From NCBI RefSeq assembly GCF_030811455.1, contig NZ_JAUSQU010000001.1:7936001-8000000 (forward strand): a stretch of 64,000 nt of DNA, in the 5' to 3' direction. Under the pieces are notes generated by a model. That model saw only the letters and a program-made list of their open reading frames with translations. It was not told where the DNA came from and searched no databases. Positions 1 through 64,000 of the stretch are shown here, piece after piece. A program made the position numbers and the translations under genes. Origin of the DNA: Streptosporangium lutulentum. Its GTDB lineage: Bacteria > Actinomycetota > Actinomycetes > Streptosporangiales > Streptosporangiaceae. Position 1 is the first letter of the stretch; each line of letters opens with the position of its first letter.

Positions 1-180
1 CAGTCAACATGTCTCTGTCAGGAGTTGTGAGTCACCTCGCCTTCTGGCGCCGAGGGGTAAGGGCAGCCGTCAAGCGGCCGCGGGCGGACGTGTCGGAGGG
101 CATCACGAAGGTGGCCGTCGCCGGTCGTCATGGGTGGCCATGGCGATGGGACATGGGGCCGCCTCGCTCACCGGCCGGGG

Positions 181-240
181 AAGCCGGTGATCGGGAAGGC
201 CGGTGATCGGGAAGGCCGGTGATCGGGAAGGCCGGTAGTC
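181..240. repeat. 16-bp tandem repeat, about 3.6 copies
   Basis: The unit AAGGCCGGTGATCGGG is repeated head to tail. The first copy lacks one base (15 nt), two copies are perfect, and the last is partial and diverges after GGCCGGT. It lies in non-coding DNA and keeps no reading frame, so it is probably a slippage-generated minisatellite. Copy number may vary between strains. Confidence 0.8.
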
Positions 241-815
241 GGTGGGCGCCGGTGCCGTCGGCGCCCACCGGTCTTCGCCGGCGGGTGACGAGCGGGGCCG
301 GGTCGGCGGAGCGGTCGGCGTCCATCCCCGCCGGCCCGGCTGTCCCACTCGTGTCGGCGGCGCGGCACCACCTGGCGCCGCGCCGGCCGTCAGCGGATCG
401 CGGCGGGACGGATCAGCAGTCGCATGACGACCTCCAGGCTGTTCGTGGGGGGTGGTGGGGACCGGCCGACCGTCGACCACGGTGCGGGGTCGCGGTCGGT
501 GGAACTGCGTGATCAGGTGCGGTGGTACGAATGCGAGGTGAGCCGGGGTCGTGGGAACCCGGTGATCGGTACGGCCCGTGCGCCTGTCCCGGCTGCCGCC
601 GTACGGTGCCGAGTCCTATGGGTGAGGTGGTCCGCTCCCGGCCGCTCCGGTTCGACGGCCGTGCGCACGCGCTGCGATTCGAGCCGACCACCGATCTCGG
701 CCTCGGACGGCGAGCCTCGTCGCGCAGGAGATGAAGGGCGCGGTGCTGCAGTCGCAAATTGCTGCACCTCCTGAACTTTCGCCACCTTTATGGCACGTTC
801 TGGCGCGATCTTAAA

Positions 816-845
816 ATGTTACGTACAAACTGTCTAGATGTTACG
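816..845. promoter_or_regulatory. Direct octamer repeat, possible operator
   Basis: ATGTTACG occurs at 816-823 and again at 838-845, a spacing of 22 bp (about two helical turns), within a locally A/T-rich stretch. Two same-face direct repeats fit a dimeric regulator site. The nearest downstream gene starts at 1177, so the link is weak. Confidence 0.25.
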
Positions 846-1176
846 GTCGAATCCGTCAAACTTTTGTCGTTCCAGGACTAAAGTCCAGCACTGTTGATCG
901 AAACTCCCGCGACGCGGCACCAGGAAAGTGGCGCGGCACAGAGAAGCGGCATGTCGCCGGAACGTTCGCCCGGAGCCGGACGCGGTTCGCACGCGCCATC
1001 CACCCGTCGCCGAACGCTCGATCCGTACAAGCAAACGCATGCTTGACCATCAGGGTTATACGCGATCTCTTAGGTGAGGCGGCCGGGCCTCATGAAGATC
1101 TTGACGCTGTCGGCACGGCGTGTTGTGATCCAGGTATTCGTTATTTCATGCCTATTTGGTAGGGAATGGGGCGGTT

Positions 1177-2430
1177 ATGAGGGTTCTCCGGCGTGCGGCT
1201 GCGATGGCCGCGCTCCTGGTGGGCGCGGTCGGCATCCAAGTCGTCCAGGGCGGAGCGGCGCAGGCGGCTCTGCCCGCCGCCGCCGTCGCGCTCGGCGACA
1301 GTTTCGTCAGCGGGGAGGGCGCGGGGGACTACCAGCCCGTCGTCGACGCCTCCGGGACGGCACAGTCCTTCCCCGGCTGGTCGGCGGCCAACGGCAACGC
1401 CTACTTCTGCCACCGGTCGGCGAACGCCTCGCTGTTCAAGGCGTCGTTCCCCGGTATCCAGGACCGCTTCAACCTCGCGTGCTCCGGCGGCCAGCCCGCC
1501 GACATCGCCAACCCCTCCGGTGCCCGCGCCAAGGGCCGCTCCGTCGCCTCGCAACTCGACCAGCTACGCGCCGTCGCCCAGACCCACGACATCGACGTCG
1601 TCCTCGTCGGCCTCGGTTCCAACAACAGCCAGTTCACCTTCGGCGACGTGGCCACGGTGTGCGCCAACCGCTTCATCGCCGACGCCTGGACAGGCTGGTG
1701 GGAGTTCTGGGCCTACCTGGGCGGCGACGTGCCGCAGGAGCCCTGCACCGTCTCGGATCTGGCCTCCGACGCCGAGGTCGCCGCCGCCACCACCGAGACC
1801 ACCGCCGCCCTGCGCCAGATCCTCGACACCCTCGCCCAGGTCGACGCCGACGGCGTCCACCAGGTGGTCCTGCAGACCTACACCAACCCGCTGCCGCTCG
1901 ACGTCGCCCCGCAGTACCGGGACGAGGACAACCGCACCGACACCCGCGACAAGTTCCGCGACCTCGGCGCCGAGCGGTACGCCGCCGGCTGCCCGATCCA
2001 CCGCGCGAGCCTCGCCCCCGGGCACGTGTTCTCCCAGAACCTCGGCTCCCTGGTCAAGAACGCCTACACCACGCTGGCGGCCGAGCGTCCGACGGCCGAC
2101 CTGCGCGTGCTGGACGTCCAGAAGGCGTTCGACGGGGCCCGGCTCTGCGAGAACCCCGGCAGCCCGGCGGGCGCGCTCGCCACGCCGGTCCGGGTGCAGG
2201 ACGGGCCGACCGGCACGTACGTCACCAACCTGTCCGGTTGGGACAAGATCGGCGTTCAGCGGGTGGCGAACACCTGCGTCACCTACTTCCAGACCTGCCA
2301 GGAGGCGTGGCACCCCAACGCCGCGGGCCACACCGTCCTCGGCCAGTGCCTGACCGGCGCCCTCACCGCCGCGTCCCGTACGATCGTCACGTGCGCCCGT
2401 AACGCGAACGGCACGCTCACCGTCTCCTGA
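1177..2430 (+). CDS. Secreted SGNH/GDSL-type hydrolase
   Basis: Predicted extracellular esterase or lipase of the SGNH superfamily, 417 residues. A Sec signal peptide is visible (MRVLRR, then a hydrophobic stretch, cleavage likely after AAQA near residue 30). Block I is ALGDSFVSGEG with the nucleophile Ser about 42, the oxyanion Asn block is VGLGSNN, and the C-terminal catalytic block is EAWHPNAAGH. At least eight cysteines suggest disulfides, as in secreted actinobacterial members. I chose the ATG at 1177, preceded by AGGGAATGGGG, over the in-frame TTG at 1156 because the twin-arginine-like start and the ribosome site fit better. It stands alone on the plus strand. Substrate cannot be told from sequence; the Asp/His pair supports a lipase or esterase rather than a pure binding protein. 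Confidence 0.88.
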   Translation: MRVLRRAAAMAALLVGAVGIQVVQGGAAQAALPAAAVALGDSFVSGEGAGDYQPVVDASGTAQSFPGWSAANGNAYFCHRSANASLFKASFPGIQDRFNLACSGGQPADIANPSGARAKGRSVASQLDQLRAVAQTHDIDVVLVGLGSNNSQFTFGDVATVCANRFIADAWTGWWEFWAYLGGDVPQEPCTVSDLASDAEVAAATTETTAALRQILDTLAQVDADGVHQVVLQTYTNPLPLDVAPQYRDEDNRTDTRDKFRDLGAERYAAGCPIHRASLAPGHVFSQNLGSLVKNAYTTLAAERPTADLRVLDVQKAFDGARLCENPGSPAGALATPVRVQDGPTGTYVTNLSGWDKIGVQRVANTCVTYFQTCQEAWHPNAAGHTVLGQCLTGALTAASRTIVTCARNANGTLTVS

Positions 2431-2707
2431 CGTCTCCCCTTGATGCGCGACTTGATACGCGACAGCGCGCGCCCTGCCTCCGGGGAGCGCGCCGTCGCAG
2501 CGGGGCTTCCCGCCGTCCTGCGAAACCGGCCGTGCTTGAGGTCGCCCCGATTGCGATACCTCTCGGACGGCCCGGCGATAAAGTCCGCGCGTGCGTTGAT
2601 CTTCCGGGCGGCGGCCAAGTGCCGCCGTGGACGGTGCGGGCGACCCCCCGGCCGGCGGGGCCGCCCCAACAGGCATACCCGCCACCATCCCTTCCGGAGA
2701 TCGCACG

Positions 2708-3445
2708 ATGCCCACTCAGCGCCCCCTCACCTACCGCGCGTTCGTCGAGCTCGCCGCCACCGACCCCGCCGTCGTCGGCCTCGTCCTCAAGGGCTCCCGT
2801 GCCCACGACGACATGACCACCGAGCACTCCGACCACGACCTGTACGTCGTCCTCGCCGACGGCGCGACAACGGATCTCACCCGGTTCGCCGGCCACCGCA
2901 CTCCTGAGCTCGACCTCGTCATCGTCTCCCTCACCGAGTTTCGCGCGGCTGGAATGCCCGGCTTCGAGCGCTATGCCCTCGCCCGCGCCCGGATCGTGCT
3001 CGACCGGCTCGACGGAGGCATCGCCCAGATCCTGGCCACCAAGGCGCGGCTCAACGCCGATGAGGCATTCCGGAACTCCGGTGAATGGCTCGACGCCTAT
3101 GCCAACTCCCTCTACCGCTCCGTCAAGAACGACCGTGACGGACATTCACTCGCCGCCCGCCTCGACGCCGCCGACAGCATCCGGTTTCTGCTGGAGCTGC
3201 TCTTCGCTCTCGACCGTCGCCCACGCCCCTACAACAAGTATCTGGAATGGGAACTCGCCCGATGCCCCTTGCCCGGCTGGGACACCGGGATGCTGCTGGA
3301 GGCCGCGAACCGCATCTCGGGAACGGGCGACGTGCCCCTGCAACGGCGCCTCTTCGCCCAGGCCGAGGCAGCGGCCCGACGCGCCGGGCACGGCGCGGTG
3401 CTGGACGCATGGGGCGAAGACCTTGACCTGATGCGACCGCAATAG
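2708..3445 (+). CDS. Nucleotidyltransferase-domain protein
   Basis: A 245-residue cytosolic protein with a minimal pol-beta-type nucleotidyltransferase core: GSRAHDD near residue 29 followed by SDHDLYVV (Asp 42 and Asp 44), the GS...DxD metal-binding arrangement. The C-terminal half is helical and resembles the helical domain seen in aminoglycoside-adenylyltransferase-like and kanamycin nucleotidyltransferase-like proteins. Substrate is unknown. The ATG at 2708 follows CCGGAG by 8 nt; an open frame extends 27 codons upstream but has no ribosome site. It follows the hydrolase gene after 277 bp and is probably transcribed separately. It lies just outside the tRNA-linked island boundary, so it is likely chromosomal. 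Confidence 0.72.
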   Translation: MPTQRPLTYRAFVELAATDPAVVGLVLKGSRAHDDMTTEHSDHDLYVVLADGATTDLTRFAGHRTPELDLVIVSLTEFRAAGMPGFERYALARARIVLDRLDGGIAQILATKARLNADEAFRNSGEWLDAYANSLYRSVKNDRDGHSLAARLDAADSIRFLLELLFALDRRPRPYNKYLEWELARCPLPGWDTGMLLEAANRISGTGDVPLQRRLFAQAEAAARRAGHGAVLDAWGEDLDLMRPQ

Positions 3446-3597
3446 GGCATACCGCGAAAGGCGCCCGCGCCGCTGTGGCACCACCCGAGAATCGTCGTCG
3501 CCCTGGCCGCCGCCCGCGACGTGATCATCGACGGGAAGGGGCGTAGGGCATGGTGCTGCCTGGAAACGGCTCGCTGAACGAGCCTTGTCCATCAACC

Positions 3598-3638
3598 GGA
3601 AAAGAAAAATCCTGGCCACTTTGGTAAGTGGCCAGGAC
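3598..3638 (-). terminator. Rho-independent terminator of the tRNA unit (minus strand)
   Basis: A perfect 12-bp stem, TCCTGGCCACTT paired with AAGTGGCCAGGA, closes on a 4-nt loop (3611-3638). On the minus strand it is followed by TTTTTCTTTT, the complement of the A-rich run at 3598-3610. This is a textbook intrinsic terminator reading right to left, immediately downstream of the tRNA 3' remnant at 3656-3677. It shows where tRNA transcription once ended. Confidence 0.85.
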
Positions 3639-3655
3639 CTCATACATATCGGTGT

Positions 3656-3677
3656 GTCCGAGGGGGGACTTGAACCG
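3656..3677 (-). other. tRNA-Leu 3'-end remnant, probable attachment site
   Basis: Read on the minus strand the sequence gives a T-loop TTCAAGT, T-stem 3' strand CCCCC, acceptor 3' strand CTCGGAC and discriminator A. The matching acceptor 5' strand GTCCGAG and a leucine-type discriminator A point to tRNA-Leu, which is inference from general knowledge of actinobacterial tRNAs. Upstream of the T-loop the sequence breaks off: the T-stem 5' strand is degraded and there is no anticodon arm. Preservation of only the T-loop-to-3'-end part is the classic footprint of integration by a tRNA-targeting tyrosine recombinase. The intact tRNA gene is not in this window. Confidence 0.7.
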
Positions 3678-3850
3678 TTCGCCCATCTCCTGAGTAGCTT
3701 CGACGCTCCGTGGCTGGACCTCTCATGTCCGGAATAGGCGCACAGGGAAGCGGCACCCGCACCCATTTCAACGAGATCGGGCCCTGCTTCGCGCCACACG
3801 CCCATGCCGGGGAAGTCCAGCAGCCACCAGCTCGGGATCTTCAGCAGACA
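3664..3850 (+). repeat. Island left-end repeat, copy A
   Basis: This stretch aligns with 17841-18017 in the same orientation. It starts at the T-arm-like core GGGGGACTTGAAC and continues through TCTCATGTCCGGAAT to CGGGATCTTCAGCAG, with roughly three quarters of positions identical by eye. No gene is evident between 3446 and 3958 apart from this repeat, the tRNA remnant and the terminator. Confidence 0.75.
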
Positions 3851-3958
3851 ATCTCAGCTAAGCCCAGGACAGCGATGACAAGGGGTCAGGGCCTCGGTGA
3901 TTGCCACACCGAACCCCTTCCTGCATCCCGGCAATTTGATCAACCCGGGACCCGGGCG

Positions 3959-4660
3959 ATGCGCCCCTCCTCTGCCGGGGAGGCGGTGCCGATCGAAGGG
4001 GCTTGGGTCGGGCGCACTCAGCGCGATCGGTACGGGGACCGGATCATCCTGGGCTTTGCGGTGGCTGTCCTGCTGGCAGTCGCAGGCGCGGCCGCCTACG
4101 TCTCATACCACCACTTCTATGGTCTGGCGATCGTTCTCGGTGAGCGGCACGACATGGCCATTCTGTATCCGGCGATGTCTGACGGTGTGATCGTCATGGC
4201 GTCGCTGGTGATGGTCTACTGCTCGCGTCGTCGGCTACGTGTGCCGGTGCTGGCATGGGTAGCGCTTGCATTGGGCGGTGCGGTGACGCTGGCGGCGAAC
4301 GTGGCGCACGGCTGGTCCGGCGGACTCGGGTCGCGCCTGGTCAGCGCTCTGGCACCGCTGGCCTTCGCGGGCGCGTACGAACTGCTCATGTGGATCGTCC
4401 GGAACACCCGACAACCGTCCATCGAGACGCCGGCCAAGGACCACGTGTGCCAGCCCGTTGAGACTCTCGTTGAGGTGGAACGCGTGGTGCCGCTGCTACC
4501 CACCGACCGGTACGAGGCGGCGCGGCTCACCTATATCGAGAGCCTTAGTGAGGGCAATCAGAGGGTCGGCCGACGCCCGCTGATGAGCCGGTGGGGGCTG
4601 GAACAGCGTGAGGCCGAGGAGATCATCACCGAGGTGGAGAAGGAGCGGAGCAATGATCGA
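3959..4660 (+). pseudogene. DUF2637 (SpdB-like) membrane protein, disrupted
   Basis: DUF2637 proteins are encoded on actinobacterial integrative-conjugative elements and plasmids and resemble the Spd spread proteins that help mycelial transfer. Four transmembrane segments are visible in order: IILGFAVAVLLAVAGAA, ILYPAMSDGVIVMASL, AWVALALGGAVTLAA and LVSALAPLAFAGAYELL. A cytosolic tail with a short helical, DNA-binding-like segment (GRRPLMSRWGLEQREAEEI) follows. The frame runs into the IS256 element at about 4661 and picks up foreign codons to 4795. A plausible remainder resumes at 6068. The ATG at 3959 is a guess; in-frame upstream starts exist. A 98%-identical fragment of the 3' half lies at 18121-18365. 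Confidence 0.72.
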
Positions 4661-6067
4661 AACCTGTGGATCTGCCGGGGAGGGGTGTACCTTCCCGGAT
4701 CATCCGATGATGGTTTCGAGATAAGGCCGACGTTGGCGCGTCGGTCGGGAAGGCACACCCGTGCCGCTCACCGTAGTGCCCGAACCGCCCGCTGACGACA
4801 GCTCATCGACGGCCGCCGCCTCCTCGTTGATCGATGAGATCGTCCGTGAGGGCGCCCGTAAGATGCTGGCCGCCGCGTTGCAGGCCGAGGTGGACGCCTA
4901 CATCGCCGCCTTCGCTGACGAGCGCGATGCGGCCGGTCGCCGTCTGGTGGTGCGTAACGGCTCCCATCAGCCGCGCGAGATCCTCACCGCGGCCGGCGCG
5001 ATCGAGGTCACGGCCCCGCGCGTCAACGACAAGCGCATCGACGAGCAGACGGGTGAGCGTCAGCGGTTCTCCTCATCGATCCTGCCGGCCTGGGCGCGTA
5101 AGACCCCGCAGGTCAGCGAGGTGTTGCCGCTGTTGTACCTGCACGGCCTGTCCTCGGGCGATTTCATCCCCGCGCTGGGCCAATTCCTCGGCTCGACCGC
5201 GGGCCTGTCCGCGCCGGTGATCACTCGTCTGACCGAGACCTGGAAGGGCGAGCAGCGCGCGTTTGCCGCCCGCGACCTGTCCGGCGCCGACTACGTCTAC
5301 CTGTGGGTCGACGGCATCCACGTCAACATCCGGCTGGAGGAGCACAAGCTGTGCCTGCTGGTGATGATCGGGGTGCGCGCTGATGGCCGCAAGGAACTCG
5401 TCGCGCTGAGCGACGGCTATCGGGAGTCGGCTGAGTCGTGGGCCGATCTGCTGCGCGATGCCAAAAGGCGCGGGATGCGGGCGCCGGTGCTGGCGATGGG
5501 GGACGGTGCGCTGGGGTTCTGGTCCGCGCTTCGGGAGGTGTTTCCGCAGGCCAGAGAGCAGAGGTGTTGGTTTCACAAGATCGCTAATGTGCTGGGGGCG
5601 CTGCCGAAGTCCGCTCACCCCGCAGCGAAGAAGGCCCTGGCCGAGATCTGGAACGCCGAGGACAAAAACCATGCCCAGGCCGCGGTCAAGGGCTTCCAGG
5701 CCGCCTACGGCGCCAAGTATCCCAAGGCCGTGACCAAGGTGGTCGACGACCTCGAGGAGCTGCTCGCCTTCTATGACTTCCCGGCCGAGCACTGGGTGCA
5801 CCTACGCACGACCAACCCGATCGAGTCGACCTTCGCCACCGTCCGGCACCGCACCAAGGTCACCAAGGGGCCCGGCTCACGCGCTGCCGGGCTGGCCATG
5901 GCGTTCAAGCTGATCGAGTCCGCCCAGGCCCGCTGGCGCGCGGTCAACGCCCCTCATCTGGTCGCGCTGGTCCGCGCCGGGGCGACCTTCACCGGCGGCA
6001 AGCTCGTCGAACGACCCGACGACCACGTCCCATCCGCAGCCGCTTAAAAGATCTTGATCCACAGGTA
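4661..6067 (+). mobile_element. IS256-family insertion sequence
   Basis: The transposase gene at 4761-6047 is bracketed by a perfect 11-bp inverted repeat, ACCTGTGGATC at 4662-4672 and its complement at 6056-6066. These fit IS256-type ends of a roughly 1.4-kb element. It interrupts the DUF2637 gene. I could not find an unambiguous target-site duplication. Confidence 0.8.
4761..6047 (+). CDS. IS256-family (Mutator-like) transposase
   Basis: A full-length 428-residue DDE transposase. Family marks include the N-terminal VRNGSHQPREILTAAG and VTAPRVNDKR, the first catalytic Asp in YLWVDGIHVN, the second in LAMGDGALGFW, the AREQRCWFHKIANVLG signature and the Glu in LRTTNPIESTFATVRHRTK. The start is the GTG at 4761, close behind the left terminal repeat. 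The frame is intact, so the element may still be active. Its insertion split the DUF2637 gene, and its G+C-rich codon use matches the host, suggesting circulation among related actinomycetes. Confidence 0.95.
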   Translation: MPLTVVPEPPADDSSSTAAASSLIDEIVREGARKMLAAALQAEVDAYIAAFADERDAAGRRLVVRNGSHQPREILTAAGAIEVTAPRVNDKRIDEQTGERQRFSSSILPAWARKTPQVSEVLPLLYLHGLSSGDFIPALGQFLGSTAGLSAPVITRLTETWKGEQRAFAARDLSGADYVYLWVDGIHVNIRLEEHKLCLLVMIGVRADGRKELVALSDGYRESAESWADLLRDAKRRGMRAPVLAMGDGALGFWSALREVFPQAREQRCWFHKIANVLGALPKSAHPAAKKALAEIWNAEDKNHAQAAVKGFQAAYGAKYPKAVTKVVDDLEELLAFYDFPAEHWVHLRTTNPIESTFATVRHRTKVTKGPGSRAAGLAMAFKLIESAQARWRAVNAPHLVALVRAGATFTGGKLVERPDDHVPSAAA

Positions 6068-6186
6068 TTGACGATTGCTCGAAGGAGCGGGCCCACGCCA
6101 TCGTCGAGGTGGCCGATTCGGAGAGTGTCGTGCCGCCGCCGGGAGGCCTCCGTTCGACCGGCACGAGCGAGGCCTGTGGCGCGTAG
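6068..6186 (+). pseudogene. Possible 3' remainder of the DUF2637 gene
   Basis: Directly after the IS256 right end the frame reads SKERAHAIVEVADSESVVPP and stops at TAG 6184-6186. The charged-helix-plus-proline-tail character matches the end expected for the interrupted protein (EVEKERSN just left of the element). The assignment rests only on position and character. Confidence 0.4.
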
Positions 6187-6274
6187 TAAAAGACATCGGT
6201 AACGGGGTGGTCGGGTCGTCCTCCAATCGCCTAGTTCGATCATCGGGCGGTCCCCCATTCTGAAACGATCAAGG

Positions 6275-6311
6275 TTCTGGGCCGCGATAAATCATTTATC
6301 GCGGCCCAGAA
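6275..6311. terminator. 17-bp perfect stem-loop
   Basis: TTCTGGGCCGCGATAAA (6275-6291) pairs with its exact complement at 6295-6311 across a 3-nt loop. There is no clear T-tract on either side, so it could be a factor-dependent bidirectional terminator, an mRNA 3' stabiliser or a protein site. It lies downstream of the minus-strand regulator gene at 6719 and of the broken DUF2637 unit. Confidence 0.5.
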
Positions 6312-6351
6312 TTGGCACCAAGATCAATTTGAGTTCCGTAGAGCATAGGCT

Positions 6352-6406
6352 CGTGCAGCCGAACACCGCTTGTGACTAGAGGACTCGTACGTCCAAAGCA
6401 ACGGCA
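6352..6406 (+). repeat. Segment duplicated at 18365-18417
   Basis: The run GTGCAGCCGAACACCGCTTG and what follows, to about 6406, aligns with 18365-18417 with a few substitutions and a short indel. In copy B it is joined directly to the DUF2637 fragment. In copy A the two parts are 1.8 kb apart, separated by the rest of the gene and the IS256 element. Confidence 0.7.
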
Positions 6407-6718
6407 AGACGACTGATGGAGATAAAGAATGAGGCGCACGAGCGCCCGGCCAAGACAGTAGCTAGGAAGATGCTGGGGGCGTGCGCCCTTTCCTGAACCT
6501 CAGTAGCATCGGCACGATGCCGCAGCATTGTCTCCGCGACCGATGCCGACTTATATCTACCAATGTGTTCACGCACACGGGGAGACCACCGCCGGCCGAT
6601 CACGTACTTTCTGGGCGGCGCGCATGACACGGGTGCGGCTTACGGGATCTTGCCTTTGACCTCCACTTGCTCGTGTCGATAGCGATGCCCGCCACACCGG
6701 ATAGGACATCGCTGGGAA

Positions 6719-7744
6719 TTAAGCGGTTGACGCGAAACGGATGTTCTCCACGATCTGCGCCGGGAGTGCAGTAAGAGCAGTGACACTGCGAGGCGAGCTA
6801 AGAAACTCTAGGAGCCTTGCTGGTTGCTCGGGGGGACCGAGTGGGACCGGCTCGACGCGCCGCCATCCTCTCGCGGATGCGGTCTTGATGGCGGTGAGGT
6901 AGGTGGTGTCTTTCATCTTGCCCAGCGTCTTGGCGCGCATGAGCAGGGCGGCCAAAGAGACTTGCCACTGCTGCTTGAGCGCGAACAGTTTTGGCCAGTC
7001 GACGGTGCTCGGTAGGTGGTCGTAGATGTCGATTGCGGGCATGAGGAGAGCTGCCGCGAACTGGTGGGCCTGGGTCTCGACCTCTTTGACGCCCCATATC
7101 TGCTCGCCGTGGAGGATGAGATGGCCGAGTTCGTGGGCGCAGTCGAAACGCGAGCGGGCGCGGTCGTTTTTGTCGGTGCTCAGGACGACGACCGAATGGT
7201 CGGCGAAGGGCAGGGAGAAGGCGTCGACGTCCGTATTGCCGAGCGGCAGACGGATGACTGTGACCCCGTGTGCTTCAAGTAGTCCGACGACATTGGTCAG
7301 CGGTCCAGGCGGGACATCCCAGAGCGATCGAATGCGCGCGGCGGCCTGCTCTATCTCGTCGATTCCGGCGTCCAGCCCGCTCACGGGGATCGTTGGCACG
7401 TTGGTGGGGGGAAACAGGCCTGCTTGGGCAGCCTCGATGGCGAGGTCGTGGGCGACGTGTGCGATTGCTCGGGCGCGTCGTCGGTCGGCGATGGATGTCC
7501 GTCGCAGCGAGCGGAAGAAGCCCTCGTGGCTCTCCGTCATCGGCATGTGGAAGAACCCGAGGGGTACGGCGAGCAGTCGGCTCAGGATGGCGATCGTGTC
7601 GGGACTGGGGCGAGCCGCGCCGCTCTCGAATTGGCTGATCGCGGCAGGCGTGAGGCCTGCTTCGCCTGCCAGCTTCGCCTGGCTCCATTGCGCCAGTTCT
7701 CGGGCTGTGCGGAGGCGTATCCGGTCGAACGCCTGCGTGCTCAT
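6719..7744 (-). CDS. XRE-family HTH regulator with ImmA/IrrE metallopeptidase domain
   Basis: A 341-residue one-polypeptide fusion. The N-terminal helix-turn-helix is at about residues 10-65 (LAQWSQAKLAGEAGLTPAAI). The C-terminal ImmA/IrrE-type zinc protease has the gluzincin motif HELGH at 204-208. Proteins of this kind repress or derepress mobile elements and defence loci by cleaving a repressor, and some are antitoxins; which applies here is not visible. It is transcribed divergently from the CBASS operon, with about 200 bp between the ATGs at 7744 and 7942, so it is a good candidate for controlling CBASS. No partner gene in the same operon is evident. Confidence 0.85.
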   Translation of the reverse strand: MSTQAFDRIRLRTARELAQWSQAKLAGEAGLTPAAISQFESGAARPSPDTIAILSRLLAVPLGFFHMPMTESHEGFFRSLRRTSIADRRRARAIAHVAHDLAIEAAQAGLFPPTNVPTIPVSGLDAGIDEIEQAAARIRSLWDVPPGPLTNVVGLLEAHGVTVIRLPLGNTDVDAFSLPFADHSVVVLSTDKNDRARSRFDCAHELGHLILHGEQIWGVKEVETQAHQFAAALLMPAIDIYDHLPSTVDWPKLFALKQQWQVSLAALLMRAKTLGKMKDTTYLTAIKTASARGWRRVEPVPLGPPEQPARLLEFLSSPRSVTALTALPAQIVENIRFASTA

Positions 7745-7941
7745 CTCTTCCCCTCGCCTACTTTTCTTCCCTCATCTTGTCGGATCCCGGTGTCGCCCGC
7801 CCGTTTGGGTGGTCCATCGGAGTGTGGGTCGCACTGTCAGTGTAGAAGTTCACACGGAAAATGATGTCGTGGTATTAAGTATCTTCGATAGTAGAGATCG
7901 CCCTCGGTGGTCTCCTCGGAGCGGCGGTACGGAGGTCGGTT

Positions 7942-8892
7942 ATGTTGACCGAGCGTTTCCAGATTCTGTCCCTGGACGGGGGAGGGTTCCGCGGCATGTT
8001 CTCCGCCGCGGTCCTGGCCCGCCTGGAGGAGGATCTCGGCACCCGGATCGTCGACCACTTCGATCTCATCGCGGGCACCTCCACCGGTGGGATCATCGCC
8101 CTGGGCCTAGGCTTGGGCCTGTCGCCCAAGGAGATCCTCGGCTTCTACACCGAGCACGGCCCGAGGATCTTCCGGGATCGCAGCCGGATGCGTGTCTTGC
8201 GGCATGTGATGCGGGCCAAGTACGGCTCTGAGCCACTGCGGACGGCCCTCGCGGAAGTCTTCGGTGACCGTACCTTCGGGGAGAGTACCAAGCGGCTGGT
8301 GATCCCCTCGTACAACATCGCCGCTGATGATGTTTACCTCTTCCGGACGCCGCACCTGTCGACCCTGAAGCGAGACTGGCGTGAAAGCGCGGTCAACGTC
8401 GCACTGGCCACCTCGGCCGCGCCCACCTACCTGCCAGGGATGCACCTAGACGGCGCCCGGCTCGTCGACGGAGGGGTGTGGGCGAACAACCCGACGATGG
8501 TCGCGCTGACCGAGGCGGTCGGGCCTCTCAACATTCCGCTGGAGAAAATCCGCGTGTTCAGCCTCGGCACCACGACCGATGTCCGCACCCGCCACCGCCG
8601 ACTCGACAAAGGCGGTCTCCTGCCCTGGGCGGGCGACGCCGTCGAAGTGCTCATGCGCGCGCAGAGCGAAAGCGCTGCCAAACAGGTACGGCATTTCGTC
8701 GGGAAGGACAACGTGCTCCGCCTCAACCCGACGGTCCCCACGCGCGCCTTAGCACTGGACAAGGTCGACATCGACACCCTGTACGGACTCGCTGGTCACG
8801 TCAGCCGTGACGCCTCGCCATCCGTCCACCGGACCTTCTGCGACCACCTCGCGCCAACGTTCAACCCTCACTACCCCGTACGAGAGGACTGA
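7942..8892 (+). CDS. capV: CBASS effector: patatin-like phospholipase (CapV-like)
   Basis: A 316-residue patatin-fold lipid hydrolase. Motifs seen: the oxyanion loop SLDGGGFRGM (residues 10-19), nucleophile elbow GTSTGG with Ser 47, and DGGVWANNP with the catalytic Asp 176. In CBASS such effectors are activated by a cyclic oligonucleotide from the neighbouring synthase and degrade membrane phospholipids, killing the infected cell before phage release. It is the first gene of a tight three-gene operon: one base separates its TGA from the ATG of the CD-NTase. The start is ATG 7942, downstream of a GGAGCGG-like sequence. Length and motif order match known CapV proteins. The cognate second messenger cannot be read from the effector. 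Confidence 0.9.
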   Translation: MLTERFQILSLDGGGFRGMFSAAVLARLEEDLGTRIVDHFDLIAGTSTGGIIALGLGLGLSPKEILGFYTEHGPRIFRDRSRMRVLRHVMRAKYGSEPLRTALAEVFGDRTFGESTKRLVIPSYNIAADDVYLFRTPHLSTLKRDWRESAVNVALATSAAPTYLPGMHLDGARLVDGGVWANNPTMVALTEAVGPLNIPLEKIRVFSLGTTTDVRTRHRRLDKGGLLPWAGDAVEVLMRAQSESAAKQVRHFVGKDNVLRLNPTVPTRALALDKVDIDTLYGLAGHVSRDASPSVHRTFCDHLAPTFNPHYPVRED

Positions 8893-8893
8893 C

Positions 8894-10066
8894 ATGACGT
8901 TGCTGACGCCGGAGACGAGCGCGGACACGCTCGCCGACATGCTGTCGATGCTGCTCGACGGGGCCGTGGAGGCACTCGATGTCGCCCCGGACCTGGAGAA
9001 AACGACCATCAACTGCTACGAGGAGGTAGGCGGCTGGCTTGCTGAGAACGGCAGCCCTGGCTGCCGAATCTACCCCCAGGGATCCTTTCGCCTCGGCACC
9101 GTCGTCCGGCCCGCTACAGAATCCGGCGAGTACGACATCGACCTCGTGTGCTGGCTGCCGCTGGCGAAGGAGAGCATCACCCAGGACGCTCTCAAGCAGC
9201 GAGTGGGCGCTCAACTACAGAGCTACATGGCCTGGAAGAACGCCCGGCGTGACACCGACGGTCCCAAGAGCCTCGAATCTCGCCGCCGCTGCTGGACGAT
9301 GGGCTACGAGGGATTCCACCTTGACGTCCTGCCGACCATCCCCGACGAGGAGCACCAGCCTGACGGGATCCTCCTTACAGACGAAAACTTCTGGAAGTGG
9401 CAGCACAGCAACCCCATCGGGTACGCGGACTGGTTCCGTGGGCGCTCTGAGCTGCTTCACGGTTTCGAAGCCAAGCGGCACCCCAGCGTCGCCAGCGTGC
9501 CCGCCTGGTCGGCTCGCACGCCGCTCCAGCGCGTCGTGCAGATCCTGAAGTGGCACTGCATGATCCTCTTCGAGGAGGACCCCGACAACCGTCCCCCGTC
9601 CATCCTCATCACCACCCTCGCCGCCCGCGCGTACACCGGCGAACGCGACCTCTTCACCGCTACGCGGATGGTGCTCGACCTCATGCCGAGCTTCATTGAG
9701 AACCGGGACGGCACGTGGTGGGTGCCCAACCCCGCGCACGAGGGTGAAAACTTCACAGACAAGTGGAAGGAGTATCCCGAGCGGAGGAAGGCGTTCTACA
9801 CCTGGCTCGAAGACATCAGGGCCGCCATGAACGACTTGGCTGGCATGGAGACCAAGGGGGTGCACGTCGTTTTCGCTCGCCTTGCCGAGGCTTTCGACCG
9901 CGACCCCATGCGCCACTCAATCAACCGGTATGCCGACCTCATGGGCAGTGCCTCCACGAAACTGCGGATGACTTCGACAGGCCTGCTCTCCGCTGCTCCC
10001 ACCGAGACCGGTCCGCGTAACAGTAGGCACACGTTCTATGGTCAGCACTCCGCGTCGCGCCATTAA
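8894..10066 (+). CDS. CBASS cyclic oligonucleotide synthase (CD-NTase)
   Basis: A 390-residue cGAS/DncV-like nucleotidyltransferase. The active site is visible as YPQGSFRLGT (GS motif), YDIDLVCWL (two metal-binding aspartates) and, further on, FHLDVLPTIP supplying the third. The C-terminal half is the helical lobe typical of the family. It senses infection and makes a cyclic di- or trinucleotide that activates the phospholipase encoded just upstream. Its C-terminus, ending GQHSASRH, overlaps the downstream E2-like gene by 29 bp. That matters because E2/Cap2-type proteins conjugate the CD-NTase through its C-terminus. Nucleotide specificity is not predictable by eye. The start is ATG 8894, with the preceding stop one base away. 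Confidence 0.92.
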   Translation: MTLLTPETSADTLADMLSMLLDGAVEALDVAPDLEKTTINCYEEVGGWLAENGSPGCRIYPQGSFRLGTVVRPATESGEYDIDLVCWLPLAKESITQDALKQRVGAQLQSYMAWKNARRDTDGPKSLESRRRCWTMGYEGFHLDVLPTIPDEEHQPDGILLTDENFWKWQHSNPIGYADWFRGRSELLHGFEAKRHPSVASVPAWSARTPLQRVVQILKWHCMILFEEDPDNRPPSILITTLAARAYTGERDLFTATRMVLDLMPSFIENRDGTWWVPNPAHEGENFTDKWKEYPERRKAFYTWLEDIRAAMNDLAGMETKGVHVVFARLAEAFDRDPMRHSINRYADLMGSASTKLRMTSTGLLSAAPTETGPRNSRHTFYGQHSASRH

Positions 10067-10478
10067 TCTCGGCCGGCAGTTGGCCGCGATCCAAGCGGTC
10101 CTGCCGCATGCGCAGGGGGTCGTACATCGCGGCCATCTGGTTTGTACCGTCACGCTTCAGCCCAACGTCCTCTGCCGCGTCTACACGGTGAAGGTCACTT
10201 ACCGACATCGAAGCAGCCCACGGGTGAGAGTCATTGACCCTCTCCTTGAACTGCATCCACGTGCTACGAGCCTCCCGCACGTGTACAGCGGGGGCGACCT
10301 ATGCCTTTACTTTCCAGGGGAGTGGACCGAAGACATGCTCCTGGCCAGGACGATCCTGCCGTGGACGTGTGAGTGGCTTCTGCACTACGAGCTGTGGCTG
10401 ATCACTGGGCGCTGGGCGGGCAGCGGTGAGGACCATACGGTGTCACCGGCCGACGAGGACGCTGAAAGTGAGAGATGA
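10038..10478 (+). CDS. E2-like protein of type II-short CBASS
   Basis: A 146-residue protein with the layout of bacterial E2-like domains: a beta-rich N-terminus, then LPHVYSGGDLCLYFP with a candidate catalytic Cys 89 and nearby His 81, then TILPWTCEWLLHYELWL and a GRWAGSGE tail. In short type II CBASS a lone E2-like protein, without the E1 and JAB partners, modifies or primes the CD-NTase. The gene overlaps the CD-NTase gene by 29 bp in another frame, indicating translational coupling. No E1, JAB or third-gene ancillary protein follows, which is what defines the short subtype. Assignment rests on motif pattern and operon position. Confidence 0.8.
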   Translation: MVSTPRRAINLGRQLAAIQAVLPHAQGVVHRGHLVCTVTLQPNVLCRVYTVKVTYRHRSSPRVRVIDPLLELHPRATSLPHVYSGGDLCLYFPGEWTEDMLLARTILPWTCEWLLHYELWLITGRWAGSGEDHTVSPADEDAESER

Positions 10479-10650
10479 AGCGGGTTGGGATCGGTTGGTT
10501 TCTGACGGGCCGCCGGAACGCCTTATCTACAAGTGCACCGGTAGCGCTGTCCGGTCCGGCACCATCCCATGGCTAGACGCGATTGAAGGCCTAGTCGACG
10601 GCCGCAGTCGGCATGTTCCGCCGATTACTCCCGATCCCGTCTCGTCCTGA
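10468..10650 (+). CDS. Small hypothetical protein after CBASS
   Basis: A 60-residue frame from a GTG at 10468, overlapping the E2-like gene by 11 bp and ending VPPITPDPVSS. Third-position bias is moderate, and the sequence (GWDRLVSDGPPERLIYKC) is not low-complexity. It resembles no family I know. It could be a real small CBASS-linked protein, but there is no strong ribosome site and it may be chance. Confidence 0.3.
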   Translation: MRDEAGWDRLVSDGPPERLIYKCTGSAVRSGTIPWLDAIEGLVDGRSRHVPPITPDPVSS

Positions 10651-10732
10651 AAATCATCATTAACAGCGGCTAATTGGCCGACATGCCCAAATATTCTTAA
10701 GTTGGTAAATTTGAGCCTAGTTCAATCTGAAT

Positions 10733-12682
10733 GTGGATTTTTTCGGTCTGGGGTTGGCTCTGAAGGGGGCCCTGGGGCAACCCTCTACCTCCGGGTGCGC
10801 CTACCTGCTGCCGCGTATGTGTGCCAAACGGACTAGGGTTCCTATCGTGCCTAAGCGTCAACTACGGGAGTCTCTTAAGTATGTTCTCGCAATGCCGGGC
10901 TATCCCATGAATACCCCCGAGGAGCTCACGGGTGAGCGGCTATATATCGTTCGAGATCGGTCCGCGGACAGATGGGCGAAGATCGCTAACGTTTACCTTA
11001 TTGCTAGCGAGTATCTCAAACCTGCCGAGGAGGTGCGAGGCCGCACATACAATGGAACCGAGTGGCTGAACGCAATCTTGGCTCTATATCCGGTCGAAGA
11101 CTTCCTCTGCGCCTTGGCAGGCCTGAACCATGCTGTGTCTAATGCCTCTCGCGAGCCTGGGTTGGTTCAGAGATATAAGCAAATCTTCCTAGCTGCGCTT
11201 CCGGATGATATTGCGCATTCTGTGGTTAATGCTCTGGCTGATATCCCCGGCAGGCCGCGCAGGAGGCTCATTAGTCGGCAGGCAATTTTGCGTGCCATTC
11301 ATACGGTCCTATGCGCTAAGCCTGAGTCGCATGAAGGTGCTGTTGCGGATGCGGTAGCCGGGATAGATCTGTATGTCGCTGCAATTATCCTGGTTCATCT
11401 CGTTGCTGAGAATCTGGGAAATGAAAAACGTGCTGAGGGGGAGCCTCGCCTGGGTGGGCTATCTCAATCCCTGGCAATGGAAATGATCTCTAACCAACTG
11501 TTCAACGAGATCCCGGAAGCGGGAAGTCTGCTCGGTCGAAGCAGAATGTTGTGGACGCGGTATGAAGTGCAGGCTGCTGCGCGCCGTCCTCCTCTAGAAA
11601 TGATACAGGAGGCTCTTGGCGTAGAGTTTGACGACATCCTGGCTTTGGCATTTGCCTATTATTCAAAGATTATTTCGCACGAGCCTGGCGGCTCTGTGGG
11701 CATACATGCCTTTGAGGGTATCCCAGTTGATCGTGCCATTATCAATGTATTCTTGAGTCGTTTCGCAGTAAGTCCGGAGCAGCTCGCCGAGCAGTTGGGA
11801 AATGCGTCAGGGGCCTGGCAAATGATGCCTGTTCAGGATCGCCCTCTTCTGCTTCTTGGGGAGAATGTCGTTGTCCTGGATGAGACATTTCTCCTTGAGC
11901 GGGTTACGGAAGGACTCTATTGGCTCGTTCATGACTACGAGAAGCATAATCATGGGGAAAAGGCTCGATTGAAGTGGACCCAAGCCTATTCCAGGATGAT
12001 CGAATGTCACGTCGAAGGGGAACTTCGAGTCGTAGCGCCACCGCTTCTCGGTGGAGAGGCGAGCACCTTCTTCACCGAAGAGGACCTACAGAGAGCATTT
12101 CCCGGAAAGGCGTGCGATGTAGGCGTCGACTTTGGATCGTCGTGTCTTCTTGTTGAAATCGTGAGTGCGACCATGACGGTTGCTACACGAGAACACGGAG
12201 ACGTTGAGGCGTTCAAGAAGGACGCGGAGAAAATAGTTGTGAAGAAGGCGCGGCAGTTGTCGATTACCGCCGACAACCTCCTCTGTGCGCAGCAGCCAGA
12301 GAAATCCCCACTTCTTGTTGGGGCGCATAAGATTTATCCAGTTATTGTCCGGGGTGGTCATTTTCCGTTTAGTCCGATTACTCGCGATTACCTCTTCGAG
12401 GTGCTCGTCCAGGAGAACCTACTCACGCAAGCCGGTGTTCGTCCACTTTCCCTGCTAAGTCTGGAAGAACTTGAGGCGGCCGTCAGTCTATACTCCAATC
12501 GCGGTATCTCGCTTCCTGATCTTTTGGATTCCTGGCATACTTCCGAATATCGCCACACTAACTTTATGTTCTTCCTGGCGTCGAAGTTCGGGGGTGAAAA
12601 TATCGGGAGAGAGGAGAGCCTCGAAAACTCGGTAGCGGAGTTCAAATCTATGATCTTGAATCGACTGGGTGCTGGCGAATGA
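10733..12682 (+). CDS. Large unrecognised protein, candidate nuclease-type defence gene
   Basis: Up to 649 residues. The start is uncertain: ATG 10733, ATG 10817 or GTG 10847 (MPKRQLRESL), the last having an AGGG upstream. I do not recognise the family. Most of the protein looks alpha-helical. Around residues 459-480 there is CDVGVDFGSSCLLVEIVSA, a hydrophobic strand-Asp-strand-Glu pattern like the core of PD-(D/E)xK nucleases, though the expected Lys is replaced (EIV). Codon use is strikingly different from its neighbours, with many A/T-ending codons, and an A/T-rich leader precedes it at about 10655-10732. It was therefore acquired from a lower-GC source. It sits between CBASS and a HEPN gene, so defence is the natural guess, not a demonstrated role. 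Confidence 0.6.
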   Translation: MDFFGLGLALKGALGQPSTSGCAYLLPRMCAKRTRVPIVPKRQLRESLKYVLAMPGYPMNTPEELTGERLYIVRDRSADRWAKIANVYLIASEYLKPAEEVRGRTYNGTEWLNAILALYPVEDFLCALAGLNHAVSNASREPGLVQRYKQIFLAALPDDIAHSVVNALADIPGRPRRRLISRQAILRAIHTVLCAKPESHEGAVADAVAGIDLYVAAIILVHLVAENLGNEKRAEGEPRLGGLSQSLAMEMISNQLFNEIPEAGSLLGRSRMLWTRYEVQAAARRPPLEMIQEALGVEFDDILALAFAYYSKIISHEPGGSVGIHAFEGIPVDRAIINVFLSRFAVSPEQLAEQLGNASGAWQMMPVQDRPLLLLGENVVVLDETFLLERVTEGLYWLVHDYEKHNHGEKARLKWTQAYSRMIECHVEGELRVVAPPLLGGEASTFFTEEDLQRAFPGKACDVGVDFGSSCLLVEIVSATMTVATREHGDVEAFKKDAEKIVVKKARQLSITADNLLCAQQPEKSPLLVGAHKIYPVIVRGGHFPFSPITRDYLFEVLVQENLLTQAGVRPLSLLSLEELEAAVSLYSNRGISLPDLLDSWHTSEYRHTNFMFFLASKFGGENIGREESLENSVAEFKSMILNRLGAGE

Positions 12683-13033
12683 GGATCTCGAAGATCTCGG
12701 CTGTTCGCCTCTTGTTCGCTGACTGCTACGCCAACCAGGCTCGGTGAAAGAGAAAAATCGCGGCAATGACCAGAGCTGCCGTCGCCGATTCACCTGTCCT
12801 ATGATCCGCCTAGGATTTTCAACGAATCATCTATCTGTGGTTGGGAATCCTGTCCTAGCTGCTCTCTTGCCAGCCCTAAAGTACTGGAGAGACATGACTC
12901 TTTATCTGCATCTGCCGAACGACGCCGTCAAGTTGGATCATCTAAACGGTCTTCCGGGCACTGAGGTTTTGGCTGGCCCACCACATGGCCTTGACGACGT
13001 CCCAGCGACAAGGCACTGATCTGCGTACGGGAT
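12683..13033. other. Intergenic region, no gene seen
   Basis: Base composition returns to the G+C-rich norm across this interval. Short open frames exist on both strands, but none has consistent codon bias or recognisable sequence. Nothing structural was found. Confidence 0.5.
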
Positions 13034-13557
13034 ATGGGGACGTACGAGGCGGCCGGTTGCATTATTACCGAAATGGATTTCGCCACCTGGGCCCGTTCCG
13101 TCGACGATCATTCCGCGAATTTGCTCCTCTTGAACCGCCAAGCCGCCGAGAACCTTTGCCTGGAAACGGTGGAAAGGCGCCGGCCCTGGCAGTCTGGTCT
13201 GGAATTCGATGCCGAAGCCGCCGCCCACACCGACAACCTCATTCCCGTGGGACGGGCGAGCCGTAGCTGGATCGGGATCCGCATCGAACTGTTGCGCACG
13301 TACGCGCAGGTCCTTTGTAGTGAGCCGCAGGGCGTCCGATCTGATGGTCTGCTGACAGATGCTGGCGCACAGCGCGTTGCCGCAGCTGATCTCGACGCTG
13401 TGGCGAAGATCTGGAGGCATGGGCCGCGCACGACTGGGGCGCCATCATCGACCTCGGCGCGAAACGCCAGCATCTTGCCGGACCGCTTCCTCCCTTCCTC
13501 GGCACTGGGCCGGACGAGAACCGACCTGGGACGACAGGGCGCCGAGCACTTCGCTGA
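13034..13557 (+). pseudogene. Unknown ORF with probable frameshift
   Basis: From ATG 13034 the frame reads as a normal protein (EMDFATWARSVDDHSANLLL, later RIELLRTYAQVLC) with G/C-rich third positions until about 13405. There the sensible reading moves to another frame (DLEAWAAHDWGAIIDLGAKR) and stops at TGA 13555-13557. A single-base indel in the genome or in the assembly would join the two halves into a protein of about 174 residues. The family is not recognised. The opposite strand is also open but reads less naturally. Confidence 0.4.
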
Positions 13558-13614
13558 GCTGAACTCGGCGAGCGGTCGGCATCGTCAGGATATGGATGTG
13601 TTAAATGCTCGAAG

Positions 13615-15039
13615 ATGTTCCTTCCTCGGTACGCCTGGATGAAGAATGGTGCGGTGGCAGACGTGGAGAGCTTGATCGGCCAGGTATGGGGTCCGGACGT
13701 TCGACCACTGGTCGAGGAGGCGTGGCGCTGCTACAACGCCGGCGCGATTCGCGCCTGCATCACCACGACGTGGAGCGCCGTTACCGCCGACATCATCACC
13801 AAGCTCGTACGGCTGGCTGATGACGGCGACGGCCAGGCCGCCTCGTTCCGCACCGCTCTGTCCGAGGCCCAGAAGAAAGGGCTGAGCAAGGACGGGGTGC
13901 GAGCCATGCAGGCCATCGAGGCGAGCCTGCTGGACAAGGCCGTGGAGTTCGAGCTCATCGACTCGATCGGGTCACGTGAGCTGGAGCGTATCCGCGAGGA
14001 TCGCAACCTATGCGCGCATCCTTCGCTGCGCACGCTCGGGGACGTCTACGAGCCTCGCCCAGAAGTCGCCCGTGGCCACCTGGCCGTCGCACTGGCGACC
14101 CTGCTCACCCATCCTCCAACGCAGGGCCGCAAGGTTGTCGAGGAGTTCAGCACCTACATCTGCGACCCGTTCTTCGTGCCTACGTATCCGCACATGCAGG
14201 CCACCTTCTTCGACCGGGTCCGAACCGCGACTCGCAAAACCATCGTCAGTTTCGCCGCTAAGCATGCCCTGCTCGAACTCGATCCCGAGGGGCGCCTGCC
14301 TGCCGCTGAACATTCCGACAGGATGGCTTTGGCCCTGATCGCCTTCGCGCAGCGGGACCGAGAGCTGGTCCGCTCGGCCATTTCCGCCCAAAGCGAGAGG
14401 TTCCAGGTGCTCGAAGGTGCCGCCCAGCTGCGCGCCTCGGTGCGGTTGGGAGACCAGGACTTCTTCTGGAGCATGGTGGACCAGGCACTGGCCACACGGC
14501 TTCAGGAGATGGTGGCCAAGTTGTCCACCACCGTCGAGTGGGAGTCGCTTCCCCCTGCGACGGCTGCTGCGATTGCCCTGGTTCGGAGCCCGTACGCGCG
14601 CGAACGGTTGTCAGTACTGGAAACGCGGTTCACCGAGCTGTCCTGGACCCATCGCCTCGGGGTAGCCACCATGCATCCCGACCCGTACTTTGTGTCGGCG
14701 GTGGTCCAATTCATCGACGAAGCTGGCAGTTGGCGTATGGGTGAGCAGGCTGGGCGGATACTCGTCCAACACGCTCCTTTCCTGACCATCGAGACCTTGC
14801 GAGAAGCCTTGAACGGCTGGTGGGAAAACTCAGAGTGCCGGACCGCGGCAGACATGCCGAACCTCGCCGTACTCCTCTTCCACGGCACATCACACCTCGG
14901 TCCCCAACGCGCCCCCGTGTTCGGCGAGTTCCTGACCAACGTTCGAGCGCTGGAAGGCGAAGGTGAGTACTACAGCTACCCGGCGCTGGAAGAAGCTCTG
15001 AGTCGGTCGGGATACAACCCTTCAGCGGCTGGTAGATGA
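13615..15039 (+). CDS. Protein with HEPN-type RxxxxH motif
   Basis: A 474-residue protein of unrecognised family. Residues about 30-140 form a helical region ending in IREDRNLCAHPSL, which carries R130-N-L-C-A-H135. This is the RN-x(3)-H pattern of HEPN ribonucleases, preceded by the acidic/polar helix (WRCYNAGAIRACITTTWSAV) commonly paired with it. The remainder is a long all-alpha region without known motifs, possibly a sensor or scaffold. HEPN proteins act as RNases in toxin-antitoxin, abortive infection and CRISPR ancillary roles. No small MNT-type antitoxin gene is adjacent, so this is not a standard HEPN/MNT pair. The start is unclear: ATG 13615 or ATG 13639. Confidence 0.62.
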   Translation: MFLPRYAWMKNGAVADVESLIGQVWGPDVRPLVEEAWRCYNAGAIRACITTTWSAVTADIITKLVRLADDGDGQAASFRTALSEAQKKGLSKDGVRAMQAIEASLLDKAVEFELIDSIGSRELERIREDRNLCAHPSLRTLGDVYEPRPEVARGHLAVALATLLTHPPTQGRKVVEEFSTYICDPFFVPTYPHMQATFFDRVRTATRKTIVSFAAKHALLELDPEGRLPAAEHSDRMALALIAFAQRDRELVRSAISAQSERFQVLEGAAQLRASVRLGDQDFFWSMVDQALATRLQEMVAKLSTTVEWESLPPATAAAIALVRSPYARERLSVLETRFTELSWTHRLGVATMHPDPYFVSAVVQFIDEAGSWRMGEQAGRILVQHAPFLTIETLREALNGWWENSECRTAADMPNLAVLLFHGTSHLGPQRAPVFGEFLTNVRALEGEGEYYSYPALEEALSRSGYNPSAAGR

Positions 15040-15128
15040 GCCGCGAACGTTCGCCGCTCTTGTAGTAGACCAGGGCGGCGATGTTCACTCGTCCGCTCCC
15101 GTTGGCGTGGACGTGCACCACCGGGATC
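15036..15128 (-). pseudogene. Transposase fragment (IS630-like)
   Basis: On the minus strand the frame reads RIPVVHVHANGSGRVNIAAL then VYYKSGERSRLI, resembling the middle of actinobacterial IS630-type transposases, and then loses homology. Only about 30 codons remain. It abuts and slightly overlaps the 3' end of the HEPN gene, so an old insertion or deletion lies there. From 15129 to 15456 no gene is visible. Confidence 0.45.
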
Positions 15129-15456
15129 CGCCGAGGCCACGTGTCGCTATGTTGACAGGAGAGTCGAGTATGACTCCCATCTCGGGGGAACGATCAATGC
15201 CAGCACAGTAAATGATCTTCAAAGGCTGCTCGCCTCTGTGATAGCACCCATCCGTGAATGCCTCTCTCCCGCACCTTCTCGTCGAGCGGCTCTGTATTTC
15301 TGTTCAGATGAACTGGTGGGGGCATTCGTGCCGTAATTTGACATGAGCTGCCGCTACATTCATCCGAGGGTGCGCTATCAGGCTGATTCACCAAAGCGCT
15401 AAGGGTGAATGTCTTGAAAGGGTAGCATTTGCCGGGTTTGAAAGGTGAGCAGGTTT

Positions 15457-16293
15457 ATGGACGTCGGTGATGTCTGGGGGTTCAGGGATCAACCGAAGGC
15501 CGTCGGGGGGCGGGTGTACCAGGTGGAGGTGGTCCGGGTCGATGGGCCGCGAAAACACGGCGATCTGCATGTACGTTTCCTCGATGGCGAGGAGGCCGGG
15601 CTGCAGGAGTGGGTGGCGCGTGGTCAACTGGTCGCTCCGTGGGCTGACGTCGGGGCGTTCCTTGATGACGATCGCCGGTGGGCGGCAGCGATTGAAAGCT
15701 CACGTGAGGTTCGAGGTAGCGCGGAATTCGAAGTGGCCAAGCTGCTCTTCGGTCATGTTCGGCCGAAGAACAAGATTCGTCTCCGGCATGCTGTCGCAGA
15801 TGCCGGAGTGATGGAGATCGCCGATCTCGATGGGGTGGCGTCGTGGCTTGGTCTCGACCCTCGGGACCTGCGTAAGGAGCCGCTGGCCTTTGAGGACAGG
15901 TTCGGAACCTATGTCGCTTCGTGGCCGACGACTCGTCAGGTGGCCATGCGAGTGGCCCAGGTTCTGGGTGGAGACGTCCTCAAGGCCATGACGAAGCAGG
16001 AAGAAGCGCTGAAGACACAACGCCGGAACGAGTCCTGGTACGGACATGAGAAGACCGACCGCGAACTGGAGCGGCTGGAGACCGTCGTCGGCACGCTCTA
16101 TGAGTGGTGCGGTAAGGAAGTCATCGACCGTTATGACGAGCTCAAGGCCTTACGGGCCGAGGTCGAACGTCTGGGTGGGCTGGTCCAGCGTGCAGTGTCG
16201 GAGTTGAGGGCCCGCAAGTGTCACGCTATCGCCGCCACCATTGAGGCCGACCTCGGCGTCCATACGACCAGCTTTCGCGGTGGGCATCGCTGA
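15457..16293 (+). CDS. Hypothetical protein with C-terminal coiled coil
   Basis: A 278-residue protein of unknown family. The N-terminal quarter (DVGDVWGFRDQPKAVGGRVY, then VRFLDGEEAGLQEWV) resembles a small beta-barrel such as an SH3- or Tudor-like fold. The middle is globular. Residues about 190-265 are heptad-rich and charged (KTDRELERLETVVGTL, DELKALRAEVERLGGL), suggesting a coiled coil. I prefer ATG 15457, preceded by AAAGGTGAGC, over GTG 15445. It converges with the next gene, and the two coding sequences overlap tail to tail by 68 bp. Confidence 0.7.
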   Translation: MDVGDVWGFRDQPKAVGGRVYQVEVVRVDGPRKHGDLHVRFLDGEEAGLQEWVARGQLVAPWADVGAFLDDDRRWAAAIESSREVRGSAEFEVAKLLFGHVRPKNKIRLRHAVADAGVMEIADLDGVASWLGLDPRDLRKEPLAFEDRFGTYVASWPTTRQVAMRVAQVLGGDVLKAMTKQEEALKTQRRNESWYGHEKTDRELERLETVVGTLYEWCGKEVIDRYDELKALRAEVERLGGLVQRAVSELRARKCHAIAATIEADLGVHTTSFRGGHR

Positions 16294-17743
16294 CCTGTGT
16301 TCGCTGTTCGGCTTGAGGCCGGTAATACTCCTTTTTGGGGCCATGGGGACTCCAGTCCCCGAGGTAAGGGCGCAGGTCGTCTGGGGCTGGATCCTTGTTG
16401 AAGCCCGCGTGGGCGAGACGAGATGGACCGCGGAGTGGGTCTAGGCGGTCGGCGATCGCGTGTCCCCACTCGATCCAGGGACGCAGGAGTTCGGCTTCCC
16501 CTGGCTCCTGGCAGCCAGCCGCGGCTTGGTCGAGCGCGGCGCAGAATTCGCGGATTTCGCTGGCTGCCCCCCAGGCATCCAAGGCATTGGCGAATGTCGT
16601 GTTGCGGTAGTCATCAACTGCGCGGCTCCGGGCCTGCACCATCGAGGCCTCCCAGCGCGCCCGCTTCGCGGCTTCTTCTCGTTCTTGTTCGGCGAGCCAC
16701 TCCTCGTATTCCTGTCTCCGAGCGAGGGCAGCCTTTTCCGCCGCCCCGGCGCGATGCTCGATCTCCTTGACGACCTCGCATACTTTGCTTTCTACCAGCG
16801 AGCGCGAACTATCCGTCCACTGGTCGCGTCGGCTATGTGGCGACTGGGGTAACTCCAGGCGAAGGCGTCCCGTTGGTGCGGATTCGTATTGCACGGGGAC
16901 TCGCTGCCAGGCATAAGGTCTTCGGCGTTTTTCCTCGGGATCTGGCTCGCGGACCACTTGGTCCTGTTCCTCTTTGACGGCAACCGGGTACTGCCTCGTA
17001 CCGGCCTGTATGTACAGTCCGCGAGCTTTGCGTTTCTTGGACATCGAAAGTTTGTGGCCGCTTCGGCGGGCTTCTTCTGCAAGGGACTTGACCAGGTCGA
17101 TGGCCCGGGGCATGAGTGCCTCGGAGACGGCCAGTACCTCGGGATGATCCCGAAGCAGCTTGACCAGCGCGTCGGCATCGGTGACCTTGTCGCGTGCACT
17201 GAGGCGGATGCGGTTCCAGTCCGTCTCGTCCGGATGCGCGTCGTCGAAGAGCCGGATGATCAGATCGCCGCCATTTCGGCCGGTGTGCCGTAGATGGAAA
17301 CCTGCAGGTACCAGGTTGTGTTGTTTGGCCGCGTGCATCGCCCGCCGGTAGGACGCGCGTGTCTCCTGGTCAGGGGTCTGGATCTCGAGGGTTCCCCCAT
17401 TGTGTTGTAGGCGTTCGATCAACTCCTCGGCCAGGCCGAGGGGGCTTTGACCGGCGTCGCGTGTTCTGGAGGCGCCTGGTGTACGGGCAACGACGGCACT
17501 GCTCACTGTGCCTGGAGTTGGCCGGTCCGGGTGATGGCCATGCTTCAGATAGAAGCGGCCAGCCTCAGTGATCTCGGCCTGCCAGAATCCGTCCTTTCGC
17601 GGCGTGGTGACCAAGCCGCGGTCACGAAGCGCGTACACCGTTCTAGCCAGCTCCGGCGTCTTCGCGCTGACCGGTTCCTGGCTCTTCCCGATCCGCTGCA
17701 ACACCGTCAACTGACGATCATTTAACCTGTCCCATCGCTGCAC
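16226..17743 (-). CDS. Hypothetical protein with N-terminal winged-helix-like domain
   Basis: A 505-residue, highly charged cytosolic protein. Residues 1-75 (LNDRQLTVLQRIGKSQEPVS, then ALRDRGLVTTPRKDGFW) look like a winged helix followed by a linker. The middle (SYRRAMHAAKQHNLVPAGFH) may be a second small domain. Residues about 330-380 are a strongly charged helix (RQEYEEWLAEQEREEAAKRA). The function is not recognised. It overlaps the convergent 15457-16293 gene by 68 bp. It ends island A, lying just left of the repeated left-end sequence. Confidence 0.68.
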   Translation of the reverse strand: MQRWDRLNDRQLTVLQRIGKSQEPVSAKTPELARTVYALRDRGLVTTPRKDGFWQAEITEAGRFYLKHGHHPDRPTPGTVSSAVVARTPGASRTRDAGQSPLGLAEELIERLQHNGGTLEIQTPDQETRASYRRAMHAAKQHNLVPAGFHLRHTGRNGGDLIIRLFDDAHPDETDWNRIRLSARDKVTDADALVKLLRDHPEVLAVSEALMPRAIDLVKSLAEEARRSGHKLSMSKKRKARGLYIQAGTRQYPVAVKEEQDQVVREPDPEEKRRRPYAWQRVPVQYESAPTGRLRLELPQSPHSRRDQWTDSSRSLVESKVCEVVKEIEHRAGAAEKAALARRQEYEEWLAEQEREEAAKRARWEASMVQARSRAVDDYRNTTFANALDAWGAASEIREFCAALDQAAAGCQEPGEAELLRPWIEWGHAIADRLDPLRGPSRLAHAGFNKDPAPDDLRPYLGDWSPHGPKKEYYRPQAEQRTQVSDAHRESWSYGRRGRPQWWRR

Positions 17744-18017
17744 GTCACCAGATCACACCGCAATGTCACCGCAGGCAAGTGGTTTCAGGATTTGCGTCGC
17801 GTCGGCGAGCTTGTCGACCTTCTTGGTGTGGAGCATGCAGGGGGACTTGAACTGTTCGCCTATCCCCTGAGCAGGGTCGATGCCCCATGGTTAGACATCT
17901 CATGTCCGGAATGAGCGCGCAAGGTGGCGTCTCCTGGACTCAACTCGACAGAATCGGGTCTAACAGCGCGGCACACGCTTATGCCAGCGAACCCCAGCAG
18001 CCGCCAGTTCGGGATCT

Positions 18018-18066
18018 TGAACCGCGCCGGGTTTCGTGGAGCCTCCAGCAATCCCGGCGCGGTTCA
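18018..18066. mobile_element. 49-bp palindromic mini-element (IS-end remnant)
   Basis: Present in copy B and absent at the same position in copy A (3842). It has perfect 14-bp terminal inverted repeats, TGAACCGCGCCGGG at 18018-18031 and its complement at 18053-18066. The flanks are TCT on both sides, a 3-bp duplication. The A copy reads straight through with a single TCT. Short duplications and TGAAC termini fit an IS3-type element that lost its interior. Confidence 0.65.
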
Positions 18067-18120
18067 TCTTCAGCAGGCGGCTTCCGCTGCGCCTGGGGCA
18101 GGAGCAGTAGGGCGGGTGGG

Positions 18121-18365
18121 GCGGTGACGCTGACGGCGAACGTGGCGCACGGCTGGTCCGGCGGACTCGGGTCGCGCCTGGTCAGCGCTCTGGCACCGCT
18201 GGCCTTCGCGGGCGCGTACGAACTGCTCATGTGGATCGTCCGGAACACCCGGCAACCGTCCATCGAGACGCCGGCCAAGGACCACGTGTGCCAGCCCGTT
18301 GAGACTCTCGTTGAGGTGGAACGCGTGGTGCCGGTGCTGCCCACCGACCGGTACGAGGCGGCGCG
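18121..18365 (+). pseudogene. DUF2637 gene fragment
   Basis: Codes for the third and fourth membrane segments and part of the tail of the DUF2637 protein (GGAVTLTANVAHGW, then ELLMWIVRNTRQPSIE). The 5' half is deleted and the 3' end is joined to unrelated sequence after EAAR. It differs from 4280-4524 at only 4 of 245 positions. The duplication is therefore recent, or the two copies are kept alike by gene conversion. Confidence 0.8.
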
Positions 18366-18444
18366 TGCAACCGAACACCGCTTGTGGCTAGAGCCGTACG
18401 TCCACAGTAACGGCAACCATTCGTGTAGATACGTCACCGATGAG

Positions 18445-21381
18445 TTAGAGATCCTCCTCCTCAATGGAGAAGGTGACGCCAGGCAGCAGTTTCGCCTTGG
18501 ACAAGAGCGAACTGGTATCCCTCGTCCGGGCCGTCACGGTGATCTCCAACCCGAGCATCTGGAGATCGACAGTCGCCCTTGCCGGGTCGACGAGAGAGGC
18601 GAGTTCGCGGATGAGCCCCCACACGGCTTCGCGTTTCGCATCGTTGGTAAGCGACGACAGCGGCATCCTGACTTTCGTCACCTCGTAGGTCGTCGCTTCA
18701 GTCTCTGCCTGCGATGAAGGGACAGGATTTGCACCTGCGTATCCGCCGGTCAGCTTGCTCACGCCCTGACTCGACCCACCACCGCGTCCAGATACTGGAA
18801 TGAGGGACGTGGATGAAAGTTGGGGCGACAGCACCGGACGTGGGCGGAGCAATTGCTGCATCGATGCGGGCTGAATCTGGCTGGGGCTGGCGGGGCGAAT
18901 CTCATTGCCGTCGCTGTCGGTCAGCATCCATTCGGCACCGGTAGCCAGGTGAAACAAAGCCTGGCGCAGGTCATCGACGGTGGCAACCAGCGGCCAGGTG
19001 GGATCGCTGTATGGGAGGGCGAAAAGCTCTATAGGGGTGAGGTCACGTCCGAAGGCCCCGCGGCCGATCAGCTGGCTGACGTACTCGGGCGCCAGCGCTC
19101 CAGCTGCGACGGCGCGACCGACCGCGACAAGTTCGTTCCACACCTCCTGCCCTAACAGGGCGCTCCTACCGTCGGGCATCGTTTTGTACTGCACCGTCAG
19201 ACCGTCAGAGGTGCGAAGTAGGTAGGCGTAGTGCTGGTAGGCCCACTTAACATCAGTATCGAGTTTGGTCCGGGCCTCGTCCCTGCGTGCGCAAGCCTCG
19301 GGATACTCATCAGCGACAGGATCGAGTTGGGCGACAACGGTCTCCCAAGCGAGCAGGTCCCGGGCCCGATCGCGTGCGCGAGTGCGGCGCTGTGTGTTCA
19401 CCATGGCGACCACCATGGATGCCGCGTAGGTGGCGCTGAGCCCAGGCGTGACACCGAACGCCATGTTGAGGTCGACGCGGGTATCAGCATCGCGGCCGTT
19501 GAGCAGGCTCCACCGGCGTGGGTCGAGCACGACAAGACGGTTCTCCTGACCGTCAAACCCGGAGAAGCATCCGGCAGCGGAGGTATCGCTCCCGACGGAC
19601 CCTTCCGCGAAATGCGGCCCGCTAAAGGCTCCCTTACTGGCCAACCGCTGGGCGCGCTTCCACACACGGTCCAGCGCCAGATCATTGCTAACCATGGCTG
19701 TGGCGTTGGCGTGGTACATGTTCAGCGTCTGCTTGATGGAGAGGTAGAAACGTTCTGGTCCTTTGCCCGTGGCTGGGCGTGCTCGTTCCAAGGCTCCCAG
19801 GCCACCTTGGACGGGACTGGCGGTGAGAGCGTTGAAGACTTCTTCAGCAGTCGCGTACTGCACGTCCTGGCCGGCGATGGCAGCTATCAGCTCGGGCTTG
19901 GTTGCTCCACGGGCAGCTTGGGCCCGAGGAACCAGGCTGTAGGCAAAGCACGCGGTTGCCATCCGTACGGCGGGTGCTGGTTGGCCGGCCGACACGCCGT
20001 TGACGGCGAGCGCGGAGTCCATGATGAAGGCTGTGCCGCCACCTCCGCCGGAGCGGACGATGTCAGTGTTGGCCACCGCGCGGAATCCTTGTATGGCGCG
20101 GGCGCTGCCAGCCAGTACACCGGACGACAACAGGGCCTCTAAAGCGTTGGTGTGCAGAGGGATGTCTCCAGGACCGATCAGATCGGGTGCCCATCGTCCC
20201 GCTTCATGCTCGATCGCCCAGTGTAGGACTGTGCGCGCGAAGATATCGACGGTGGAACGAACCTGCTGGAAGGCTTGGACGACCGACCATTCTTTGGCGA
20301 TCAACTCGAAGAGGTCAGGGTGGAAGGGGTAAGTCTCGGCGGTCCGGTCGGGGAGGCTGGTAAGCGTACGGGCCGAACCGAGCTTGCTGTATACCTCCTT
20401 GGACCAAGTTTCATCAGCGGCGATAACGTAGGCGGTGCCGATCCTTCGGGCGGCTGCGTCTTCGATGTCGTTGGCGAACAGACGACGGCGGATGATCTGA
20501 GCGAAGTCGGCAGGCTCAGTAACCGTGACGGTTTCGCCGTTACGTCGCAGCCGAGTTGCGATGTACTCTCGGATTTCTTCGGCAGCCACAGGGTAGCCAG
20601 CTTGGTCCTTGTCGCTGCGAATCATCACCACGATCAGTGCGACGTGCGGTTGGTCATCGACAGCGTCGGCAAGAGCGTTGAGGAAAGCTTGTTCTCCAGG
20701 CAGACCGCCGATGGCATCCTGGTCATTCAACATCATCACGTAGTCCATGAGCTCATCGATGACTACCAGCACAGGGCGATCGATCTCAGCGAATGCAGCC
20801 TGCAGAGTTGCCTTGTTAGCGCCGAGGGAAACGTAGTGTTGCCAGCGGCTCATACGGTCTGGGTGGCTATGGAATAACAGCCACAGGAACCGCCCGAACA
20901 GGTCTGTGGCCGGTCCGAATCGAGGATCGGTTTTTCCTGGGGACATCGAATCACCGATGAGAATGATCGGGGCGACCGCGCTGAGATCCAGTTCATGTCC
21001 GCCTGCGGTGGCTTCGGCAGCGACAGCAAGCCCGAGCTCAGTGGCGAGGAACAGTCCAGTGTCGTTGATCATATGCCAGATACCGACGAGTGCATGGCTT
21101 TTACCTCCGCCCATGCCCTGGTCGAGGTGGAAACATGCCTTGGCCTCGACACCCGCCACCCAGAGCCGACGAGCGACCCGTCCTAGAAAGCCGACCAGCA
21201 ACGGAGTGGGCTGAGTGATGTCGGTGTAATAGCCACACTTGGCGTAAGGGACCGGAACGGTCTGGTAGACAGCCTTAGCCAGGCTCATCTGCAGTTCGCC
21301 CACCGACCCGTCAGTGCGGCGGACTTCGTCACGGAGGTTGAGGACATTGGCCCAATGGGCGCCGTGAGCGGGTTCGGTCAC
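18445..21381 (-). CDS. DUF499-type ATPase, third gene of Hma-like defence operon
   Basis: A 978-residue AAA-like ATPase. Residues 86-100 carry the P-loop LDQGMGGGKSHAL typical of DUF499/COG1483 proteins, and further on there are VLVVIDELMDYV (Walker B-like) and IVVMIRSDKD. Members accompany DUF1156 methylases and SNF2-type helicases in phage-defence operons. Here the order helicase, methylase, ATPase matches the Helicase-Methylase-ATPase (Hma) system. The ATG at 21381 overlaps the methylase stop in an ATGA, so the genes are translationally coupled. The likely role is an NTP-driven module that loads or controls the methylase or helicase on foreign DNA, which is inference. The reading frame is intact and close to full length for the family. 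Confidence 0.85.
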   Translation of the reverse strand: MTEPAHGAHWANVLNLRDEVRRTDGSVGELQMSLAKAVYQTVPVPYAKCGYYTDITQPTPLLVGFLGRVARRLWVAGVEAKACFHLDQGMGGGKSHALVGIWHMINDTGLFLATELGLAVAAEATAGGHELDLSAVAPIILIGDSMSPGKTDPRFGPATDLFGRFLWLLFHSHPDRMSRWQHYVSLGANKATLQAAFAEIDRPVLVVIDELMDYVMMLNDQDAIGGLPGEQAFLNALADAVDDQPHVALIVVMIRSDKDQAGYPVAAEEIREYIATRLRRNGETVTVTEPADFAQIIRRRLFANDIEDAAARRIGTAYVIAADETWSKEVYSKLGSARTLTSLPDRTAETYPFHPDLFELIAKEWSVVQAFQQVRSTVDIFARTVLHWAIEHEAGRWAPDLIGPGDIPLHTNALEALLSSGVLAGSARAIQGFRAVANTDIVRSGGGGGTAFIMDSALAVNGVSAGQPAPAVRMATACFAYSLVPRAQAARGATKPELIAAIAGQDVQYATAEEVFNALTASPVQGGLGALERARPATGKGPERFYLSIKQTLNMYHANATAMVSNDLALDRVWKRAQRLASKGAFSGPHFAEGSVGSDTSAAGCFSGFDGQENRLVVLDPRRWSLLNGRDADTRVDLNMAFGVTPGLSATYAASMVVAMVNTQRRTRARDRARDLLAWETVVAQLDPVADEYPEACARRDEARTKLDTDVKWAYQHYAYLLRTSDGLTVQYKTMPDGRSALLGQEVWNELVAVGRAVAAGALAPEYVSQLIGRGAFGRDLTPIELFALPYSDPTWPLVATVDDLRQALFHLATGAEWMLTDSDGNEIRPASPSQIQPASMQQLLRPRPVLSPQLSSTSLIPVSGRGGGSSQGVSKLTGGYAGANPVPSSQAETEATTYEVTKVRMPLSSLTNDAKREAVWGLIRELASLVDPARATVDLQMLGLEITVTARTRDTSSLLSKAKLLPGVTFSIEEEDL

Positions 21382-24242
21382 GAGGTCTCCTCGAACAAGC
21401 TGAGGGGGGTGGCCGCTACATGGGTGGTGCCGCTAGACACGGCAATGGCTTGGATGGACGCGCGGTTGCGCTTCACTGCAGCCAAGGCGACTCTGACTGG
21501 GTCAGAGGCAGGAAGTTTGGTGGCCAGCCAATCGACCAGCGCCCATACCTGTGCATCGGTCGGGGAGCGTTCTGCGGAGGTGAGACATGCGGCGGCGGCA
21601 ACCGTTCCCTCAGGCCACCTCGCCGCCATTCCGCGAACGACCTCATAGGTGCTGGAAGTGGAAAAGAGCTGGCCGGGGGCGTCGTGGCGGAGCCGGTATC
21701 CGGCCTTGGTCTCGATCAAGATGGGACCGCGTAGGTCCTCTATTCGCAACGCGTCGGATTGGGCGAAGAAACGGGCTTCTCCCTTGGGGACATCCATGCG
21801 GCCATGGACTTCATGCCAGAAGATTGCCAGCCGGGTGTGTGGGTCGAAGATCTCCAGTGGCGATTCGTCTAGTCGCAGGGCGACGGCATCACGGACGGCG
21901 CGGCGGGCCAGGGTCATGTAGTGCTCCAGGGACACGGCGGTCCCATCTGGCGTAATGACTTTGCTATAGCGACCCACTACCTGAAGGGCCGCCCCGTAGG
22001 AGGCCATGAGTTGGTCTTCGAGAGCTAGCCCATCGCCATCCCAGGTGCGGCAGCGGGTCTTAACTTGGTTGATCACCTCGGCATCGACCTGTGCTGCGAT
22101 ACCAATGGGTCGGTTGGGTGGGGCGACCCGCGCCCCTATGGAAACGGTCACGGAGATGGTCGCGACACCGGTGACGGCCGTCTCGGTGCGCGAGGGCCAA
22201 GACGAGGTGACCACGAAGCCGGCATTCGTCAGGGCGGCCAGCAGTCGTTTCCAGGCTTGGGGATCGGAGTGACCGAAGATGACGGTCATGTGCCCGTTAG
22301 CCTTAAGTACGCGCCGGGCTTCTGCAAAGGAGCGGGCCAACATGGACTCGTAGAAGTCCTGCGTGCGGTGATCACCGTTTGCCTTGGCTCCGCGTTTGAC
22401 GATGATCTCTTCGCTCTTGTCCTGTAGTCCGTCCGTGCCATCGAGTGCGCCATCGAAGAGATCCTTGAGAGCCCCCCGCAGCGCGCGCTTGAACCAGGCG
22501 TAGGACAGATCTGAGGAATCAGCGTAAGCGATCATGTCGTAGTAGGGCGGATCGGTCACGATCACATCGATTGTAGCGTCGCGAAATGGTAGTGCCACCG
22601 AGGAAGCACGGCGCAAGCGGGCAGGGGGTGACTCGAATGTGTTCTCGAGCAGCACTTTGCGAAGCGCGTTCAGCAAACTGGAGGAGACTGAACTCCAAGT
22701 TCCCGGTCCGGCGCCCGGTCCTACTTCGAGGTAGTCAAACGCATGCGTAACGGTGCTCTGGTTGGTGAAGACGTCACCTGAATAGACACGATTCTGCGCT
22801 GACCCATCAGGCCTTCCACGACTTTCTTTACGCGAGCCGCGGGTCGCCCGGCGTAGTTGCCGAGCAATGTTGGAGGCGGCATATGAACACAGAGCGGCGG
22901 CGTACTCTGGGCTCACCGCTTCGCGCAGCTCATGATGCAGTTCAGCGATGATTTTCGCAGTGGTGGCGAACAATATCGTTTGCCGAGGGTTCATCAACGA
23001 CCCATAGGTCGTGTAACCGTAGCCACTTGCGCGGACGTTGTCCTTGTTTCCGCGAGGGATCGCCTCATCGGGGAAGGGAGACAGCCCAGCGATGGTAGAT
23101 AGGGCCGATAGATCTGCACGTGCAGCAGCAGCGCTCTCGTCTGGCCGGGGCACCCGGAATTCTTTGCGGTTCGTGTTGGGGTCGATCTCGGCTACGGCCA
23201 GCATCGCGTCGATGTACTGACCAGCGAATCCTTTCGCTTTGACCACGTCCAAGGTGTGAACGTGGCCGCAATTAGGGAACGGGCACCGTGCGGATTTGCC
23301 TTGCTTTCCGACAGGCGCAGAGAATGTTGGCTGTTGTTGTGGAAGGCCGTCCTTGACGTGCGGGAGCCAGTGATCGCCATCTACAATCAGCTCAAGGGCT
23401 TGTCCTTCATCCCTAGTGCGGTTGTAAGGGTTCCGCAAGACCATCGAGCCGATCAAGGGAAACCGACGGCTGCAGCCGTCGCAGGGAATGGTGACAGCCC
23501 ACAGATACGCCCACGGCACCTGGCCACCCAGAGCGGCGTTTCCAGGGTAGTGGGCGGTCATCTGTTTAGCGACGCGGCGACCTACCTCAGATAGAACAGT
23601 CCGCACATCACCGAGTAAGCGTGGCTCTCCTGCCAGACCTGCGAGTCCCAGCTGACCGGTTGTGGCCGACTTTCGCCGTTTACTGTTCGGTGAGGCGGCT
23701 TCTTTTTCCTCCCTGGCAAATTCAGTTGCGGGAGAATAAGGTAGCGGGGGTTCAGCGGACCAATCACGTAGAGGGTAATCGGCCAGCAGTCGACCAGCGA
23801 GGGTTGCGACGGGGGAGAGGTCAATGCCGATGGCTGTGGCCCCGGCGCGGGTTGCCTCTAGCGAGATGATCCCTCGGCCAGAGTAGATATCGAGCACAAC
23901 GGGTGGCTTGGCCCCATACTGCTCGGCGATGCGACTGCGCAGGCGCAGCATCGCGGCCTTCTCGCCCTTGAGGACAGCCGCTTGTATGTCGAAACGATTC
24001 TCCAGGGTGTCCGGCAGAAGCGAGCACAACACGGCAGCACGTGCCTGTGCGATGGGCCGGGAGGCAAACCAGGTGAACAGCGCCTTCTCGCTGAGACCTG
24101 ATCCGGCAGGAGTGCCGACTGCTTTGTCCACCTCAGGGCAGGGAAACCAGGTGTCGATCAGGCGAGCAGGTGTCGCAGTCTGATCGGTCAAGCCACCGGT
24201 GGCGCTACTTTCGGCAGCGGTGACGGTCGGCGAGGTGCTCAT
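21378..24242 (-). CDS. DUF1156 DNA adenine methyltransferase, second gene of Hma-like operon
   Basis: A 954-residue N6-adenine methylase of the COG1743/DUF1156 type. Visible parts are an N-terminal DUF1156-like segment (CPEVDKAVGT, FTWFASRPIAQARAAVLCS), the SAM-binding region VLDIYSGRGIISLEATRAG, a zinc-ribbon pair (CDGCSRRFPLIG and CPFPNCGHVH) and the catalytic motif VTDPPYYD near residue 564. It is predicted to mark host DNA so that the partner helicase and ATPase act only on unmodified DNA. I chose ATG 24242 because it forms an ATGA overlap with the helicase stop; the open frame continues upstream, inside the helicase. The DUF499 ATPase gene follows with another ATGA overlap. Confidence 0.88.
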   Translation of the reverse strand: MSTSPTVTAAESSATGGLTDQTATPARLIDTWFPCPEVDKAVGTPAGSGLSEKALFTWFASRPIAQARAAVLCSLLPDTLENRFDIQAAVLKGEKAAMLRLRSRIAEQYGAKPPVVLDIYSGRGIISLEATRAGATAIGIDLSPVATLAGRLLADYPLRDWSAEPPLPYSPATEFAREEKEAASPNSKRRKSATTGQLGLAGLAGEPRLLGDVRTVLSEVGRRVAKQMTAHYPGNAALGGQVPWAYLWAVTIPCDGCSRRFPLIGSMVLRNPYNRTRDEGQALELIVDGDHWLPHVKDGLPQQQPTFSAPVGKQGKSARCPFPNCGHVHTLDVVKAKGFAGQYIDAMLAVAEIDPNTNRKEFRVPRPDESAAAARADLSALSTIAGLSPFPDEAIPRGNKDNVRASGYGYTTYGSLMNPRQTILFATTAKIIAELHHELREAVSPEYAAALCSYAASNIARQLRRATRGSRKESRGRPDGSAQNRVYSGDVFTNQSTVTHAFDYLEVGPGAGPGTWSSVSSSLLNALRKVLLENTFESPPARLRRASSVALPFRDATIDVIVTDPPYYDMIAYADSSDLSYAWFKRALRGALKDLFDGALDGTDGLQDKSEEIIVKRGAKANGDHRTQDFYESMLARSFAEARRVLKANGHMTVIFGHSDPQAWKRLLAALTNAGFVVTSSWPSRTETAVTGVATISVTVSIGARVAPPNRPIGIAAQVDAEVINQVKTRCRTWDGDGLALEDQLMASYGAALQVVGRYSKVITPDGTAVSLEHYMTLARRAVRDAVALRLDESPLEIFDPHTRLAIFWHEVHGRMDVPKGEARFFAQSDALRIEDLRGPILIETKAGYRLRHDAPGQLFSTSSTYEVVRGMAARWPEGTVAAAACLTSAERSPTDAQVWALVDWLATKLPASDPVRVALAAVKRNRASIQAIAVSSGTTHVAATPLSLFEETS

Positions 24243-27200
24243 GCCTGGGCTCCGATCAGTCGCTTGAGCTCTGACAGGGGGATTTGGAAGCGTTCGATAC
24301 GTCGCGGGCCACCGAGCACCGCGGCGGGATCTTGCTGACGGAGCCGGACAGCGGGCTTGGTGACGCAGGAGTCGACCACGTATAGCCAGTACTCGCTGCC
24401 GCGCTGCTGAGCTTGGGCCCATTCGTTCTGCTCCAGCCATACCGCGCGCAGCGGTCCTTGCACTCCCTTGACTTCGACCAGGCGCTGCTCACGGGTGGCG
24501 CGGTGCCGCGCGTAGAGGTCGTAACCGAGGCCGGCAGTCTGCCTGTCGTCGACCTCGTAGCCGCGCCGTTCCAGTTCGGAGACGACCACAGAGATCGCGA
24601 CCTTCTCGGAGTCTGGGTCATAACCCAGTTGATCCACGCGGGCGCCGCCAGTAACCGCGATCCAGCCGACCAGTCGTACGGCGCTGCTGTTGACCTGGGC
24701 GATGTCTTCCAGTACAGCCAAGCGCTGGTCCTTGGCGACCGTGAATTGCCTCAGCAACTGGGTGCGGTCGAGGAGTGGTCGGTCGGCGATGGATTCCTCG
24801 AACCGGTATTGCGTAGCGTCCAGTTGCTGCCTGGCGGCTTTGATCCACGCTTGACGCTCGACGGCTAAGGCAGCAACCTGGGTGCGCAATTCGGTCTTGG
24901 CTGCTTCAGTGGCATCGTGGCGGGTAGCTGGCGACAACGAGGTGGGCCCTGCCGGTGGTGGGTCATTCGGATCCGGACTGCGCAAGGTCAGAAGCGATTC
25001 CCACGCCACGGGTAGGGCCTGACCAGCCGAGCAGCGGATGAGCAGCGGGGCCTTACGTGTGGCGCGTGTGGCACCGTCATGGAGCTGGATGTCAGCGTCG
25101 AACAGGGCCAGCACATACGAGGTGAGTGCAGCGCTGTCGACGAGGGCTGCGCCGCGGACCAGGTCTTCCTCTCCTGTGGAGAGTGCGTGCGCGATGAGCT
25201 GCTGAAAGGGATCCTCGGTCGGCCCCAGGACGATAACGTCGTCCAGCCCAGTCGCGCCATCATTGATTGCTTGGCGCACCGAGGCGCCGTCAGCTGCGAT
25301 GTACGCGTGGCTGCCCCCGCCAAGCGACTCGGGAAGCTTCCCCTTGTCGGCGACGGTGAGCCGGCGGATTCCCTTTGCCGGGCCTGGCCCGATGTTCCAA
25401 CTGCAACTGCGGGCAAGCTGGTCGACCATCGCGTCGACGATGACCGGATTGATCGCCTCCAGTCGGTCAGCGGCGAAACGCTCCAACGCGTCGCCAGTCT
25501 TGGCCGGCGTGCTCAGCGAACGTTCATCGGCGACCAGGACGCGAGCGGTCTCGATGAGCGCGGCGGCTTCGGGGATGGTGACATGCCGTCCGCTCTGGGC
25601 GTCGACCATCGCCTTCCCCCAGTCGAAGCCAGCGCTGAAAGAAGTGGCGTCTAGTAGGTCATACAGCTTCCCCTCTAGCGCTTCGGCTGCGCTTTCGAGG
25701 TTGTTCAACATGACCTCCTGGACGCGGCCCTCGCGGGTGTGCGGGGCGACCAGGTGGTAGACGTGGACCGGGTTGCGCTGGCCGACCCGGTGCAGGCGTC
25801 CCATCCGCTGTTCGAGGCGCACCATCGACCAGGGCAGGTCCCAATCGACCATGACGTGAGCCGATTGCAGGTCGATGCCTTCCCCGCCCGCGTCTGTGGA
25901 CACCAGGACTTGGAATTGTCCGGCAAGGAAGCGCTCCTGGAGTGAGTCCCGGCTACGGTGGTCGACGGCACCTTCCAGAATGTCGGCGCTGAAGCCCGCC
26001 GCAGTAAATCGTGCGAGTAACCATCGGGCGGTGTCCGCGAATTCGGTGAATACCAGCAATTGTCCGTACTTGTGGCGGATGTTGTGCTGGTCGAGCAGCG
26101 TTAGGAGTGCCTGCCATTTGGCCGGGGAGGCTGCCTCTTCGGCCTGGCGCAGCGTCTCCAGGACGGTGGCGACACGAGAAAGTTCAGCGCTCTTGTCGCG
26201 TGTTCTGGAGGTGACGAGAGCGCTTTCTGCGCGTGCCCAGGTGTCGTCGTCGTCGGCAGCTGCTCCTAAGCCGTCAGCTGTGAGGAGATCATCGGGTACT
26301 ACGACGGTACTGCGTTCGTGCGCGGCACCCTTAAGGGCGGCCTCGCGGCGACGAATCGTCTGCGTGACGGCGTACAAGCTGGATGCCGCCCGCTTGCCAT
26401 AGATGGAGCGGGCCAGGGTGGCGTTGTCAGCATAGAAGGCGTCGACGTAGTCCATTACGGCGTCGTAGGCCACTTCCTCGTACGGGTTGAGACGGACGGG
26501 TATCGTCTTGGAGAAGCGGCGGGGGAAGAGCTGGTTGCCGTCGTGGTCGACCAGATCCTCTTTCATCCGTCGTAGAAAAGACAGCTTGCTGGGTACTAGC
26601 GCGATGTCGTAGTCGCTCTGGCGCGGCTCCCACGGGTACAGCGTCGGATCCAGCAAATTCATCAGGCCGCGAAAATAGTGTTCCTTGCCGCGATGAGGGG
26701 TGGCGGTGAGCAGCAGCAGGTGATGAGTCCTCGCCGCCGCCTCACGTGCTGCAGCAAGGAGTTGGCTGGTGGGGGTCAGACGGTGCGCCTCGTCAAAGAC
26801 GATCAAGGACCAGGAGGCGCGGTGCCCAGCCACCTTGCGGCGCACATCTGGGTTGTGAGTGAACAGGTCGACTGAGATCAGCCAGGTGCCGTAGCGGGGG
26901 TCGAGATCCGCAGGGTCGGCGGCGATCTCGGTGGTGATCCGACGGGCCTCCACGCCGAACAACCGCTGCAGGTCTCGCTCCCATTTGATAACCAGGTGCG
27001 CTGGCACGATGATCAATGATCGGCCCTGTATGAGTCCTTGCCGTCGCCCCTCGGTGAGATACATCCCCGCCATGATCGTTTTTCCGGTCCCGGGCTCATC
27101 GGCCAACAGGAACCGCAGGCGGGGCTGGCCAAGCATGTGCCCGTGGACGGCTTCGTCCTGGTGAGCGTACGGGCGCAGTGGACGGGTGGCCAGGACGGCT

Positions 27201-27463
27201 GATCGGATACGCGGAAGCGCGTGCTGCATCCATCGTCCCCATAGGGCCGTCAGCGCGCGTTCGGGATGGCCGCCGCGGTCATTAGTGGGGACAAGTCCCT
27301 TGACTAATTGCTGTTCAGATAATAAGAGGCGTCGCGGCTGGCCCTCGGCGTCGATAACGAAGAGTTCGATCGAACCGTCTCCAGCCCAGTCGGCATCCCT
27401 TACCGTTACCAGCGCGCCGTCAACGCGTACCTGTCGCCCTCTCGCGGGCAGTTCACTCGTCAT
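24239..27463 (-). CDS. SNF2-type helicase with DUF3883 domain, first gene of Hma-like operon
   Basis: A 1074-residue superfamily 2 helicase. Walker A is ADEPGTGKTIMAG (about 121-133), motif II is VFDEAHRL with DEAH at 224-227, and motifs V/VI are STDAGGEGIDLQ and RLEQRMGRLHRVGQ. The C-terminus has a DUF3883-like nuclease-fold domain, GYDLYARHRATREQRLVEVK, where the E-V-K triad fits the PD-(D/E)xK core. This suggests that DNA translocation and cleavage reside in one protein. The ATG at 27463 is preceded by AAGGA five bases away and leads a tightly coupled three-gene operon. DISARM DrmD is related, but drmA, drmB and drmC are absent, so Hma is the better match. Confidence 0.88.
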   Translation of the reverse strand: MTSELPARGRQVRVDGALVTVRDADWAGDGSIELFVIDAEGQPRRLLLSEQQLVKGLVPTNDRGGHPERALTALWGRWMQHALPRIRSAVLATRPLRPYAHQDEAVHGHMLGQPRLRFLLADEPGTGKTIMAGMYLTEGRRQGLIQGRSLIIVPAHLVIKWERDLQRLFGVEARRITTEIAADPADLDPRYGTWLISVDLFTHNPDVRRKVAGHRASWSLIVFDEAHRLTPTSQLLAAAREAAARTHHLLLLTATPHRGKEHYFRGLMNLLDPTLYPWEPRQSDYDIALVPSKLSFLRRMKEDLVDHDGNQLFPRRFSKTIPVRLNPYEEVAYDAVMDYVDAFYADNATLARSIYGKRAASSLYAVTQTIRRREAALKGAAHERSTVVVPDDLLTADGLGAAADDDDTWARAESALVTSRTRDKSAELSRVATVLETLRQAEEAASPAKWQALLTLLDQHNIRHKYGQLLVFTEFADTARWLLARFTAAGFSADILEGAVDHRSRDSLQERFLAGQFQVLVSTDAGGEGIDLQSAHVMVDWDLPWSMVRLEQRMGRLHRVGQRNPVHVYHLVAPHTREGRVQEVMLNNLESAAEALEGKLYDLLDATSFSAGFDWGKAMVDAQSGRHVTIPEAAALIETARVLVADERSLSTPAKTGDALERFAADRLEAINPVIVDAMVDQLARSCSWNIGPGPAKGIRRLTVADKGKLPESLGGGSHAYIAADGASVRQAINDGATGLDDVIVLGPTEDPFQQLIAHALSTGEEDLVRGAALVDSAALTSYVLALFDADIQLHDGATRATRKAPLLIRCSAGQALPVAWESLLTLRSPDPNDPPPAGPTSLSPATRHDATEAAKTELRTQVAALAVERQAWIKAARQQLDATQYRFEESIADRPLLDRTQLLRQFTVAKDQRLAVLEDIAQVNSSAVRLVGWIAVTGGARVDQLGYDPDSEKVAISVVVSELERRGYEVDDRQTAGLGYDLYARHRATREQRLVEVKGVQGPLRAVWLEQNEWAQAQQRGSEYWLYVVDSCVTKPAVRLRQQDPAAVLGGPRRIERFQIPLSELKRLIGAQA

Positions 27464-27712
27464 CGCTTCCTTGTGCAAGCCTGCGAGTGCAGCACAAACA
27501 GGGGCCGCAGCGTAGTCCGTACGGCCACCCATGGGATCGGCCAAGGCTCTCGGTCCGGACGCATGCTCCACCTACAAAACGAGAAGATGAAAGGCAAAAA
27601 TAAATCCATCCAAAGATGTCGATCAATACAGGAGCGGCATTCAGAGATCGAATTGTTGTACTCCCGGGCAGACGTGTATCGGCAGGGAAGGAAAAGACAT
27701 GAAATGTCCCGA

Positions 27713-28056
27713 ATGTCAACCTTGGACTTGTCCCCTTCTAGCGTGGAGATCTGCCCTAAAGAGAAGGTTGGGTCGTGGGAGAGATCCAGACGCAGGTTCG
27801 ATCCGGAGTTCCGCGCGGGCGCGGTGCGTATCGTGCAGGAGACAGGTAAGTCGATTGCGCAGGTCGCCAAGGATCTGGGCATCAATGCGGGCACGCTGGC
27901 CAACTGGGTGCAGATGGACCGGCTGGCCCGCGAGCAGGACACCAACGGTGGTGAGCTGGCCGAGTCCGAGCGGGAGGAACTCGCCTGGCTGCGCCGGCAG
28001 CGGGCCGAATGGGCCAAGGAACGCGCCGAGCTGGAGATGGAGCGCGATGATACCCC
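27713..28056 (+). pseudogene. IS3-family OrfA fragment
   Basis: The frame includes the transposase HTH (RRFDPEFRAGAVRIVQETGK, then SIAQVAKDLGINAGTLANWV) and the leucine-zipper-like helix (EREELAWLRRQRAEWAKERA). It is broken after EMERD near 28045, exactly where the opposite-strand IS110 remnant begins. No OrfB or terminal repeat remains here. Upstream, 27464-27712 has no clear gene; the start of this frame is arbitrary. Confidence 0.8.
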
Positions 28057-28064
28057 TATGCTTG

Positions 28065-28886
28065 TCAAGCAGCGATGGTCGAGGTTGATGCTGGTGACAG
28101 GGCTGCAAGGATGATCGGGAAGACCTCGCGGGCGACGTAGCGCTTAAGGCAGCGGATGATCTCTTTCTTTGATTTGCCTTCGGTGGTGCGGCGTTCGGCG
28201 TAGTCGCGGGTGCGCTGGTCGCGGCTCAGCCGGGTGAGAACGATGAGGTAGAGCGCGCTGTTGGCGCGTCGATCGCCGCCGCGGTTGAGTCGGTGGCGGG
28301 TGGTCTTGCCGGAGGATGCCTCGATCGGGTTGACCCCGCACAGAGCGGCGAAGGCGGCCTCGCTGGCCAGCCGGTCAGGGTTGTCGCCCGCGGTGATCAA
28401 CAGCGTTGCGGCGGTGTCCGGGCCGATCCTGTGGCGCTCCAGCAGTCGCGGAGCGCAATCGGCGATGATGGCGGCCATGCGCTGCTGATGGGCGCGGATC
28501 TCCTCGGTCAGCGCCAGAACACGACGAGCCAGAGTGCGCAGCACGGCGGTGGCGGCGGTATGGATGTCGTGCATCCCGGCTTCGGGCAGTTCCGCGCAGC
28601 GGCGCATCAGCGCGACCGGGCCGAGCCCGGTCAGGGATTCGCGCAGGCACGGATCGGCGCGCACCAAAACGGCCCGCAGCTGGTTGGTGGCCTGTGCGCG
28701 GGCCTTGACAGCTGATTCCTTGGCGACTTTGACCATGCGCAGCATCTCCACGGCCCCGTCGCCGGACTTGGCCACGGCGGTGGTCCGTCCGGACAGGACC
28801 GCGCGAGCAGCACTTTCCGCATCGAGAGCGTCGGTCTTGCCACGCCGGCGACGGGTGGCGCGGTCGGGCCGGTTGACCTCGATCAC
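28065..28886 (-). pseudogene. IS110-family transposase, 5'-truncated
   Basis: A 273-codon remnant. It keeps the second half of the DEDD domain (EVNRPDRATRRRRGKTDALD) and the transposase IS116/IS110/IS902 domain (HRIGPDTAATLLITAGDNP, AALCGVNPIEASSGKT, RGGDRRANSALY with the catalytic-region Ser/Gly pattern). About 100 N-terminal residues, including the first DEDD aspartate, are missing. Its 3' end sits inside the IS3 OrfA fragment, so one element inserted into the other. Its broken end at about 28890 adjoins the lanthipeptide operon. Confidence 0.85.
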
Positions 28887-28927
28887 GTGATCGTCTCCAC
28901 GCTTTCAGGGGATTGGCATAGGTCGGC

Positions 28928-30046
28928 TCAGGCCGCTCCGTGTAGCTTGGCAAGCAGGGCACGCAGGCTGTTCGCGCCGTGACGGACTGCGGTAGTGAGG
29001 GCATCCAGGTGGGCTGCTGGCAGGTGCCCGGCGCCGAACCCCGAGGCGGTGAGCACGCCGGCGACTTCCTGTTCCTGCTGCGGGGTCATGCGGGAGCGCA
29101 TTCCGTGGTGTCCCATGACCTCTCGGGCAGCATAGGCGTCCGTGCAGGCCACGCCGATGACAGTGGACCGCAGGTCGGAGTCGTGTGCCGTGGGCCGGTC
29201 GGCGGTCAGGTCGAGCACGGTCAGGGCGAGCCGAGTCCGGAACGCTGCGGTCATCGGGTCGGGGTCGACGATCAGCGCGAGGGCTTCCCGCGCCGCATGC
29301 TCCAGTTCGTCCTGTGATGTCGGCGTGGCCGGAGGACGGCAGTAGATACGCAGGATGGCGGCGACGGCGTGTTCCCAGGGCTCTGTGGGAGCACTGGAGT
29401 CGATCATGGTGGCGGCCTGCTGCGGGAGGCCCTGTTCCATCAGCGACATGATCGTGAGCTGGCGGCCGTCGAGAAGCCGCTGGCCGACGCCGCGGTGCGA
29501 GGCCATGGATTCGGCTGCCTCGGTCCACCGGCCGACGCTCGCGAGGGCTCTGGCGCCGTCGATCAGCAGGGCGACCCACAGCTCCGTACAGATCGTGCGG
29601 TGGTCTGCGACGGTCCGGATCAATGGCGACAGGTCGACGGCGTGATCGCGGATGACGGTGGCGCCGCGCTGCTCGGCGGCCCGGTACAGCTGCTGAAGCA
29701 CCGCGAAGGCGGCGCCGCCTTCGCCTTCGCGGATCAGGAGTCGGGCGATGTTCACCAGCGGCATCAGCGACATCACGGCGATGTCCTGGTCCAGGCCCTG
29801 GGCGTCGGCGAAGACCTTGTGCTGCCTCCAGCACAGCGAGGCGGCCAGGTCGGGCATGCCGCTGTCGGAGGCGATGAGCGCGGAGAAGTTGAGGACACCG
29901 CAGGCGCGGGCCACTCGCTGGGAGTGGTCCGCGCCGGGTGTTTCGGCGGTCAGCGCGGTGAGCTCTGCAATGCGCTTGTCCAGTGGAAGCCCGGGGGGTT
30001 TGGGTCGGCAGACCAGCGGGATGCGGGCGGCGATCGCAGGGTTCAT
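28928..30046 (-). CDS. Hypothetical helical-repeat protein of the lanthipeptide operon
   Basis: A 372-residue all-alpha protein resembling TPR-like actinobacterial proteins (LNFSALIASDSGMPDLAASL, VNIARLLIREGEGGAAFAVL). It has no catalytic motif. It lies 14 bp downstream of the fused methyltransferase gene on the same strand, with GGGAG ahead of ATG 30046, so it belongs to the operon. Proteins of this type recur at the end of FxLD and related RiPP clusters in actinomycetes, but their role is unknown. Protein-protein interaction or an immunity/regulatory role would be guesses. It is the last gene; an IS110 remnant follows. Confidence 0.72.
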   Translation of the reverse strand: MNPAIAARIPLVCRPKPPGLPLDKRIAELTALTAETPGADHSQRVARACGVLNFSALIASDSGMPDLAASLCWRQHKVFADAQGLDQDIAVMSLMPLVNIARLLIREGEGGAAFAVLQQLYRAAEQRGATVIRDHAVDLSPLIRTVADHRTICTELWVALLIDGARALASVGRWTEAAESMASHRGVGQRLLDGRQLTIMSLMEQGLPQQAATMIDSSAPTEPWEHAVAAILRIYCRPPATPTSQDELEHAAREALALIVDPDPMTAAFRTRLALTVLDLTADRPTAHDSDLRSTVIGVACTDAYAAREVMGHHGMRSRMTPQQEQEVAGVLTASGFGAGHLPAAHLDALTTAVRHGANSLRALLAKLHGAA

Positions 30047-30060
30047 CGCGCTGCTCCCTT

Positions 30061-32109
30061 CTACGGCCAGTCGATGACGAGTCGGCTGTTGGACTTGTCG
30101 ATGACGAATCGGGGGTCAGCGGCCTTCAGCAGGTCGCGGTTGGCGGCCGTGGCCATGCGGAAGCCGGGGGCCGGGGCGTCGTTGCCGTAGTCGCGGTCCC
30201 ATTCCTGGATCGCGGCGGCGACCTGCTCGGCGAGGGTGGCGGCGCTCGGGCCGTGGCCGATGACGCCGATCTCCCAGAACCGGCTCACGGTGTCTTCGCC
30301 CTCGCGGACGGTCAGATAGGCCAGGCTGTCGCCGTCGAGCGCCGCCATGGAACCCCACCCGAAATGCGGGGTGAACCCGGGCCGCTGGCCAGGTAGCCGG
30401 GACAGGCCGTTGGGCAGGACGCACGCCAGCCACAGGTAGACCCACTCCCAGGGCGAGCCCTTCCGGAACTTCACCCCGGTGTAGACCTGGTGGGAGGGCT
30501 CGTCCAGGACGGTTCGCATCGCTTCCCGGTCCACGAGCTGCTCACTGTAGGTTTCCAGCCGGACGTTGCCCTCCCCGGCCATGGGGACCATGGTACGGAC
30601 GTCGTCACATATGCCTTTGCGCAGCGGGACGAACGTGGCCATCTCGCAGGAGACAGTCCTCCAGGTCTCGCCCTCGCCGTCGCGCTCGAACGCGAAGGAG
30701 CGGGAGATACTGCCCCGGATCCGCATCGGGATGACGAGCCGGCCGCCCGGGGCCAGTTGATTCAGGACGGGGAGGGGGATGTCACCGGCGCCCACGGTGA
30801 ACTGGATCCGATCGAACGGGGCATGCTCGGGCAGACCGGCCGCGCCATCGGCAAGCAGCGCGGTCACGTTCTCCGCGCCAGCAGCGGCCAGATGCTTCGC
30901 GGCGGTGTTGACGAGGTCAGTGTCGACGTCCACCGTCCACACGTGGCCGCCGGGGGCGACGAGCCGCCCGAGGAGAGCGGCGTTGTAGCCGGTAGCCGCC
31001 CCGGCCTCCAGGACCTTGTGGCCGGGCTCTGCGCCCAGTTGCTCCAATTGGGTGGCGACGATAGACGGCGCGGAGATGCAGGAGATCATCTCGCCGTCTC
31101 GGTCGTTCTTCACCGACACGGCGTCATCGACGTAGGCGGCGACGACCTCGACTTCGGGGATGAACCGGTGGCGCTCGACGTCCCGGAAGGCGTCGATGAT
31201 CTCAGGGGTGCGCAGGTGGCCGGAGCCGGTGAGCGTGTCCACCATGGTGTTGCGCAGCTCGGTGGGGTCGGTCGTAGTGATGGTGGTCTCCATCCTCTTG
31301 AAAATAGGGGTTGCGGGTGCGGACTGACTGGTAGACACGGTGGCTGGTACGTCGTCTCCGAAGGCGACGTACCAGCCCAGCCAGGCCGCGGCGGACTGCT
31401 CTGCCACGGGTGTGGCGGCACGGTTGAAAGTGAAGATCGCATGGTGGGCGAGGACCGCGCGCAGCCCTCGCCGGAGTTGCCCGCTGGTCGCGAGCCGGGC
31501 CAGGCGGCGGCCGGCGTCCTCGAACGCAGCAACGCGGTCAGACCAGCCGGGATCGGTGGTGTCCCGCTTGGCGGCGTCGGCGTTCATGAGACGCCGCATG
31601 GCGGTGATCGCAGACGCCTGGTGGGCCGCCTGCGGTGGGTCGATCGCCGGACGGAGGTCACGGACTTTCGCCCACACATCGCCGATCTCGAACGGATCCA
31701 GCCCGGCCGCCCGGTACATGGCGGAAAGCAGCAGGATGCACCGCTCACGGGCGTACGGGCTGCCGGTCTCGGCCAAGGCCGCGGGGCTGTCGGCGCACCA
31801 CACCTCGTGGGCGATGGCCATACCCTGCTCGCCGCCGAAGGCGTCGGTCTCCGGTTCGTAGATGCCGCCAACCCAACCGGCCGCGACCTCGTCGGCGACG
31901 AGCTGGTCGAGCAGGTCGACGGCGGGCCGTTCGGTGCGCAGCCGAAGGCCGCCTTCCTTGCGCATGAAGTGGAAACGCCAGCCGGACAGCGCGGCCGCGA
32001 GTTCGGCCGCGGCCTTCGGGGTCGCTCCGGTACCGCCGGGAAAGCGGATGGTGGCGTGCCACCACTCCGGCTCATCGGGCAGCGGTAGTTTCTCGTCGTC
32101 CCTGTTCAT
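30061..32109 (-). CDS. LanB-type elimination domain fused to FxLD-system methyltransferase
   Basis: A 682-residue two-domain enzyme. Residues 1-250 match the small C-terminal domain of class I dehydratases (SpaB_C, glutamate elimination): EWWHATIRFPGG, FHFMRKEGGLRLR and HAIFTFNRAA. Residues about 275-682 are a protein-L-isoaspartate-O-methyltransferase-like domain with SAM motif I VLEAGAATGYNA (366-377) and upstream SCISAPSIVATQLEQLG. This architecture is that of the methyltransferases in FxLD systems. It should eliminate glutamate from glutamylated Ser/Thr, giving dehydro-residues, and methylate the peptide, possibly at Asp. The ATG at 32109 follows GAGGA. It sits between lanC and the TPR-like gene. 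Confidence 0.87.
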   Translation of the reverse strand: MNRDDEKLPLPDEPEWWHATIRFPGGTGATPKAAAELAAALSGWRFHFMRKEGGLRLRTERPAVDLLDQLVADEVAAGWVGGIYEPETDAFGGEQGMAIAHEVWCADSPAALAETGSPYARERCILLLSAMYRAAGLDPFEIGDVWAKVRDLRPAIDPPQAAHQASAITAMRRLMNADAAKRDTTDPGWSDRVAAFEDAGRRLARLATSGQLRRGLRAVLAHHAIFTFNRAATPVAEQSAAAWLGWYVAFGDDVPATVSTSQSAPATPIFKRMETTITTTDPTELRNTMVDTLTGSGHLRTPEIIDAFRDVERHRFIPEVEVVAAYVDDAVSVKNDRDGEMISCISAPSIVATQLEQLGAEPGHKVLEAGAATGYNAALLGRLVAPGGHVWTVDVDTDLVNTAAKHLAAAGAENVTALLADGAAGLPEHAPFDRIQFTVGAGDIPLPVLNQLAPGGRLVIPMRIRGSISRSFAFERDGEGETWRTVSCEMATFVPLRKGICDDVRTMVPMAGEGNVRLETYSEQLVDREAMRTVLDEPSHQVYTGVKFRKGSPWEWVYLWLACVLPNGLSRLPGQRPGFTPHFGWGSMAALDGDSLAYLTVREGEDTVSRFWEIGVIGHGPSAATLAEQVAAAIQEWDRDYGNDAPAPGFRMATAANRDLLKAADPRFVIDKSNSRLVIDWP

Positions 32110-32145
32110 GTCCTCGGTTCGCTCCTGCTCGGTTGTGGTGGTGGG

Positions 32146-33207
32146 TCAGTCGATCAGCAGGGCGCGGGTCCAGCCGGTCACGTTGGAGCCCTTCAGCGCC
32201 AGGACCGCCCCCGCCCTCCCTTCCATCAGGCCGGGTTTGGGCAGCGCGGGAATCCCCGCTTCTAACCTCTGGCGGGTCTGCCGGATGGGCTCGGCGAACC
32301 GGTCAGGGGTGAGGCTGTCGGCGGCGAGCGCGGTCGTGACGGTCAGCAGCCCGGCCCAGCCGTGGCAGAGGGACGCATCGGTGACCCGGCTCAGGCGGGC
32401 CGGATCCGTGAGGGCGGCGATGGCGAGCCTCTCGGCCTTGTACCTGCGGGCGTCGTCGCCGAGCGCGCACGCTGCCAGTTGCAGGGTGCGGGCGATACCA
32501 AGGTCGCCGTAGCACCAGGAGGGACGCAAGGGCGGCGCCTGCAACGTCTCGGCGGCGAGCGGGTCCAGGGTGATCCAGTAGAAGGAGCCGAACTTCTCCA
32601 GCCAGGCCGTGAACGTCTTGATGGCGCCCATCTGGCCGTCCACCAGAATGCCGCGGCGGGCGGCGAGAGACAGCAGCGCCAACGGGCCAGCGATGCCGTG
32701 GGCCACACCGTTGTTCGCGTGGCCACCGGTGATCTCCTCATGCGTAGGGCTGTCCAGCGACCACCACCCGGGCAAGACCTGGGCATCGGCTTCGGCCGGG
32801 ACCGCCAGCGTCACCAGGTAGGCCAACACCTCCTGCAGCAGCGGCGACGGCAAGCCTGCTCGGGCAAGCAGCACCACCCCCAGACCGGTGAGCCCCCGGA
32901 TGAGATCGAACTCCGCCAGCGTCGGGAGCCGGGCCGCCTCTCGCCGACAGCGGGCCGCGGCGAGCCGAGCAGTCACGACCCGGTCGACGGCCCTTTGAAC
33001 GGCTTGGTCGGCGTGCCCGGCACGGCCAAGGACGAACTCCAGGGCCGGAGCGCCGTGGAACAGAGAAGCGTTGGAACCGGCGCTGACGCCGCCGGCGATC
33101 GCCTCGGCCATCAGGGGCCGCGCTGCGGCGAGGTTGCCGCGCTCGATGTGCATCAACGCGATCCCCAGCGCACCCTCGGCCAGGGCCTGCGTCGTGGGCG
33201 GGCTCAT
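32146..33207 (-). CDS. LanC-like lanthionine cyclase
   Basis: A 353-residue zinc enzyme that adds cysteine thiols to dehydroalanine or dehydrobutyrine to close lanthionine rings. All ligands are in place: NNGVAHGIAGPL with His 170, PSWCYGDLG with Cys 232 and LCHGWAG with Cys 281 and His 282. The length is a little short of NisC, mainly at the N-terminus. The ATG at 33207 overlaps the LanB stop (ATGA), so I prefer it to the upstream in-frame ATG at 33312, which lies inside lanB. 36 bp separate it from the downstream elimination-domain/methyltransferase gene. Confidence 0.9.
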   Translation of the reverse strand: MSPPTTQALAEGALGIALMHIERGNLAAARPLMAEAIAGGVSAGSNASLFHGAPALEFVLGRAGHADQAVQRAVDRVVTARLAAARCRREAARLPTLAEFDLIRGLTGLGVVLLARAGLPSPLLQEVLAYLVTLAVPAEADAQVLPGWWSLDSPTHEEITGGHANNGVAHGIAGPLALLSLAARRGILVDGQMGAIKTFTAWLEKFGSFYWITLDPLAAETLQAPPLRPSWCYGDLGIARTLQLAACALGDDARRYKAERLAIAALTDPARLSRVTDASLCHGWAGLLTVTTALAADSLTPDRFAEPIRQTRQRLEAGIPALPKPGLMEGRAGAVLALKGSNVTGWTRALLID

Positions 33208-35231
33208 CGGCCTGCCCTTACCGCGACGACGATGCTGTGGGCCCGCCCGCCGATCCATCCATCCACGTCCGGCGGCGGCGCCTCGTAGAGCACCGCGATA
33301 GGGGAGCCGCACAGGTGCGTACGGAGCACGTCCAGGTCCATCTCCCCGGTGAGGTCCAGCAGCAGGCGCTGATCGTCCATGGCCAGGAGCACCCGGTCAG
33401 GCACACCCGCCCGGCCGCGCCAGGCGTGTAGCTGCGCGGCCCACTCCTCCAGGCGGGCTGTACGGCCGGGCAGGGCGCGGGCCCGAAGCTGCCAGCGGGC
33501 GGCAACGATGATGCTGCGCCGATAGTGCAGCCCCGGGGTGAACGGCAGCGTCCACGCCGCGCCCCAGTCGAACCAGGTCACCTGCGGAGTCGCGGCACGG
33601 CTGATCTCGGCCAGGAACCGGGCCAGCGGCGGGGTGAAGTTGTTCCACATGAAGTTGAGCGCGGTCGGCGCGAGCAGCTCCAGGCGCTCCCCGGTGGCGG
33701 CCACCGCGAGGTAGAGGTGGCGACCGCGCAGACCTACGACCAGATCAGAGGGGACGAACACCGTGGCGTCGCTGCCCCGGTGCTCTCCGACGCTGACCAG
33801 CTTCGGCAGGACTTGCGGGGTGCGCGTGAGCAGGTCGGCCTCGACGCGGGAGGGATGGAACGACAACTGAGCCAGTTCCGCCACAGGGTCAACCGTGGGA
33901 AGGGCCGTCTGCCCGGTGGCCTGCGGGAACAGGTGCCCGAATCGTCCCGTCATCGTGCCGGCCGCCCTGGAGACGGTGTGCACGCGGACGCGGAAGTCAC
34001 CTCGGTCGAGTGCCGGGAGGGAACGGGCTTGGACCTGTGCGCACACCTCGAAGTGCGGGGCCAGGGCGGTGGGTTCGCCTGCGGCTGCTTCCAGCTCCTC
34101 GATGAGCGTCTCGGACAGGGTCACCGTCTGGTGGCGTTCGAGGGTGGCGGTCCCTGCGAGATCCAACAGCAGCCGGTCGCGCCGCGACATCGGTCGTGGC
34201 GGCTCGGACACCATGCCGAACCCGTCGGGCAGGCCCAACCCGTTGTCCGGGTCAACGAGCTGCTCCAGGCCGACCTCGGCGTTTTCGCCCCATCGGGCGG
34301 CGAACTGCTCGGTGTAGCTCCGCCACGCCCGGGTGCCGGTTGGGTTGGCCGCGAGCCTGGCCAGCACGGTCGCTACGGTTTCCATCTCGACCGCGACGGC
34401 CTCCGGCAGCCGAACCGTGGCATCCAGCCGTAGGTCCACGCACGCCTCCCGATCGCGGGCGTCCAAGGCGACGGCAGGCAGGACGGCTGCCGGGTCAACG
34501 ACCGTGGCGGGGGCACGCAACGCCGACAGCAGCAGCCGAAGCCGCAGCAGCTCCGCGAGGAACGCCGCCTGGCGGTCTTTCTCCACCTGCGGGAACTCTG
34601 CGGCGAGTTTGCCCGCGAGCGCCGCATACCGGATGGGTGACCTGGCCGCCTGGAGAACGAGCTCCAGCGCAGGCGTCAGCGTGAGGGAGAACTCCGACGC
34701 GCCCTCGGACGGCACGAAGACGCGGCCGCCGCGCACGTACACCAGGTTGTTGACGCACACCTCGACGGCCGCCATCGACGCGCCGCTGGCTTCCTGGGCG
34801 CTGATCACCTTGTCCAGCGCCCGGGGGCCGGCTCGGGTGACGATCTCGTGGTTCTCCCCGACCAGCACGGCGGATGTCTCGCCGAAGTCGACCAGGCAGA
34901 CGCCGGCGAACAGGCCGAACGGCGTGGACCGGTGCTCGTACCTGATGGCGTACCGGGCGACCGCAAGCGCGGCGCGACGCGCCCGGCGAGCGTTCAACAA
35001 CCGCCCGTCCAGGACAGCCTCCACCTGGCGGGCCAGGTCCAGGCTGGCATTGGAGACCGCACGCCGGAACGTGTCATCGGCCCAGATCGGGCCGAGCCAG
35101 GAACGCCACTGCTCGGGGGACGCGGCGGGCCCCGGCCACTGCGGCAGGGCGGGGGCGGAAAGGTTCACCGCCGCGCGCAGCATCCCGGCGCCCGTGCACC
35201 GGTACAGGGTCCGCCGCGACCGCGTCATCAC
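33204..35231 (-). CDS. Lantibiotic dehydratase, glutamylation domain (split LanB)
   Basis: A 675-residue protein matching the N-terminal LanB domain, which transfers glutamate from Glu-tRNA to Ser/Thr of the precursor. The family hallmark IRYEHRSTPFGLFAGV is at about 95-110, and TPFLHYRRSIIVAARW-like sequence (LHYRRSIIVAARWQLRA) lies near the C-terminus. It lacks the C-terminal elimination domain, which is supplied by the 30061-32109 fusion protein. ATG 35231 or 35228 can serve as start. Upstream is a 30-bp perfect palindrome, then the precursor gene. It overlaps lanC by 4 bp, so translation is coupled. Confidence 0.9.
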   Translation of the reverse strand: MMTRSRRTLYRCTGAGMLRAAVNLSAPALPQWPGPAASPEQWRSWLGPIWADDTFRRAVSNASLDLARQVEAVLDGRLLNARRARRAALAVARYAIRYEHRSTPFGLFAGVCLVDFGETSAVLVGENHEIVTRAGPRALDKVISAQEASGASMAAVEVCVNNLVYVRGGRVFVPSEGASEFSLTLTPALELVLQAARSPIRYAALAGKLAAEFPQVEKDRQAAFLAELLRLRLLLSALRAPATVVDPAAVLPAVALDARDREACVDLRLDATVRLPEAVAVEMETVATVLARLAANPTGTRAWRSYTEQFAARWGENAEVGLEQLVDPDNGLGLPDGFGMVSEPPRPMSRRDRLLLDLAGTATLERHQTVTLSETLIEELEAAAGEPTALAPHFEVCAQVQARSLPALDRGDFRVRVHTVSRAAGTMTGRFGHLFPQATGQTALPTVDPVAELAQLSFHPSRVEADLLTRTPQVLPKLVSVGEHRGSDATVFVPSDLVVGLRGRHLYLAVAATGERLELLAPTALNFMWNNFTPPLARFLAEISRAATPQVTWFDWGAAWTLPFTPGLHYRRSIIVAARWQLRARALPGRTARLEEWAAQLHAWRGRAGVPDRVLLAMDDQRLLLDLTGEMDLDVLRTHLCGSPIAVLYEAPPPDVDGWIGGRAHSIVVAVRAGR

Positions 35232-35255
35232 TCACGCTCCGTTCTGGGAAAGAAG

Positions 35256-35285
35256 GGGGCGCGGGCCCGTACGGGCCCGCGCCCC
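35256..35285 (-). terminator. 30-bp perfect palindrome, likely attenuator
   Basis: The half-site GGGGCGCGGGCCCGT (35256-35270) is followed at once by its exact complement (35271-35285). On the minus strand the hairpin lies 6 nt after the precursor stop and is followed by CTTCTTTCCC, a weak T-rich tail. This is the position where RiPP operons put a partial terminator, so that precursor mRNA exceeds mRNA for the enzymes. Confidence 0.7.
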
Positions 35286-35290
35286 GCGGA

Positions 35291-35464
35291 CTACGAGGTC
35301 GTGCAGGCGCTCGGGCAGGAGGTCCCGCAGTTGTCGCCGGTGCTGCACATCAGCACCGTGTCGGCCGCCGGGGTGTTCTCGATGAATTCGATGTTCAGGG
35401 CGAATGGGTCGAACGTCTCTCCCGTGTCGACCGGGGCGGTCTCCTCCGGGGTCAGAGTGCTCAT
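35291..35464 (-). CDS. FxLD-family lanthipeptide precursor (FxLN variant)
   Basis: A 57-residue precursor. The leader is acidic and contains FALNIEFIE (residues 21-29), aligned with the FxLDxxxxE recognition motif of this family but with Asn in place of Asp. The core is C-terminal and Cys/Ser/Thr-rich: four cysteines at 40, 46, 50 and 54 (MCSTGDNC, GTSCPSACTTS), with enough Ser/Thr for up to four thioether rings. The ATG at 35464 follows AAGGAG at ideal spacing. It is the first structural gene of the operon, with a palindrome between it and lanB. There is no protease or ABC transporter in the cluster, as in many FxLD loci; the cleavage site is unknown. Confidence 0.88.
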   Translation of the reverse strand: MSTLTPEETAPVDTGETFDPFALNIEFIENTPAADTVLMCSTGDNCGTSCPSACTTS

Positions 35465-35532
35465 GTCTCTACTCCTTGTCCTGTTTCGGGTTCCTGACGT
35501 GGGGTGTCCACGCCAGCCGGGCAGGGGCATAG

Positions 35533-35853
35533 TCAGCCCGCTTCCGCCTGGTTCACATACGGGTCGGCCTCGTACCATTCGCCGCGGCTGGTGTGGTCAA
35601 GGTGGTGCTTGCGCACCAGGGCGGCGTACATCTGGATGACGTCGCGGTAGGCCCGGCCTCGGCTGGTTTGCTCGTGCCCGCGCCTGTCGGCGGGACGGAG
35701 CACGAAGAACTCGCCGCCCTCCGACGCCAGTTCGTACCGGCCGCAGCACGAGGTGTGTCTGACCCGGAGGATGGCGCCGTGTGACGTGTACGGCTCCCAC
35801 TCGGGGGTGGGGCCCTCCTGCTTGACCGCCTGCGGCTGGCGGGTTCTCGTCAT
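35533..35853 (-). CDS. Small hypothetical protein upstream of the precursor
   Basis: A 106-residue basic protein (QEGPTPEWEPYTSHGAILRV, RHTSCCGRYELASEGGEFFV, then RDVIQMYAALVRKHH). It has a vicinal Cys-Cys pair and a likely beta-rich fold, and no signal peptide. The family is not recognised. The gene is 68 bp upstream of the precursor on the same strand, so it may open the lanthipeptide transcript. The start at ATG 35853 is the longest frame. Roles such as regulator or peptide-binding accessory are possible. Confidence 0.6.
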   Translation of the reverse strand: MTRTRQPQAVKQEGPTPEWEPYTSHGAILRVRHTSCCGRYELASEGGEFFVLRPADRRGHEQTSRGRAYRDVIQMYAALVRKHHLDHTSRGEWYEADPYVNQAEAG

Positions 35854-36202
35854 CCTCGTCTGCTCTCTCCACGGGGCGTGCGGCCCGCTGGGGGAGGAAG
35901 GCGGACAACCTGCACTCCTCGACAGGGTGCCCGCCTTCCCCCGCCTGGCCGACCCGCTGGCGAGCCTGCGCGCTCGCCACGTGGGAAGGGTCCGGCCAGG
36001 GTCTGGAGCCCGCCGCCCACGACGGCCTCCTGGGGCACATCGTGGGCGGCGGGTCGTAGGCGGCGCGGGGCAGCATGGGGGCTAGGTAGGGGCATAGGCC
36101 CACGCCGGAGTACGTGGACGGCCGCACGTTGTGAGCCTGCTCGACTGTCCACGCCAAGACGAGGAGGAGCAACACGGCCACCCGGCGACCGCCAGGAACG
36201 CG
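35854..36202. other. Gap with one doubtful minus-strand frame
   Basis: A minus-strand frame starting GTG 36181 reads MAVLLLLVLAWTVEQAHNV, then a Pro/Arg-rich tail, and stays open through the next gene to 35597. The hydrophobic start could be a small membrane peptide, but there is no ribosome site and its tail overlaps 35533-35853 completely. I see nothing else here. Confidence 0.3.
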
Positions 36203-36859
36203 TCACTGTACGTGAACACGATGCGCTCCCGCCTGGTGCGGTTTGGGGCCCCGAGATCTTCCGGGCCGACGGGGTGCTGCCGGGTCCGGTGATCGTCTCG
36301 GGGCCGCCTCTGGCAGATCCTCACGGCCACCCGGGACGGGTGTGGTGGGTGGCCGGTCCGCGGTCATGGCACGCGGGGAGGCCCGCCAGAGATCAAGTTC
36401 AGCTTCCTGCATGCGCTGCCACAGCTCGGTGGCGCTGCGCCCCATGACGGTACGACACAGCCGCGGGTCGGAGCACTCCCATGCCTGCAGGACTCGCCGG
36501 TACGGGCGCCACAGGACAACCCAGCGGGGCGCCCGCGCCTGTATCAGTTTGGCGACCTCGACGGCGCCGGGGTCATACCGGGGCTGCATCGAGCACTTCA
36601 CGAAGGTGTACGGGGAGGCGACAGCCCGCGCGATAGCCGCTGCGTTCTCTTGGACGACCTCGGTTACCCCAGGAATCGCCCCCTTCAGCTTGCTGGCGGC
36701 TACACGATCGGCCTCGAAGCCGTCCTTGTTGGAGCCTGCGAGCACGGCATACGTGCGCTCTACCGCTGGCACGTTCGGGTTGAATTCGCTGCCGGGCGAC
36801 AGTGCGATGAAGGTGTCAATCATCATGGGGTCCTTGGCGAGCTGGTTCGAGTTGGTCAT
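36203..36859 (-). CDS. Hypothetical protein, coupled to recombinase-like gene
   Basis: Up to 218 residues. The first 165 (MIDTFIALSPGSEFNPNVPA, VQENAAAIARAVASPYTFVK, LWRPYRRVLQAWECSDPRLC) read as a folded domain. The rest is Pro/Arg-rich and probably disordered, and could be a read-on into non-coding sequence. I do not recognise the family. ATG 36859 lies 44 bp inside the end of the upstream gene, suggesting translational coupling. Both are oriented towards the lanthipeptide operon and may be part of its regulation. Confidence 0.5.
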   Translation of the reverse strand: MTNSNQLAKDPMMIDTFIALSPGSEFNPNVPAVERTYAVLAGSNKDGFEADRVAASKLKGAIPGVTEVVQENAAAIARAVASPYTFVKCSMQPRYDPGAVEVAKLIQARAPRWVVLWRPYRRVLQAWECSDPRLCRTVMGRSATELWQRMQEAELDLWRASPRAMTADRPPTTPVPGGREDLPEAAPRRSPDPAAPRRPGRSRGPKPHQAGAHRVHVQ

Positions 36860-37259
36860 GGGGAACGGCGCGGGTCAGAGTCACGACCGGTCGGCCGGCG
36901 GAAGAGCGAGTGGTACGGAGGGCTCCCCGCACGACCAGCAGCCGCGCCCCAATCGCGTTCAGCTGTTCCCGCCGCCGAGCCGCGACGGGCTTCTCGCCCA
37001 GGTGGTGCGCAGTGGGCAGAACCACCCCGTAGGCGCCGGACAGGAGAAGGACGTCCAGGAGGCCGGCGAAGGCCGGGTCGTCCGATGACGCGGCCCCTCG
37101 ATCGGTGAAGATGCCGCAGAGCTGCAGTTCGTGCTGCTCGCAGTATTGGGCGAGGGCTACCGTCAGGGCGGCGTGCCGCTCGGGCGTCGAACGATGCAGC
37201 CGCAGGTACCCGTAGACGATCGGGCCGTCCACATCGTGTTGTTCGGTGAGTGTCCACAA
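36816..37259 (-). CDS. Serine-recombinase-fold protein, probably catalytically dead
   Basis: A 147-residue protein resembling only the N-terminal resolvase domain: VYGYLRLHRS at the start, then ALAQYCEQHELQLCGIFTDR, GLLDVLLLSGAYGVVLPTAHHLG. In active enzymes the first strand reads YxRVS with the catalytic Ser; here the equivalent is YLRLHR, with no serine at that point. There is no DNA-binding domain. Start is TTG 37259, preceded by TAAGGAC at good spacing; the open frame extends upstream but without a ribosome site. Such stand-alone, inactivated resolvase domains occur as putative regulators in actinomycetes. It is divergent from the HTH gene at 37417. Confidence 0.6.
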   Translation of the reverse strand: MWTLTEQHDVDGPIVYGYLRLHRSTPERHAALTVALAQYCEQHELQLCGIFTDRGAASSDDPAFAGLLDVLLLSGAYGVVLPTAHHLGEKPVAARRREQLNAIGARLLVVRGALRTTRSSAGRPVVTLTRAVPHDQLEPARQGPHDD

Positions 37260-37416
37260 GGTAGCCGTCCTTACCGTGGTCGAGGCTGATGACCCGCTCT
37301 TTGAGCATGGCCAGCCCCGACCCCGCTGGATACGACCCGCTGTCGCACTTGCGTTGCACTTCCGTAGGCCCTCGGTACCTCTGCGTGCTTCCATGGCCGT
37401 GGAAGGGAGCAGCGAC

Positions 37417-38535
37417 GTGACAACCGTGCATGAGTGGACCGGCCTCGAAGCGCGTGCACTTCGCCGCGCCTTGCGGATGAGCGTGCGGGTGTTCGCGCAG
37501 CACCTCGGCGTGGCTCCCCGCACCGTGGCGAAGTGGGATCAGCTCGGTACCACCGTTCGGCCACGTCCGGACACCCAAGCCATCCTGGACACCGCGCTCG
37601 CACGCGCGAATTCGGCGACTCACCTGCGGTTCGAGACGCTGCTCTTGGAACTCGGCCAGGACGTGGACCAAGGGCTGCGAGTCACCCGGATGGGACCACG
37701 GGCCTGGGACTACGAGACCTGGACAGACGACCTTGACCGGGCTGTGGTCGCCCTCAGCCGCCAGAGCTTCAGCTACGCCACCGACCTGCTGAACCGATGG
37801 CTCACCCGCTACGACCCGCACGCCTTGGACGACAAGGGCCTTTACCTGTTCGCACGATCGACGACGCTGCTCGGCGACCTCCAGCGCGACCAAGGAGCAG
37901 TCGCCGGCCCATTGTCCGCTCGCCGCTCCTACCTCAACGCCCGATCGATCTACGGACAGCTCGACATCCCCCGTCGTATCGCGCAGCTCGACCTTTCGTT
38001 GGCGGTGGTCGCCGAGATGGCGGGCCGGTTGGACGAGGCCGCCAAGGAATATGAGGCGCTGGCGGTGGACGACCGGCTCTCACCACGCGATAGGGCGCGA
38101 GCCCGGCTGTGGGTGGGGACCGCCCTGAGCAAGAACGACAAGAACGACTACGCCGCCCGCCTGATGACGACCGCCATCCGCGAGTTCGAGAACCTCGGCG
38201 AACCCGAGGACTGGTCCGTCGCGCACCAGAAACTCGCTCTGGCCCACCGTGGCGCAGGAAACTTCTCGGAGGCGCTACGCCTGATCGACCTCGCCCGCGC
38301 CACCGCAGTCACCGATGCGCCCATGCAGCGGGTCCGGCTGGAGACGGCTTACGGGCACGTCCTGCTTTCGGACCGGGCCACCGTGGATGATGGGGTGGTG
38401 ATCCTCGACCGTGCCGCACGCGAGGCCGCGCAGCATGGGCTCGCGCACCAACTACGCAGCATCGAGGGCATCCAGCGGACCATCCAGGGGGAGATCCGCC
38501 TCCCTCTGCACGGCGACCAGGGAGCAACCGAGTGA
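37417..38535 (+). CDS. HTH transcriptional regulator with TPR-like domain
   Basis: A 372-residue XRE-type regulator. The helix-turn-helix is at about residues 10-55 (RRALRMSVRVFAQHLGVAPR, TVAKWDQLG) and is followed by a long helical-repeat region (RLDEAAKEYEALAVDD, FENLGEPEDWSVAHQKLALA) like a TPR array that could bind a peptide or small ligand. GTG 37417 is chosen over ATG 37393 because GAAGGGAGC precedes it at correct spacing. Its stop overlaps the next gene's GTG by 4 bp, so it leads a three-gene operon. It is divergent from the recombinase-like gene, with 157 bp between, and may control both units and the RiPP cluster. Confidence 0.82.
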   Translation: MTTVHEWTGLEARALRRALRMSVRVFAQHLGVAPRTVAKWDQLGTTVRPRPDTQAILDTALARANSATHLRFETLLLELGQDVDQGLRVTRMGPRAWDYETWTDDLDRAVVALSRQSFSYATDLLNRWLTRYDPHALDDKGLYLFARSTTLLGDLQRDQGAVAGPLSARRSYLNARSIYGQLDIPRRIAQLDLSLAVVAEMAGRLDEAAKEYEALAVDDRLSPRDRARARLWVGTALSKNDKNDYAARLMTTAIREFENLGEPEDWSVAHQKLALAHRGAGNFSEALRLIDLARATAVTDAPMQRVRLETAYGHVLLSDRATVDDGVVILDRAAREAAQHGLAHQLRSIEGIQRTIQGEIRLPLHGDQGATE

Positions 38536-39203
38536 GCATCAAGCAGCAGCAGGTCATCACCGACAAGCAATGGCAGCACGCCCACACCATCTGGGACTAC
38601 CACCAGATGCACCACGACCTGATCCGGTGTGACGTGGCCATCGGCCTGGGCAGCCACGATCTGGGGGTGGCACGCGCGGCGGTCGACCTGCACCGCGCCG
38701 GCTGGTTCCCGCTGCTCGTCTTCTCCGGCGCCACCAGCCCCACCACCGCGGCGCGCTTCCCCCAAGGCGAGGCCGTCCACTACCGCGAGCACGCGCTCGA
38801 CCTCGGCATGTCCGACGAGGCGATTCTGCTGGAGCCGAACGCCACCAACACCGGCCAGAACATCGCACTGTCCCGCCAGGTGCTGGCCGATTCGGGTATT
38901 CAGCCCGGTTCGGTGCTCCTGATCTCCAAGCCGTACATGGAGCGCCGGGCCTACGCCACGGCACGAAAGGTATGGCCCGAGGTCGAGGTGGTATGCGCCT
39001 CTGAGCCGCTTGAGCTGGATGACTACGTCAGCTCGATCGGTGATCCGAAGTTGGTCATCGACATGCTCGTCGGCGACCTCCAGCGCGTGATCGAATACCC
39101 CAAGCTCGGCTACGCCATCGAGCAGCCCGTCCCAGGAGAGGTCCATGACGCCTACCAGGCTCTTCTCCGCGCCGGATTCGACAGCAGGCTCCTTACGCCC
39201 TGA
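38532..39203 (+). CDS. YdcF/DUF218-family protein
   Basis: A 223-residue protein with the DUF218 fold. Seen: VAIGLGSHDLGVARAAVDLH near the N-terminus, PLLVFSGATSP, ILLEPNATNTGQNI (the conserved E/T/N cluster) and VLLISKPYMERRAYATARKV. Members bind nucleotide-like ligands; some act in envelope or vancomycin-related functions, but the biochemical role is mostly open. No membrane anchor is present, so this is a cytosolic form. The GTG at 38532 overlaps the regulator stop, and the WbqC-like gene starts inside its 3' end. Confidence 0.82.
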   Translation: MSIKQQQVITDKQWQHAHTIWDYHQMHHDLIRCDVAIGLGSHDLGVARAAVDLHRAGWFPLLVFSGATSPTTAARFPQGEAVHYREHALDLGMSDEAILLEPNATNTGQNIALSRQVLADSGIQPGSVLLISKPYMERRAYATARKVWPEVEVVCASEPLELDDYVSSIGDPKLVIDMLVGDLQRVIEYPKLGYAIEQPVPGEVHDAYQALLRAGFDSRLLTP

Positions 39204-39945
39204 CCTGCCGTACGGCGAGGTGTGCGCCATCCACCAGCCCAACCTCTTCCCCCGGCTGGTGACGCTGGCCAAGCTGTTCACCGCCGACTACTGGATCGTC
39301 CTGGACGACGTGCAGTTCGCACGCAGGGACTACCAGCACCGCGCGCGCCTTGCCTCACTCGACGGCTCGTGGCAGCCGCAATGGCTCTCCATTTCCACCC
39401 ATCTGCCATACGGCCGCTCCACCTCCATCCGCGGAGCGCGCCTGGCCGATCCCACCCGCTGCCGGCGCCGTGTCGCCCAGCTCCTCGCTGACCACTACCG
39501 GCACAGTGCTTACTGGCCGCCGTTCAAGAGGCGGCTCGAATCCGTACTCACCGCTTTCGAGAGCACGGATCGACTGGCGGACGTGACGGAGCTGTCGACG
39601 CGCCTGCTGCTGGAGGAGGTCGGGTGGCGGGGGCAGATCCTGCACAGCAGCGATCTGCTCGCACCCGGTGAACGCTCGCAACGCCTGGCCGACCTGGCCT
39701 GGCTGACAGGTGCCACGACCTACCTGTGCGGGACCGGGGGCATGCGATACCTGGACCCGGCCGCTTTCCGGGTCCACTCGATCGAGGTCCTCCCGTTCCA
39801 GGCCCGCGGATCGGGCATATGGGCATCCGCCCGGGAGGTGAGCGCGGTATACGCCCTGATGCTCGTCGGGTCGGGCGCTCTGGGGCGGGAACTGGAGGCC
39901 CTACGCGGACGAGTTCTTGAGGACGATCCCCGATCTGGTGCCTAG
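39145..39945 (+). CDS. WbqC-family protein
   Basis: A 266-residue WbqC-like protein. The signature is AIHQPNLFPRLVTLAKLFTA, then DYWIVLDDVQFARRDYQHRA, with later ATTYLCGTGGMRYLD. WbqC proteins are found in O-antigen and other sugar or natural-product clusters and belong to a fold proposed to have acyl- or aminotransfer-type activity; the exact reaction is not settled. ATG 39145 follows CCAGGAGAGG at ideal spacing and overlaps the DUF218 gene by 59 bp, so the three plus-strand genes form a coupled operon. Its link to the lanthipeptide genes is positional only. Confidence 0.82.
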   Translation: MTPTRLFSAPDSTAGSLRPDLPYGEVCAIHQPNLFPRLVTLAKLFTADYWIVLDDVQFARRDYQHRARLASLDGSWQPQWLSISTHLPYGRSTSIRGARLADPTRCRRRVAQLLADHYRHSAYWPPFKRRLESVLTAFESTDRLADVTELSTRLLLEEVGWRGQILHSSDLLAPGERSQRLADLAWLTGATTYLCGTGGMRYLDPAAFRVHSIEVLPFQARGSGIWASAREVSAVYALMLVGSGALGRELEALRGRVLEDDPRSGA

Positions 39946-39994
39946 CCCTGCTGGGCTTTGGAGATCGGTTCGCACTCCTCGCCATGCCGGGCTC

Positions 39995-40095
39995 ATGGCA
40001 CTCCGGTTCCTCGGCAAGGATCCCGACAGCCCCGACGGTGACTCGCCAACCGTCTAGGAGGACGGCGACGACTACATCCTGCAGGGCTTCACCTG
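39995..40095 (+). pseudogene. Remnant of the MALRFLGKDP small-protein family
   Basis: The frame reads MALRFLGKDPDSPDGDSPTV, then an in-frame TAG at 40055-40057 where the family normally has Trp or Tyr, then EDGDDYILQGFT before homology fades. Actinomycetes carry many copies of this roughly 65-residue protein, usually beside an XRE regulator gene. Here it is inactivated by a nonsense change and a truncated C-terminus. The rest of 39946-40300 shows no gene except the hsdM leader. Confidence 0.75.
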
Positions 40096-40300
40096 CCTGA
40101 CTCTCGTTGCTCGCGCTTTGTGTCGGCCCGCTCCACTACGGTGCGGGCGGGCCTGATTTCCCGGGTACGCAGAAGGCCTAGGTGCGCGAAGATGGCCTCA
40201 TGACGTCCCGTCAGCGGACGTGCGTTGCTTTGCCCGGACTACGACTACCCCAGTGGGCCAGCGTAATTATGCACGTTGAGCGATTTCCGTAAGGAGCCTT

Positions 40301-42046
40301 GTGAGCACGCTCGGTAGTTTCATCTGGTCAATTGCCGACCAGCTTCGGGGTCCCTACCGCCCCAACCAGTACGGGAACGTGATCCTCCCGTTCACGATCC
40401 TTCGGCGCCTCGACTGCATCCTGGAGCCGGACCGAGAGACCGTCCGAGACCTGGCTGCAGCATACGAGAACCCGAACCGGCTCCGGATTGAGGTCAAGAA
40501 GGCCACCGACCGGCCGTTCTACAACACCTCGAAGTACAGCTTCGCCAACCTTCTGAAGGACGCGGACGGGCTCGAAGACAATCTCGTCGACTACATCGAC
40601 CGGTTCTCCGCCGATGTCGATGTGTTCGAGTACTTCGACTTCAAGAAGGAGATCATCGCTCTGGAGAAGGCCGGTCTCCTGCGCGAGATTGTGAAGTCCT
40701 TCGGCGCCGTCGACCTGCACCCCAATGTCGTGTCCAACGCCGACATGGGGGACGCGTTCGAGTACATCATCCGCAAGTTCAACGAGGCCGCGAACGAGAC
40801 CTCCGGTGACCACTACACGCCGCGTGACGCGATCCGACTGCTGGTCGACTTGCTCTTCGCCGAGAAGGACGCCGACCTGACCGAGGCAGGCATTGTCCGT
40901 ACGCTCTACGACCCCACCGCCGGCACTGGCGGCATGCTTGCCCTGGCCGAGGAGCACCTTCTCGCGCAGAACCCGGACGCCCGGCTGAGCCTGTACGGTC
41001 AGGAGTACAACCCGCAGTCGTACGCGATCTGCAAGTCCGACCTGCTCGCCAAGGGCCACGACGCGTCCAACATTGCCTTCGGCAACACGCTCACCAGCGA
41101 CGCCTTTAAGGGCCGCCAGTTCGACTTCTGCATGTCCAACCCGCCGTACGGCGTCGACTGGAAGCAGTACGCCAAGGCCGTCACCAAGGAGCGTGACGAG
41201 GCAGGCCCATACGGCCGCTTCGCGCCGGGCTTGCCCGCCACCTCGGACGGGCAGATGCTGTTCCTGCTGCATCTGGCGCACAAGATGCGCGCCCCCGAGG
41301 ATGGCGGCGGCCGGGTCGGGATCGTCATGAACGGCTCGCCGCTCTTTAACGGGGCCGCGGAGTCCGGCCCGTCCAACATCCGCAAGTGGCTGCTGGAGAA
41401 CGACCTGGTCGAGGCGATCGTCGCGCTGCCAACCAACATGTTCTTCAACACCGGCATCGCCACCTACATCTGGATCCTCGACAACACTAAGCACCTCGAC
41501 CGCAAGGGCCTGGTCCAGCTCATCGACGGCACGTCGTTCTGGACCAAGCTGCGCAAGAACCTCGGCAGCAAGGGCCGCGAGCTCGGCGACGACGACCGTG
41601 CCAAGGTCCTCCGCTTGTACGCCGACTTCACCGACGCCGATCCGGAGCTCTCCAAGGTGCTGCGTAACGACGAGTTCGGGTACTGGACCGTCATCGTCGA
41701 ACGACCCCTGCTCGACGATGACGGCAAACCGGTCGTCGACCGCAAGGGCAAGCCGAAGCCCGACTCCAAGAAGCGCGACACCGAAAATGTGCCCTTCACC
41801 TACAGCGGCTCGACTGCTGGCGCCGCGGCTAAGACCGAGGTCATCCAGGCGTACTTCGACATCGAGGTGAAACCACACGTACCTGACGCCTGGATCGACT
41901 GGGCCAAGGTCAAGACCGGCTACGAGATCCCCTTCGCCCGCCACTTCTACAACTACGTCCCGCCCCGCCCCCTCGCCGAGATCGACGCTGACCTGGAGAA
42001 GCAGGTCGCCAAGATCCTCGACCTGCTGCACGAGGTTGAGCAGTGA
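40301..42046 (+). CDS. hsdM: Type I restriction-modification methylase subunit HsdM
   Basis: A 581-residue N6-adenine methyltransferase subunit. The N-terminal helical HsdM_N domain (IWSIADQLRGPYRPNQYGNV) precedes the SAM-binding motif YDPTAGTGGMLALAEEHL and the catalytic NPPYG at 280-284. It works with HsdS to methylate adenines in a bipartite target and is also part of the restriction complex. GTG 40301 follows AAGGAG. The stop overlaps the hsdS GTG by 4 bp. All key residues are present, so the gene looks functional. Confidence 0.95.
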   Translation: MSTLGSFIWSIADQLRGPYRPNQYGNVILPFTILRRLDCILEPDRETVRDLAAAYENPNRLRIEVKKATDRPFYNTSKYSFANLLKDADGLEDNLVDYIDRFSADVDVFEYFDFKKEIIALEKAGLLREIVKSFGAVDLHPNVVSNADMGDAFEYIIRKFNEAANETSGDHYTPRDAIRLLVDLLFAEKDADLTEAGIVRTLYDPTAGTGGMLALAEEHLLAQNPDARLSLYGQEYNPQSYAICKSDLLAKGHDASNIAFGNTLTSDAFKGRQFDFCMSNPPYGVDWKQYAKAVTKERDEAGPYGRFAPGLPATSDGQMLFLLHLAHKMRAPEDGGGRVGIVMNGSPLFNGAAESGPSNIRKWLLENDLVEAIVALPTNMFFNTGIATYIWILDNTKHLDRKGLVQLIDGTSFWTKLRKNLGSKGRELGDDDRAKVLRLYADFTDADPELSKVLRNDEFGYWTVIVERPLLDDDGKPVVDRKGKPKPDSKKRDTENVPFTYSGSTAGAAAKTEVIQAYFDIEVKPHVPDAWIDWAKVKTGYEIPFARHFYNYVPPRPLAEIDADLEKQVAKILDLLHEVEQ

Positions 42047-43278
42047 CCAACGCCCACACCGATCTAGCCGCAGCCTGGACCGCCTCGATTCCACGCCACT
42101 GGTGCTGGATGCGGAATAAGGAACTGCTGTTCGAGGCGCAAACGCTGTCGACGGACGGCTCTGAGGAACTCCTAAGCGTCTCGCATCTAACTGGAGTCGG
42201 TCCCAGATCGGAGAAGAACGTCACGATGACCGAGGCCGAGAGCCTCGACGGCTACCGTGTTGTCGAGCAAGGCGACCTCGTGATTAACACGATGTGGGCC
42301 TGGATGGGCGCTCTTGGCGTCGCTCGACATGCAGGCATCGTGAGCCCGGCCTATGGTGTCTACCGGCCGCGCCCCTCGGCACCGTTCGAGCCGCGATTCT
42401 TCGACTATCTGTATCGCTCGACCGAGTACGTGATTGAGATGACTCGGGTCTCTCGAGGAATCTGGTCGTCGCGGCTCCGTATCTACCCAGAGGTCTTCCT
42501 TCGCATGGCGGTTCCAGTGCCGCCGCTGGAGGAGCAGCGTGCCATCGCCGACTACCTCGACCGCGAGATCGCCCGCATCGACACGCTCATCGAGGAGCAG
42601 CAGCGCCTGATCGAGATGCTCCGCGAGCGGCGCGAGGCAACGATCCGCTCGGTACTCCTGTCCGGCCTCGATGCCGCAGATAAAGGGCCGTCCGGAGTGG
42701 AGCTGCTGGGTGCCATACCGAGGCACTGGCGAATGGTTCCGACCCGACACCTTTGCACAATCACCACTGGTTCCGAAGACTCGGGAAACGCCACTGAGGA
42801 CGGCGACTACCCGTTCTATGTGCGCGGCCGCGAAGTTCTGCGGATCGACCACTACTCCTTCGATGGCGAAGCGGTCATGACGCCTGGCGATGGTCAGGGG
42901 GGCACAGGCAAGGTCTTCCACTACTTCAAGGGCAAGTTCGAAGCACACCAGCGTGTCTATGTCTTCAAAGACTTTGCAGGCGTCTCAGGCTGGTACTTCT
43001 ACTACTTCCTGTCCACGTTCCTCCGGCCGGTCGCGCTCGCGGGGAGCAACACGGTCACCATGGAATCGCTACGGCGTCCACTGCTCGCTGACTTCAAGAT
43101 CGCGGTGCCCCCCTTGGATGAGCAACGACGGATCATGGCATACCTTGATGATCAGACTGCAAAGGTCGATACGCTCATCGCTGAGGCTGAGCGGTTCATC
43201 GAGCTCGCCCGCGAACGCAGGTCCGCACTCATCACGGCGGCTGTGACGGGTCAGATCGTCATGCCTGGGGTGGCGTAG
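42043..43278 (+). CDS. hsdS: Type I restriction specificity subunit HsdS
   Basis: A 411-residue specificity protein with the expected two-half layout. Target-recognition domain 1 (about 15-150) is followed by a conserved helix (VPVPPLEEQRAIADYLDREI, LIEEQQRLIEMLRERRE). Target-recognition domain 2 (about 215-345) is followed by a second, similar helix (VPPLDEQRRIMAYLDDQTAK). The two conserved arms set the spacer of the recognised site; the sequence recognised cannot be read off by eye. GTG 42043 overlaps hsdM, and its TAG overlaps the hsdR GTG by one base. No recombination repeats suggesting phase-variable shuffling are apparent around it. Confidence 0.94.
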   Translation: MTNAHTDLAAAWTASIPRHWCWMRNKELLFEAQTLSTDGSEELLSVSHLTGVGPRSEKNVTMTEAESLDGYRVVEQGDLVINTMWAWMGALGVARHAGIVSPAYGVYRPRPSAPFEPRFFDYLYRSTEYVIEMTRVSRGIWSSRLRIYPEVFLRMAVPVPPLEEQRAIADYLDREIARIDTLIEEQQRLIEMLRERREATIRSVLLSGLDAADKGPSGVELLGAIPRHWRMVPTRHLCTITTGSEDSGNATEDGDYPFYVRGREVLRIDHYSFDGEAVMTPGDGQGGTGKVFHYFKGKFEAHQRVYVFKDFAGVSGWYFYYFLSTFLRPVALAGSNTVTMESLRRPLLADFKIAVPPLDEQRRIMAYLDDQTAKVDTLIAEAERFIELARERRSALITAAVTGQIVMPGVA

Positions 43279-46200
43279 TGGCCGACCACAACGAGGTTGT
43301 CTTCGAGACCGAGATCTGTGAGCACCTGGTGGCCCACGGGTGGCTCTATTCGACTAACGACGCCGGCTATGACCGTGAGCGGGCGCTGTTCCCCGAGGAC
43401 CTCTTCGCGTGGCTGGAGGCGACCCAGAAGCCGGCGCACGAGAAGGCATTGAAGGCGGCAGGGTCGCAGGCGAAGTTCCTCGATGTGCTGACCACGGCAC
43501 TGGACAAGCCACTCGAACATGGCGGTGGGATGCTGAACATCCTGCGGAGCGGGGTGCAGTACATCGGCGGTGGCCGGTTGAAGATGGCGCAGTTCCGGCC
43601 CGAGACGACGCTGAACGAGACGACGAACGCCGAGTATGCGGCGATGCGGGTCCGGGTGATGCGACAGGTGCACTTCTCGACCGCCGACCAGCGCAGCATT
43701 GACCTGGTGTTCTTCGTCAATGGGCTCCCGGTCGCGACGGTGGAGCTGAAGACCGACTTTACCCAGTCACTGAACGAGGCGATCCAGCAGTACCGCAAGG
43801 GACGCAACCCGCTGACCAGCGGCCGAGTCGAGCCGCTGCTGTCGTTCGGACACCGAGCGCTGGTCCACTTTGCGGTCTCCAACGACCTGGCTGCGATGAC
43901 GACCCGGCTGGAGGGCGAGAAGACGCAATTCCTGCAGTTCAACACCGGCTTCGACGACGGTGCCGGGAACCCGCCTGGTGCGGACGGAAGGTCGGCGACG
44001 GCGTACCTGTGGGAGCGGGTCTGGGAAAAGCACGCCTGGCTCAACATCATCGGCCGGCTGATGATGGTGGAGACCAAGGAGGAGTGGGACGTCGCGACCG
44101 GCACGTCGGTGCGCCGTACGAGCATGCTGTTCCCCCGGCTCCACCAGTGGGAGGCGGTCACGAAAATTGTGGCCGCCGTGGCTGAGGAGGGTGTCGGCCA
44201 GCGTTACCTGATCGAGCACTCCGCAGGATCGGGGAAGACGAACACGATCGCCTGGACCGCGCACCGTCTCGCGCGGCTCCACGTCGACGATGAGAAGGTC
44301 TTCGACTCGATCATTGTGGTCGTCGACCGCACGGTACTCGATGGGCAGCTTCAGGATGCGATCCGGCAGATCGACGGCAGCGGGAAGATCGTCGCGACGA
44401 TCAGCCCCGAGGACGTGCGCAAGGCCGGTGCGAAGTCGAAGTCCGGCCTGCTGGCACAGGCGCTGAAGAATGGCGAGTTAATCATCGCGGTGACGGTGCA
44501 GACCTTCCCGTACGCACTGGATGAGATCCGGGCCGACTCCGGCCTGAAGGGAAAGCGGTTCGCCGTCATCGCGGATGAGGCGCACTCCTCGCAGTCGGGG
44601 CAGATCTCCTCGAAGCTGAAGAAGGTCCTGACCGCCGAGGAGATCAAGGAGATCGAGGACGGCGGCTCGGTCGACGTCGAGGCGGTCCTGGCCTCGGAGA
44701 TGGCCGAGCGGGCCGAGTCGGAGAACATCTCCTACTTCGCCTTCACCGCAACGCCGAAGAACAAGACCCTGGAGCTGTTCGGCCGCAAGGGGCCGGACGG
44801 CAAGCCGCACGAGTTCCACCTGTACTCGATGAAGCAGGCGATCGAGGAGGGCTACATCCTCGACGTGCTCAAGGGCTACCAGTCCTACGACACCGCGTTA
44901 AAGATCGCCGGCAAGGCCGAGAGCGGCGATGGCGGCGAGGTGGAGGAGTCGGCTGCACGCAAGGGGCTGATGCGGTGGGTCCAGCTCCACCCAACCAACA
45001 TCAGCCAGAAGGTGCAGATCATCGTCGAGCACTTCCACGTCAACGTCGCCCACCTCCTGGAGGGCAAGGCGAAGGCGATGGTCGTCACCGACTCGCGCAA
45101 GGCCGCGGTGAAGTACAAGAAGGCGATCGACGCCTACATCGCCAAGCGGGCCGCGGAGGACGCGTCGTACAACTTCCGGACCCTGGTCGCGTTCTCCGGG
45201 TCGGTGTCGATGACCGAGAACGAGAAGTGGAGCCAGGACTGGGGGCCGACGCCGTCGAACGACGACGAGTTCACCGAAGCCAAGATGAACCCCGGAGCGG
45301 GCGCCGACCTGGCCGCGGCGTTCAAGGGCGAGACGTACAAGATCATGCTGGTCGCCAACAAATTCCAGACCGGTTTCGACCAGCCGCTGCTCTCGGCGAT
45401 GTACGTCGACAAGAAGCTCTCTGGGGTCACCGCCGTGCAGAGCCTTTCCCGGCTCAACCGAACTCACCGCACCGCCGGCGGGGAGCAGAAGGCCAAGACG
45501 TTCGTCATCGATTTCGTCAACAAGCCCGACGACATCAGGGCCGCCTTCGAGCCGTACTTCACCAACGCCACCCTGGAGACCGAGACCGACCCGTACGTCG
45601 TCGTACACCTTGCGAACAAGCTCGCCCAGGCGGGGATCTACACCGAGGAGCAGGTCCGCCAGGTCGCCGAGCTGTGGGTCACCCGCAAGGGCAACAACGC
45701 GCTCTCGGCGGCAATCAGCCCGGCCCAGCATGACTTCCGGCGTCGCTACGCGGCAGCGATCGAGGCCGAGGACAAGGTCACGCTCAACACCCTCGACCTC
45801 TTCCGCAAGGACGTCTCCACCTACGTGCGGCTCTATGACTTCATGAGCCAGATCGTCGACTACGGCGACCCGTACATGGAGATGCTCTCGATCTTCCTCC
45901 GGCTTCTGGAGAAGGTCATCGCCGAGTCCTCCTGGAGCGCCGACGTCGACCTTTCGGACGTGGTCCTGGTCGGTGTGAAGCACAGCAAGGCAATCGCGGT
46001 TGACATCTCGCTGACCGGAGACGGCGAGCTGAAGGGGATCAGCGGAGCAGGCACCGGCACCAAGAAGGAGCCGAAGTACGTCGCGCTCCAGGTCGTCATC
46101 GACAAGATGAACGACCTCTTCGGTGCCGAGTCGTTCGCCGAGTCCCAGATCCGGGAGTTCGTGCAGGGGCTCGTGCAGCGACTGCTCGCCGACCCGGACC

Positions 46201-46451
46201 TGGTCCAGCAGACCCGGGTGAACTCGAAGAAGCAGTTCATGGAGTCGCAGGACTTCCAGTCCGCCGTCACCGAGGTCGTCGCCGACAACCAGAAGGCGCA
46301 CACCACCATGGCTGACTACTTCTTCACCGACGGGCCTGCGATCAAAGGGATCATCATGGCCCTCGCCGACGCGTTCTACGAGGCCGCGATCGACAAGGGG
46401 CATGTCGGCCTTGCTCAAGATCTTGAGGTATCCCCTCACAGTTCACTCTGA
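43278..46451 (+). CDS. hsdR: Type I restriction endonuclease subunit HsdR
   Basis: A 1057-residue ATP-dependent translocase and nuclease. The N-terminal nuclease domain has the RecB-like core with IDLVFFVNGLPVATVELK (Asp, then E-L-K, about 137-155). The helicase has Walker A HSAGSGKTNT at 314-323, DEAHSS from 433 and TATPKNKTLELFG. In the second lobe ANKFQTGFDQPLL and QSLSRLNRTHR are seen. It completes a typical hsdM-hsdS-hsdR operon. GTG 43278 overlaps the hsdS stop. The C-terminal helical region that contacts HsdM is present, so all three subunits look intact. Confidence 0.95.
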   Translation: MADHNEVVFETEICEHLVAHGWLYSTNDAGYDRERALFPEDLFAWLEATQKPAHEKALKAAGSQAKFLDVLTTALDKPLEHGGGMLNILRSGVQYIGGGRLKMAQFRPETTLNETTNAEYAAMRVRVMRQVHFSTADQRSIDLVFFVNGLPVATVELKTDFTQSLNEAIQQYRKGRNPLTSGRVEPLLSFGHRALVHFAVSNDLAAMTTRLEGEKTQFLQFNTGFDDGAGNPPGADGRSATAYLWERVWEKHAWLNIIGRLMMVETKEEWDVATGTSVRRTSMLFPRLHQWEAVTKIVAAVAEEGVGQRYLIEHSAGSGKTNTIAWTAHRLARLHVDDEKVFDSIIVVVDRTVLDGQLQDAIRQIDGSGKIVATISPEDVRKAGAKSKSGLLAQALKNGELIIAVTVQTFPYALDEIRADSGLKGKRFAVIADEAHSSQSGQISSKLKKVLTAEEIKEIEDGGSVDVEAVLASEMAERAESENISYFAFTATPKNKTLELFGRKGPDGKPHEFHLYSMKQAIEEGYILDVLKGYQSYDTALKIAGKAESGDGGEVEESAARKGLMRWVQLHPTNISQKVQIIVEHFHVNVAHLLEGKAKAMVVTDSRKAAVKYKKAIDAYIAKRAAEDASYNFRTLVAFSGSVSMTENEKWSQDWGPTPSNDDEFTEAKMNPGAGADLAAAFKGETYKIMLVANKFQTGFDQPLLSAMYVDKKLSGVTAVQSLSRLNRTHRTAGGEQKAKTFVIDFVNKPDDIRAAFEPYFTNATLETETDPYVVVHLANKLAQAGIYTEEQVRQVAELWVTRKGNNALSAAISPAQHDFRRRYAAAIEAEDKVTLNTLDLFRKDVSTYVRLYDFMSQIVDYGDPYMEMLSIFLRLLEKVIAESSWSADVDLSDVVLVGVKHSKAIAVDISLTGDGELKGISGAGTGTKKEPKYVALQVVIDKMNDLFGAESFAESQIREFVQGLVQRLLADPDLVQQTRVNSKKQFMESQDFQSAVTEVVADNQKAHTTMADYFFTDGPAIKGIIMALADAFYEAAIDKGHVGLAQDLEVSPHSSL

Positions 46452-46491
46452 ATTTCCCATGGCCAGTAGAGACCACACCGTCTATTGGGTG

Positions 46492-46686
46492 TCAGGCGCT
46501 ATCGGGGTTGGAGAGGTCATCGCGGGCGATGACCACACGGGTGGCTTTGCCAGCCTTACTGGCGGTGGTGGTCGGTGGCAGGGCCCGGACGTGAATGAAA
46601 TACACCCGGACGCCAGCGAGTTCGGCATACGGCGGCCAGGCGTCGGGGGTGCCGTCGGTGGGGAAGTCGAGGAGCTTGTCGGTGAG
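46492..46686 (-). pseudogene. Transposase fragment, C-terminal part
   Basis: The minus-strand frame reads LTDKLLDFPTDGTPDAWPPY, then RVYFIHVRALPPTTTASK and GKATRVVIARDDLSNPDSA, stop. It looks like the end of a DDE transposase reading frame but I cannot name the family. Upstream sequence to about 46800 is out of frame debris. Beyond it, 46452-46935 holds no gene. Confidence 0.45.
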
Positions 46687-46935
46687 GATGCCTGGCGGCG
46701 GCTCAGTTGTGGAGCAGGCAGCCGCGGACCGCGCACCGCCGACTGGGCGGCGATCGACATCCGGCCTCTGCGCCGTCCGGGGATGGGCATTGGCTGCTGG
46801 CCCGTCGATCCATCAGTGAGCCCTTTTCATCCTGAAACCGCAGTTCACAGCAGGTGAACCGGGAGTCCAACGATCCTCAGGGTCCTGGCCAAGCTGACCA
46901 CAAGCAGTTCAGCACCGGCCTGCGATACTGGAGTC

Positions 46936-47382
46936 ATGACAGACCCCCAGCATGTGGGCCTGGACCTACTCGCCGAACTCGCAGCAGAGCTCGACCCATT
47001 CATGCGCGGCATCCTCGCCAGTGACGACGTGGGACAGGCGGGCGACTTCGTCTATGACGTGATGCACCACTGTATGGAATCACCCCACTCGGAGGACCTG
47101 TGGCCTGCGGGCAGCATCTACTGCATCTGGATGGACATTGACGACATCGTCGACGGCTGGCCCGTCGATTACGGGACCGACAGCGAGACCCTTGCCCTGC
47201 GCGAGTTCAAGCGCGCGGCTCAGGAGTGGCTGGACATGGCGCGAACGCAGGCAGGCCTCCAGGACTATGTGCACCGGTGGCGGATGCGAATGGCAGCAGA
47301 CACCTGGCCGGCACCCGGGGGGTGTTCACCGGCGGCAACGGCAAGCCTCTGCGGGAGATCACTACGATCCAGGCAGCTTTGA
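46936..47382 (+). CDS. Hypothetical acidic protein, 3' end probably altered
   Basis: Up to 148 residues. The first 115 read as an acidic folded protein (DLLAELAAELDPFMRGILAS, DFVYDVMHHCMESPHSEDLW, WMDIDDIVDGWPVDYG). After WRMRMAADTW the frame becomes Pro/Ala/Ser-rich and stops, just short of an IS5-type element. The natural C-terminus was probably lost or frameshifted when the element arrived. ATG 46936 follows CTGGAG. No family is recognised. The size and acidity are those of many immunity-like proteins, which is only a resemblance. Confidence 0.5.
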   Translation: MTDPQHVGLDLLAELAAELDPFMRGILASDDVGQAGDFVYDVMHHCMESPHSEDLWPAGSIYCIWMDIDDIVDGWPVDYGTDSETLALREFKRAAQEWLDMARTQAGLQDYVHRWRMRMAADTWPAPGGCSPAATASLCGRSLRSRQL

Positions 47383-47446
47383 TGAGCTTTTCCCACCTGA
47401 CGGCCCTGGTCACGCCGGGTTAACGGAAAACGGTGGCGGATGAGGG

Positions 47447-47498
47447 GAGGCTCCCGGGAAGACAGCAGTCGACCAAGATCCGCTGCCCCAACCGGGAG
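47447..47498. repeat. Inverted repeat ahead of the IS5-type transposase
   Basis: GGCTCCCGG near 47450 is complementary to CCGGGAGCC ending at about 47499. A second pair, AAGACAGCA and TGCTGTCTT, overlaps it. These nested repeats lie just upstream of the TTG start and could be element-end or transposase-binding sites, or an mRNA hairpin limiting transposase translation. Confidence 0.5.
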
Positions 47499-47503
47499 CC
47501 TCG

Positions 47504-48286
47504 TTGCTGTCTTACCGTGCCTCGATTCCGCTGTCCAACCACCCCCTGGCTCGCCTGGCCGAACTCATCTGCACTCGGCGCGCTGAACGTCGCTCCCGAT
47601 GGCGAAGATTAGATCCGGCCCGGCAAGCGCTGCTGGTCCTGGCCCACCTGCGCAACGGCGATACCTATGCCCGCCTGGCCGCCGGGTTCGGCATCGGCAC
47701 CACCACGGCCTGGCGCTACATCCGCGAAGCTGTCGATCTCCTGGCCGTGCTGGCCGACGACGTGCACGCCGCCGTCCAGCGCGCATGCCGGCTGGCCTAC
47801 ACCATCATGGACGGCACTTTGATCCCTATCGATCGCCTCGCCGACGAGCGGCCGTACTACAGCGGTAAGCACAAACAGCACGGGATGAACGTGCAACTGC
47901 TGGCCGACCCCGTAGGCCGGCTGGTGTGGGCATCACCTGCGCTGCCGGGCGCTGTTCATGACGTGACCGCAGCCCGGACGGTCGGTCTTGTCGACGCCCT
48001 GACCAGCGCCGGCGTGAAGACCTTCGCGGACAAGGGCTATCAAGGAGCGGGCGGCACGGTCAGGACGCCGTTCAAACGGCATCGCCATCGGCCCTGGTTG
48101 TCGCGTGCGCAGCGGGAGGTCAATCGTGCCCATGCCCGTATCCGAGCTATCGGTGAGCGTGCCGTCGCGACCTTGAAGTCCTGGAAGGTGTTGACCAAGC
48201 TGCGCTGTTGCCCGCATCGTGCGACCGCACTCGTGCAGGCGATCCTCGTACTGCAGCTTGTCGAAGAGGGCCGATACCCAAGATGA
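47504..48286 (+). CDS. IS5-family transposase
   Basis: A 260-residue DDE_Tnp_4-type transposase. It begins with an HTH-like region (DPARQALLVLAHLRNGDTYA, RLAAGFGIGTTTAWRYIREA). The catalytic residues appear in YTIMDGTLIPIDR, GAVHDVTAARTVG and TFADKGYQGAGGT, with a basic C-terminus (RAIGERAVATLKSWKVLTKL). The start is a TTG at 47504. The frame is intact. It separates the hypothetical gene at 46936 from a transposase remnant at 48293 and may have inserted into the latter. Terminal repeats are not clear by eye. Confidence 0.9.
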   Translation: MLSYRASIPLSNHPLARLAELICTRRAERRSRWRRLDPARQALLVLAHLRNGDTYARLAAGFGIGTTTAWRYIREAVDLLAVLADDVHAAVQRACRLAYTIMDGTLIPIDRLADERPYYSGKHKQHGMNVQLLADPVGRLVWASPALPGAVHDVTAARTVGLVDALTSAGVKTFADKGYQGAGGTVRTPFKRHRHRPWLSRAQREVNRAHARIRAIGERAVATLKSWKVLTKLRCCPHRATALVQAILVLQLVEEGRYPR

Positions 48287-48292
48287 AAAGAG

Positions 48293-48700
48293 CTCAGTGA
48301 CCCCGGCGACATCGCTTACTACCTGTGTTTCGGTCCGGCAGATACTGGCCTGGAGGAATTGGTTCGGGTCGCGGGCACCCGGTGGGCGATCGAGGAATGC
48401 TTCCAGATGGCTAAGAACGAGGTTGGCCTCGATCATTACCAGGTCCGCTCATTTCAGGCCTGGTATCGCCATGTCACCCTGTCGATGACCGCTGCGGCGT
48501 TCTTGGTGATCACCCGGGACGGCCTGCAAAAAAGGGGCTCGCGACCAGCTCTGCAACCGGCCTGATTCCGTTGACGGTCCATGAGGTGCGTCGGCTGTTC
48601 AACCGCATCACCGCACCCATCGCTCATCCGGTCGACCACATCCTTGCCTGGTCGATCTGGCGCCGGACCAGCCAAGCCCGAGCTCGGATCAGCCACCATA
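48293..48700 (+). pseudogene. IS701-like transposase, C-terminal remnant with frameshift
   Basis: The frame reads GDIAYYLCFGPADTGLEELV, RVAGTRWAIEECFQMAKNEV, GLDHYQVRSFQAWYRHVTLS, then stops after QPA. In another frame it resumes with LIPLTVHEVRRLFNRITAPI. This is the C-terminal third of an IS701-type transposase with one frameshift. Its 5' part is missing, replaced by the IS5-type element. From 48700 to 48783 nothing is seen. Confidence 0.8.
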
Positions 48701-48783
48701 AACGAAGATCCCATAACAACCTGTCGTTGTCGTATTAAGGCTGTGTCACTAGGCACACGCGATTAAGACCCCCGATGGAACGA

Positions 48784-50049
48784 TTAGTCGAGTAGGTGCT
48801 CGCGGTCGCTCAGTGTCGGTAGTTCACGCAGGTGCCGTAGCGGGGAAAGGATCAGCGGCAGGACCGGGATCGCCGCGCCGATGGCGGCCAGCCACAGTGT
48901 GGGGCGTGGTCCGAGGAGTTGGCCGAGCACGCCGCCGATGAGGGCGCCGATCGGGGTGGTGCCCCAGACGAGGAAGCGCATGGTGGCGTTCATCCGGCCG
49001 AGCAGGTGCTCGGGGGTCAATCGTTGGCGGAAGCTGACCTGGGTGACGTTGTTGACCACGACGCAGCACGAGATCACCAGGTAGGCGCAGGCGGCCGTCC
49101 ATAACAGCCAGCCGGGCTGGGCCATCGGGATCAGCAGCTGGAACGGTGCGGCGATCGCGATCGGGACCCAGATCGCCGGGCCCTGGCCGATCCGTGTGGC
49201 GATCTTCGTGGCCGTCAGCGCCCCGAGGAGGCTGCCCACCGAGGCGATCGAATAAAAGATCCCGATCGTGCCGGCGGACAGGTGCAGCTCTCGGGCCAGC
49301 AGCACGAGGAGCATCGCCACCCGCGCCGCCGACAGCAGGTTGTACAGCGCGATGGACAACGCGATCGCCCGCAGCAGCCGATTGCCGAACACGAACCGCA
49401 GGCCCTCCATCACCTCGGCTCTGAGACGGGTGTCGCGCGTGCGCGCCGGCAGCTCTTCGCGGGTGTGGATCCGCCGGACGAACAGGGCCGAGGCGGCGAA
49501 GCTCAGCGCGTTCAGCGTCACGGCCAGCGGCGCGCTCACCACCTGGATCACCACGCCGGCGAGGGTCGGTCCGGCGACCTGGCCGGTGGCTCGCACGGCC
49601 TCGAGTTTCGCATTGCCCTCGACCAGATGCTCACGGCCGACCAGGTGCGGCAGGTAGCTCTGATAGGCCACGTCGAAGAACACCGTCAGCACCCCGGTCA
49701 CCAGCGCGACCAGATACAGCTGGATCATGCTCAGCGCGCCCATGGCCCAGGCCAGCGGCACCGAGCCCAGCACCAGGGCGCGCCCGATATCACCGAAGAT
49801 CAGTACGTTGCGCCGGCGCATCCGGTCCACCCATGCTCCGGCGGGCAGTCCGACCAGCAGGAACGCGATCGTGCCGCAGGCGGTCAATGCGCCAACCTGG
49901 AAGTTGGACGCGTCCAGCGCCAAGACCGCCACCAACGGCAGCGCCAGCAGGCTGACCTGACTGCCCAGCTGGCTGATCGTGGTGGCGATGAACAGCTGCC
50001 GAAAGCCGAAGTCGCGCAGCAGTCCCCACCGGGTTCGCGGCCCCACCAT
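48784..50049 (-). CDS. MFS exporter (EntS/MFS_3-like)
   Basis: A 421-residue major facilitator with about 12 membrane segments, opening FRQLFIATTISQLGSQVSLL. The family's loop 2-3 motif is present as AGAWVDRMRRRNVL. The paralogous middle is VVNNVTQVSFRQRLTPEHLL, GRMNATMRFL. These resemble the enterobactin-exporter-like group of transporters, common in actinomycetes for efflux of antibiotics or siderophores. ATG 50049 gives a normal N-terminus; the longer upstream frame is Arg-rich and non-membrane. The gene lies 66 bp downstream of the double-stranded-RNA-binding-like gene on the same strand. Substrate is unknown; it could confer drug resistance. Confidence 0.9.
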   Translation of the reverse strand: MVGPRTRWGLLRDFGFRQLFIATTISQLGSQVSLLALPLVAVLALDASNFQVGALTACGTIAFLLVGLPAGAWVDRMRRRNVLIFGDIGRALVLGSVPLAWAMGALSMIQLYLVALVTGVLTVFFDVAYQSYLPHLVGREHLVEGNAKLEAVRATGQVAGPTLAGVVIQVVSAPLAVTLNALSFAASALFVRRIHTREELPARTRDTRLRAEVMEGLRFVFGNRLLRAIALSIALYNLLSAARVAMLLVLLARELHLSAGTIGIFYSIASVGSLLGALTATKIATRIGQGPAIWVPIAIAAPFQLLIPMAQPGWLLWTAACAYLVISCCVVVNNVTQVSFRQRLTPEHLLGRMNATMRFLVWGTTPIGALIGGVLGQLLGPRPTLWLAAIGAAIPVLPLILSPLRHLRELPTLSDREHLLD

Positions 50050-50114
50050 TGCACCATGGTTACGCGGTCCGGACCTGTCAACGCCCCTACGCGCCGGAGC
50101 TTCTCGGGGAGGGG

Positions 50115-50870
50115 TCAGGAAGAGGTGAGCTGGGCCAGTAGCGCGGCGGCGGCCGCGGCCCGGGCGGCGGTCTTGCTCGCCCCGCTGCCTTGCGCGGAGA
50201 TCGGCTCCTTGCTCCCGGCCGGGTGGGTGGTGGCGGTCGCGGTGAAGGCCGGCGCATGCGATGGGCCGGTGGCCTGCAGGTGCCAGTCGATGCCGTCGAT
50301 GCGGCCCTGCTGGGTCCACTCATTGAGCACGCTGACCGGATGATGCTCCCCCGGCGCCAGCACGGGCGCGCCGGAGGCCGGCGTCGGCGTCGCGGTGTGG
50401 GAGATACTCGCCGGGACGATCTGGATTCCGGCCTCTTTCAACCACGCCTTCAAGGTGAAGGTCGCCACGTGCAAGCTCTCGGCGGCCTGGCGGATGCTCA
50501 AGCCCCCCGACAGCAACGTCTGGGCGACCTCGATCACCCGCTCCCGCTCCCGACGCCGGTCGGCCTCGGTAGGCAGATCGAGGCGGGCGGCGTGTTCGGC
50601 CGCGCCCTCCCCCAGCATCTCCCCCGCCCGCACCAGGCAGGCGACGCTGCAGTACAACCCGAGCCGGATATGGCGGCCCTTGCCGCCCGGGGCGCGCTCC
50701 AGCAGGTACCAGCCGGCCGGCACCCACACACCGCGCTCGGCGCGCTGGCACACCCGGCAGAAAAACGACCGCTCGCTTTCTTGGTGCCCGCCCCGGGTGG
50801 CGGCCAGGCCGCCGCGGCGACGCGAGGCCGGAGGCGGCTGCAGCTGCTGTTGTTGTTCGTCGGTGCTCAC
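50115..50870 (-). CDS. Zinc-finger/HTH protein with C-terminal dsRNA-binding-like domain
   Basis: A 251-residue protein with an unusual layout. Residues 35-80 carry FFCRVCQRAERG and LYCSVACLVRAGE, which is two CxxC/CxxxC pairs and a probable zinc ribbon. Residues about 112-150 (ERVIEVAQTLLSGGLSIRQA, AESLHVATFTLKAWLKEAGI) form a helix-turn-helix. Residues about 178-251 match the double-stranded RNA-binding domain pattern: PVSVLNEWTQQGRI, GPSHAPAFTATA, then GSGASKTAARAAAAAALLAQL, with the conserved GxGxSKxxA helix. Outside RNase III this domain is uncommon in bacteria. Function is unknown; a nucleic-acid sensor or a mobile-element accessory protein is plausible. It precedes the exporter gene on the same strand. 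Confidence 0.75.
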   Translation of the reverse strand: MSTDEQQQQLQPPPASRRRGGLAATRGGHQESERSFFCRVCQRAERGVWVPAGWYLLERAPGGKGRHIRLGLYCSVACLVRAGEMLGEGAAEHAARLDLPTEADRRRERERVIEVAQTLLSGGLSIRQAAESLHVATFTLKAWLKEAGIQIVPASISHTATPTPASGAPVLAPGEHHPVSVLNEWTQQGRIDGIDWHLQATGPSHAPAFTATATTHPAGSKEPISAQGSGASKTAARAAAAAALLAQLTSS

Positions 50871-51299
50871 GGCATCTCACCCTGCCAGAGACACCCCGGC
50901 CCGGCAGAACCCATAGAGGTCCGAACGGTTTCGGGGCGGAGACACGTCGACTCGCCCCCGGCCCGGAGTGTGGCCGACGCTTGCCGCCGGTCAAGTCCGC
51001 TCCCTCGCTGACGCTCGGTCGACGGACTGGACAGTCGGCCGCGCGCCAGCCGAACAGGCCGCAGGAGGGCGAACTGGGGAGCGGTGAGGGAAGAAGGGGT
51101 GCCGGGCTCGTGACCGCGATCTGTGACCAGCGTTGCTGTTGACGGCTGGGTCAGCGGCTGAGGCCTCGAACCAGCGTGGATAGGAATCGAATCGAGTCCT
51201 CGACACGGTGCTTGATCATGCGAAGGGTGGGGATGTCGAAGCGTCCTGCCGTGCCGTGTGTGTCCTTGTTGAACTGGGAGAACAGGTTCGCCCCGCCGC
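50871..51299. other. Intergenic region, no gene seen
   Basis: Short overlapping frames only, none with consistent codon bias. It probably contains the promoter of the 50115-50870 gene (reading left) and the end of the STAS gene transcript. Confidence 0.5.
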
Positions 51300-51677
51300 C
51301 TACCTGGGAGCGCGGAACTCGTTTACGGCCTGCTCAACGGTCTCCCGAAGCTCCAACCGCTGATCCAACCGCTGCCACCGAAAACGCTCCATGAGATCAG
51401 CGGGAGTCGCCGCAACAACCAGACGGCCACCAGCCACCATGACTCGCTTCAACGTAGCGATGACGGCCCCGACTCCCTCCTCATCCCAAGCGGTAATTCC
51501 CTCCAAGTCGAGAACCAAGCACGGAGGACCATCGATGTTCAAACTCACTATCTCGTCTCGTAGACGCATGGCCGGAGCAGTGTTCTGGTTGAATTCGCCT
51601 CTCACATGCAGAACGGTGCACTCGCCATGGCCCACCGGCTGAATCTCCAGCCTGGTTGCAGGTTCCTCACTCGACAT
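51300..51677 (-). CDS. STAS-domain protein with phosphomimetic site
   Basis: A 125-residue single STAS domain of the anti-sigma-factor antagonist type (VLHVRGEFNQNTAPAMR, LVLDLEGITAWDEEGVGAVI, GGRLVVAATPADLMERFRW). In SpoIIAA and relatives the D-S-S-G-L-G loop carries the serine phosphorylated by the partner kinase. Here the loop is D65-E-E-G-V-G, with Glu at both serine positions. It therefore cannot be regulated by serine phosphorylation there and may mimic the permanently phosphorylated, non-binding state. No anti-sigma or sigma gene is adjacent. Confidence 0.85.
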   Translation of the reverse strand: MSSEEPATRLEIQPVGHGECTVLHVRGEFNQNTAPAMRLRDEIVSLNIDGPPCLVLDLEGITAWDEEGVGAVIATLKRVMVAGGRLVVAATPADLMERFRWQRLDQRLELRETVEQAVNEFRAPR

Positions 51678-51932
51678 GGCACATCCGCCTTCCCGTCCCT
51701 GCCCGGCCCTGTTTCATTCTGCCTCCGGCGGGGGCACTCAGCTCCGGGATGATCGCAATTGCAAGGACTGAGAGCCATAAAGCGTCCGCGGGCAGCCGGG
51801 GGCGTTGTTGCTCAGTTGTTCACTCACCTCTTCAGTGCTCACTGGCTTGAAAACAGCTCCTGTCGTGGGATCAACGATGGACGAAGTAGGCCGGGGTAGG
51901 CAGGATGATCACATGACGATGAGGGAGAAATC

Positions 51933-52073
51933 ATGAATTTCGGTGTCTCTAGCGTGGGTTTGCTCTTCGTGCTGCTCGGTGCTCTCCTTCAGTTTCTGGT
52001 CATCTACTTCGCCGTACGCCTGGCTCTGAAACACGACCGTGAACGTGCCGAGCGTGGTTGGCCCCAGAGGTAG
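51933..52073 (+). CDS. Small single-pass membrane protein
   Basis: A 46-residue protein, MNFGVSSVGLLFVLLGALLQ..., with one hydrophobic helix (about 8-32) and a basic, charged C-terminal tail ending GWPQR. ATG 51933 follows GAGGGAGAAATC, a strong ribosome site, and third positions are G/C-rich, so the short frame is likely real. It is alone on the plus strand between the STAS gene and the P-loop kinase gene. Function is unknown; orientation with the basic tail in the cytosol is expected. Confidence 0.65.
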   Translation: MNFGVSSVGLLFVLLGALLQFLVIYFAVRLALKHDRERAERGWPQR

Positions 52074-52202
52074 CAACCGCGGCCCCGGGCTGGCGTAGCG
52101 CCACTGGTCGTTTCGTTGTCGATCAACCCCCGAATCGCGATCAACGGCATGGACGAGCCCAAGGCAGGACATCGACCCCCAACACCAGGTCATCATGAGA
52201 GC

Positions 52203-52691
52203 ATGAGACGGGTAGTGATCCTCGGTCGTGGCGGCGCGGGCAAATCGGCCCTCGCTCGCCGCCTGGGCGACGCGGCGAAGCTGCCCGTCATTGAACTGGA
52301 CACTCTGTTCTGGGAGCCCGGTCTCACCGCGACGGCTCCCGGCCAATGGGCGGCTCGTCAACAGAAGCTGGTCCAGCAGGACGCCTGGATCCTCGACGGC
52401 GACCTCGGACCCTACGACACCGCCCTCGACGTGCGACTCCGGATGGCCGACACCATCATCGTGTTGGACTTTTCCTTCCCACGATGTGCCTGGCGGACGA
52501 TCCGGCGAGGCCGCGAACGTGCCGACTTCTGGCGCTGGGTCTGGGCCTACCGGCGACGCAGTCTCCCCCGCGTGACGCGGGCAATCGCCGCGCATGCTTC
52601 TCACGCGGACACCCACCTGTTGCGCAACCCTCGCGCGGTCCGGCGATTCCTCGCCCAGCTTTCCAGAGACGACCAGGCCCACAACCGATAG
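52203..52691 (+). CDS. Small P-loop NTPase (adenylate-kinase-like / FlaR-like)
   Basis: A 162-residue protein with an N-terminal Walker A, VVILGRGGAGKSALARRLG (residues 4-22), then VIELDTLFWEPG, WILDGDLGPYDTAL and IIVLDFSFPRCAWRTIRRGR, the order of adenylate-kinase-like proteins annotated as DNA topology modulation or FlaR-related. The substrate is not established; a small-molecule kinase role is likely. ATG 52203 is used because the P-loop follows at once; no strong ribosome site is visible. The gene stands alone, convergent with the next gene. Confidence 0.8.
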   Translation: MRRVVILGRGGAGKSALARRLGDAAKLPVIELDTLFWEPGLTATAPGQWAARQQKLVQQDAWILDGDLGPYDTALDVRLRMADTIIVLDFSFPRCAWRTIRRGRERADFWRWVWAYRRRSLPRVTRAIAAHASHADTHLLRNPRAVRRFLAQLSRDDQAHNR

Positions 52692-52751
52692 CTGTCCCGA
52701 GATCCGGATAGCTGGACGACGGCTTCGGGGTAGGACTGGGCACTTCTCGTG

Positions 52752-53774
52752 TCAGTTCACGGGAGTGCTGAAGGCCGCGCGGAGGAAGGGGCTGTCACGT
52801 GGGATGGCGCCCGTGACACGGTCCCAGCTGTTTTGGTAGAGGACCACGGTGCGTCCGCTCTCGGACCGGAAGGCGTAGCAGTTCACTCCGAAGTGGCCGC
52901 CGCCGTGTCCGTAGAGGGCGATGTCGTCGGGCAGATGGTAGCCGAAGAGCCCGAGCCCGTAGCTCATGTCCAGATGCGCCGGCTGGGTGGAACGCATGGC
53001 CGCCAGCCAGGCGGGCGAGAGCAGGCGGCCGCCGAGCAGAGCGTCGAGGAAGCGCGCGACCTCCAGCGGGGTGGAGACGATCGCACCGGAGGTCCAGGCT
53101 TCCGAAGGGGTGTAATCGGTGCAGTCGATGTATGGAGACTGGGCATCCATGCGCAGATAACCGCGCACATGCGGCCCTCGGATGTGCAGATCGGTGGCCG
53201 GCAGGTCGGTCGAGGTGAGGCCGAGCGGCTGAAACAGACGCTCGGCCAGGACCTCCTGGACCCGCTGCCCGGTGACGCGCTCGACGATGAGCCCAAGCAG
53301 GATGTAATCGGTGTTGGAGTAGCGCCATCGCCGGCCCGGCTCCCACCGGTCGGGCTGGGCCAAGGCGATGTGCACCAGCTCTTCAGGCGCAAAATACCTC
53401 TGCAACCGGGCGACGTCCGGCGGATCGCCCAGCACGGCCCACACGTAGTCGGGGAGCCCGGACCGCATCCGCATCAAGTGCTCCACGGTGATCCGCTCGC
53501 CGCCCGGCAGCAGCCCGGGAAGCCAGCGGTCGAGGGTGTCGGTCAGTGACAGCCGACCCTGTTCCGCCAGCTGCAGCACCACCGTGGCGAGATAGGGCTT
53601 GGTCACACTCGCGATGCGGAAGCGGTCGCCGGCCTCGATCGGGCGCGGGCGATCCAGATCGGCGGTACCCACGCTGCCGGTGAACACCACCTCGCCGGCG
53701 TCCGCCACGAGCGCGAACAATCCCAGGCCGCGTCCTGCCGCCAGCTCCTCCAGCGCAGCCTGTAAATGATCCAC
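52752..53774 (-). CDS. Serine hydrolase of the class C beta-lactamase/DD-peptidase family
   Basis: A 340-residue penicillin-binding-fold hydrolase. The catalytic SxxK is SVTK at 56-59 (FRIASVTKPYLA), the second motif is YSNTDYILLG (YxN) and the third is GHGGGHFG. There is no signal peptide at the chosen start, so it is probably cytosolic and closer to esterases or D-aminopeptidases than to a secreted beta-lactamase. GTG 53774 follows AGGAG at 7-nt spacing. The gene is monocistronic, convergent with the P-loop kinase gene. Resistance to beta-lactams should not be assumed from this sequence. Confidence 0.9.
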   Translation of the reverse strand: MDHLQAALEELAAGRGLGLFALVADAGEVVFTGSVGTADLDRPRPIEAGDRFRIASVTKPYLATVVLQLAEQGRLSLTDTLDRWLPGLLPGGERITVEHLMRMRSGLPDYVWAVLGDPPDVARLQRYFAPEELVHIALAQPDRWEPGRRWRYSNTDYILLGLIVERVTGQRVQEVLAERLFQPLGLTSTDLPATDLHIRGPHVRGYLRMDAQSPYIDCTDYTPSEAWTSGAIVSTPLEVARFLDALLGGRLLSPAWLAAMRSTQPAHLDMSYGLGLFGYHLPDDIALYGHGGGHFGVNCYAFRSESGRTVVLYQNSWDRVTGAIPRDSPFLRAAFSTPVN

Positions 53775-54236
53775 TTATTGACTCCTGGGGGATCGACGTC
53801 GTATGCCGGGCTCACCAGAGCTCGGCATCGGATGGGAACCGGCGTAGGAAGCGTTCGACGGCGACGACTCAGCCGCGAGGGGCACAGGGTACTTCTGACG
53901 GCCCTGTCCTCGGAGCGACACAAAGGCTCAACAAGGTAGACAGCGTGACGTGATCTTACGTGCTTTCGGGACGATGTGCTGTTCAGCCTCGGATACGTCG
54001 CACACGACACCAGCGACCACGAGGGCGCGTGGTGGGTGATTGACTTCCCAGTGGCTCACACGGACGAAGACACGCCGCCGCCACCGTCACGTCATCATCG
54101 TGCGATGCGACGCCGTGACGCCGAAATGGCTGGCTGGGAAGCGCAGGACGACTACTACGGCGAGCATCCCCGGCCGCCCAAGGTGACCGGCAGCCGTTCA
54201 CTGACATTAAGTCCGCGCGACCCACTGACAACAATC
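53775..54236. other. Intergenic region up to the ISL3 element
   Basis: A plus-strand frame at 53976-54269 (LFSLGYVAHDTSDHEGAWWV, then Pro/His-rich) runs into the element end and is probably a broken or chance frame. A direct-repeat motif, CCGCGC(G)ACCCACTGACA, ends near 54229 and has a partner at about 56754-56770 beyond the right end of the element. Confidence 0.45.
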
Positions 54237-54404
54237 GGCTCTGGCCCGCTCTCGATGATTAGTGACTGAGGGTGAGTTCGGAGAGAGCTCGGAGAGTGCT
54301 GGGCGCATACCGTCGTTGATCGCGGTTTCGTAACGGGTCGCACATACAAGCGGCCGCTCGTCAACGATCTGGTTTGTCGAGAACCCAATCACCAACGAGC
54401 GGCC

Positions 54405-56048
54405 GTGGAGTCAATTGTGCTGCATTCCCCGGCGGGCGACGATGCCTGCTGCCTTCACCTGTTCTGCCCTGCCCTCAAGGACGTGCACGTCCAGGGTGTT
54501 GAGGACCACGGTGACACCGTGCTGATCACGGCGCGGACCATGGCAGCCGAAGCCGAGTGTCCGCAGTGTGGTCTGTCCTCGGCCCGGGTGCACAGCCGGT
54601 ACCGGCGGACTGTGTGGGACTTGGCGGCGGGTGGACGGCCGGTCATGGTCGCACTGCAGGTGCGCCGGTTCTTCTGCGGTGCGTCCGCCTGTGAGCGGGA
54701 GATCTTCGCCGAGCAGGTTGACGGACTGACGCAACGACATGCCCGTCGCACCGGCGCGTTACGTGCTCTGCTCACCTCGATCGCGATAGCGCTGGCCGGG
54801 CGGGCCGGTGCTCGCCTGGCCGCCGTAGCCGGCGTGCCCGTGGGCCGCTCCACGCTGTTGCGAATGCTGCGGGCACTGCCCGATCCGGAGGTCGGGGAGG
54901 TCACGGTGCTGGGCGTCGATGACTTCGCCAAGAAGCGGGGAAACTCCTACGGCACCATCCTGGTGGACATGGACACCCACCGTCCTATCGATCTGCTGGA
55001 CGGCCGAACCGCCGGCGACCTGGCCGCCTGGCTGAAGGACCGTCCCGGGGTGCAGGTGATCTGCCGGGACCGGGCCGGCTCCTACGCCGACGGCGCCCGG
55101 GAGGGTGCTCCCGAGGCCGTCCAAGTCGCAGATCGCTTCCACTTGTGGCAGAACCTCGCCCAGGCGTTGGAGAAAACGATCCGCGCTCACCGGTCCTGCC
55201 TGCAGGAAGCCCCCGAAGCAGGCACCGTGGCCGAGGACGAGACCGGCGGCCAGGTCGAACCCGTCGAGCGACCCACGTCCCTGGACTCCTACGGCAACGA
55301 GCGGCCGATAGTGGCGCGGACTCGGGAACGCTACGCCCAGGTGCAGATCTTGAGGAGCAACGGCGCGTCCCTGAATGCGATCAGCCGTGAACTCGGCCTG
55401 GCGTTTCGCACCGCCCGCAAGTTCGCAGGTGCCACCAGCGTGGAGGAGCTCCTGGCCCCGACGCTCAACCGCTCCAGCAAGCTGGATGCGTTCAAGCCCT
55501 ACCTGACCCGGCGGTGGAACGAAGGCTGCACCAACGCCACCCAGCTGCACCAAGAGATTCAAGCCCAGGGCTGGACCGGTAACCGGCGCGCGGTCCAAGG
55601 CTGGCTGACTCCGTTGCGCGGATACCAAAAAGTACAGCCCGCGCCCTGCCCGCCGCCCAAGCCCCGGCACATTACCGGATGGATCATGTCCCATCCCGAC
55701 CACCTGACAGCCGGCAGCCACGTTCAGCTGAAAGAGGTCCTCGGCCGCTGTCTCGAACTCGACACCGCCGCCAGACACATCCGCAGCTTCGCCACGATGA
55801 TGACCAACCGCGATGGTCACCTGCTCGACGACTGGATCGCCGAGACCGCGGCGGGAAGCTCACCCCAGCTGGCCGCCTTCGCCACCGGCCTGCGACGCGA
55901 CCACGCCGCGGTGACCGCCGGACTGTCCCTACCTCACAGCAGCGGTGCCGTCGAAGGCATCGTCAACAAGATCAAGTTTCTGAAAAGGCAGATGTTCGGC
56001 CGCGCCAACTTCGATCTCCTGCGCATCCGAGTACTCCACTATCGCTGA
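54405..56048 (+). CDS. ISL3-family transposase
   Basis: A 547-residue transposase. An N-terminal zinc-binding region (AECPQCGLSSARVHSRYRRT, CGASACEREIFAEQVDGLTQ) precedes the DDE core with VTVLGVDDFAKKRGNSYGTI, VICRDRAGSYADGAREG and, near the end, LPHSSGAVEGIVNKIKFLKR supplying the Glu. An additional insertion (residues about 265-420) has an HTH (LRSNGASLNAISRELGLAFR), as in the longer actinobacterial ISL3 members. The GTG at 54405 lies 145 bp inside the left inverted repeat. The frame is intact, so the element may be active. Confidence 0.95.
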   Translation: MESIVLHSPAGDDACCLHLFCPALKDVHVQGVEDHGDTVLITARTMAAEAECPQCGLSSARVHSRYRRTVWDLAAGGRPVMVALQVRRFFCGASACEREIFAEQVDGLTQRHARRTGALRALLTSIAIALAGRAGARLAAVAGVPVGRSTLLRMLRALPDPEVGEVTVLGVDDFAKKRGNSYGTILVDMDTHRPIDLLDGRTAGDLAAWLKDRPGVQVICRDRAGSYADGAREGAPEAVQVADRFHLWQNLAQALEKTIRAHRSCLQEAPEAGTVAEDETGGQVEPVERPTSLDSYGNERPIVARTRERYAQVQILRSNGASLNAISRELGLAFRTARKFAGATSVEELLAPTLNRSSKLDAFKPYLTRRWNEGCTNATQLHQEIQAQGWTGNRRAVQGWLTPLRGYQKVQPAPCPPPKPRHITGWIMSHPDHLTAGSHVQLKEVLGRCLELDTAARHIRSFATMMTNRDGHLLDDWIAETAAGSSPQLAAFATGLRRDHAAVTAGLSLPHSSGAVEGIVNKIKFLKRQMFGRANFDLLRIRVLHYR

Positions 56049-56101
56049 CCCGCACACCACGCTCGGTCACCTCGATCATCGGATTTACCCGAGATCGCCC
56101 T

Positions 56102-56572
56102 TCAAAAAGAGACCCTTGCGATTGAGGCGCCGGAGCCGGGCTTGTGGTGGGGAGTCAGGCGAGCGATGGGGAACTCGCGACGCCGCACGATCTCGTGCCG
56201 TTCGTTGAGGGAGGTGTGTCTGAGCAGCCGGTCGAGGAGTGAGGCGCGTTCCACGTCGTCGGTCAGCACGGCGATATCAACTGCGACGTGCTGACCTGGG
56301 GTGAACTCGGCGGACACGCTGGTAGCGGCGCGCAGGGCCGTCAGCTCGTCAGCCTCTGCCTCGTCAGCCAGAATTATGTAGTCGTCGCCGTCGGGCAGGT
56401 AGCCGACAATCACGGTTTTGCCCATCGGCGCGTCCGTCTCGGTGATGGTGAGCATGACGCCCGACCTGCCCTGGAATCGGTAGAGCACTACACGACTCCG
56501 CGAGGCCCAGAACACCATCTGATTGACACGGCCGATAGCCGAGAGAATCACCGTCTCGATCACATGACGCAC
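56102..56572 (-). CDS. Nitroreductase-like (deazaflavin-type) passenger protein
   Basis: A 156-residue protein with the split-barrel look of F420/FMN-binding nitroreductase-type proteins: VVLYRFQGRSGVMLTITETD, KTVIVGYLPDGDDYIILADE, then SAEFTPGQHVAVDIAVLTDD. Similarity is to fold pattern rather than to strict motifs, so the cofactor is uncertain. GTG 56572 is chosen because AAGGGGA precedes it at good spacing; the open frame extends to 56626 without one. It lies inside the ISL3 inverted repeats, opposite in direction to the transposase, and so is a passenger. From 56746 to 57012 no gene is seen. Confidence 0.5.
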   Translation of the reverse strand: MRHVIETVILSAIGRVNQMVFWASRSRVVLYRFQGRSGVMLTITETDAPMGKTVIVGYLPDGDDYIILADEAEADELTALRAATSVSAEFTPGQHVAVDIAVLTDDVERASLLDRLLRHTSLNERHEIVRRREFPIARLTPHHKPGSGASIARVSF

Positions 56573-57012
56573 CGCAGATCCCCTTCGCGAAGTCGGGTCT
56601 TCTCTGGCTCCCGGAAAGCATGGCACCTCGTGCCTGGGACGACCATCATCTGACCGACGCCTCCGTCACCCGAATGAGGTTCGATCCAGGCACCAGCCAC
56701 GCTCCTCACGTTCCGTAATTCGATCATCGAGAGCGGGCCAGAGCCCAACAATCCCGCGCACCCACTGACATCATTTCCGCGTGCAACAGTAAGTCTGGAA
56801 CCTGAAGAGATGACCCGCACCGGACAATCGTTGTCCGGTCCGGGTGAAGGTTTCCACTGATCGCGATGGCGAACTGGATGATTTTGTCGATATCGCTGGG
56901 GCGCAGGATGATCGCGTCGCTGGGGTGCGTTCAATTCCAGCTGGATAGTCCCACCATCCCATCTAGCGGCAGGACCGGTTCGCGCGCTTCTGAGTCGCGT
57001 TATCTTTACGCT

Positions 57013-57687
57013 GTGATCCGCGCCGTGGCGATTGATGTGGACGACACCCTCTGCCTGACCGAGGCGGTGTGTTTCGAACTGGAGAACGAGGTGTTAGCGC
57101 GAATCGGCCGCGAGCCGATGCTACGTGCTGTGCACATGTCGACGTGGGGACAACCCCTGCTCGACGCGATGTCACAGCGCTCACCAGGCGTGAACCTTGA
57201 GAGTTTCACGGCTGTTTATCAAGTTGCGCTCCGAGAGTACGTAGCAGATGGCCGGCTGGATGTCGTCGCGCCGGAAAACCTCCAAGCACTCGACAAGCTT
57301 GCCATCGCAGGACGCAGCATCATGCTGTTGACGTCGCGCACCGAGGCGGAGGTAGAGCACCTGCTTGCTCCAGACCACGTGCTCGCTGACCGGCTCACCG
57401 CCGTCTACCACGGGGGCAACATGCGCTTCAGCAAGCCTGACGCTCGCGCCTTCGACGAACTCCTTGCAGCCGCTGGGCTACAGCCCGGCCAATGCCTGTA
57501 CGTTGGTGACTCCCCCAGCGATGCACAGGCCGCCAACGGCGCTGGCTTGCGCTTCATCGCGTGCCTGCAAAGCGGCGTCAGGCAGCGCGATGACTTCGAT
57601 GCTTACCATGTCGACGCGTTCATCGACGTATTCCCGGACGTGGTCGACGCCGTAGCGCACCTCGAAAGCAGCCATATCCAGGGTTAG
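57013..57687 (+). CDS. HAD-superfamily phosphatase
   Basis: A 224-residue haloacid-dehalogenase-type hydrolase. Motif I is AIDVDDTLCLT with nucleophile Asp 8 and acid Asp 10, motif II is SIMLLTSRTE (Thr/Ser), motif III is the Lys in MRFSKPDARAF, and motif IV is CLYVGDSPSDAQAANGAGL. The cap domain lies between motifs I and II. It probably dephosphorylates a sugar phosphate, nucleotide or phosphoglycolate-like metabolite. GTG 57013 is the first start before the motif; ribosome-site support is weak. It stands alone to the right of the ISL3 element. Confidence 0.9.
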   Translation: MIRAVAIDVDDTLCLTEAVCFELENEVLARIGREPMLRAVHMSTWGQPLLDAMSQRSPGVNLESFTAVYQVALREYVADGRLDVVAPENLQALDKLAIAGRSIMLLTSRTEAEVEHLLAPDHVLADRLTAVYHGGNMRFSKPDARAFDELLAAAGLQPGQCLYVGDSPSDAQAANGAGLRFIACLQSGVRQRDDFDAYHVDAFIDVFPDVVDAVAHLESSHIQG

Positions 57688-58254
57688 CAGTTACAAGATC
57701 GTTTAATTAACAGACCCGACTTCGGCGCCTTCGTCCGTGTTGAAGACTCGCTCCACGGCTTCGAGGGACTCCTGCCCAACTCCGAACTGGCCGACAGCAC
57801 TGCCCTTTGTAGGGACAGAACCGGCGGACCGGCTGTCCCGTCTCCCGCGGTGCCGCCCACGCCTCCGTGAGCTCCTGCCGGACTTCCACTCCGTTCGCCG
57901 TCACGTACGCGAACTCGAAGTCATCAACCGGCCGTATAGCTCCGCCCGGCATCACAGACAACTCAGCCACACAACGCATCTTGGGCTATCAGCAGTCGCC
58001 GGGTCGCAGCCCTAATCCGAACGTTGCAAGATCCCTCGCAAGGTAAGTCCGGAACTCGCAAGGTTCACCCGGACGGGACAATCGTGTACACACCTGATGC
58101 AATTGCTCACAGAAGTTTCAACACCAGCAAGATATGTGATCCGGCGCCGGATCACTTCGGGGGCTTTCGCCCTGTTGATCTCCTCTCCTATCGTCGGCGA
58201 GGAGATGTCCCGCCGTGGGCGGGTCGCTCCGCTGGGGGTTGAGGGGGAAGCCGG
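57688..58254. other. Intergenic region before the mobilisation module
   Basis: A minus-strand frame at 57707-57979 (RPVDDFEFAYVTANGVEVRQ) might be a remnant, but it is not recognised. The part from about 58020 to 58250 is more A/T-rich and lies directly before mobC, where an origin of transfer would be expected; I could not define a nick site. Confidence 0.45.
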
Positions 58255-58767
58255 ATGACGGAGGGCGATCGGGACGAGAGCGCGGGCCGGTCGCTCAGAG
58301 AGCGGCAACCTGTTCGGCAGAGGCGGCAGCAGGGCGGGCGGCCGCACAAGCATTCGGTGCGGATGTCGCAGGAGGAGCAGGCCGTCGTCGAGGCGCGGGC
58401 CGGGCAGGCGGGGGTGAGCGTGCCGCGGTTTCTGGTCGAGGCGGGGTTGGCCGGGGACGCGGCGACCGCGTCGCAGTTGCGTGCCAACGCCGCGGAGCTG
58501 CTGGCCGCGCGCCGGTTGGTGGCCGCGGTCGGGGTCAATCTCAACCAGCTGGCCAAGGTGGCCAACGCCACCGGGGAGGTGCCGGCGGCGTTGGAGGCGA
58601 CGATGGTCGCGACGCTGCAGTTTTTGAACCGGCTGGACGCGGCGGCCGCCGTCTACGGGGCGTTCGGCCTGCCGTTCGGCCGTCGCGCCGAGGCCGGGGA
58701 CGCCGGCCTGGACATCGAGGTCGAGCAGGGCCAGGAGCACGGCCGAGATGGGGGCCGGGACCGGTGA
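58255..58767 (+). CDS. mobC: MobC-like relaxosome protein
   Basis: A 170-residue mobilisation accessory protein. The N-terminus is basic and disordered, followed by HKHSVRMSQEEQAVVEARAG, a ribbon-helix-helix-like region. The MobC signature is AARRLVAAVGVNLNQLAKVA, close to the conserved GxNxNQxxxxxN pattern. It would bind near the origin of transfer and help melt DNA for the relaxase. ATG 58255 follows GAGGGGGAAG. The stop overlaps the relaxase GTG by 4 bp, so the pair is translationally coupled. Confidence 0.88.
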   Translation: MTEGDRDESAGRSLRERQPVRQRRQQGGRPHKHSVRMSQEEQAVVEARAGQAGVSVPRFLVEAGLAGDAATASQLRANAAELLAARRLVAAVGVNLNQLAKVANATGEVPAALEATMVATLQFLNRLDAAAAVYGAFGLPFGRRAEAGDAGLDIEVEQGQEHGRDGGRDR

Positions 58768-60332
58768 ACAACTTCATCTCCGCTCGGCGTGGCAGTAGCC
58801 CCGGCGGGCTGGTGCGCTACCTGTTCGGGCCCGGCTCCAGCCAGGAGCACACCGATCAGCGGATCATCGCGGCCGATGTGACGCTGGGGCTCGCCGAGGG
58901 AACCCGGCTGGATCACCTGGTCGACGCCGAGGCCATCTACGCGCTGGGCCGCGACATGGATTCGCACCGAATCTTGCTCGGGGTCGCGCCGCCGGGCGGG
59001 TGGGTGTGGCATTGCGCGATCTCGCTGCCGCCGGAGGAGTCGCTCCAGGGGCGTCGGCTCGGTGATGAGCAGTGGGCCGACATCGCCCGCACCGCGATCA
59101 GTCGGATGGGGTTCGACGAGGCGGTCGGCCGGGCGCCGTGCCGGTGGATCGCGGTGCATCACGGCCGCTCGGTCGGCGGCAACGACCACATCCACCTGAT
59201 GGTGAACCTGGTGCGCGAGGACGGCACGCTGGCCTCGACCTGGAATGACCGGCGCACGATGAGCCGGGTGTGTGCGGACATGGAGCGCCGCTACGGGCTG
59301 GCGGCGGTGGAGGGACGGACCGGGCGGGGCATGCCGGGGTATTCCAAGGCCGAACACCAGCGGATGCGCGCCGGGCAGGTCCCTGAGCGGCAGCGGATCG
59401 CCCGCCTGGTGCGCTCGTGCGCGCTCATCTCCGCCGATGAGGCGGAGTTCGTGCGCCGGGCCCGCCGCTCGGGGCTCTCGGTGCGCGCCCGCTACAGCAA
59501 GAACAGCCAGGAGGTGGTCGGCTACAGCGTCGCCCTACGCGGTCAGGCGAAGGACGGCCAGGACCGGCCGGAGATGAAGGACCGGCGGGTGTGGTTCGGC
59601 GGCGGTCGGCTCGCGGCCGACCTGAGCTTGCCGCGGCTGCGCGAGCACTGGCCGGCCCCCACCGCCGAGAGCGCGGCCAAGGCGCTGGCGCAGTGGAGAC
59701 GGGAGGCCGACGTGGCCGGCCCCAAGGAAGCCGACGAGCGGGCCGCCTATGGGACCGCGGCGTGGGGCCAGGCCGTCGCCCGGGTCGACGCCGTCACCGC
59801 CCAGCTCGGCAGCAGTCGGCTCCAGGACGTGGCGCTGTGGTCGAGCGCGGCCCGGCACGCCGCCGCGCTGATGGCCGGATTATCGGACCGGATGGAACAC
59901 CAGGGGCCGGGCCCGATCGCCGCGACGGCCGACCTACTGGCGCGAGCCGCGCAAACTCCGGCTCACCCCGATCGGCGCCTGGTGCGCCGCGGCGGCCTGG
60001 CCGATCTGCGCGGGGTGGCGATGGTGATCCGGCACGCCCGCACCTCCCTGGGGATGACGCTGTTGCTGCTGGCCGTGGTGGCGTTGGCGCATGCGATCTG
60101 CCTGTGGCAGGCCGCGGCGGAGCGGCCCCGGCTGGCCGCCGAACTGGACGCGGGCCTGGAGCGGGTGCGTGCCGCGTATCCGCCGCCCAGCGCCCGGGAA
60201 CTCGCGGCCCATCTGGGGTCGTCGACCGCGCCCGCCCCGCCAATGGGCCCGCCCGGCACCGACCCGGCCGCGCGGGCCAGGCCCGCGGTGCGCCGCGATC
60301 GGGGCGGGCCGTCGCAGGGACGCGGCCGGTAG
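58764..60332 (+). CDS. Relaxase/mobilisation nuclease with C-terminal membrane segment
   Basis: A 522-residue MobA/VirD2-type relaxase. The N-terminal nuclease domain shows the metal-binding triad region IAVHHGRSVGGNDHIHLMVN (about 130-149). The N-terminus begins NNFISARRGSSPGGLVRYLF, typical of actinobacterial relaxases. A helix SLGMTLLLLAVVALAHAICL at about 430-450 is a clear membrane segment, which could tether the nicked DNA complex to the membrane. The tail is Pro/Arg-rich. It nicks at the origin of transfer and pilots the strand into a recipient; no type IV coupling protein or secretion genes are in the window, so the element is mobilisable rather than self-transmissible. Confidence 0.9.
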   Translation: MNNFISARRGSSPGGLVRYLFGPGSSQEHTDQRIIAADVTLGLAEGTRLDHLVDAEAIYALGRDMDSHRILLGVAPPGGWVWHCAISLPPEESLQGRRLGDEQWADIARTAISRMGFDEAVGRAPCRWIAVHHGRSVGGNDHIHLMVNLVREDGTLASTWNDRRTMSRVCADMERRYGLAAVEGRTGRGMPGYSKAEHQRMRAGQVPERQRIARLVRSCALISADEAEFVRRARRSGLSVRARYSKNSQEVVGYSVALRGQAKDGQDRPEMKDRRVWFGGGRLAADLSLPRLREHWPAPTAESAAKALAQWRREADVAGPKEADERAAYGTAAWGQAVARVDAVTAQLGSSRLQDVALWSSAARHAAALMAGLSDRMEHQGPGPIAATADLLARAAQTPAHPDRRLVRRGGLADLRGVAMVIRHARTSLGMTLLLLAVVALAHAICLWQAAAERPRLAAELDAGLERVRAAYPPPSARELAAHLGSSTAPAPPMGPPGTDPAARARPAVRRDRGGPSQGRGR

Positions 60333-60502
60333 ACCACCGAAGATCACGAAGGCAGCAGTCCACGAGTAGGAAGCGGAATTTCACGACCGATACGAACCAG
60401 GCTGATCATCACTAAGCCATCAGCAGAGAAGGCATCGAGCCGTACCGACAAGCACGCAGGACAACGAAAAGCGCCACAAGGCCATCAAAAAGTAGTGCTA
60501 AG

Positions 60503-60526
60503 GTATCGACGCTTTCGCGTCGATAC
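60503..60526. promoter_or_regulatory. Perfect stem-loop before the zinc-ribbon gene
   Basis: GTATCGACGC (60503-60512) and its exact complement (60517-60526) flank a TTTC loop. It ends 10 nt before the AAAAGGAG ribosome site of the gene at 60549. Possibilities are an operator, an mRNA stability hairpin or a replication/transfer-related site. Confidence 0.55.
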
Positions 60527-60548
60527 GTCCGGGACGAAAAGGAGCGCG

Positions 60549-61055
60549 ATGCCCACCGAGCCGCAGCCCGATGTCCCGGTCGAGGTGCACGTCTACGAGC
60601 AACTGCTGGGCCGTTCCTGCGGCTGGTGCCGGCAGCACGTGTCCTACTCCGGGCGCGGCCGCCCGGCCTCTTATTGCTCGAAGTCGTGCCGCAACCGGGC
60701 CTGGGAGGTGCGCTCGGCCGAGGCCCGGCTGCAGCGCGACATCGCCACCGGCGCGGTGCGCACCGGGCCGGTGCGCGAGGTGATCCGCGAGACCGTCGTG
60801 CAGACTCGCCTGGTGCCCGAGCCCGCCGCGCAGCCCCGCGTCGAGACGACGACGGTGGTGCCGGCGACGGCGAACGCGTGGCGGGTGCACCTCGATGAGC
60901 TCACCCGGCAGCTGCGCGAGGGCGAACTGGGCCGCCAGCACTGGCACCACGAAAAGCTCTACCGGGCCCTGATCGACGTGGTGGCCGCGCTCGGCGAGGC
61001 CTACCCAGGCGGCATCGAGCACCTGCAGCGCAACGCCTCCCGCCGCTCCCGGTGA
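60549..61055 (+). CDS. Zinc-ribbon-like hypothetical protein of the mobilisation module
   Basis: A 168-residue protein. Residues 20-50 hold CGWCRQHVSYSGRGRPASYC, then SKSCRNRAWEVR, a CxxC plus CxxxC arrangement like small zinc-binding DNA proteins and like residues 35-80 of the protein at 50115-50870. The rest is a long charged helix (DELTRQLREGELGRQHWHHE) with an Arg-rich end. ATG 60549 follows AAAAGGAGCGC. It lies 216 bp after the relaxase gene on the same strand, and may regulate or assist mobilisation; the actual role is unknown. Confidence 0.72.
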   Translation: MPTEPQPDVPVEVHVYEQLLGRSCGWCRQHVSYSGRGRPASYCSKSCRNRAWEVRSAEARLQRDIATGAVRTGPVREVIRETVVQTRLVPEPAAQPRVETTTVVPATANAWRVHLDELTRQLREGELGRQHWHHEKLYRALIDVVAALGEAYPGGIEHLQRNASRRSR

Positions 61056-61368
61056 CCGTGGTCACGGGCTCCTCGCGGTGGCGGCATGTCAGACAGCGGC
61101 GCCGCTTTCCCCCACCTTGCGAGGGGCTCACCGGGCGGTCCGATGCGTTCCGGCGGGGGCCACGACCACGGCGCCGGTGCGATTTGTGGAACCGTTCGCG
61201 ATCGCCACTTCGGTGCCCGCCGTGATGGTTGACGGCGATCGACGCCACGCCAACTCCTTCGTCGCCGGCGTGCCACCGAGCCACGACGTCGCCCTGGTGC
61301 TCAACGACAACGCGAGGCGAGGCCTCGCCGACGGTCCGAGGCGGTCTCGGTGCGAGCTCGGAACTCAT
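60901..61368 (-). CDS. Doubtful ORF coupled to the membrane-protein gene
   Basis: A minus-strand frame whose ATG (61368) overlaps the TGA of the upstream membrane-protein gene as ATGA. The first 75 residues (VVVEHQGDVVARWHAGDEGV) are plausible. The rest is Arg/Pro-rich and overlaps the plus-strand gene at 60549 by 155 bp. The coupling signal is suggestive; the composition is not. If it is not real, 61056-61364 is empty. Confidence 0.3.
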   Translation of the reverse strand: MSSELAPRPPRTVGEASPRVVVEHQGDVVARWHAGDEGVGVASIAVNHHGGHRSGDRERFHKSHRRRGRGPRRNASDRPVSPSQGGGKRRRCLTCRHREEPVTTVTGSGGRRCAAGARCRLGRPRRARPPRRSGPGRAFRGASAGGPVRPRAAAG

Positions 61369-61799
61369 CCATCGCTGCTGCCTTTTTCGGGATCAGCGTG
61401 GTCGACAGGGTCGACGGGTCGCAGCATCAAAAGCATGATGGCCAGCACGATGGGCCTGGAGATGATCTCAAATGGCGAGCCGCCGGCCTCCCACTGGATG
61501 ATGGTGGACAGAGCGATCAGACCCCATGCGGCGATGAGGATTCGGCGCGCGCTGTAGCCGCGTCGCCAGTCCAGTCCGGCCTGCAGCGCCAGCGCGATGG
61601 GGGACAGGGTCAGCCAGAGCGCCACCAGCCACGCCCAGAACGCCGACTGGCCGATCCCCTGCGGCGACTCTGCCCATGCCAACAGGTCGGTGAGCGAGAG
61701 CCACACCATCAGCACCGCTCCCAGCACGATGACCACACCCTGAGTGGTCAGCCGCACCCGCCGGAGCCACTTCGACTCGATCGGCGACGTCTCACTCAT
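61365..61799 (-). CDS. Small multi-pass membrane protein
   Basis: A 144-residue integral membrane protein with four predicted helices: TTQGVVIVLGAVLMVWLSLT, AFWAWLVALWLTLSPIALAL, RRILIAAWGLIALSTII and PIVLAIMLLMLRP. N- and C-termini are hydrophilic (SETSPIESKWLRR and DPEKGSSDG) and probably cytosolic. No family is recognised and no catalytic motif is visible. It is transcribed towards the mobilisation module. ATG 61799 is the natural start; the ribosome site GGGGAGT-like lies just upstream. Confidence 0.75.
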   Translation of the reverse strand: MSETSPIESKWLRRVRLTTQGVVIVLGAVLMVWLSLTDLLAWAESPQGIGQSAFWAWLVALWLTLSPIALALQAGLDWRRGYSARRILIAAWGLIALSTIIQWEAGGSPFEIISRPIVLAIMLLMLRPVDPVDHADPEKGSSDG

Positions 61800-62101
61800 C
61801 GGGGACTCCCCTCCGCGACAAGATGACGGTCGCGATCACCTTTGACGTCGAGCTAACCGCATCACGGTTGGTGCCGGTGGGCAAGCGAGGCAACCCGGCG
61901 GACTTCCGCGGTGGCGGCCGCCGACGCATTCGACCACAGGATCGACACCGAGTTCGGCGAGCCGCCGATGGCGACCAGGTCACGATGCGATGGAGTCCCG
62001 GTGCAAAAAGTGAGATCGGCGCACAATGACGTTCCCGTCCCCTTCTCCGGATTAGCGACAGAGGCTAAGCACGGCAGTTCGTGGTTACTCTCCGTTGCGG
62101 G

Positions 62102-62329
62102 CTATGCAGGGACTCCGAGGATAGGCATCCCGAGATGGATGGGCTTGCCATCTTGGGTGCGGTTAATCCGGTCGAGGGTGGTGAGCTTGGCCTTGGCCGC
62201 GTCGAGGCTGACCTGGAGGGCTTGGACTTCACCGAGCCAGTTGTTGGCGGTGGCCGCCTCGATGCGGTCGGCGAGATTATCGATGATCCCGACGAGATGG
62301 CCTCGCCGACGGGGGTCGACTCGCAGCAT
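62102..62329 (-). pseudogene. Recombinase/integrase C-terminal fragment
   Basis: A 75-codon frame, RRRGHLVGIIDNLADRIEAA, NNWLGEVQALQVSLDAAKAK, LTTLDRINR, ending HLGMPILGVPA. This pattern matches the C-terminal helical tail of large actinobacterial tyrosine-recombinase-like proteins; the catalytic part is missing because unrelated sequence begins at about 62330. It may mark the former integrase end of a mobile element. The surrounding 61800-62491 has no other gene. Confidence 0.5.
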
Positions 62330-62491
62330 CGGGCACCGAACACAGGCTTAACTTAAATGATCTTGGTCAGTGTGCGATGAGGGACGGGGCTCGATCTGTT
62401 GCGCTGAGCAGTTGAAGGGATCTCTTCGGTTCCCGCGGCTTCGGAGCGTCGAAGACTTTGTCACCCTTGTGTGCGGAGGGCGCCGATCGGG

Positions 62492-63511
62492 TCACCAGAT
62501 CCCGAGTTCGTGTGCGAGATGGTCTGCCTCGCAGGCCCATTGGGCACAGAGTGAGAGCCCGGCGGCTCGGGCGGCGTAGCGGGCGTCTGCGTCGACGGTG
62601 GTGTCGCCGCCGTAGTCGGTGTGCTGGTCGGCTGAAGCCCTTTCGAGGCTTCTGGCGGTGAGCCAGTCATATTTCACCGCGGAGGCGCAGATCCCGAGCC
62701 TCACCAGGCGCTCGTCGCCGGCCCAGCCGGCCTCATTCAGGCCTTCGAGGTAGGCCCGGGTGGCCTGGCGATCGAGGTCGCCGAGCAGTTGGTGGGGGAT
62801 GAGCAGGTCGAAGACGGAGTCGGGGATGAGGTTGCCGATGTCTTCGCCCAGGGCGCCGTCACCGACGAAGGCCCAGTCGAGCAACACCACTTCGCCGGTC
62901 GGGCGTCGGATGATGTTGTTGGGCCAGGCGTCCAGGTGGCAGACGGTGCGGGGCAAGGTCTGCATGAGCGACAACAGGCGTTCCTGGTTGAGGTGCAAGT
63001 GGCGAAGCCCCTCGCGAAGCTCCGGCGGGAAGTGGTCTTTGATCAGTTGCTGGGACCACGCTCGGTCCTCTTCGAGGAGACGCCAGTCCGCAGGTCGGGA
63101 AGTGCTGTAGTCCCGGAGGAAACCTCGGCTGAGCCATGGGTATTCAGGAAGGTCTTTGCGTCCCTGGCTGCGACCGAGCGCCCGGGCGGTCTCAACGAGG
63201 TCTTGGACGGACAACTGTGACGAGTGGTGGCCTTGCACGTCCTCCAGCAGCAGTTCGATCTCCTCGTCGCTGACTTCCCGAATGTCGAGGACCGTCGGTG
63301 CGCCGAGGCCGAGCTGTCGGGGGAGGCCGGTGTCGTAGGCAAGTGCCTCTCGACGCCAGTAGTTCCAGTGTGCCGGGTCAGCTGAGGAGGCCCAGTGGCC
63401 AGGGGCGTCATCGCGGCGATGGGTGAGGACCTTATGGACGATGTTGCCGTCCCGCCAGATACCGCCGGTCACTCCGTTGAGTCGGTTGTGGGTCAGATGC
63501 TGGAGGGACAT
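62492..63511 (-). CDS. Aminoglycoside-phosphotransferase-family kinase
   Basis: A 339-residue protein-kinase-like phosphotransferase (APH/choline-kinase group). Brenner's motif is VCHLDAWPNNI with His 192, Asp 194 and Asn 199. The DFG-like metal site is LLDWAFVGDG with Asp 212. The N-lobe is compact (GGIWRDGNIVHKVL with a probable ATP-binding Lys 27). The substrate could be an antibiotic or a metabolite; the fold alone does not imply resistance. The ATG at 63511 lacks a strong ribosome site. It is transcribed leftwards and stands alone. Confidence 0.85.
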   Translation of the reverse strand: MSLQHLTHNRLNGVTGGIWRDGNIVHKVLTHRRDDAPGHWASSADPAHWNYWRREALAYDTGLPRQLGLGAPTVLDIREVSDEEIELLLEDVQGHHSSQLSVQDLVETARALGRSQGRKDLPEYPWLSRGFLRDYSTSRPADWRLLEEDRAWSQQLIKDHFPPELREGLRHLHLNQERLLSLMQTLPRTVCHLDAWPNNIIRRPTGEVVLLDWAFVGDGALGEDIGNLIPDSVFDLLIPHQLLGDLDRQATRAYLEGLNEAGWAGDERLVRLGICASAVKYDWLTARSLERASADQHTDYGGDTTVDADARYAARAAGLSLCAQWACEADHLAHELGIW

Positions 63512-63740
63512 TCAGTCATTCTAAAGGTCCTGTGGTTCCTCGCTCCGGGAGGAAAGCGGCGAACACGGCAAAACTCCGCGGAATCTCGCGGACCGTTGCG
63601 GAGCCTCGCGGAAATGTCGGTCTCTCCAGATAGTCTTACCGCAACAGACCGCACATTACGTTGCGGCACAGCAAGGGCTCCGATCCGACGTTGCGGGAAG
63701 AACCGGAGCCCCGCTGCCTACGGGCCTGGGAGGCGAACGC

Positions 63741-63860
63741 CTACCTGGGCCCGCTTGCGTTGACCCACCAGTCCACGACGATCAAGAGCGCTCGGATCGC
63801 GAGCGGTCCCCAGTCGTCGAGGGCCAGCTTCTTCTTACGGCGCCGCCTGTGAGCAGCCAT
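63741..63860 (-). CDS. 39-residue basic/amphipathic small protein
   Basis: Reads MAAHRRRRKKKLALDDWGPL..., with a run of eight or so basic residues, then a hydrophobic helix (LAIRALLIVVDWWV) and a short tail. ATG 63860 follows AAGGAGAGATCTCCC, a perfect ribosome site, and codon bias is typical of the host, so the frame is likely translated. A peripheral-membrane peptide with a nucleic-acid- or lipid-binding basic head is a fair description. The family is unknown. The 63861-64000 stretch contains its promoter region and a small GCCGC/GCGGC hairpin at about 63954-63966; 63512-63740 shows no gene. Confidence 0.6.
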   Translation of the reverse strand: MAAHRRRRKKKLALDDWGPLAIRALLIVVDWWVNASGPR

Positions 63861-64000
63861 GGGAGATCTCTCCTTACTGGGCCCCATCGTCCCGGGGGAT
63901 CAACCGAGGGGCCCGTCCGGTCGACCCCCGCGGGAGACCGACCGTTCATGACTGCCGCTTGGCGGCAGACAAAACGGTATCGTCGCGGGCCGACAAAAAA

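Follow-up and report, generated by a model that had tools for sequence, protein, structure and literature searches.

Background

The closest described relatives of the gene analysed here belong to the GapS1 (GAPS1) family, to which a role against phages is attributed on three grounds: the name of the family, a conference report concerning Klebsiella pneumoniae, and the work of Mahata et al. 2024, which is said to support GAPS1 as an anti-phage protein. Searches of the open-licence papers in PubMed Central yielded nothing on the mechanism of GapS1. A passage of the conference report states that the GAPS1 of K. pneumoniae protects against many phages (PMC12908700), and one section of a phage-annotation paper names a GAPS1-like protein in the Klebsiella phage ST437-OXA245phi4.1 (PMC12774648). 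This protein, gp49 (L031, 516 amino acids), scores 393 bits with the NCBIfam GapS1 model (NF047931), whose curated cut-off is 320 bits, and its gene lies next to the integrase of a P2-like Klebsiella prophage. The prophage that carries gp49 also encodes gp35 (L031:26579-27658), which is weakly related to GapS4b (NCBIfam E 6.8e-6; 25.1 bits vs a cut-off of 300).

The segment spanning motifs II and III in GapS1 has the textbook form of the PD-(D/E)xK nucleases, VDFLI...IDAKG. Departures from this form are on record: passages of one paper describe how in the PD-(D/E)xK families DUF506, DUF790 and DUF1626 the motif III lysine is missing (often replaced by threonine in DUF1626) and one or more positive residues stand in the helix that comes behind the third strand, so that a positive residue has been relocated from motif III to motif IV (PMC1913061). 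Here we compare with these systems a gene from Streptosporangium lutulentum, found in a 64,000-nucleotide stretch of DNA that was analysed as a whole and is called the window below.

Results and discussion

A compositionally foreign gene in a block of defence genes

The longest open reading frame at this locus (10733-12682, +) starts with GTG, has no internal stops and encodes 649 residues. We prefer a second GTG at position 10847, which gives a gene at 10847..12682 (+) and a product of 611 residues, as the likely true start, because the closest relative found, a protein of Streptomyces sp. NRRL F-525 (L029, 51% identity), begins at the equivalent place. The similarity to this Streptomyces protein, along with two further relatives of 40% identity recovered by a single-protein search of genomes of the same order, indicates that the frame is a real gene, and since the complete relatives examined span 558-650 residues, it is no fragment.

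The gene stands apart in composition, as had been noticed from the letters alone. Its GC content is 53% and its GC3 is 0.54, as against 0.66-0.90 in the other 21 genes tested. When codon usage was compared with a hand-picked reference of seven host-like genes, it showed the largest divergence among the 22 genes (0.475 nats/codon), followed by the short E2-like CBASS gene (0.342 nats/codon).

Upstream lie CBASS genes coding for a phospholipase, a CD-NTase and an E2-like protein (7942..10478, +; recognised with PADLOC and NCBIfam), which we presume to be of type II and treat as neighbours outside the system. Downstream is a PD-T7-3-like gene (13615..15039, +; PADLOC E 5.8e-20 over residues 18-179), followed on the opposite strand by an Hma-like block of three genes encoding a DUF499 ATPase, a DUF1156 methylase and an SNF2 helicase (18445..27571, -; PADLOC E-values of 5e-25 for HmaC, 2.3e-38 for HmaB and 1.2e-87 for HmaA); these too are neighbours only. 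The locus had been placed between CBASS and a HEPN gene: the former is indeed upstream, but for the gene at 13615-15039 Pfam gave no HEPN match.

Relationship to GapS1 and to a plasmid-borne sister clade

The preliminary description recognised no family for the product and regarded it as an orphan of an undescribed kind. Pfam and PADLOC indeed gave no family match, and PHROGs gave only two matches (E 0.28 and 0.35), which we took as noise; NCBIfam, however, returned a single sub-threshold match to GapS1 (NF047931), with E 1.4e-3 for the 649-residue form and 17.8 bits (E 1.2e-3) for the 611-residue form. When the same model was compared with the 16 window-type proteins, counting the window protein, that make up our profile A2, it matched 10 of them with a best E-value of 1.9e-10, all far under the cut-off. 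Comparison of A2 with a profile of five GapS1 proteins using hhalign gave a colinear match (97.9%, E 3.7e-13) over 405 aligned columns with the motifs in register; it covers columns 71-494 of the 528 in the GapS1 profile, the first 70 remaining unaligned. A smaller profile of six proteins (A1) gave nearly the same result against the same five (97.8%, E 1.2e-12). Judged by these profiles, the gene product is a distant relative of GapS1, homologous over most of its conserved length, and the notion of an orphan of a new kind does not stand.

The two share, over about 400 colinear columns, the same order of a motif I Glu, a motif II Asp, a motif III acidic residue and a motif IV Gln, and both are found on mobile elements. 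They differ in that the window protein is actinobacterial, shows 11-13% identity to GapS1 in the profile alignments, is longer (611 vs 516 residues in L031), scores 17.8 bits where the model demands 320, and lacks the motif III lysine. For alignment, six more GapS1 members were taken from plasmids and phages, with 4 of the 5 and 3 of the 17 listed records being fetched.

Search with A2 also recovered a protein (L043) from the same order as the window genome, which led to a sister clade of 20 plasmid records from Streptomyces, Kitasatospora, Rhodococcus and Arthrobacter; four of the 20 are annotated as nuclease-related domain-containing protein. An aligned set of seven members (L043 and L048-L053, six of the 20 plasmid records having been fetched) is colinear by profile with the window clade (99.2%) and with GapS1 (98.1%). 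In Pfam, three of the seven are matched by NERD, a nuclease-related domain (best 2.1e-4), and there are further weak matches to DUF4143 (three of seven, best 0.002) and NICE-3 (one of seven, 0.0012). Members of this clade have the same motifs as the window clade, but they are 472-510 residues long, carry a canonical (D/E)xK in 7/7 and have no lysine three positions before the motif IV Gln.

Predicted structure

An AlphaFold model of the full-length protein has a mean pLDDT of 57.8. The N-terminal region (10847..11953, +; residues 1-369) is predicted to be mainly helical, with low confidence: blocks of residues 1-370 mostly have pLDDT values of 35-63, and this half of the model is unreliable, whereas the part from about residue 380 to 570 is mostly good. 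In a Foldseek search with the full-length model the first five ranks went to Nt.BspD6I (best E 0.015, TM not above 0.17), the remainder being noise. Therefore the C-terminal domain (11954..12529, +; about residues 370-561) was modelled alone, which gave a pLDDT of 84.2 and a pTM of 0.81, with helices at domain residues 2-27 and 84-110 and strands at 39-41, 56-59, 63-70 and 126-133.

In the PDB, chains of one nicking endonuclease, Nt.BspD6I, fill the first eight ranks for this domain (E 4e-3 to 2e-2, prob 0.72-0.99, 13-16% identity); the next seven include Can2, XPF, R.BspD6I2 and Cdn1, with unrelated folds interspersed from rank 11 onwards. The top match, PDB 2ewf, combines an E-value of 4e-3 and a prob of 0.99 with a TM of 0.36 on the query and an identity of 14%. 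Nt.BspD6I belongs to the PD-(D/E)xK nuclease superfamily and is a sequence-specific nickase of the restriction type. No match with E < 0.001 was obtained with the full-length model against the PDB or with the domain against the PDB and the viral models of BFVD, and the BFVD matches listed include some named endonucleases, many unnamed proteins and some other proteins. Sequence searches of the PDB gave nothing useful. Taken together, motifs, model and Foldseek matches suggest a PD-(D/E)xK nuclease-like fold for the C-terminal domain, and neither AlphaFold nor Foldseek pointed to a metabolic fold for the gene product.

The predicted active site and a candidate relocated lysine

To locate the motifs we used an alignment of 36 proteins: 22 of the window clade, seven GapS1 proteins and seven of the sister clade. 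Duplicates (L002-L005, L007, L009, L010, L038-L041, L044 and L045) were counted once, L001 and L011 being the window itself; L046 and L047 were kept out of the alignment, and the rows for L020 and L023 are short or incomplete. Motif I (12002..12004, +) is Glu386, or Glu424 in the 649-residue numbering, and is Glu in 35/36 and Gln in 1/36. Motif II (12116..12118, +) is Asp424 (Asp462 in the longer form), an Asp in 36/36. Motif III (12155..12163, +) reads Glu437-Ile-Val439; its acidic residue, Glu or Asp, is kept in 36/36, but the lysine of the canonical D-x-K or E-x-K of GapS1 is absent, its place being taken by Val439. In the full-length model Asp424 directly precedes strand 425-428 and Glu437 lies within the next strand, 432-439, so that the motif II Asp and the motif III acidic residue, conserved throughout the alignment, occupy the neighbouring strands expected of a PD-(D/E)xK fold. 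The segment CDVGVDFGSS...LVEIVSA, singled out in the preliminary description as resembling a PD-(D/E)xK core, is thereby upheld and given its place in the domain.

A lysine stands at the +2 position of motif III in all seven GapS1 proteins and all seven sister-clade proteins but in none of the 22 of the window clade, where the site is occupied by V, T, N or L. The motif IV helix (12245..12256, +) contains the candidate relocated catalytic lysine, Lys467, and the invariant Gln470 (36/36). Lysine at this position, -3 from the Gln, is found in 19/22 proteins of the window clade and in 0/14 of the other two clades. The three exceptions, L025-L027 from Microbispora and two Streptomyces, have Glu at -3 and threonine in motif III. 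The presence of a lysine somewhere in the helix of motif IV is unremarkable, since lysine at -4 occurs across all three groups (5/7 in GapS1, 1/7 in the sister clade and 7/22 in the window clade). In a phylogenetic tree a branch (97/93) separates the 22 window-clade proteins from the rest, and each of the other groups likewise sits on a single branch; reconstructed on this tree, the lysine swap is one event. Hence the row counts lend the correlation no statistical weight, and the Fisher p of 1.8e-7 for the swap is not used as evidence.

By description, the window clade resembles DUF506, DUF790 and DUF1626 in lacking the motif III lysine and in having a positive residue in the helix that follows the third strand; it is unlike DUF506 in that the relocated residue there is an arginine and not a lysine (PMC1913061). 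The core had earlier been termed degenerate. The motif III lysine is indeed missing, but the term is probably too simple, as the loss in motif III goes together with a conserved lysine in motif IV. The three retained acids and the Gln argue for nuclease activity and the lost lysine argues against it.

Genome G335 encodes a very divergent member (L042, 515 residues) with an E-x-L motif III and a lysine at -3 in motif IV; the protein ends soon after the core, and a search for its relatives on plasmids found none.

Distribution and genomic surroundings of the relatives

Relatives are sporadic. A single-protein search detected them in 5 of 345 genomes of the same order, the window's own included, and the A2 profile in 6 of 342; four genomes are common to both, and one matched in the first search (G339) is absent from the matches of the second. 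The A1 search of a 396-genome sample of the phylum returned only the window's own match. No relatives were recovered by a single-protein scan of genome contigs or by scans of viral contigs with A3, A4 and A6, and a search of phages with protein P0001 found nothing. The GapS1 model had no match in 246 genomes of the phylum (own included), a result that is uninformative since 14 controls were silent too. A further scan of genome contigs yielded six loci: three genes already known, two near-identical Streptomyces loci and L029. On plasmids one record was found directly and 18 were found with the Pseudarthrobacter protein of that record as query, 15 of the 18 being from Rhodococcus; 13 of these records were fetched.

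We surveyed the flanks of 20 loci among the 21 other aligned members of the window clade, setting L042 aside. Flank lengths varied from almost zero to 12 kb, and the neighbours of 10 proteins were scanned with PADLOC, the rest being judged from annotation or by eye. Seven of the 20 have an evident defence gene nearby and at the other 13 none was recognised with confidence, a raw count without a null expectation. The homologues are thus not consistently found in non-defence contexts. The neighbours comprise Lamassu genes at L026 (LmuA 5.3e-51, LmuB 1.8e-111) and, by eye, the same genes at L027, the two being near-identical chromosomal members and not independent loci; SIR2 and a weak ThsA (2.1e-9) at L020; Shedu, a restriction endonuclease and AbiEi/AbiEii at L021; PDC-S58 (2.4e-17) and an ApeA-like gene at L022; the SIR2 gene PDC-S65 (1.3e-187) and Ppl (8.9e-65) at L023; and a methylase with a helicase at L006. 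Plasmids carry 13 of these 20 loci, a share that owes something to the inclusion of a plasmid collection in the searches.

Using tblastn, we also compared ten neighbours from the window, the CBASS genes among them, with 430,665 bases drawn from 28 homologue loci, 27 of them distinct. Some of these loci have short flanks, and the set leaves out L042 and the sister clade. The only match was a helicase in L014; no CBASS gene, and hence no cyclase, was found near any of the 27 distinct loci, which indicates that the GapS1-like gene travels without CBASS.

Proposed function and alternative explanations

The reading that we favour, with moderate confidence, is that the gene product is a GapS1-type effector against phages that acts alone, as a single protein. 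Its N-terminal helical region of about 370 residues, presumably the recognition or regulatory part, would sense or bind the invader, and its C-terminal PD-(D/E)xK domain, presumably metal-dependent, would cut nucleic acid. The metal would be bound by Glu386, Asp424 and Glu437, and Lys467, in the helix that follows, may stand in for the missing motif III lysine. The profile homology to GapS1, the nuclease-like fold of the model, the motifs, the sporadic occurrence and the mobile or defence surroundings of part of the relatives are the observations from which we infer the anti-phage activity, the catalysis and its substrate, the role of Lys467 and the sensing by the N-terminal region. The preliminary description had likewise seen here a foreign gene in a defence block and a plausible stand-alone effector, and the lack of CBASS near the 27 distinct relatives is in keeping with that view.

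It might instead be supposed that the fold has been kept and catalysis lost, leaving a nucleic-acid-binding or scaffold domain as in RecC, for which an inactivated nuclease-like domain is described (PMC1185551). The absence of the motif III lysine in 22/22 members, three of which also lack the motif IV lysine, would fit such an outcome, but all 22 have kept, over long branches, the Glu of motif I, the Asp of motif II, the Glu or Asp of motif III and the Gln of motif IV. Such conservation is difficult to account for unless the domain catalyses or binds metal, and we consider lost catalysis rather unlikely. Service to a mobile element, as in plasmid competition, exclusion or maintenance, in place of cellular defence against phages appears less probable still. 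It is suggested by the many relatives on actinobacterial plasmids (18 records, and 20 in the sister clade) and by the proximity of some to relaxase, partition or replication genes; since plasmids often carry defence genes, the two roles may overlap. Against it speak the two near-identical chromosomal members L026 and L027 with their Lamassu genes, the company of CBASS, PD-T7-3-like and Hma-like genes in the window, and the anti-phage effect reported for GAPS1 in the conference passage (PMC12908700).

The position of the gene on the same strand as the CBASS operon, 368 bp downstream of the E2-like gene, could make it an accessory of that operon. We rejected this very improbable role on account of the 27 distinct homologue loci without a CBASS gene, and the composition of the gene is also sharply unlike that of the CBASS phospholipase and cyclase. 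Scarcely credible is a chance fold match, in which a different protein would display an accidental pattern of D and E residues: the Foldseek E-values above 0.001 and the 13-16% identity of the best eight matches would allow for it, but the profile homology to GapS1 with its canonical D-x-K, and that to the sister clade with its weak NERD matches, were both found independently of the fold search.

Beyond the single gene, we tentatively propose that an actinobacterial clade of GapS1-like anti-phage nucleases, carried on plasmids and in defence islands, uses a catalytic lysine that has been relocated out of the third strand into the helix behind it, and that L025-L027 then swapped this lysine for glutamate, with either a changed mechanism or an inactive sensor as the result. 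None of the libraries scanned names the window clade, and among open-licence PubMed Central papers we found none on actinobacterial relatives of GapS1. GapS1 and the two actinobacterial clades would make up a superfamily whose active site can be located and whose catalytic residues are directly testable, and the relocation of the lysine would allow two layouts of the active site to be compared within one defence family. It is also apparent that Pfam and PADLOC miss such a gene even within a block of defence genes.

Other features of the window

Between the GapS1-like and the PD-T7-3-like gene (12802-13640, +) the coding signal is seemingly broken over several frames, like that of a decayed gene. 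A protein encoded at 6719-7744 (-), transcribed away from the CBASS genes, unites an HTH domain with an M78/IrrE-like peptidase domain (PADLOC E-values of 1.5e-83 for RmrA, 1.1e-16 for CapP and 2.6e-10 for CapH) and presumably resembles a fused regulator of the CapH-CapP type. The stretch with the CBASS, GapS1-like and PD-T7-3-like genes is bracketed by direct repeats at 3663-4524 and 17840-18365 (252 bp at 97.6%; 182 columns at 76.4%), and recombination between them could mobilise or remove it as a unit. Finally, three genes at 40301-46451 (+), judged by eye from their first residues, resemble a type I restriction-modification operon.
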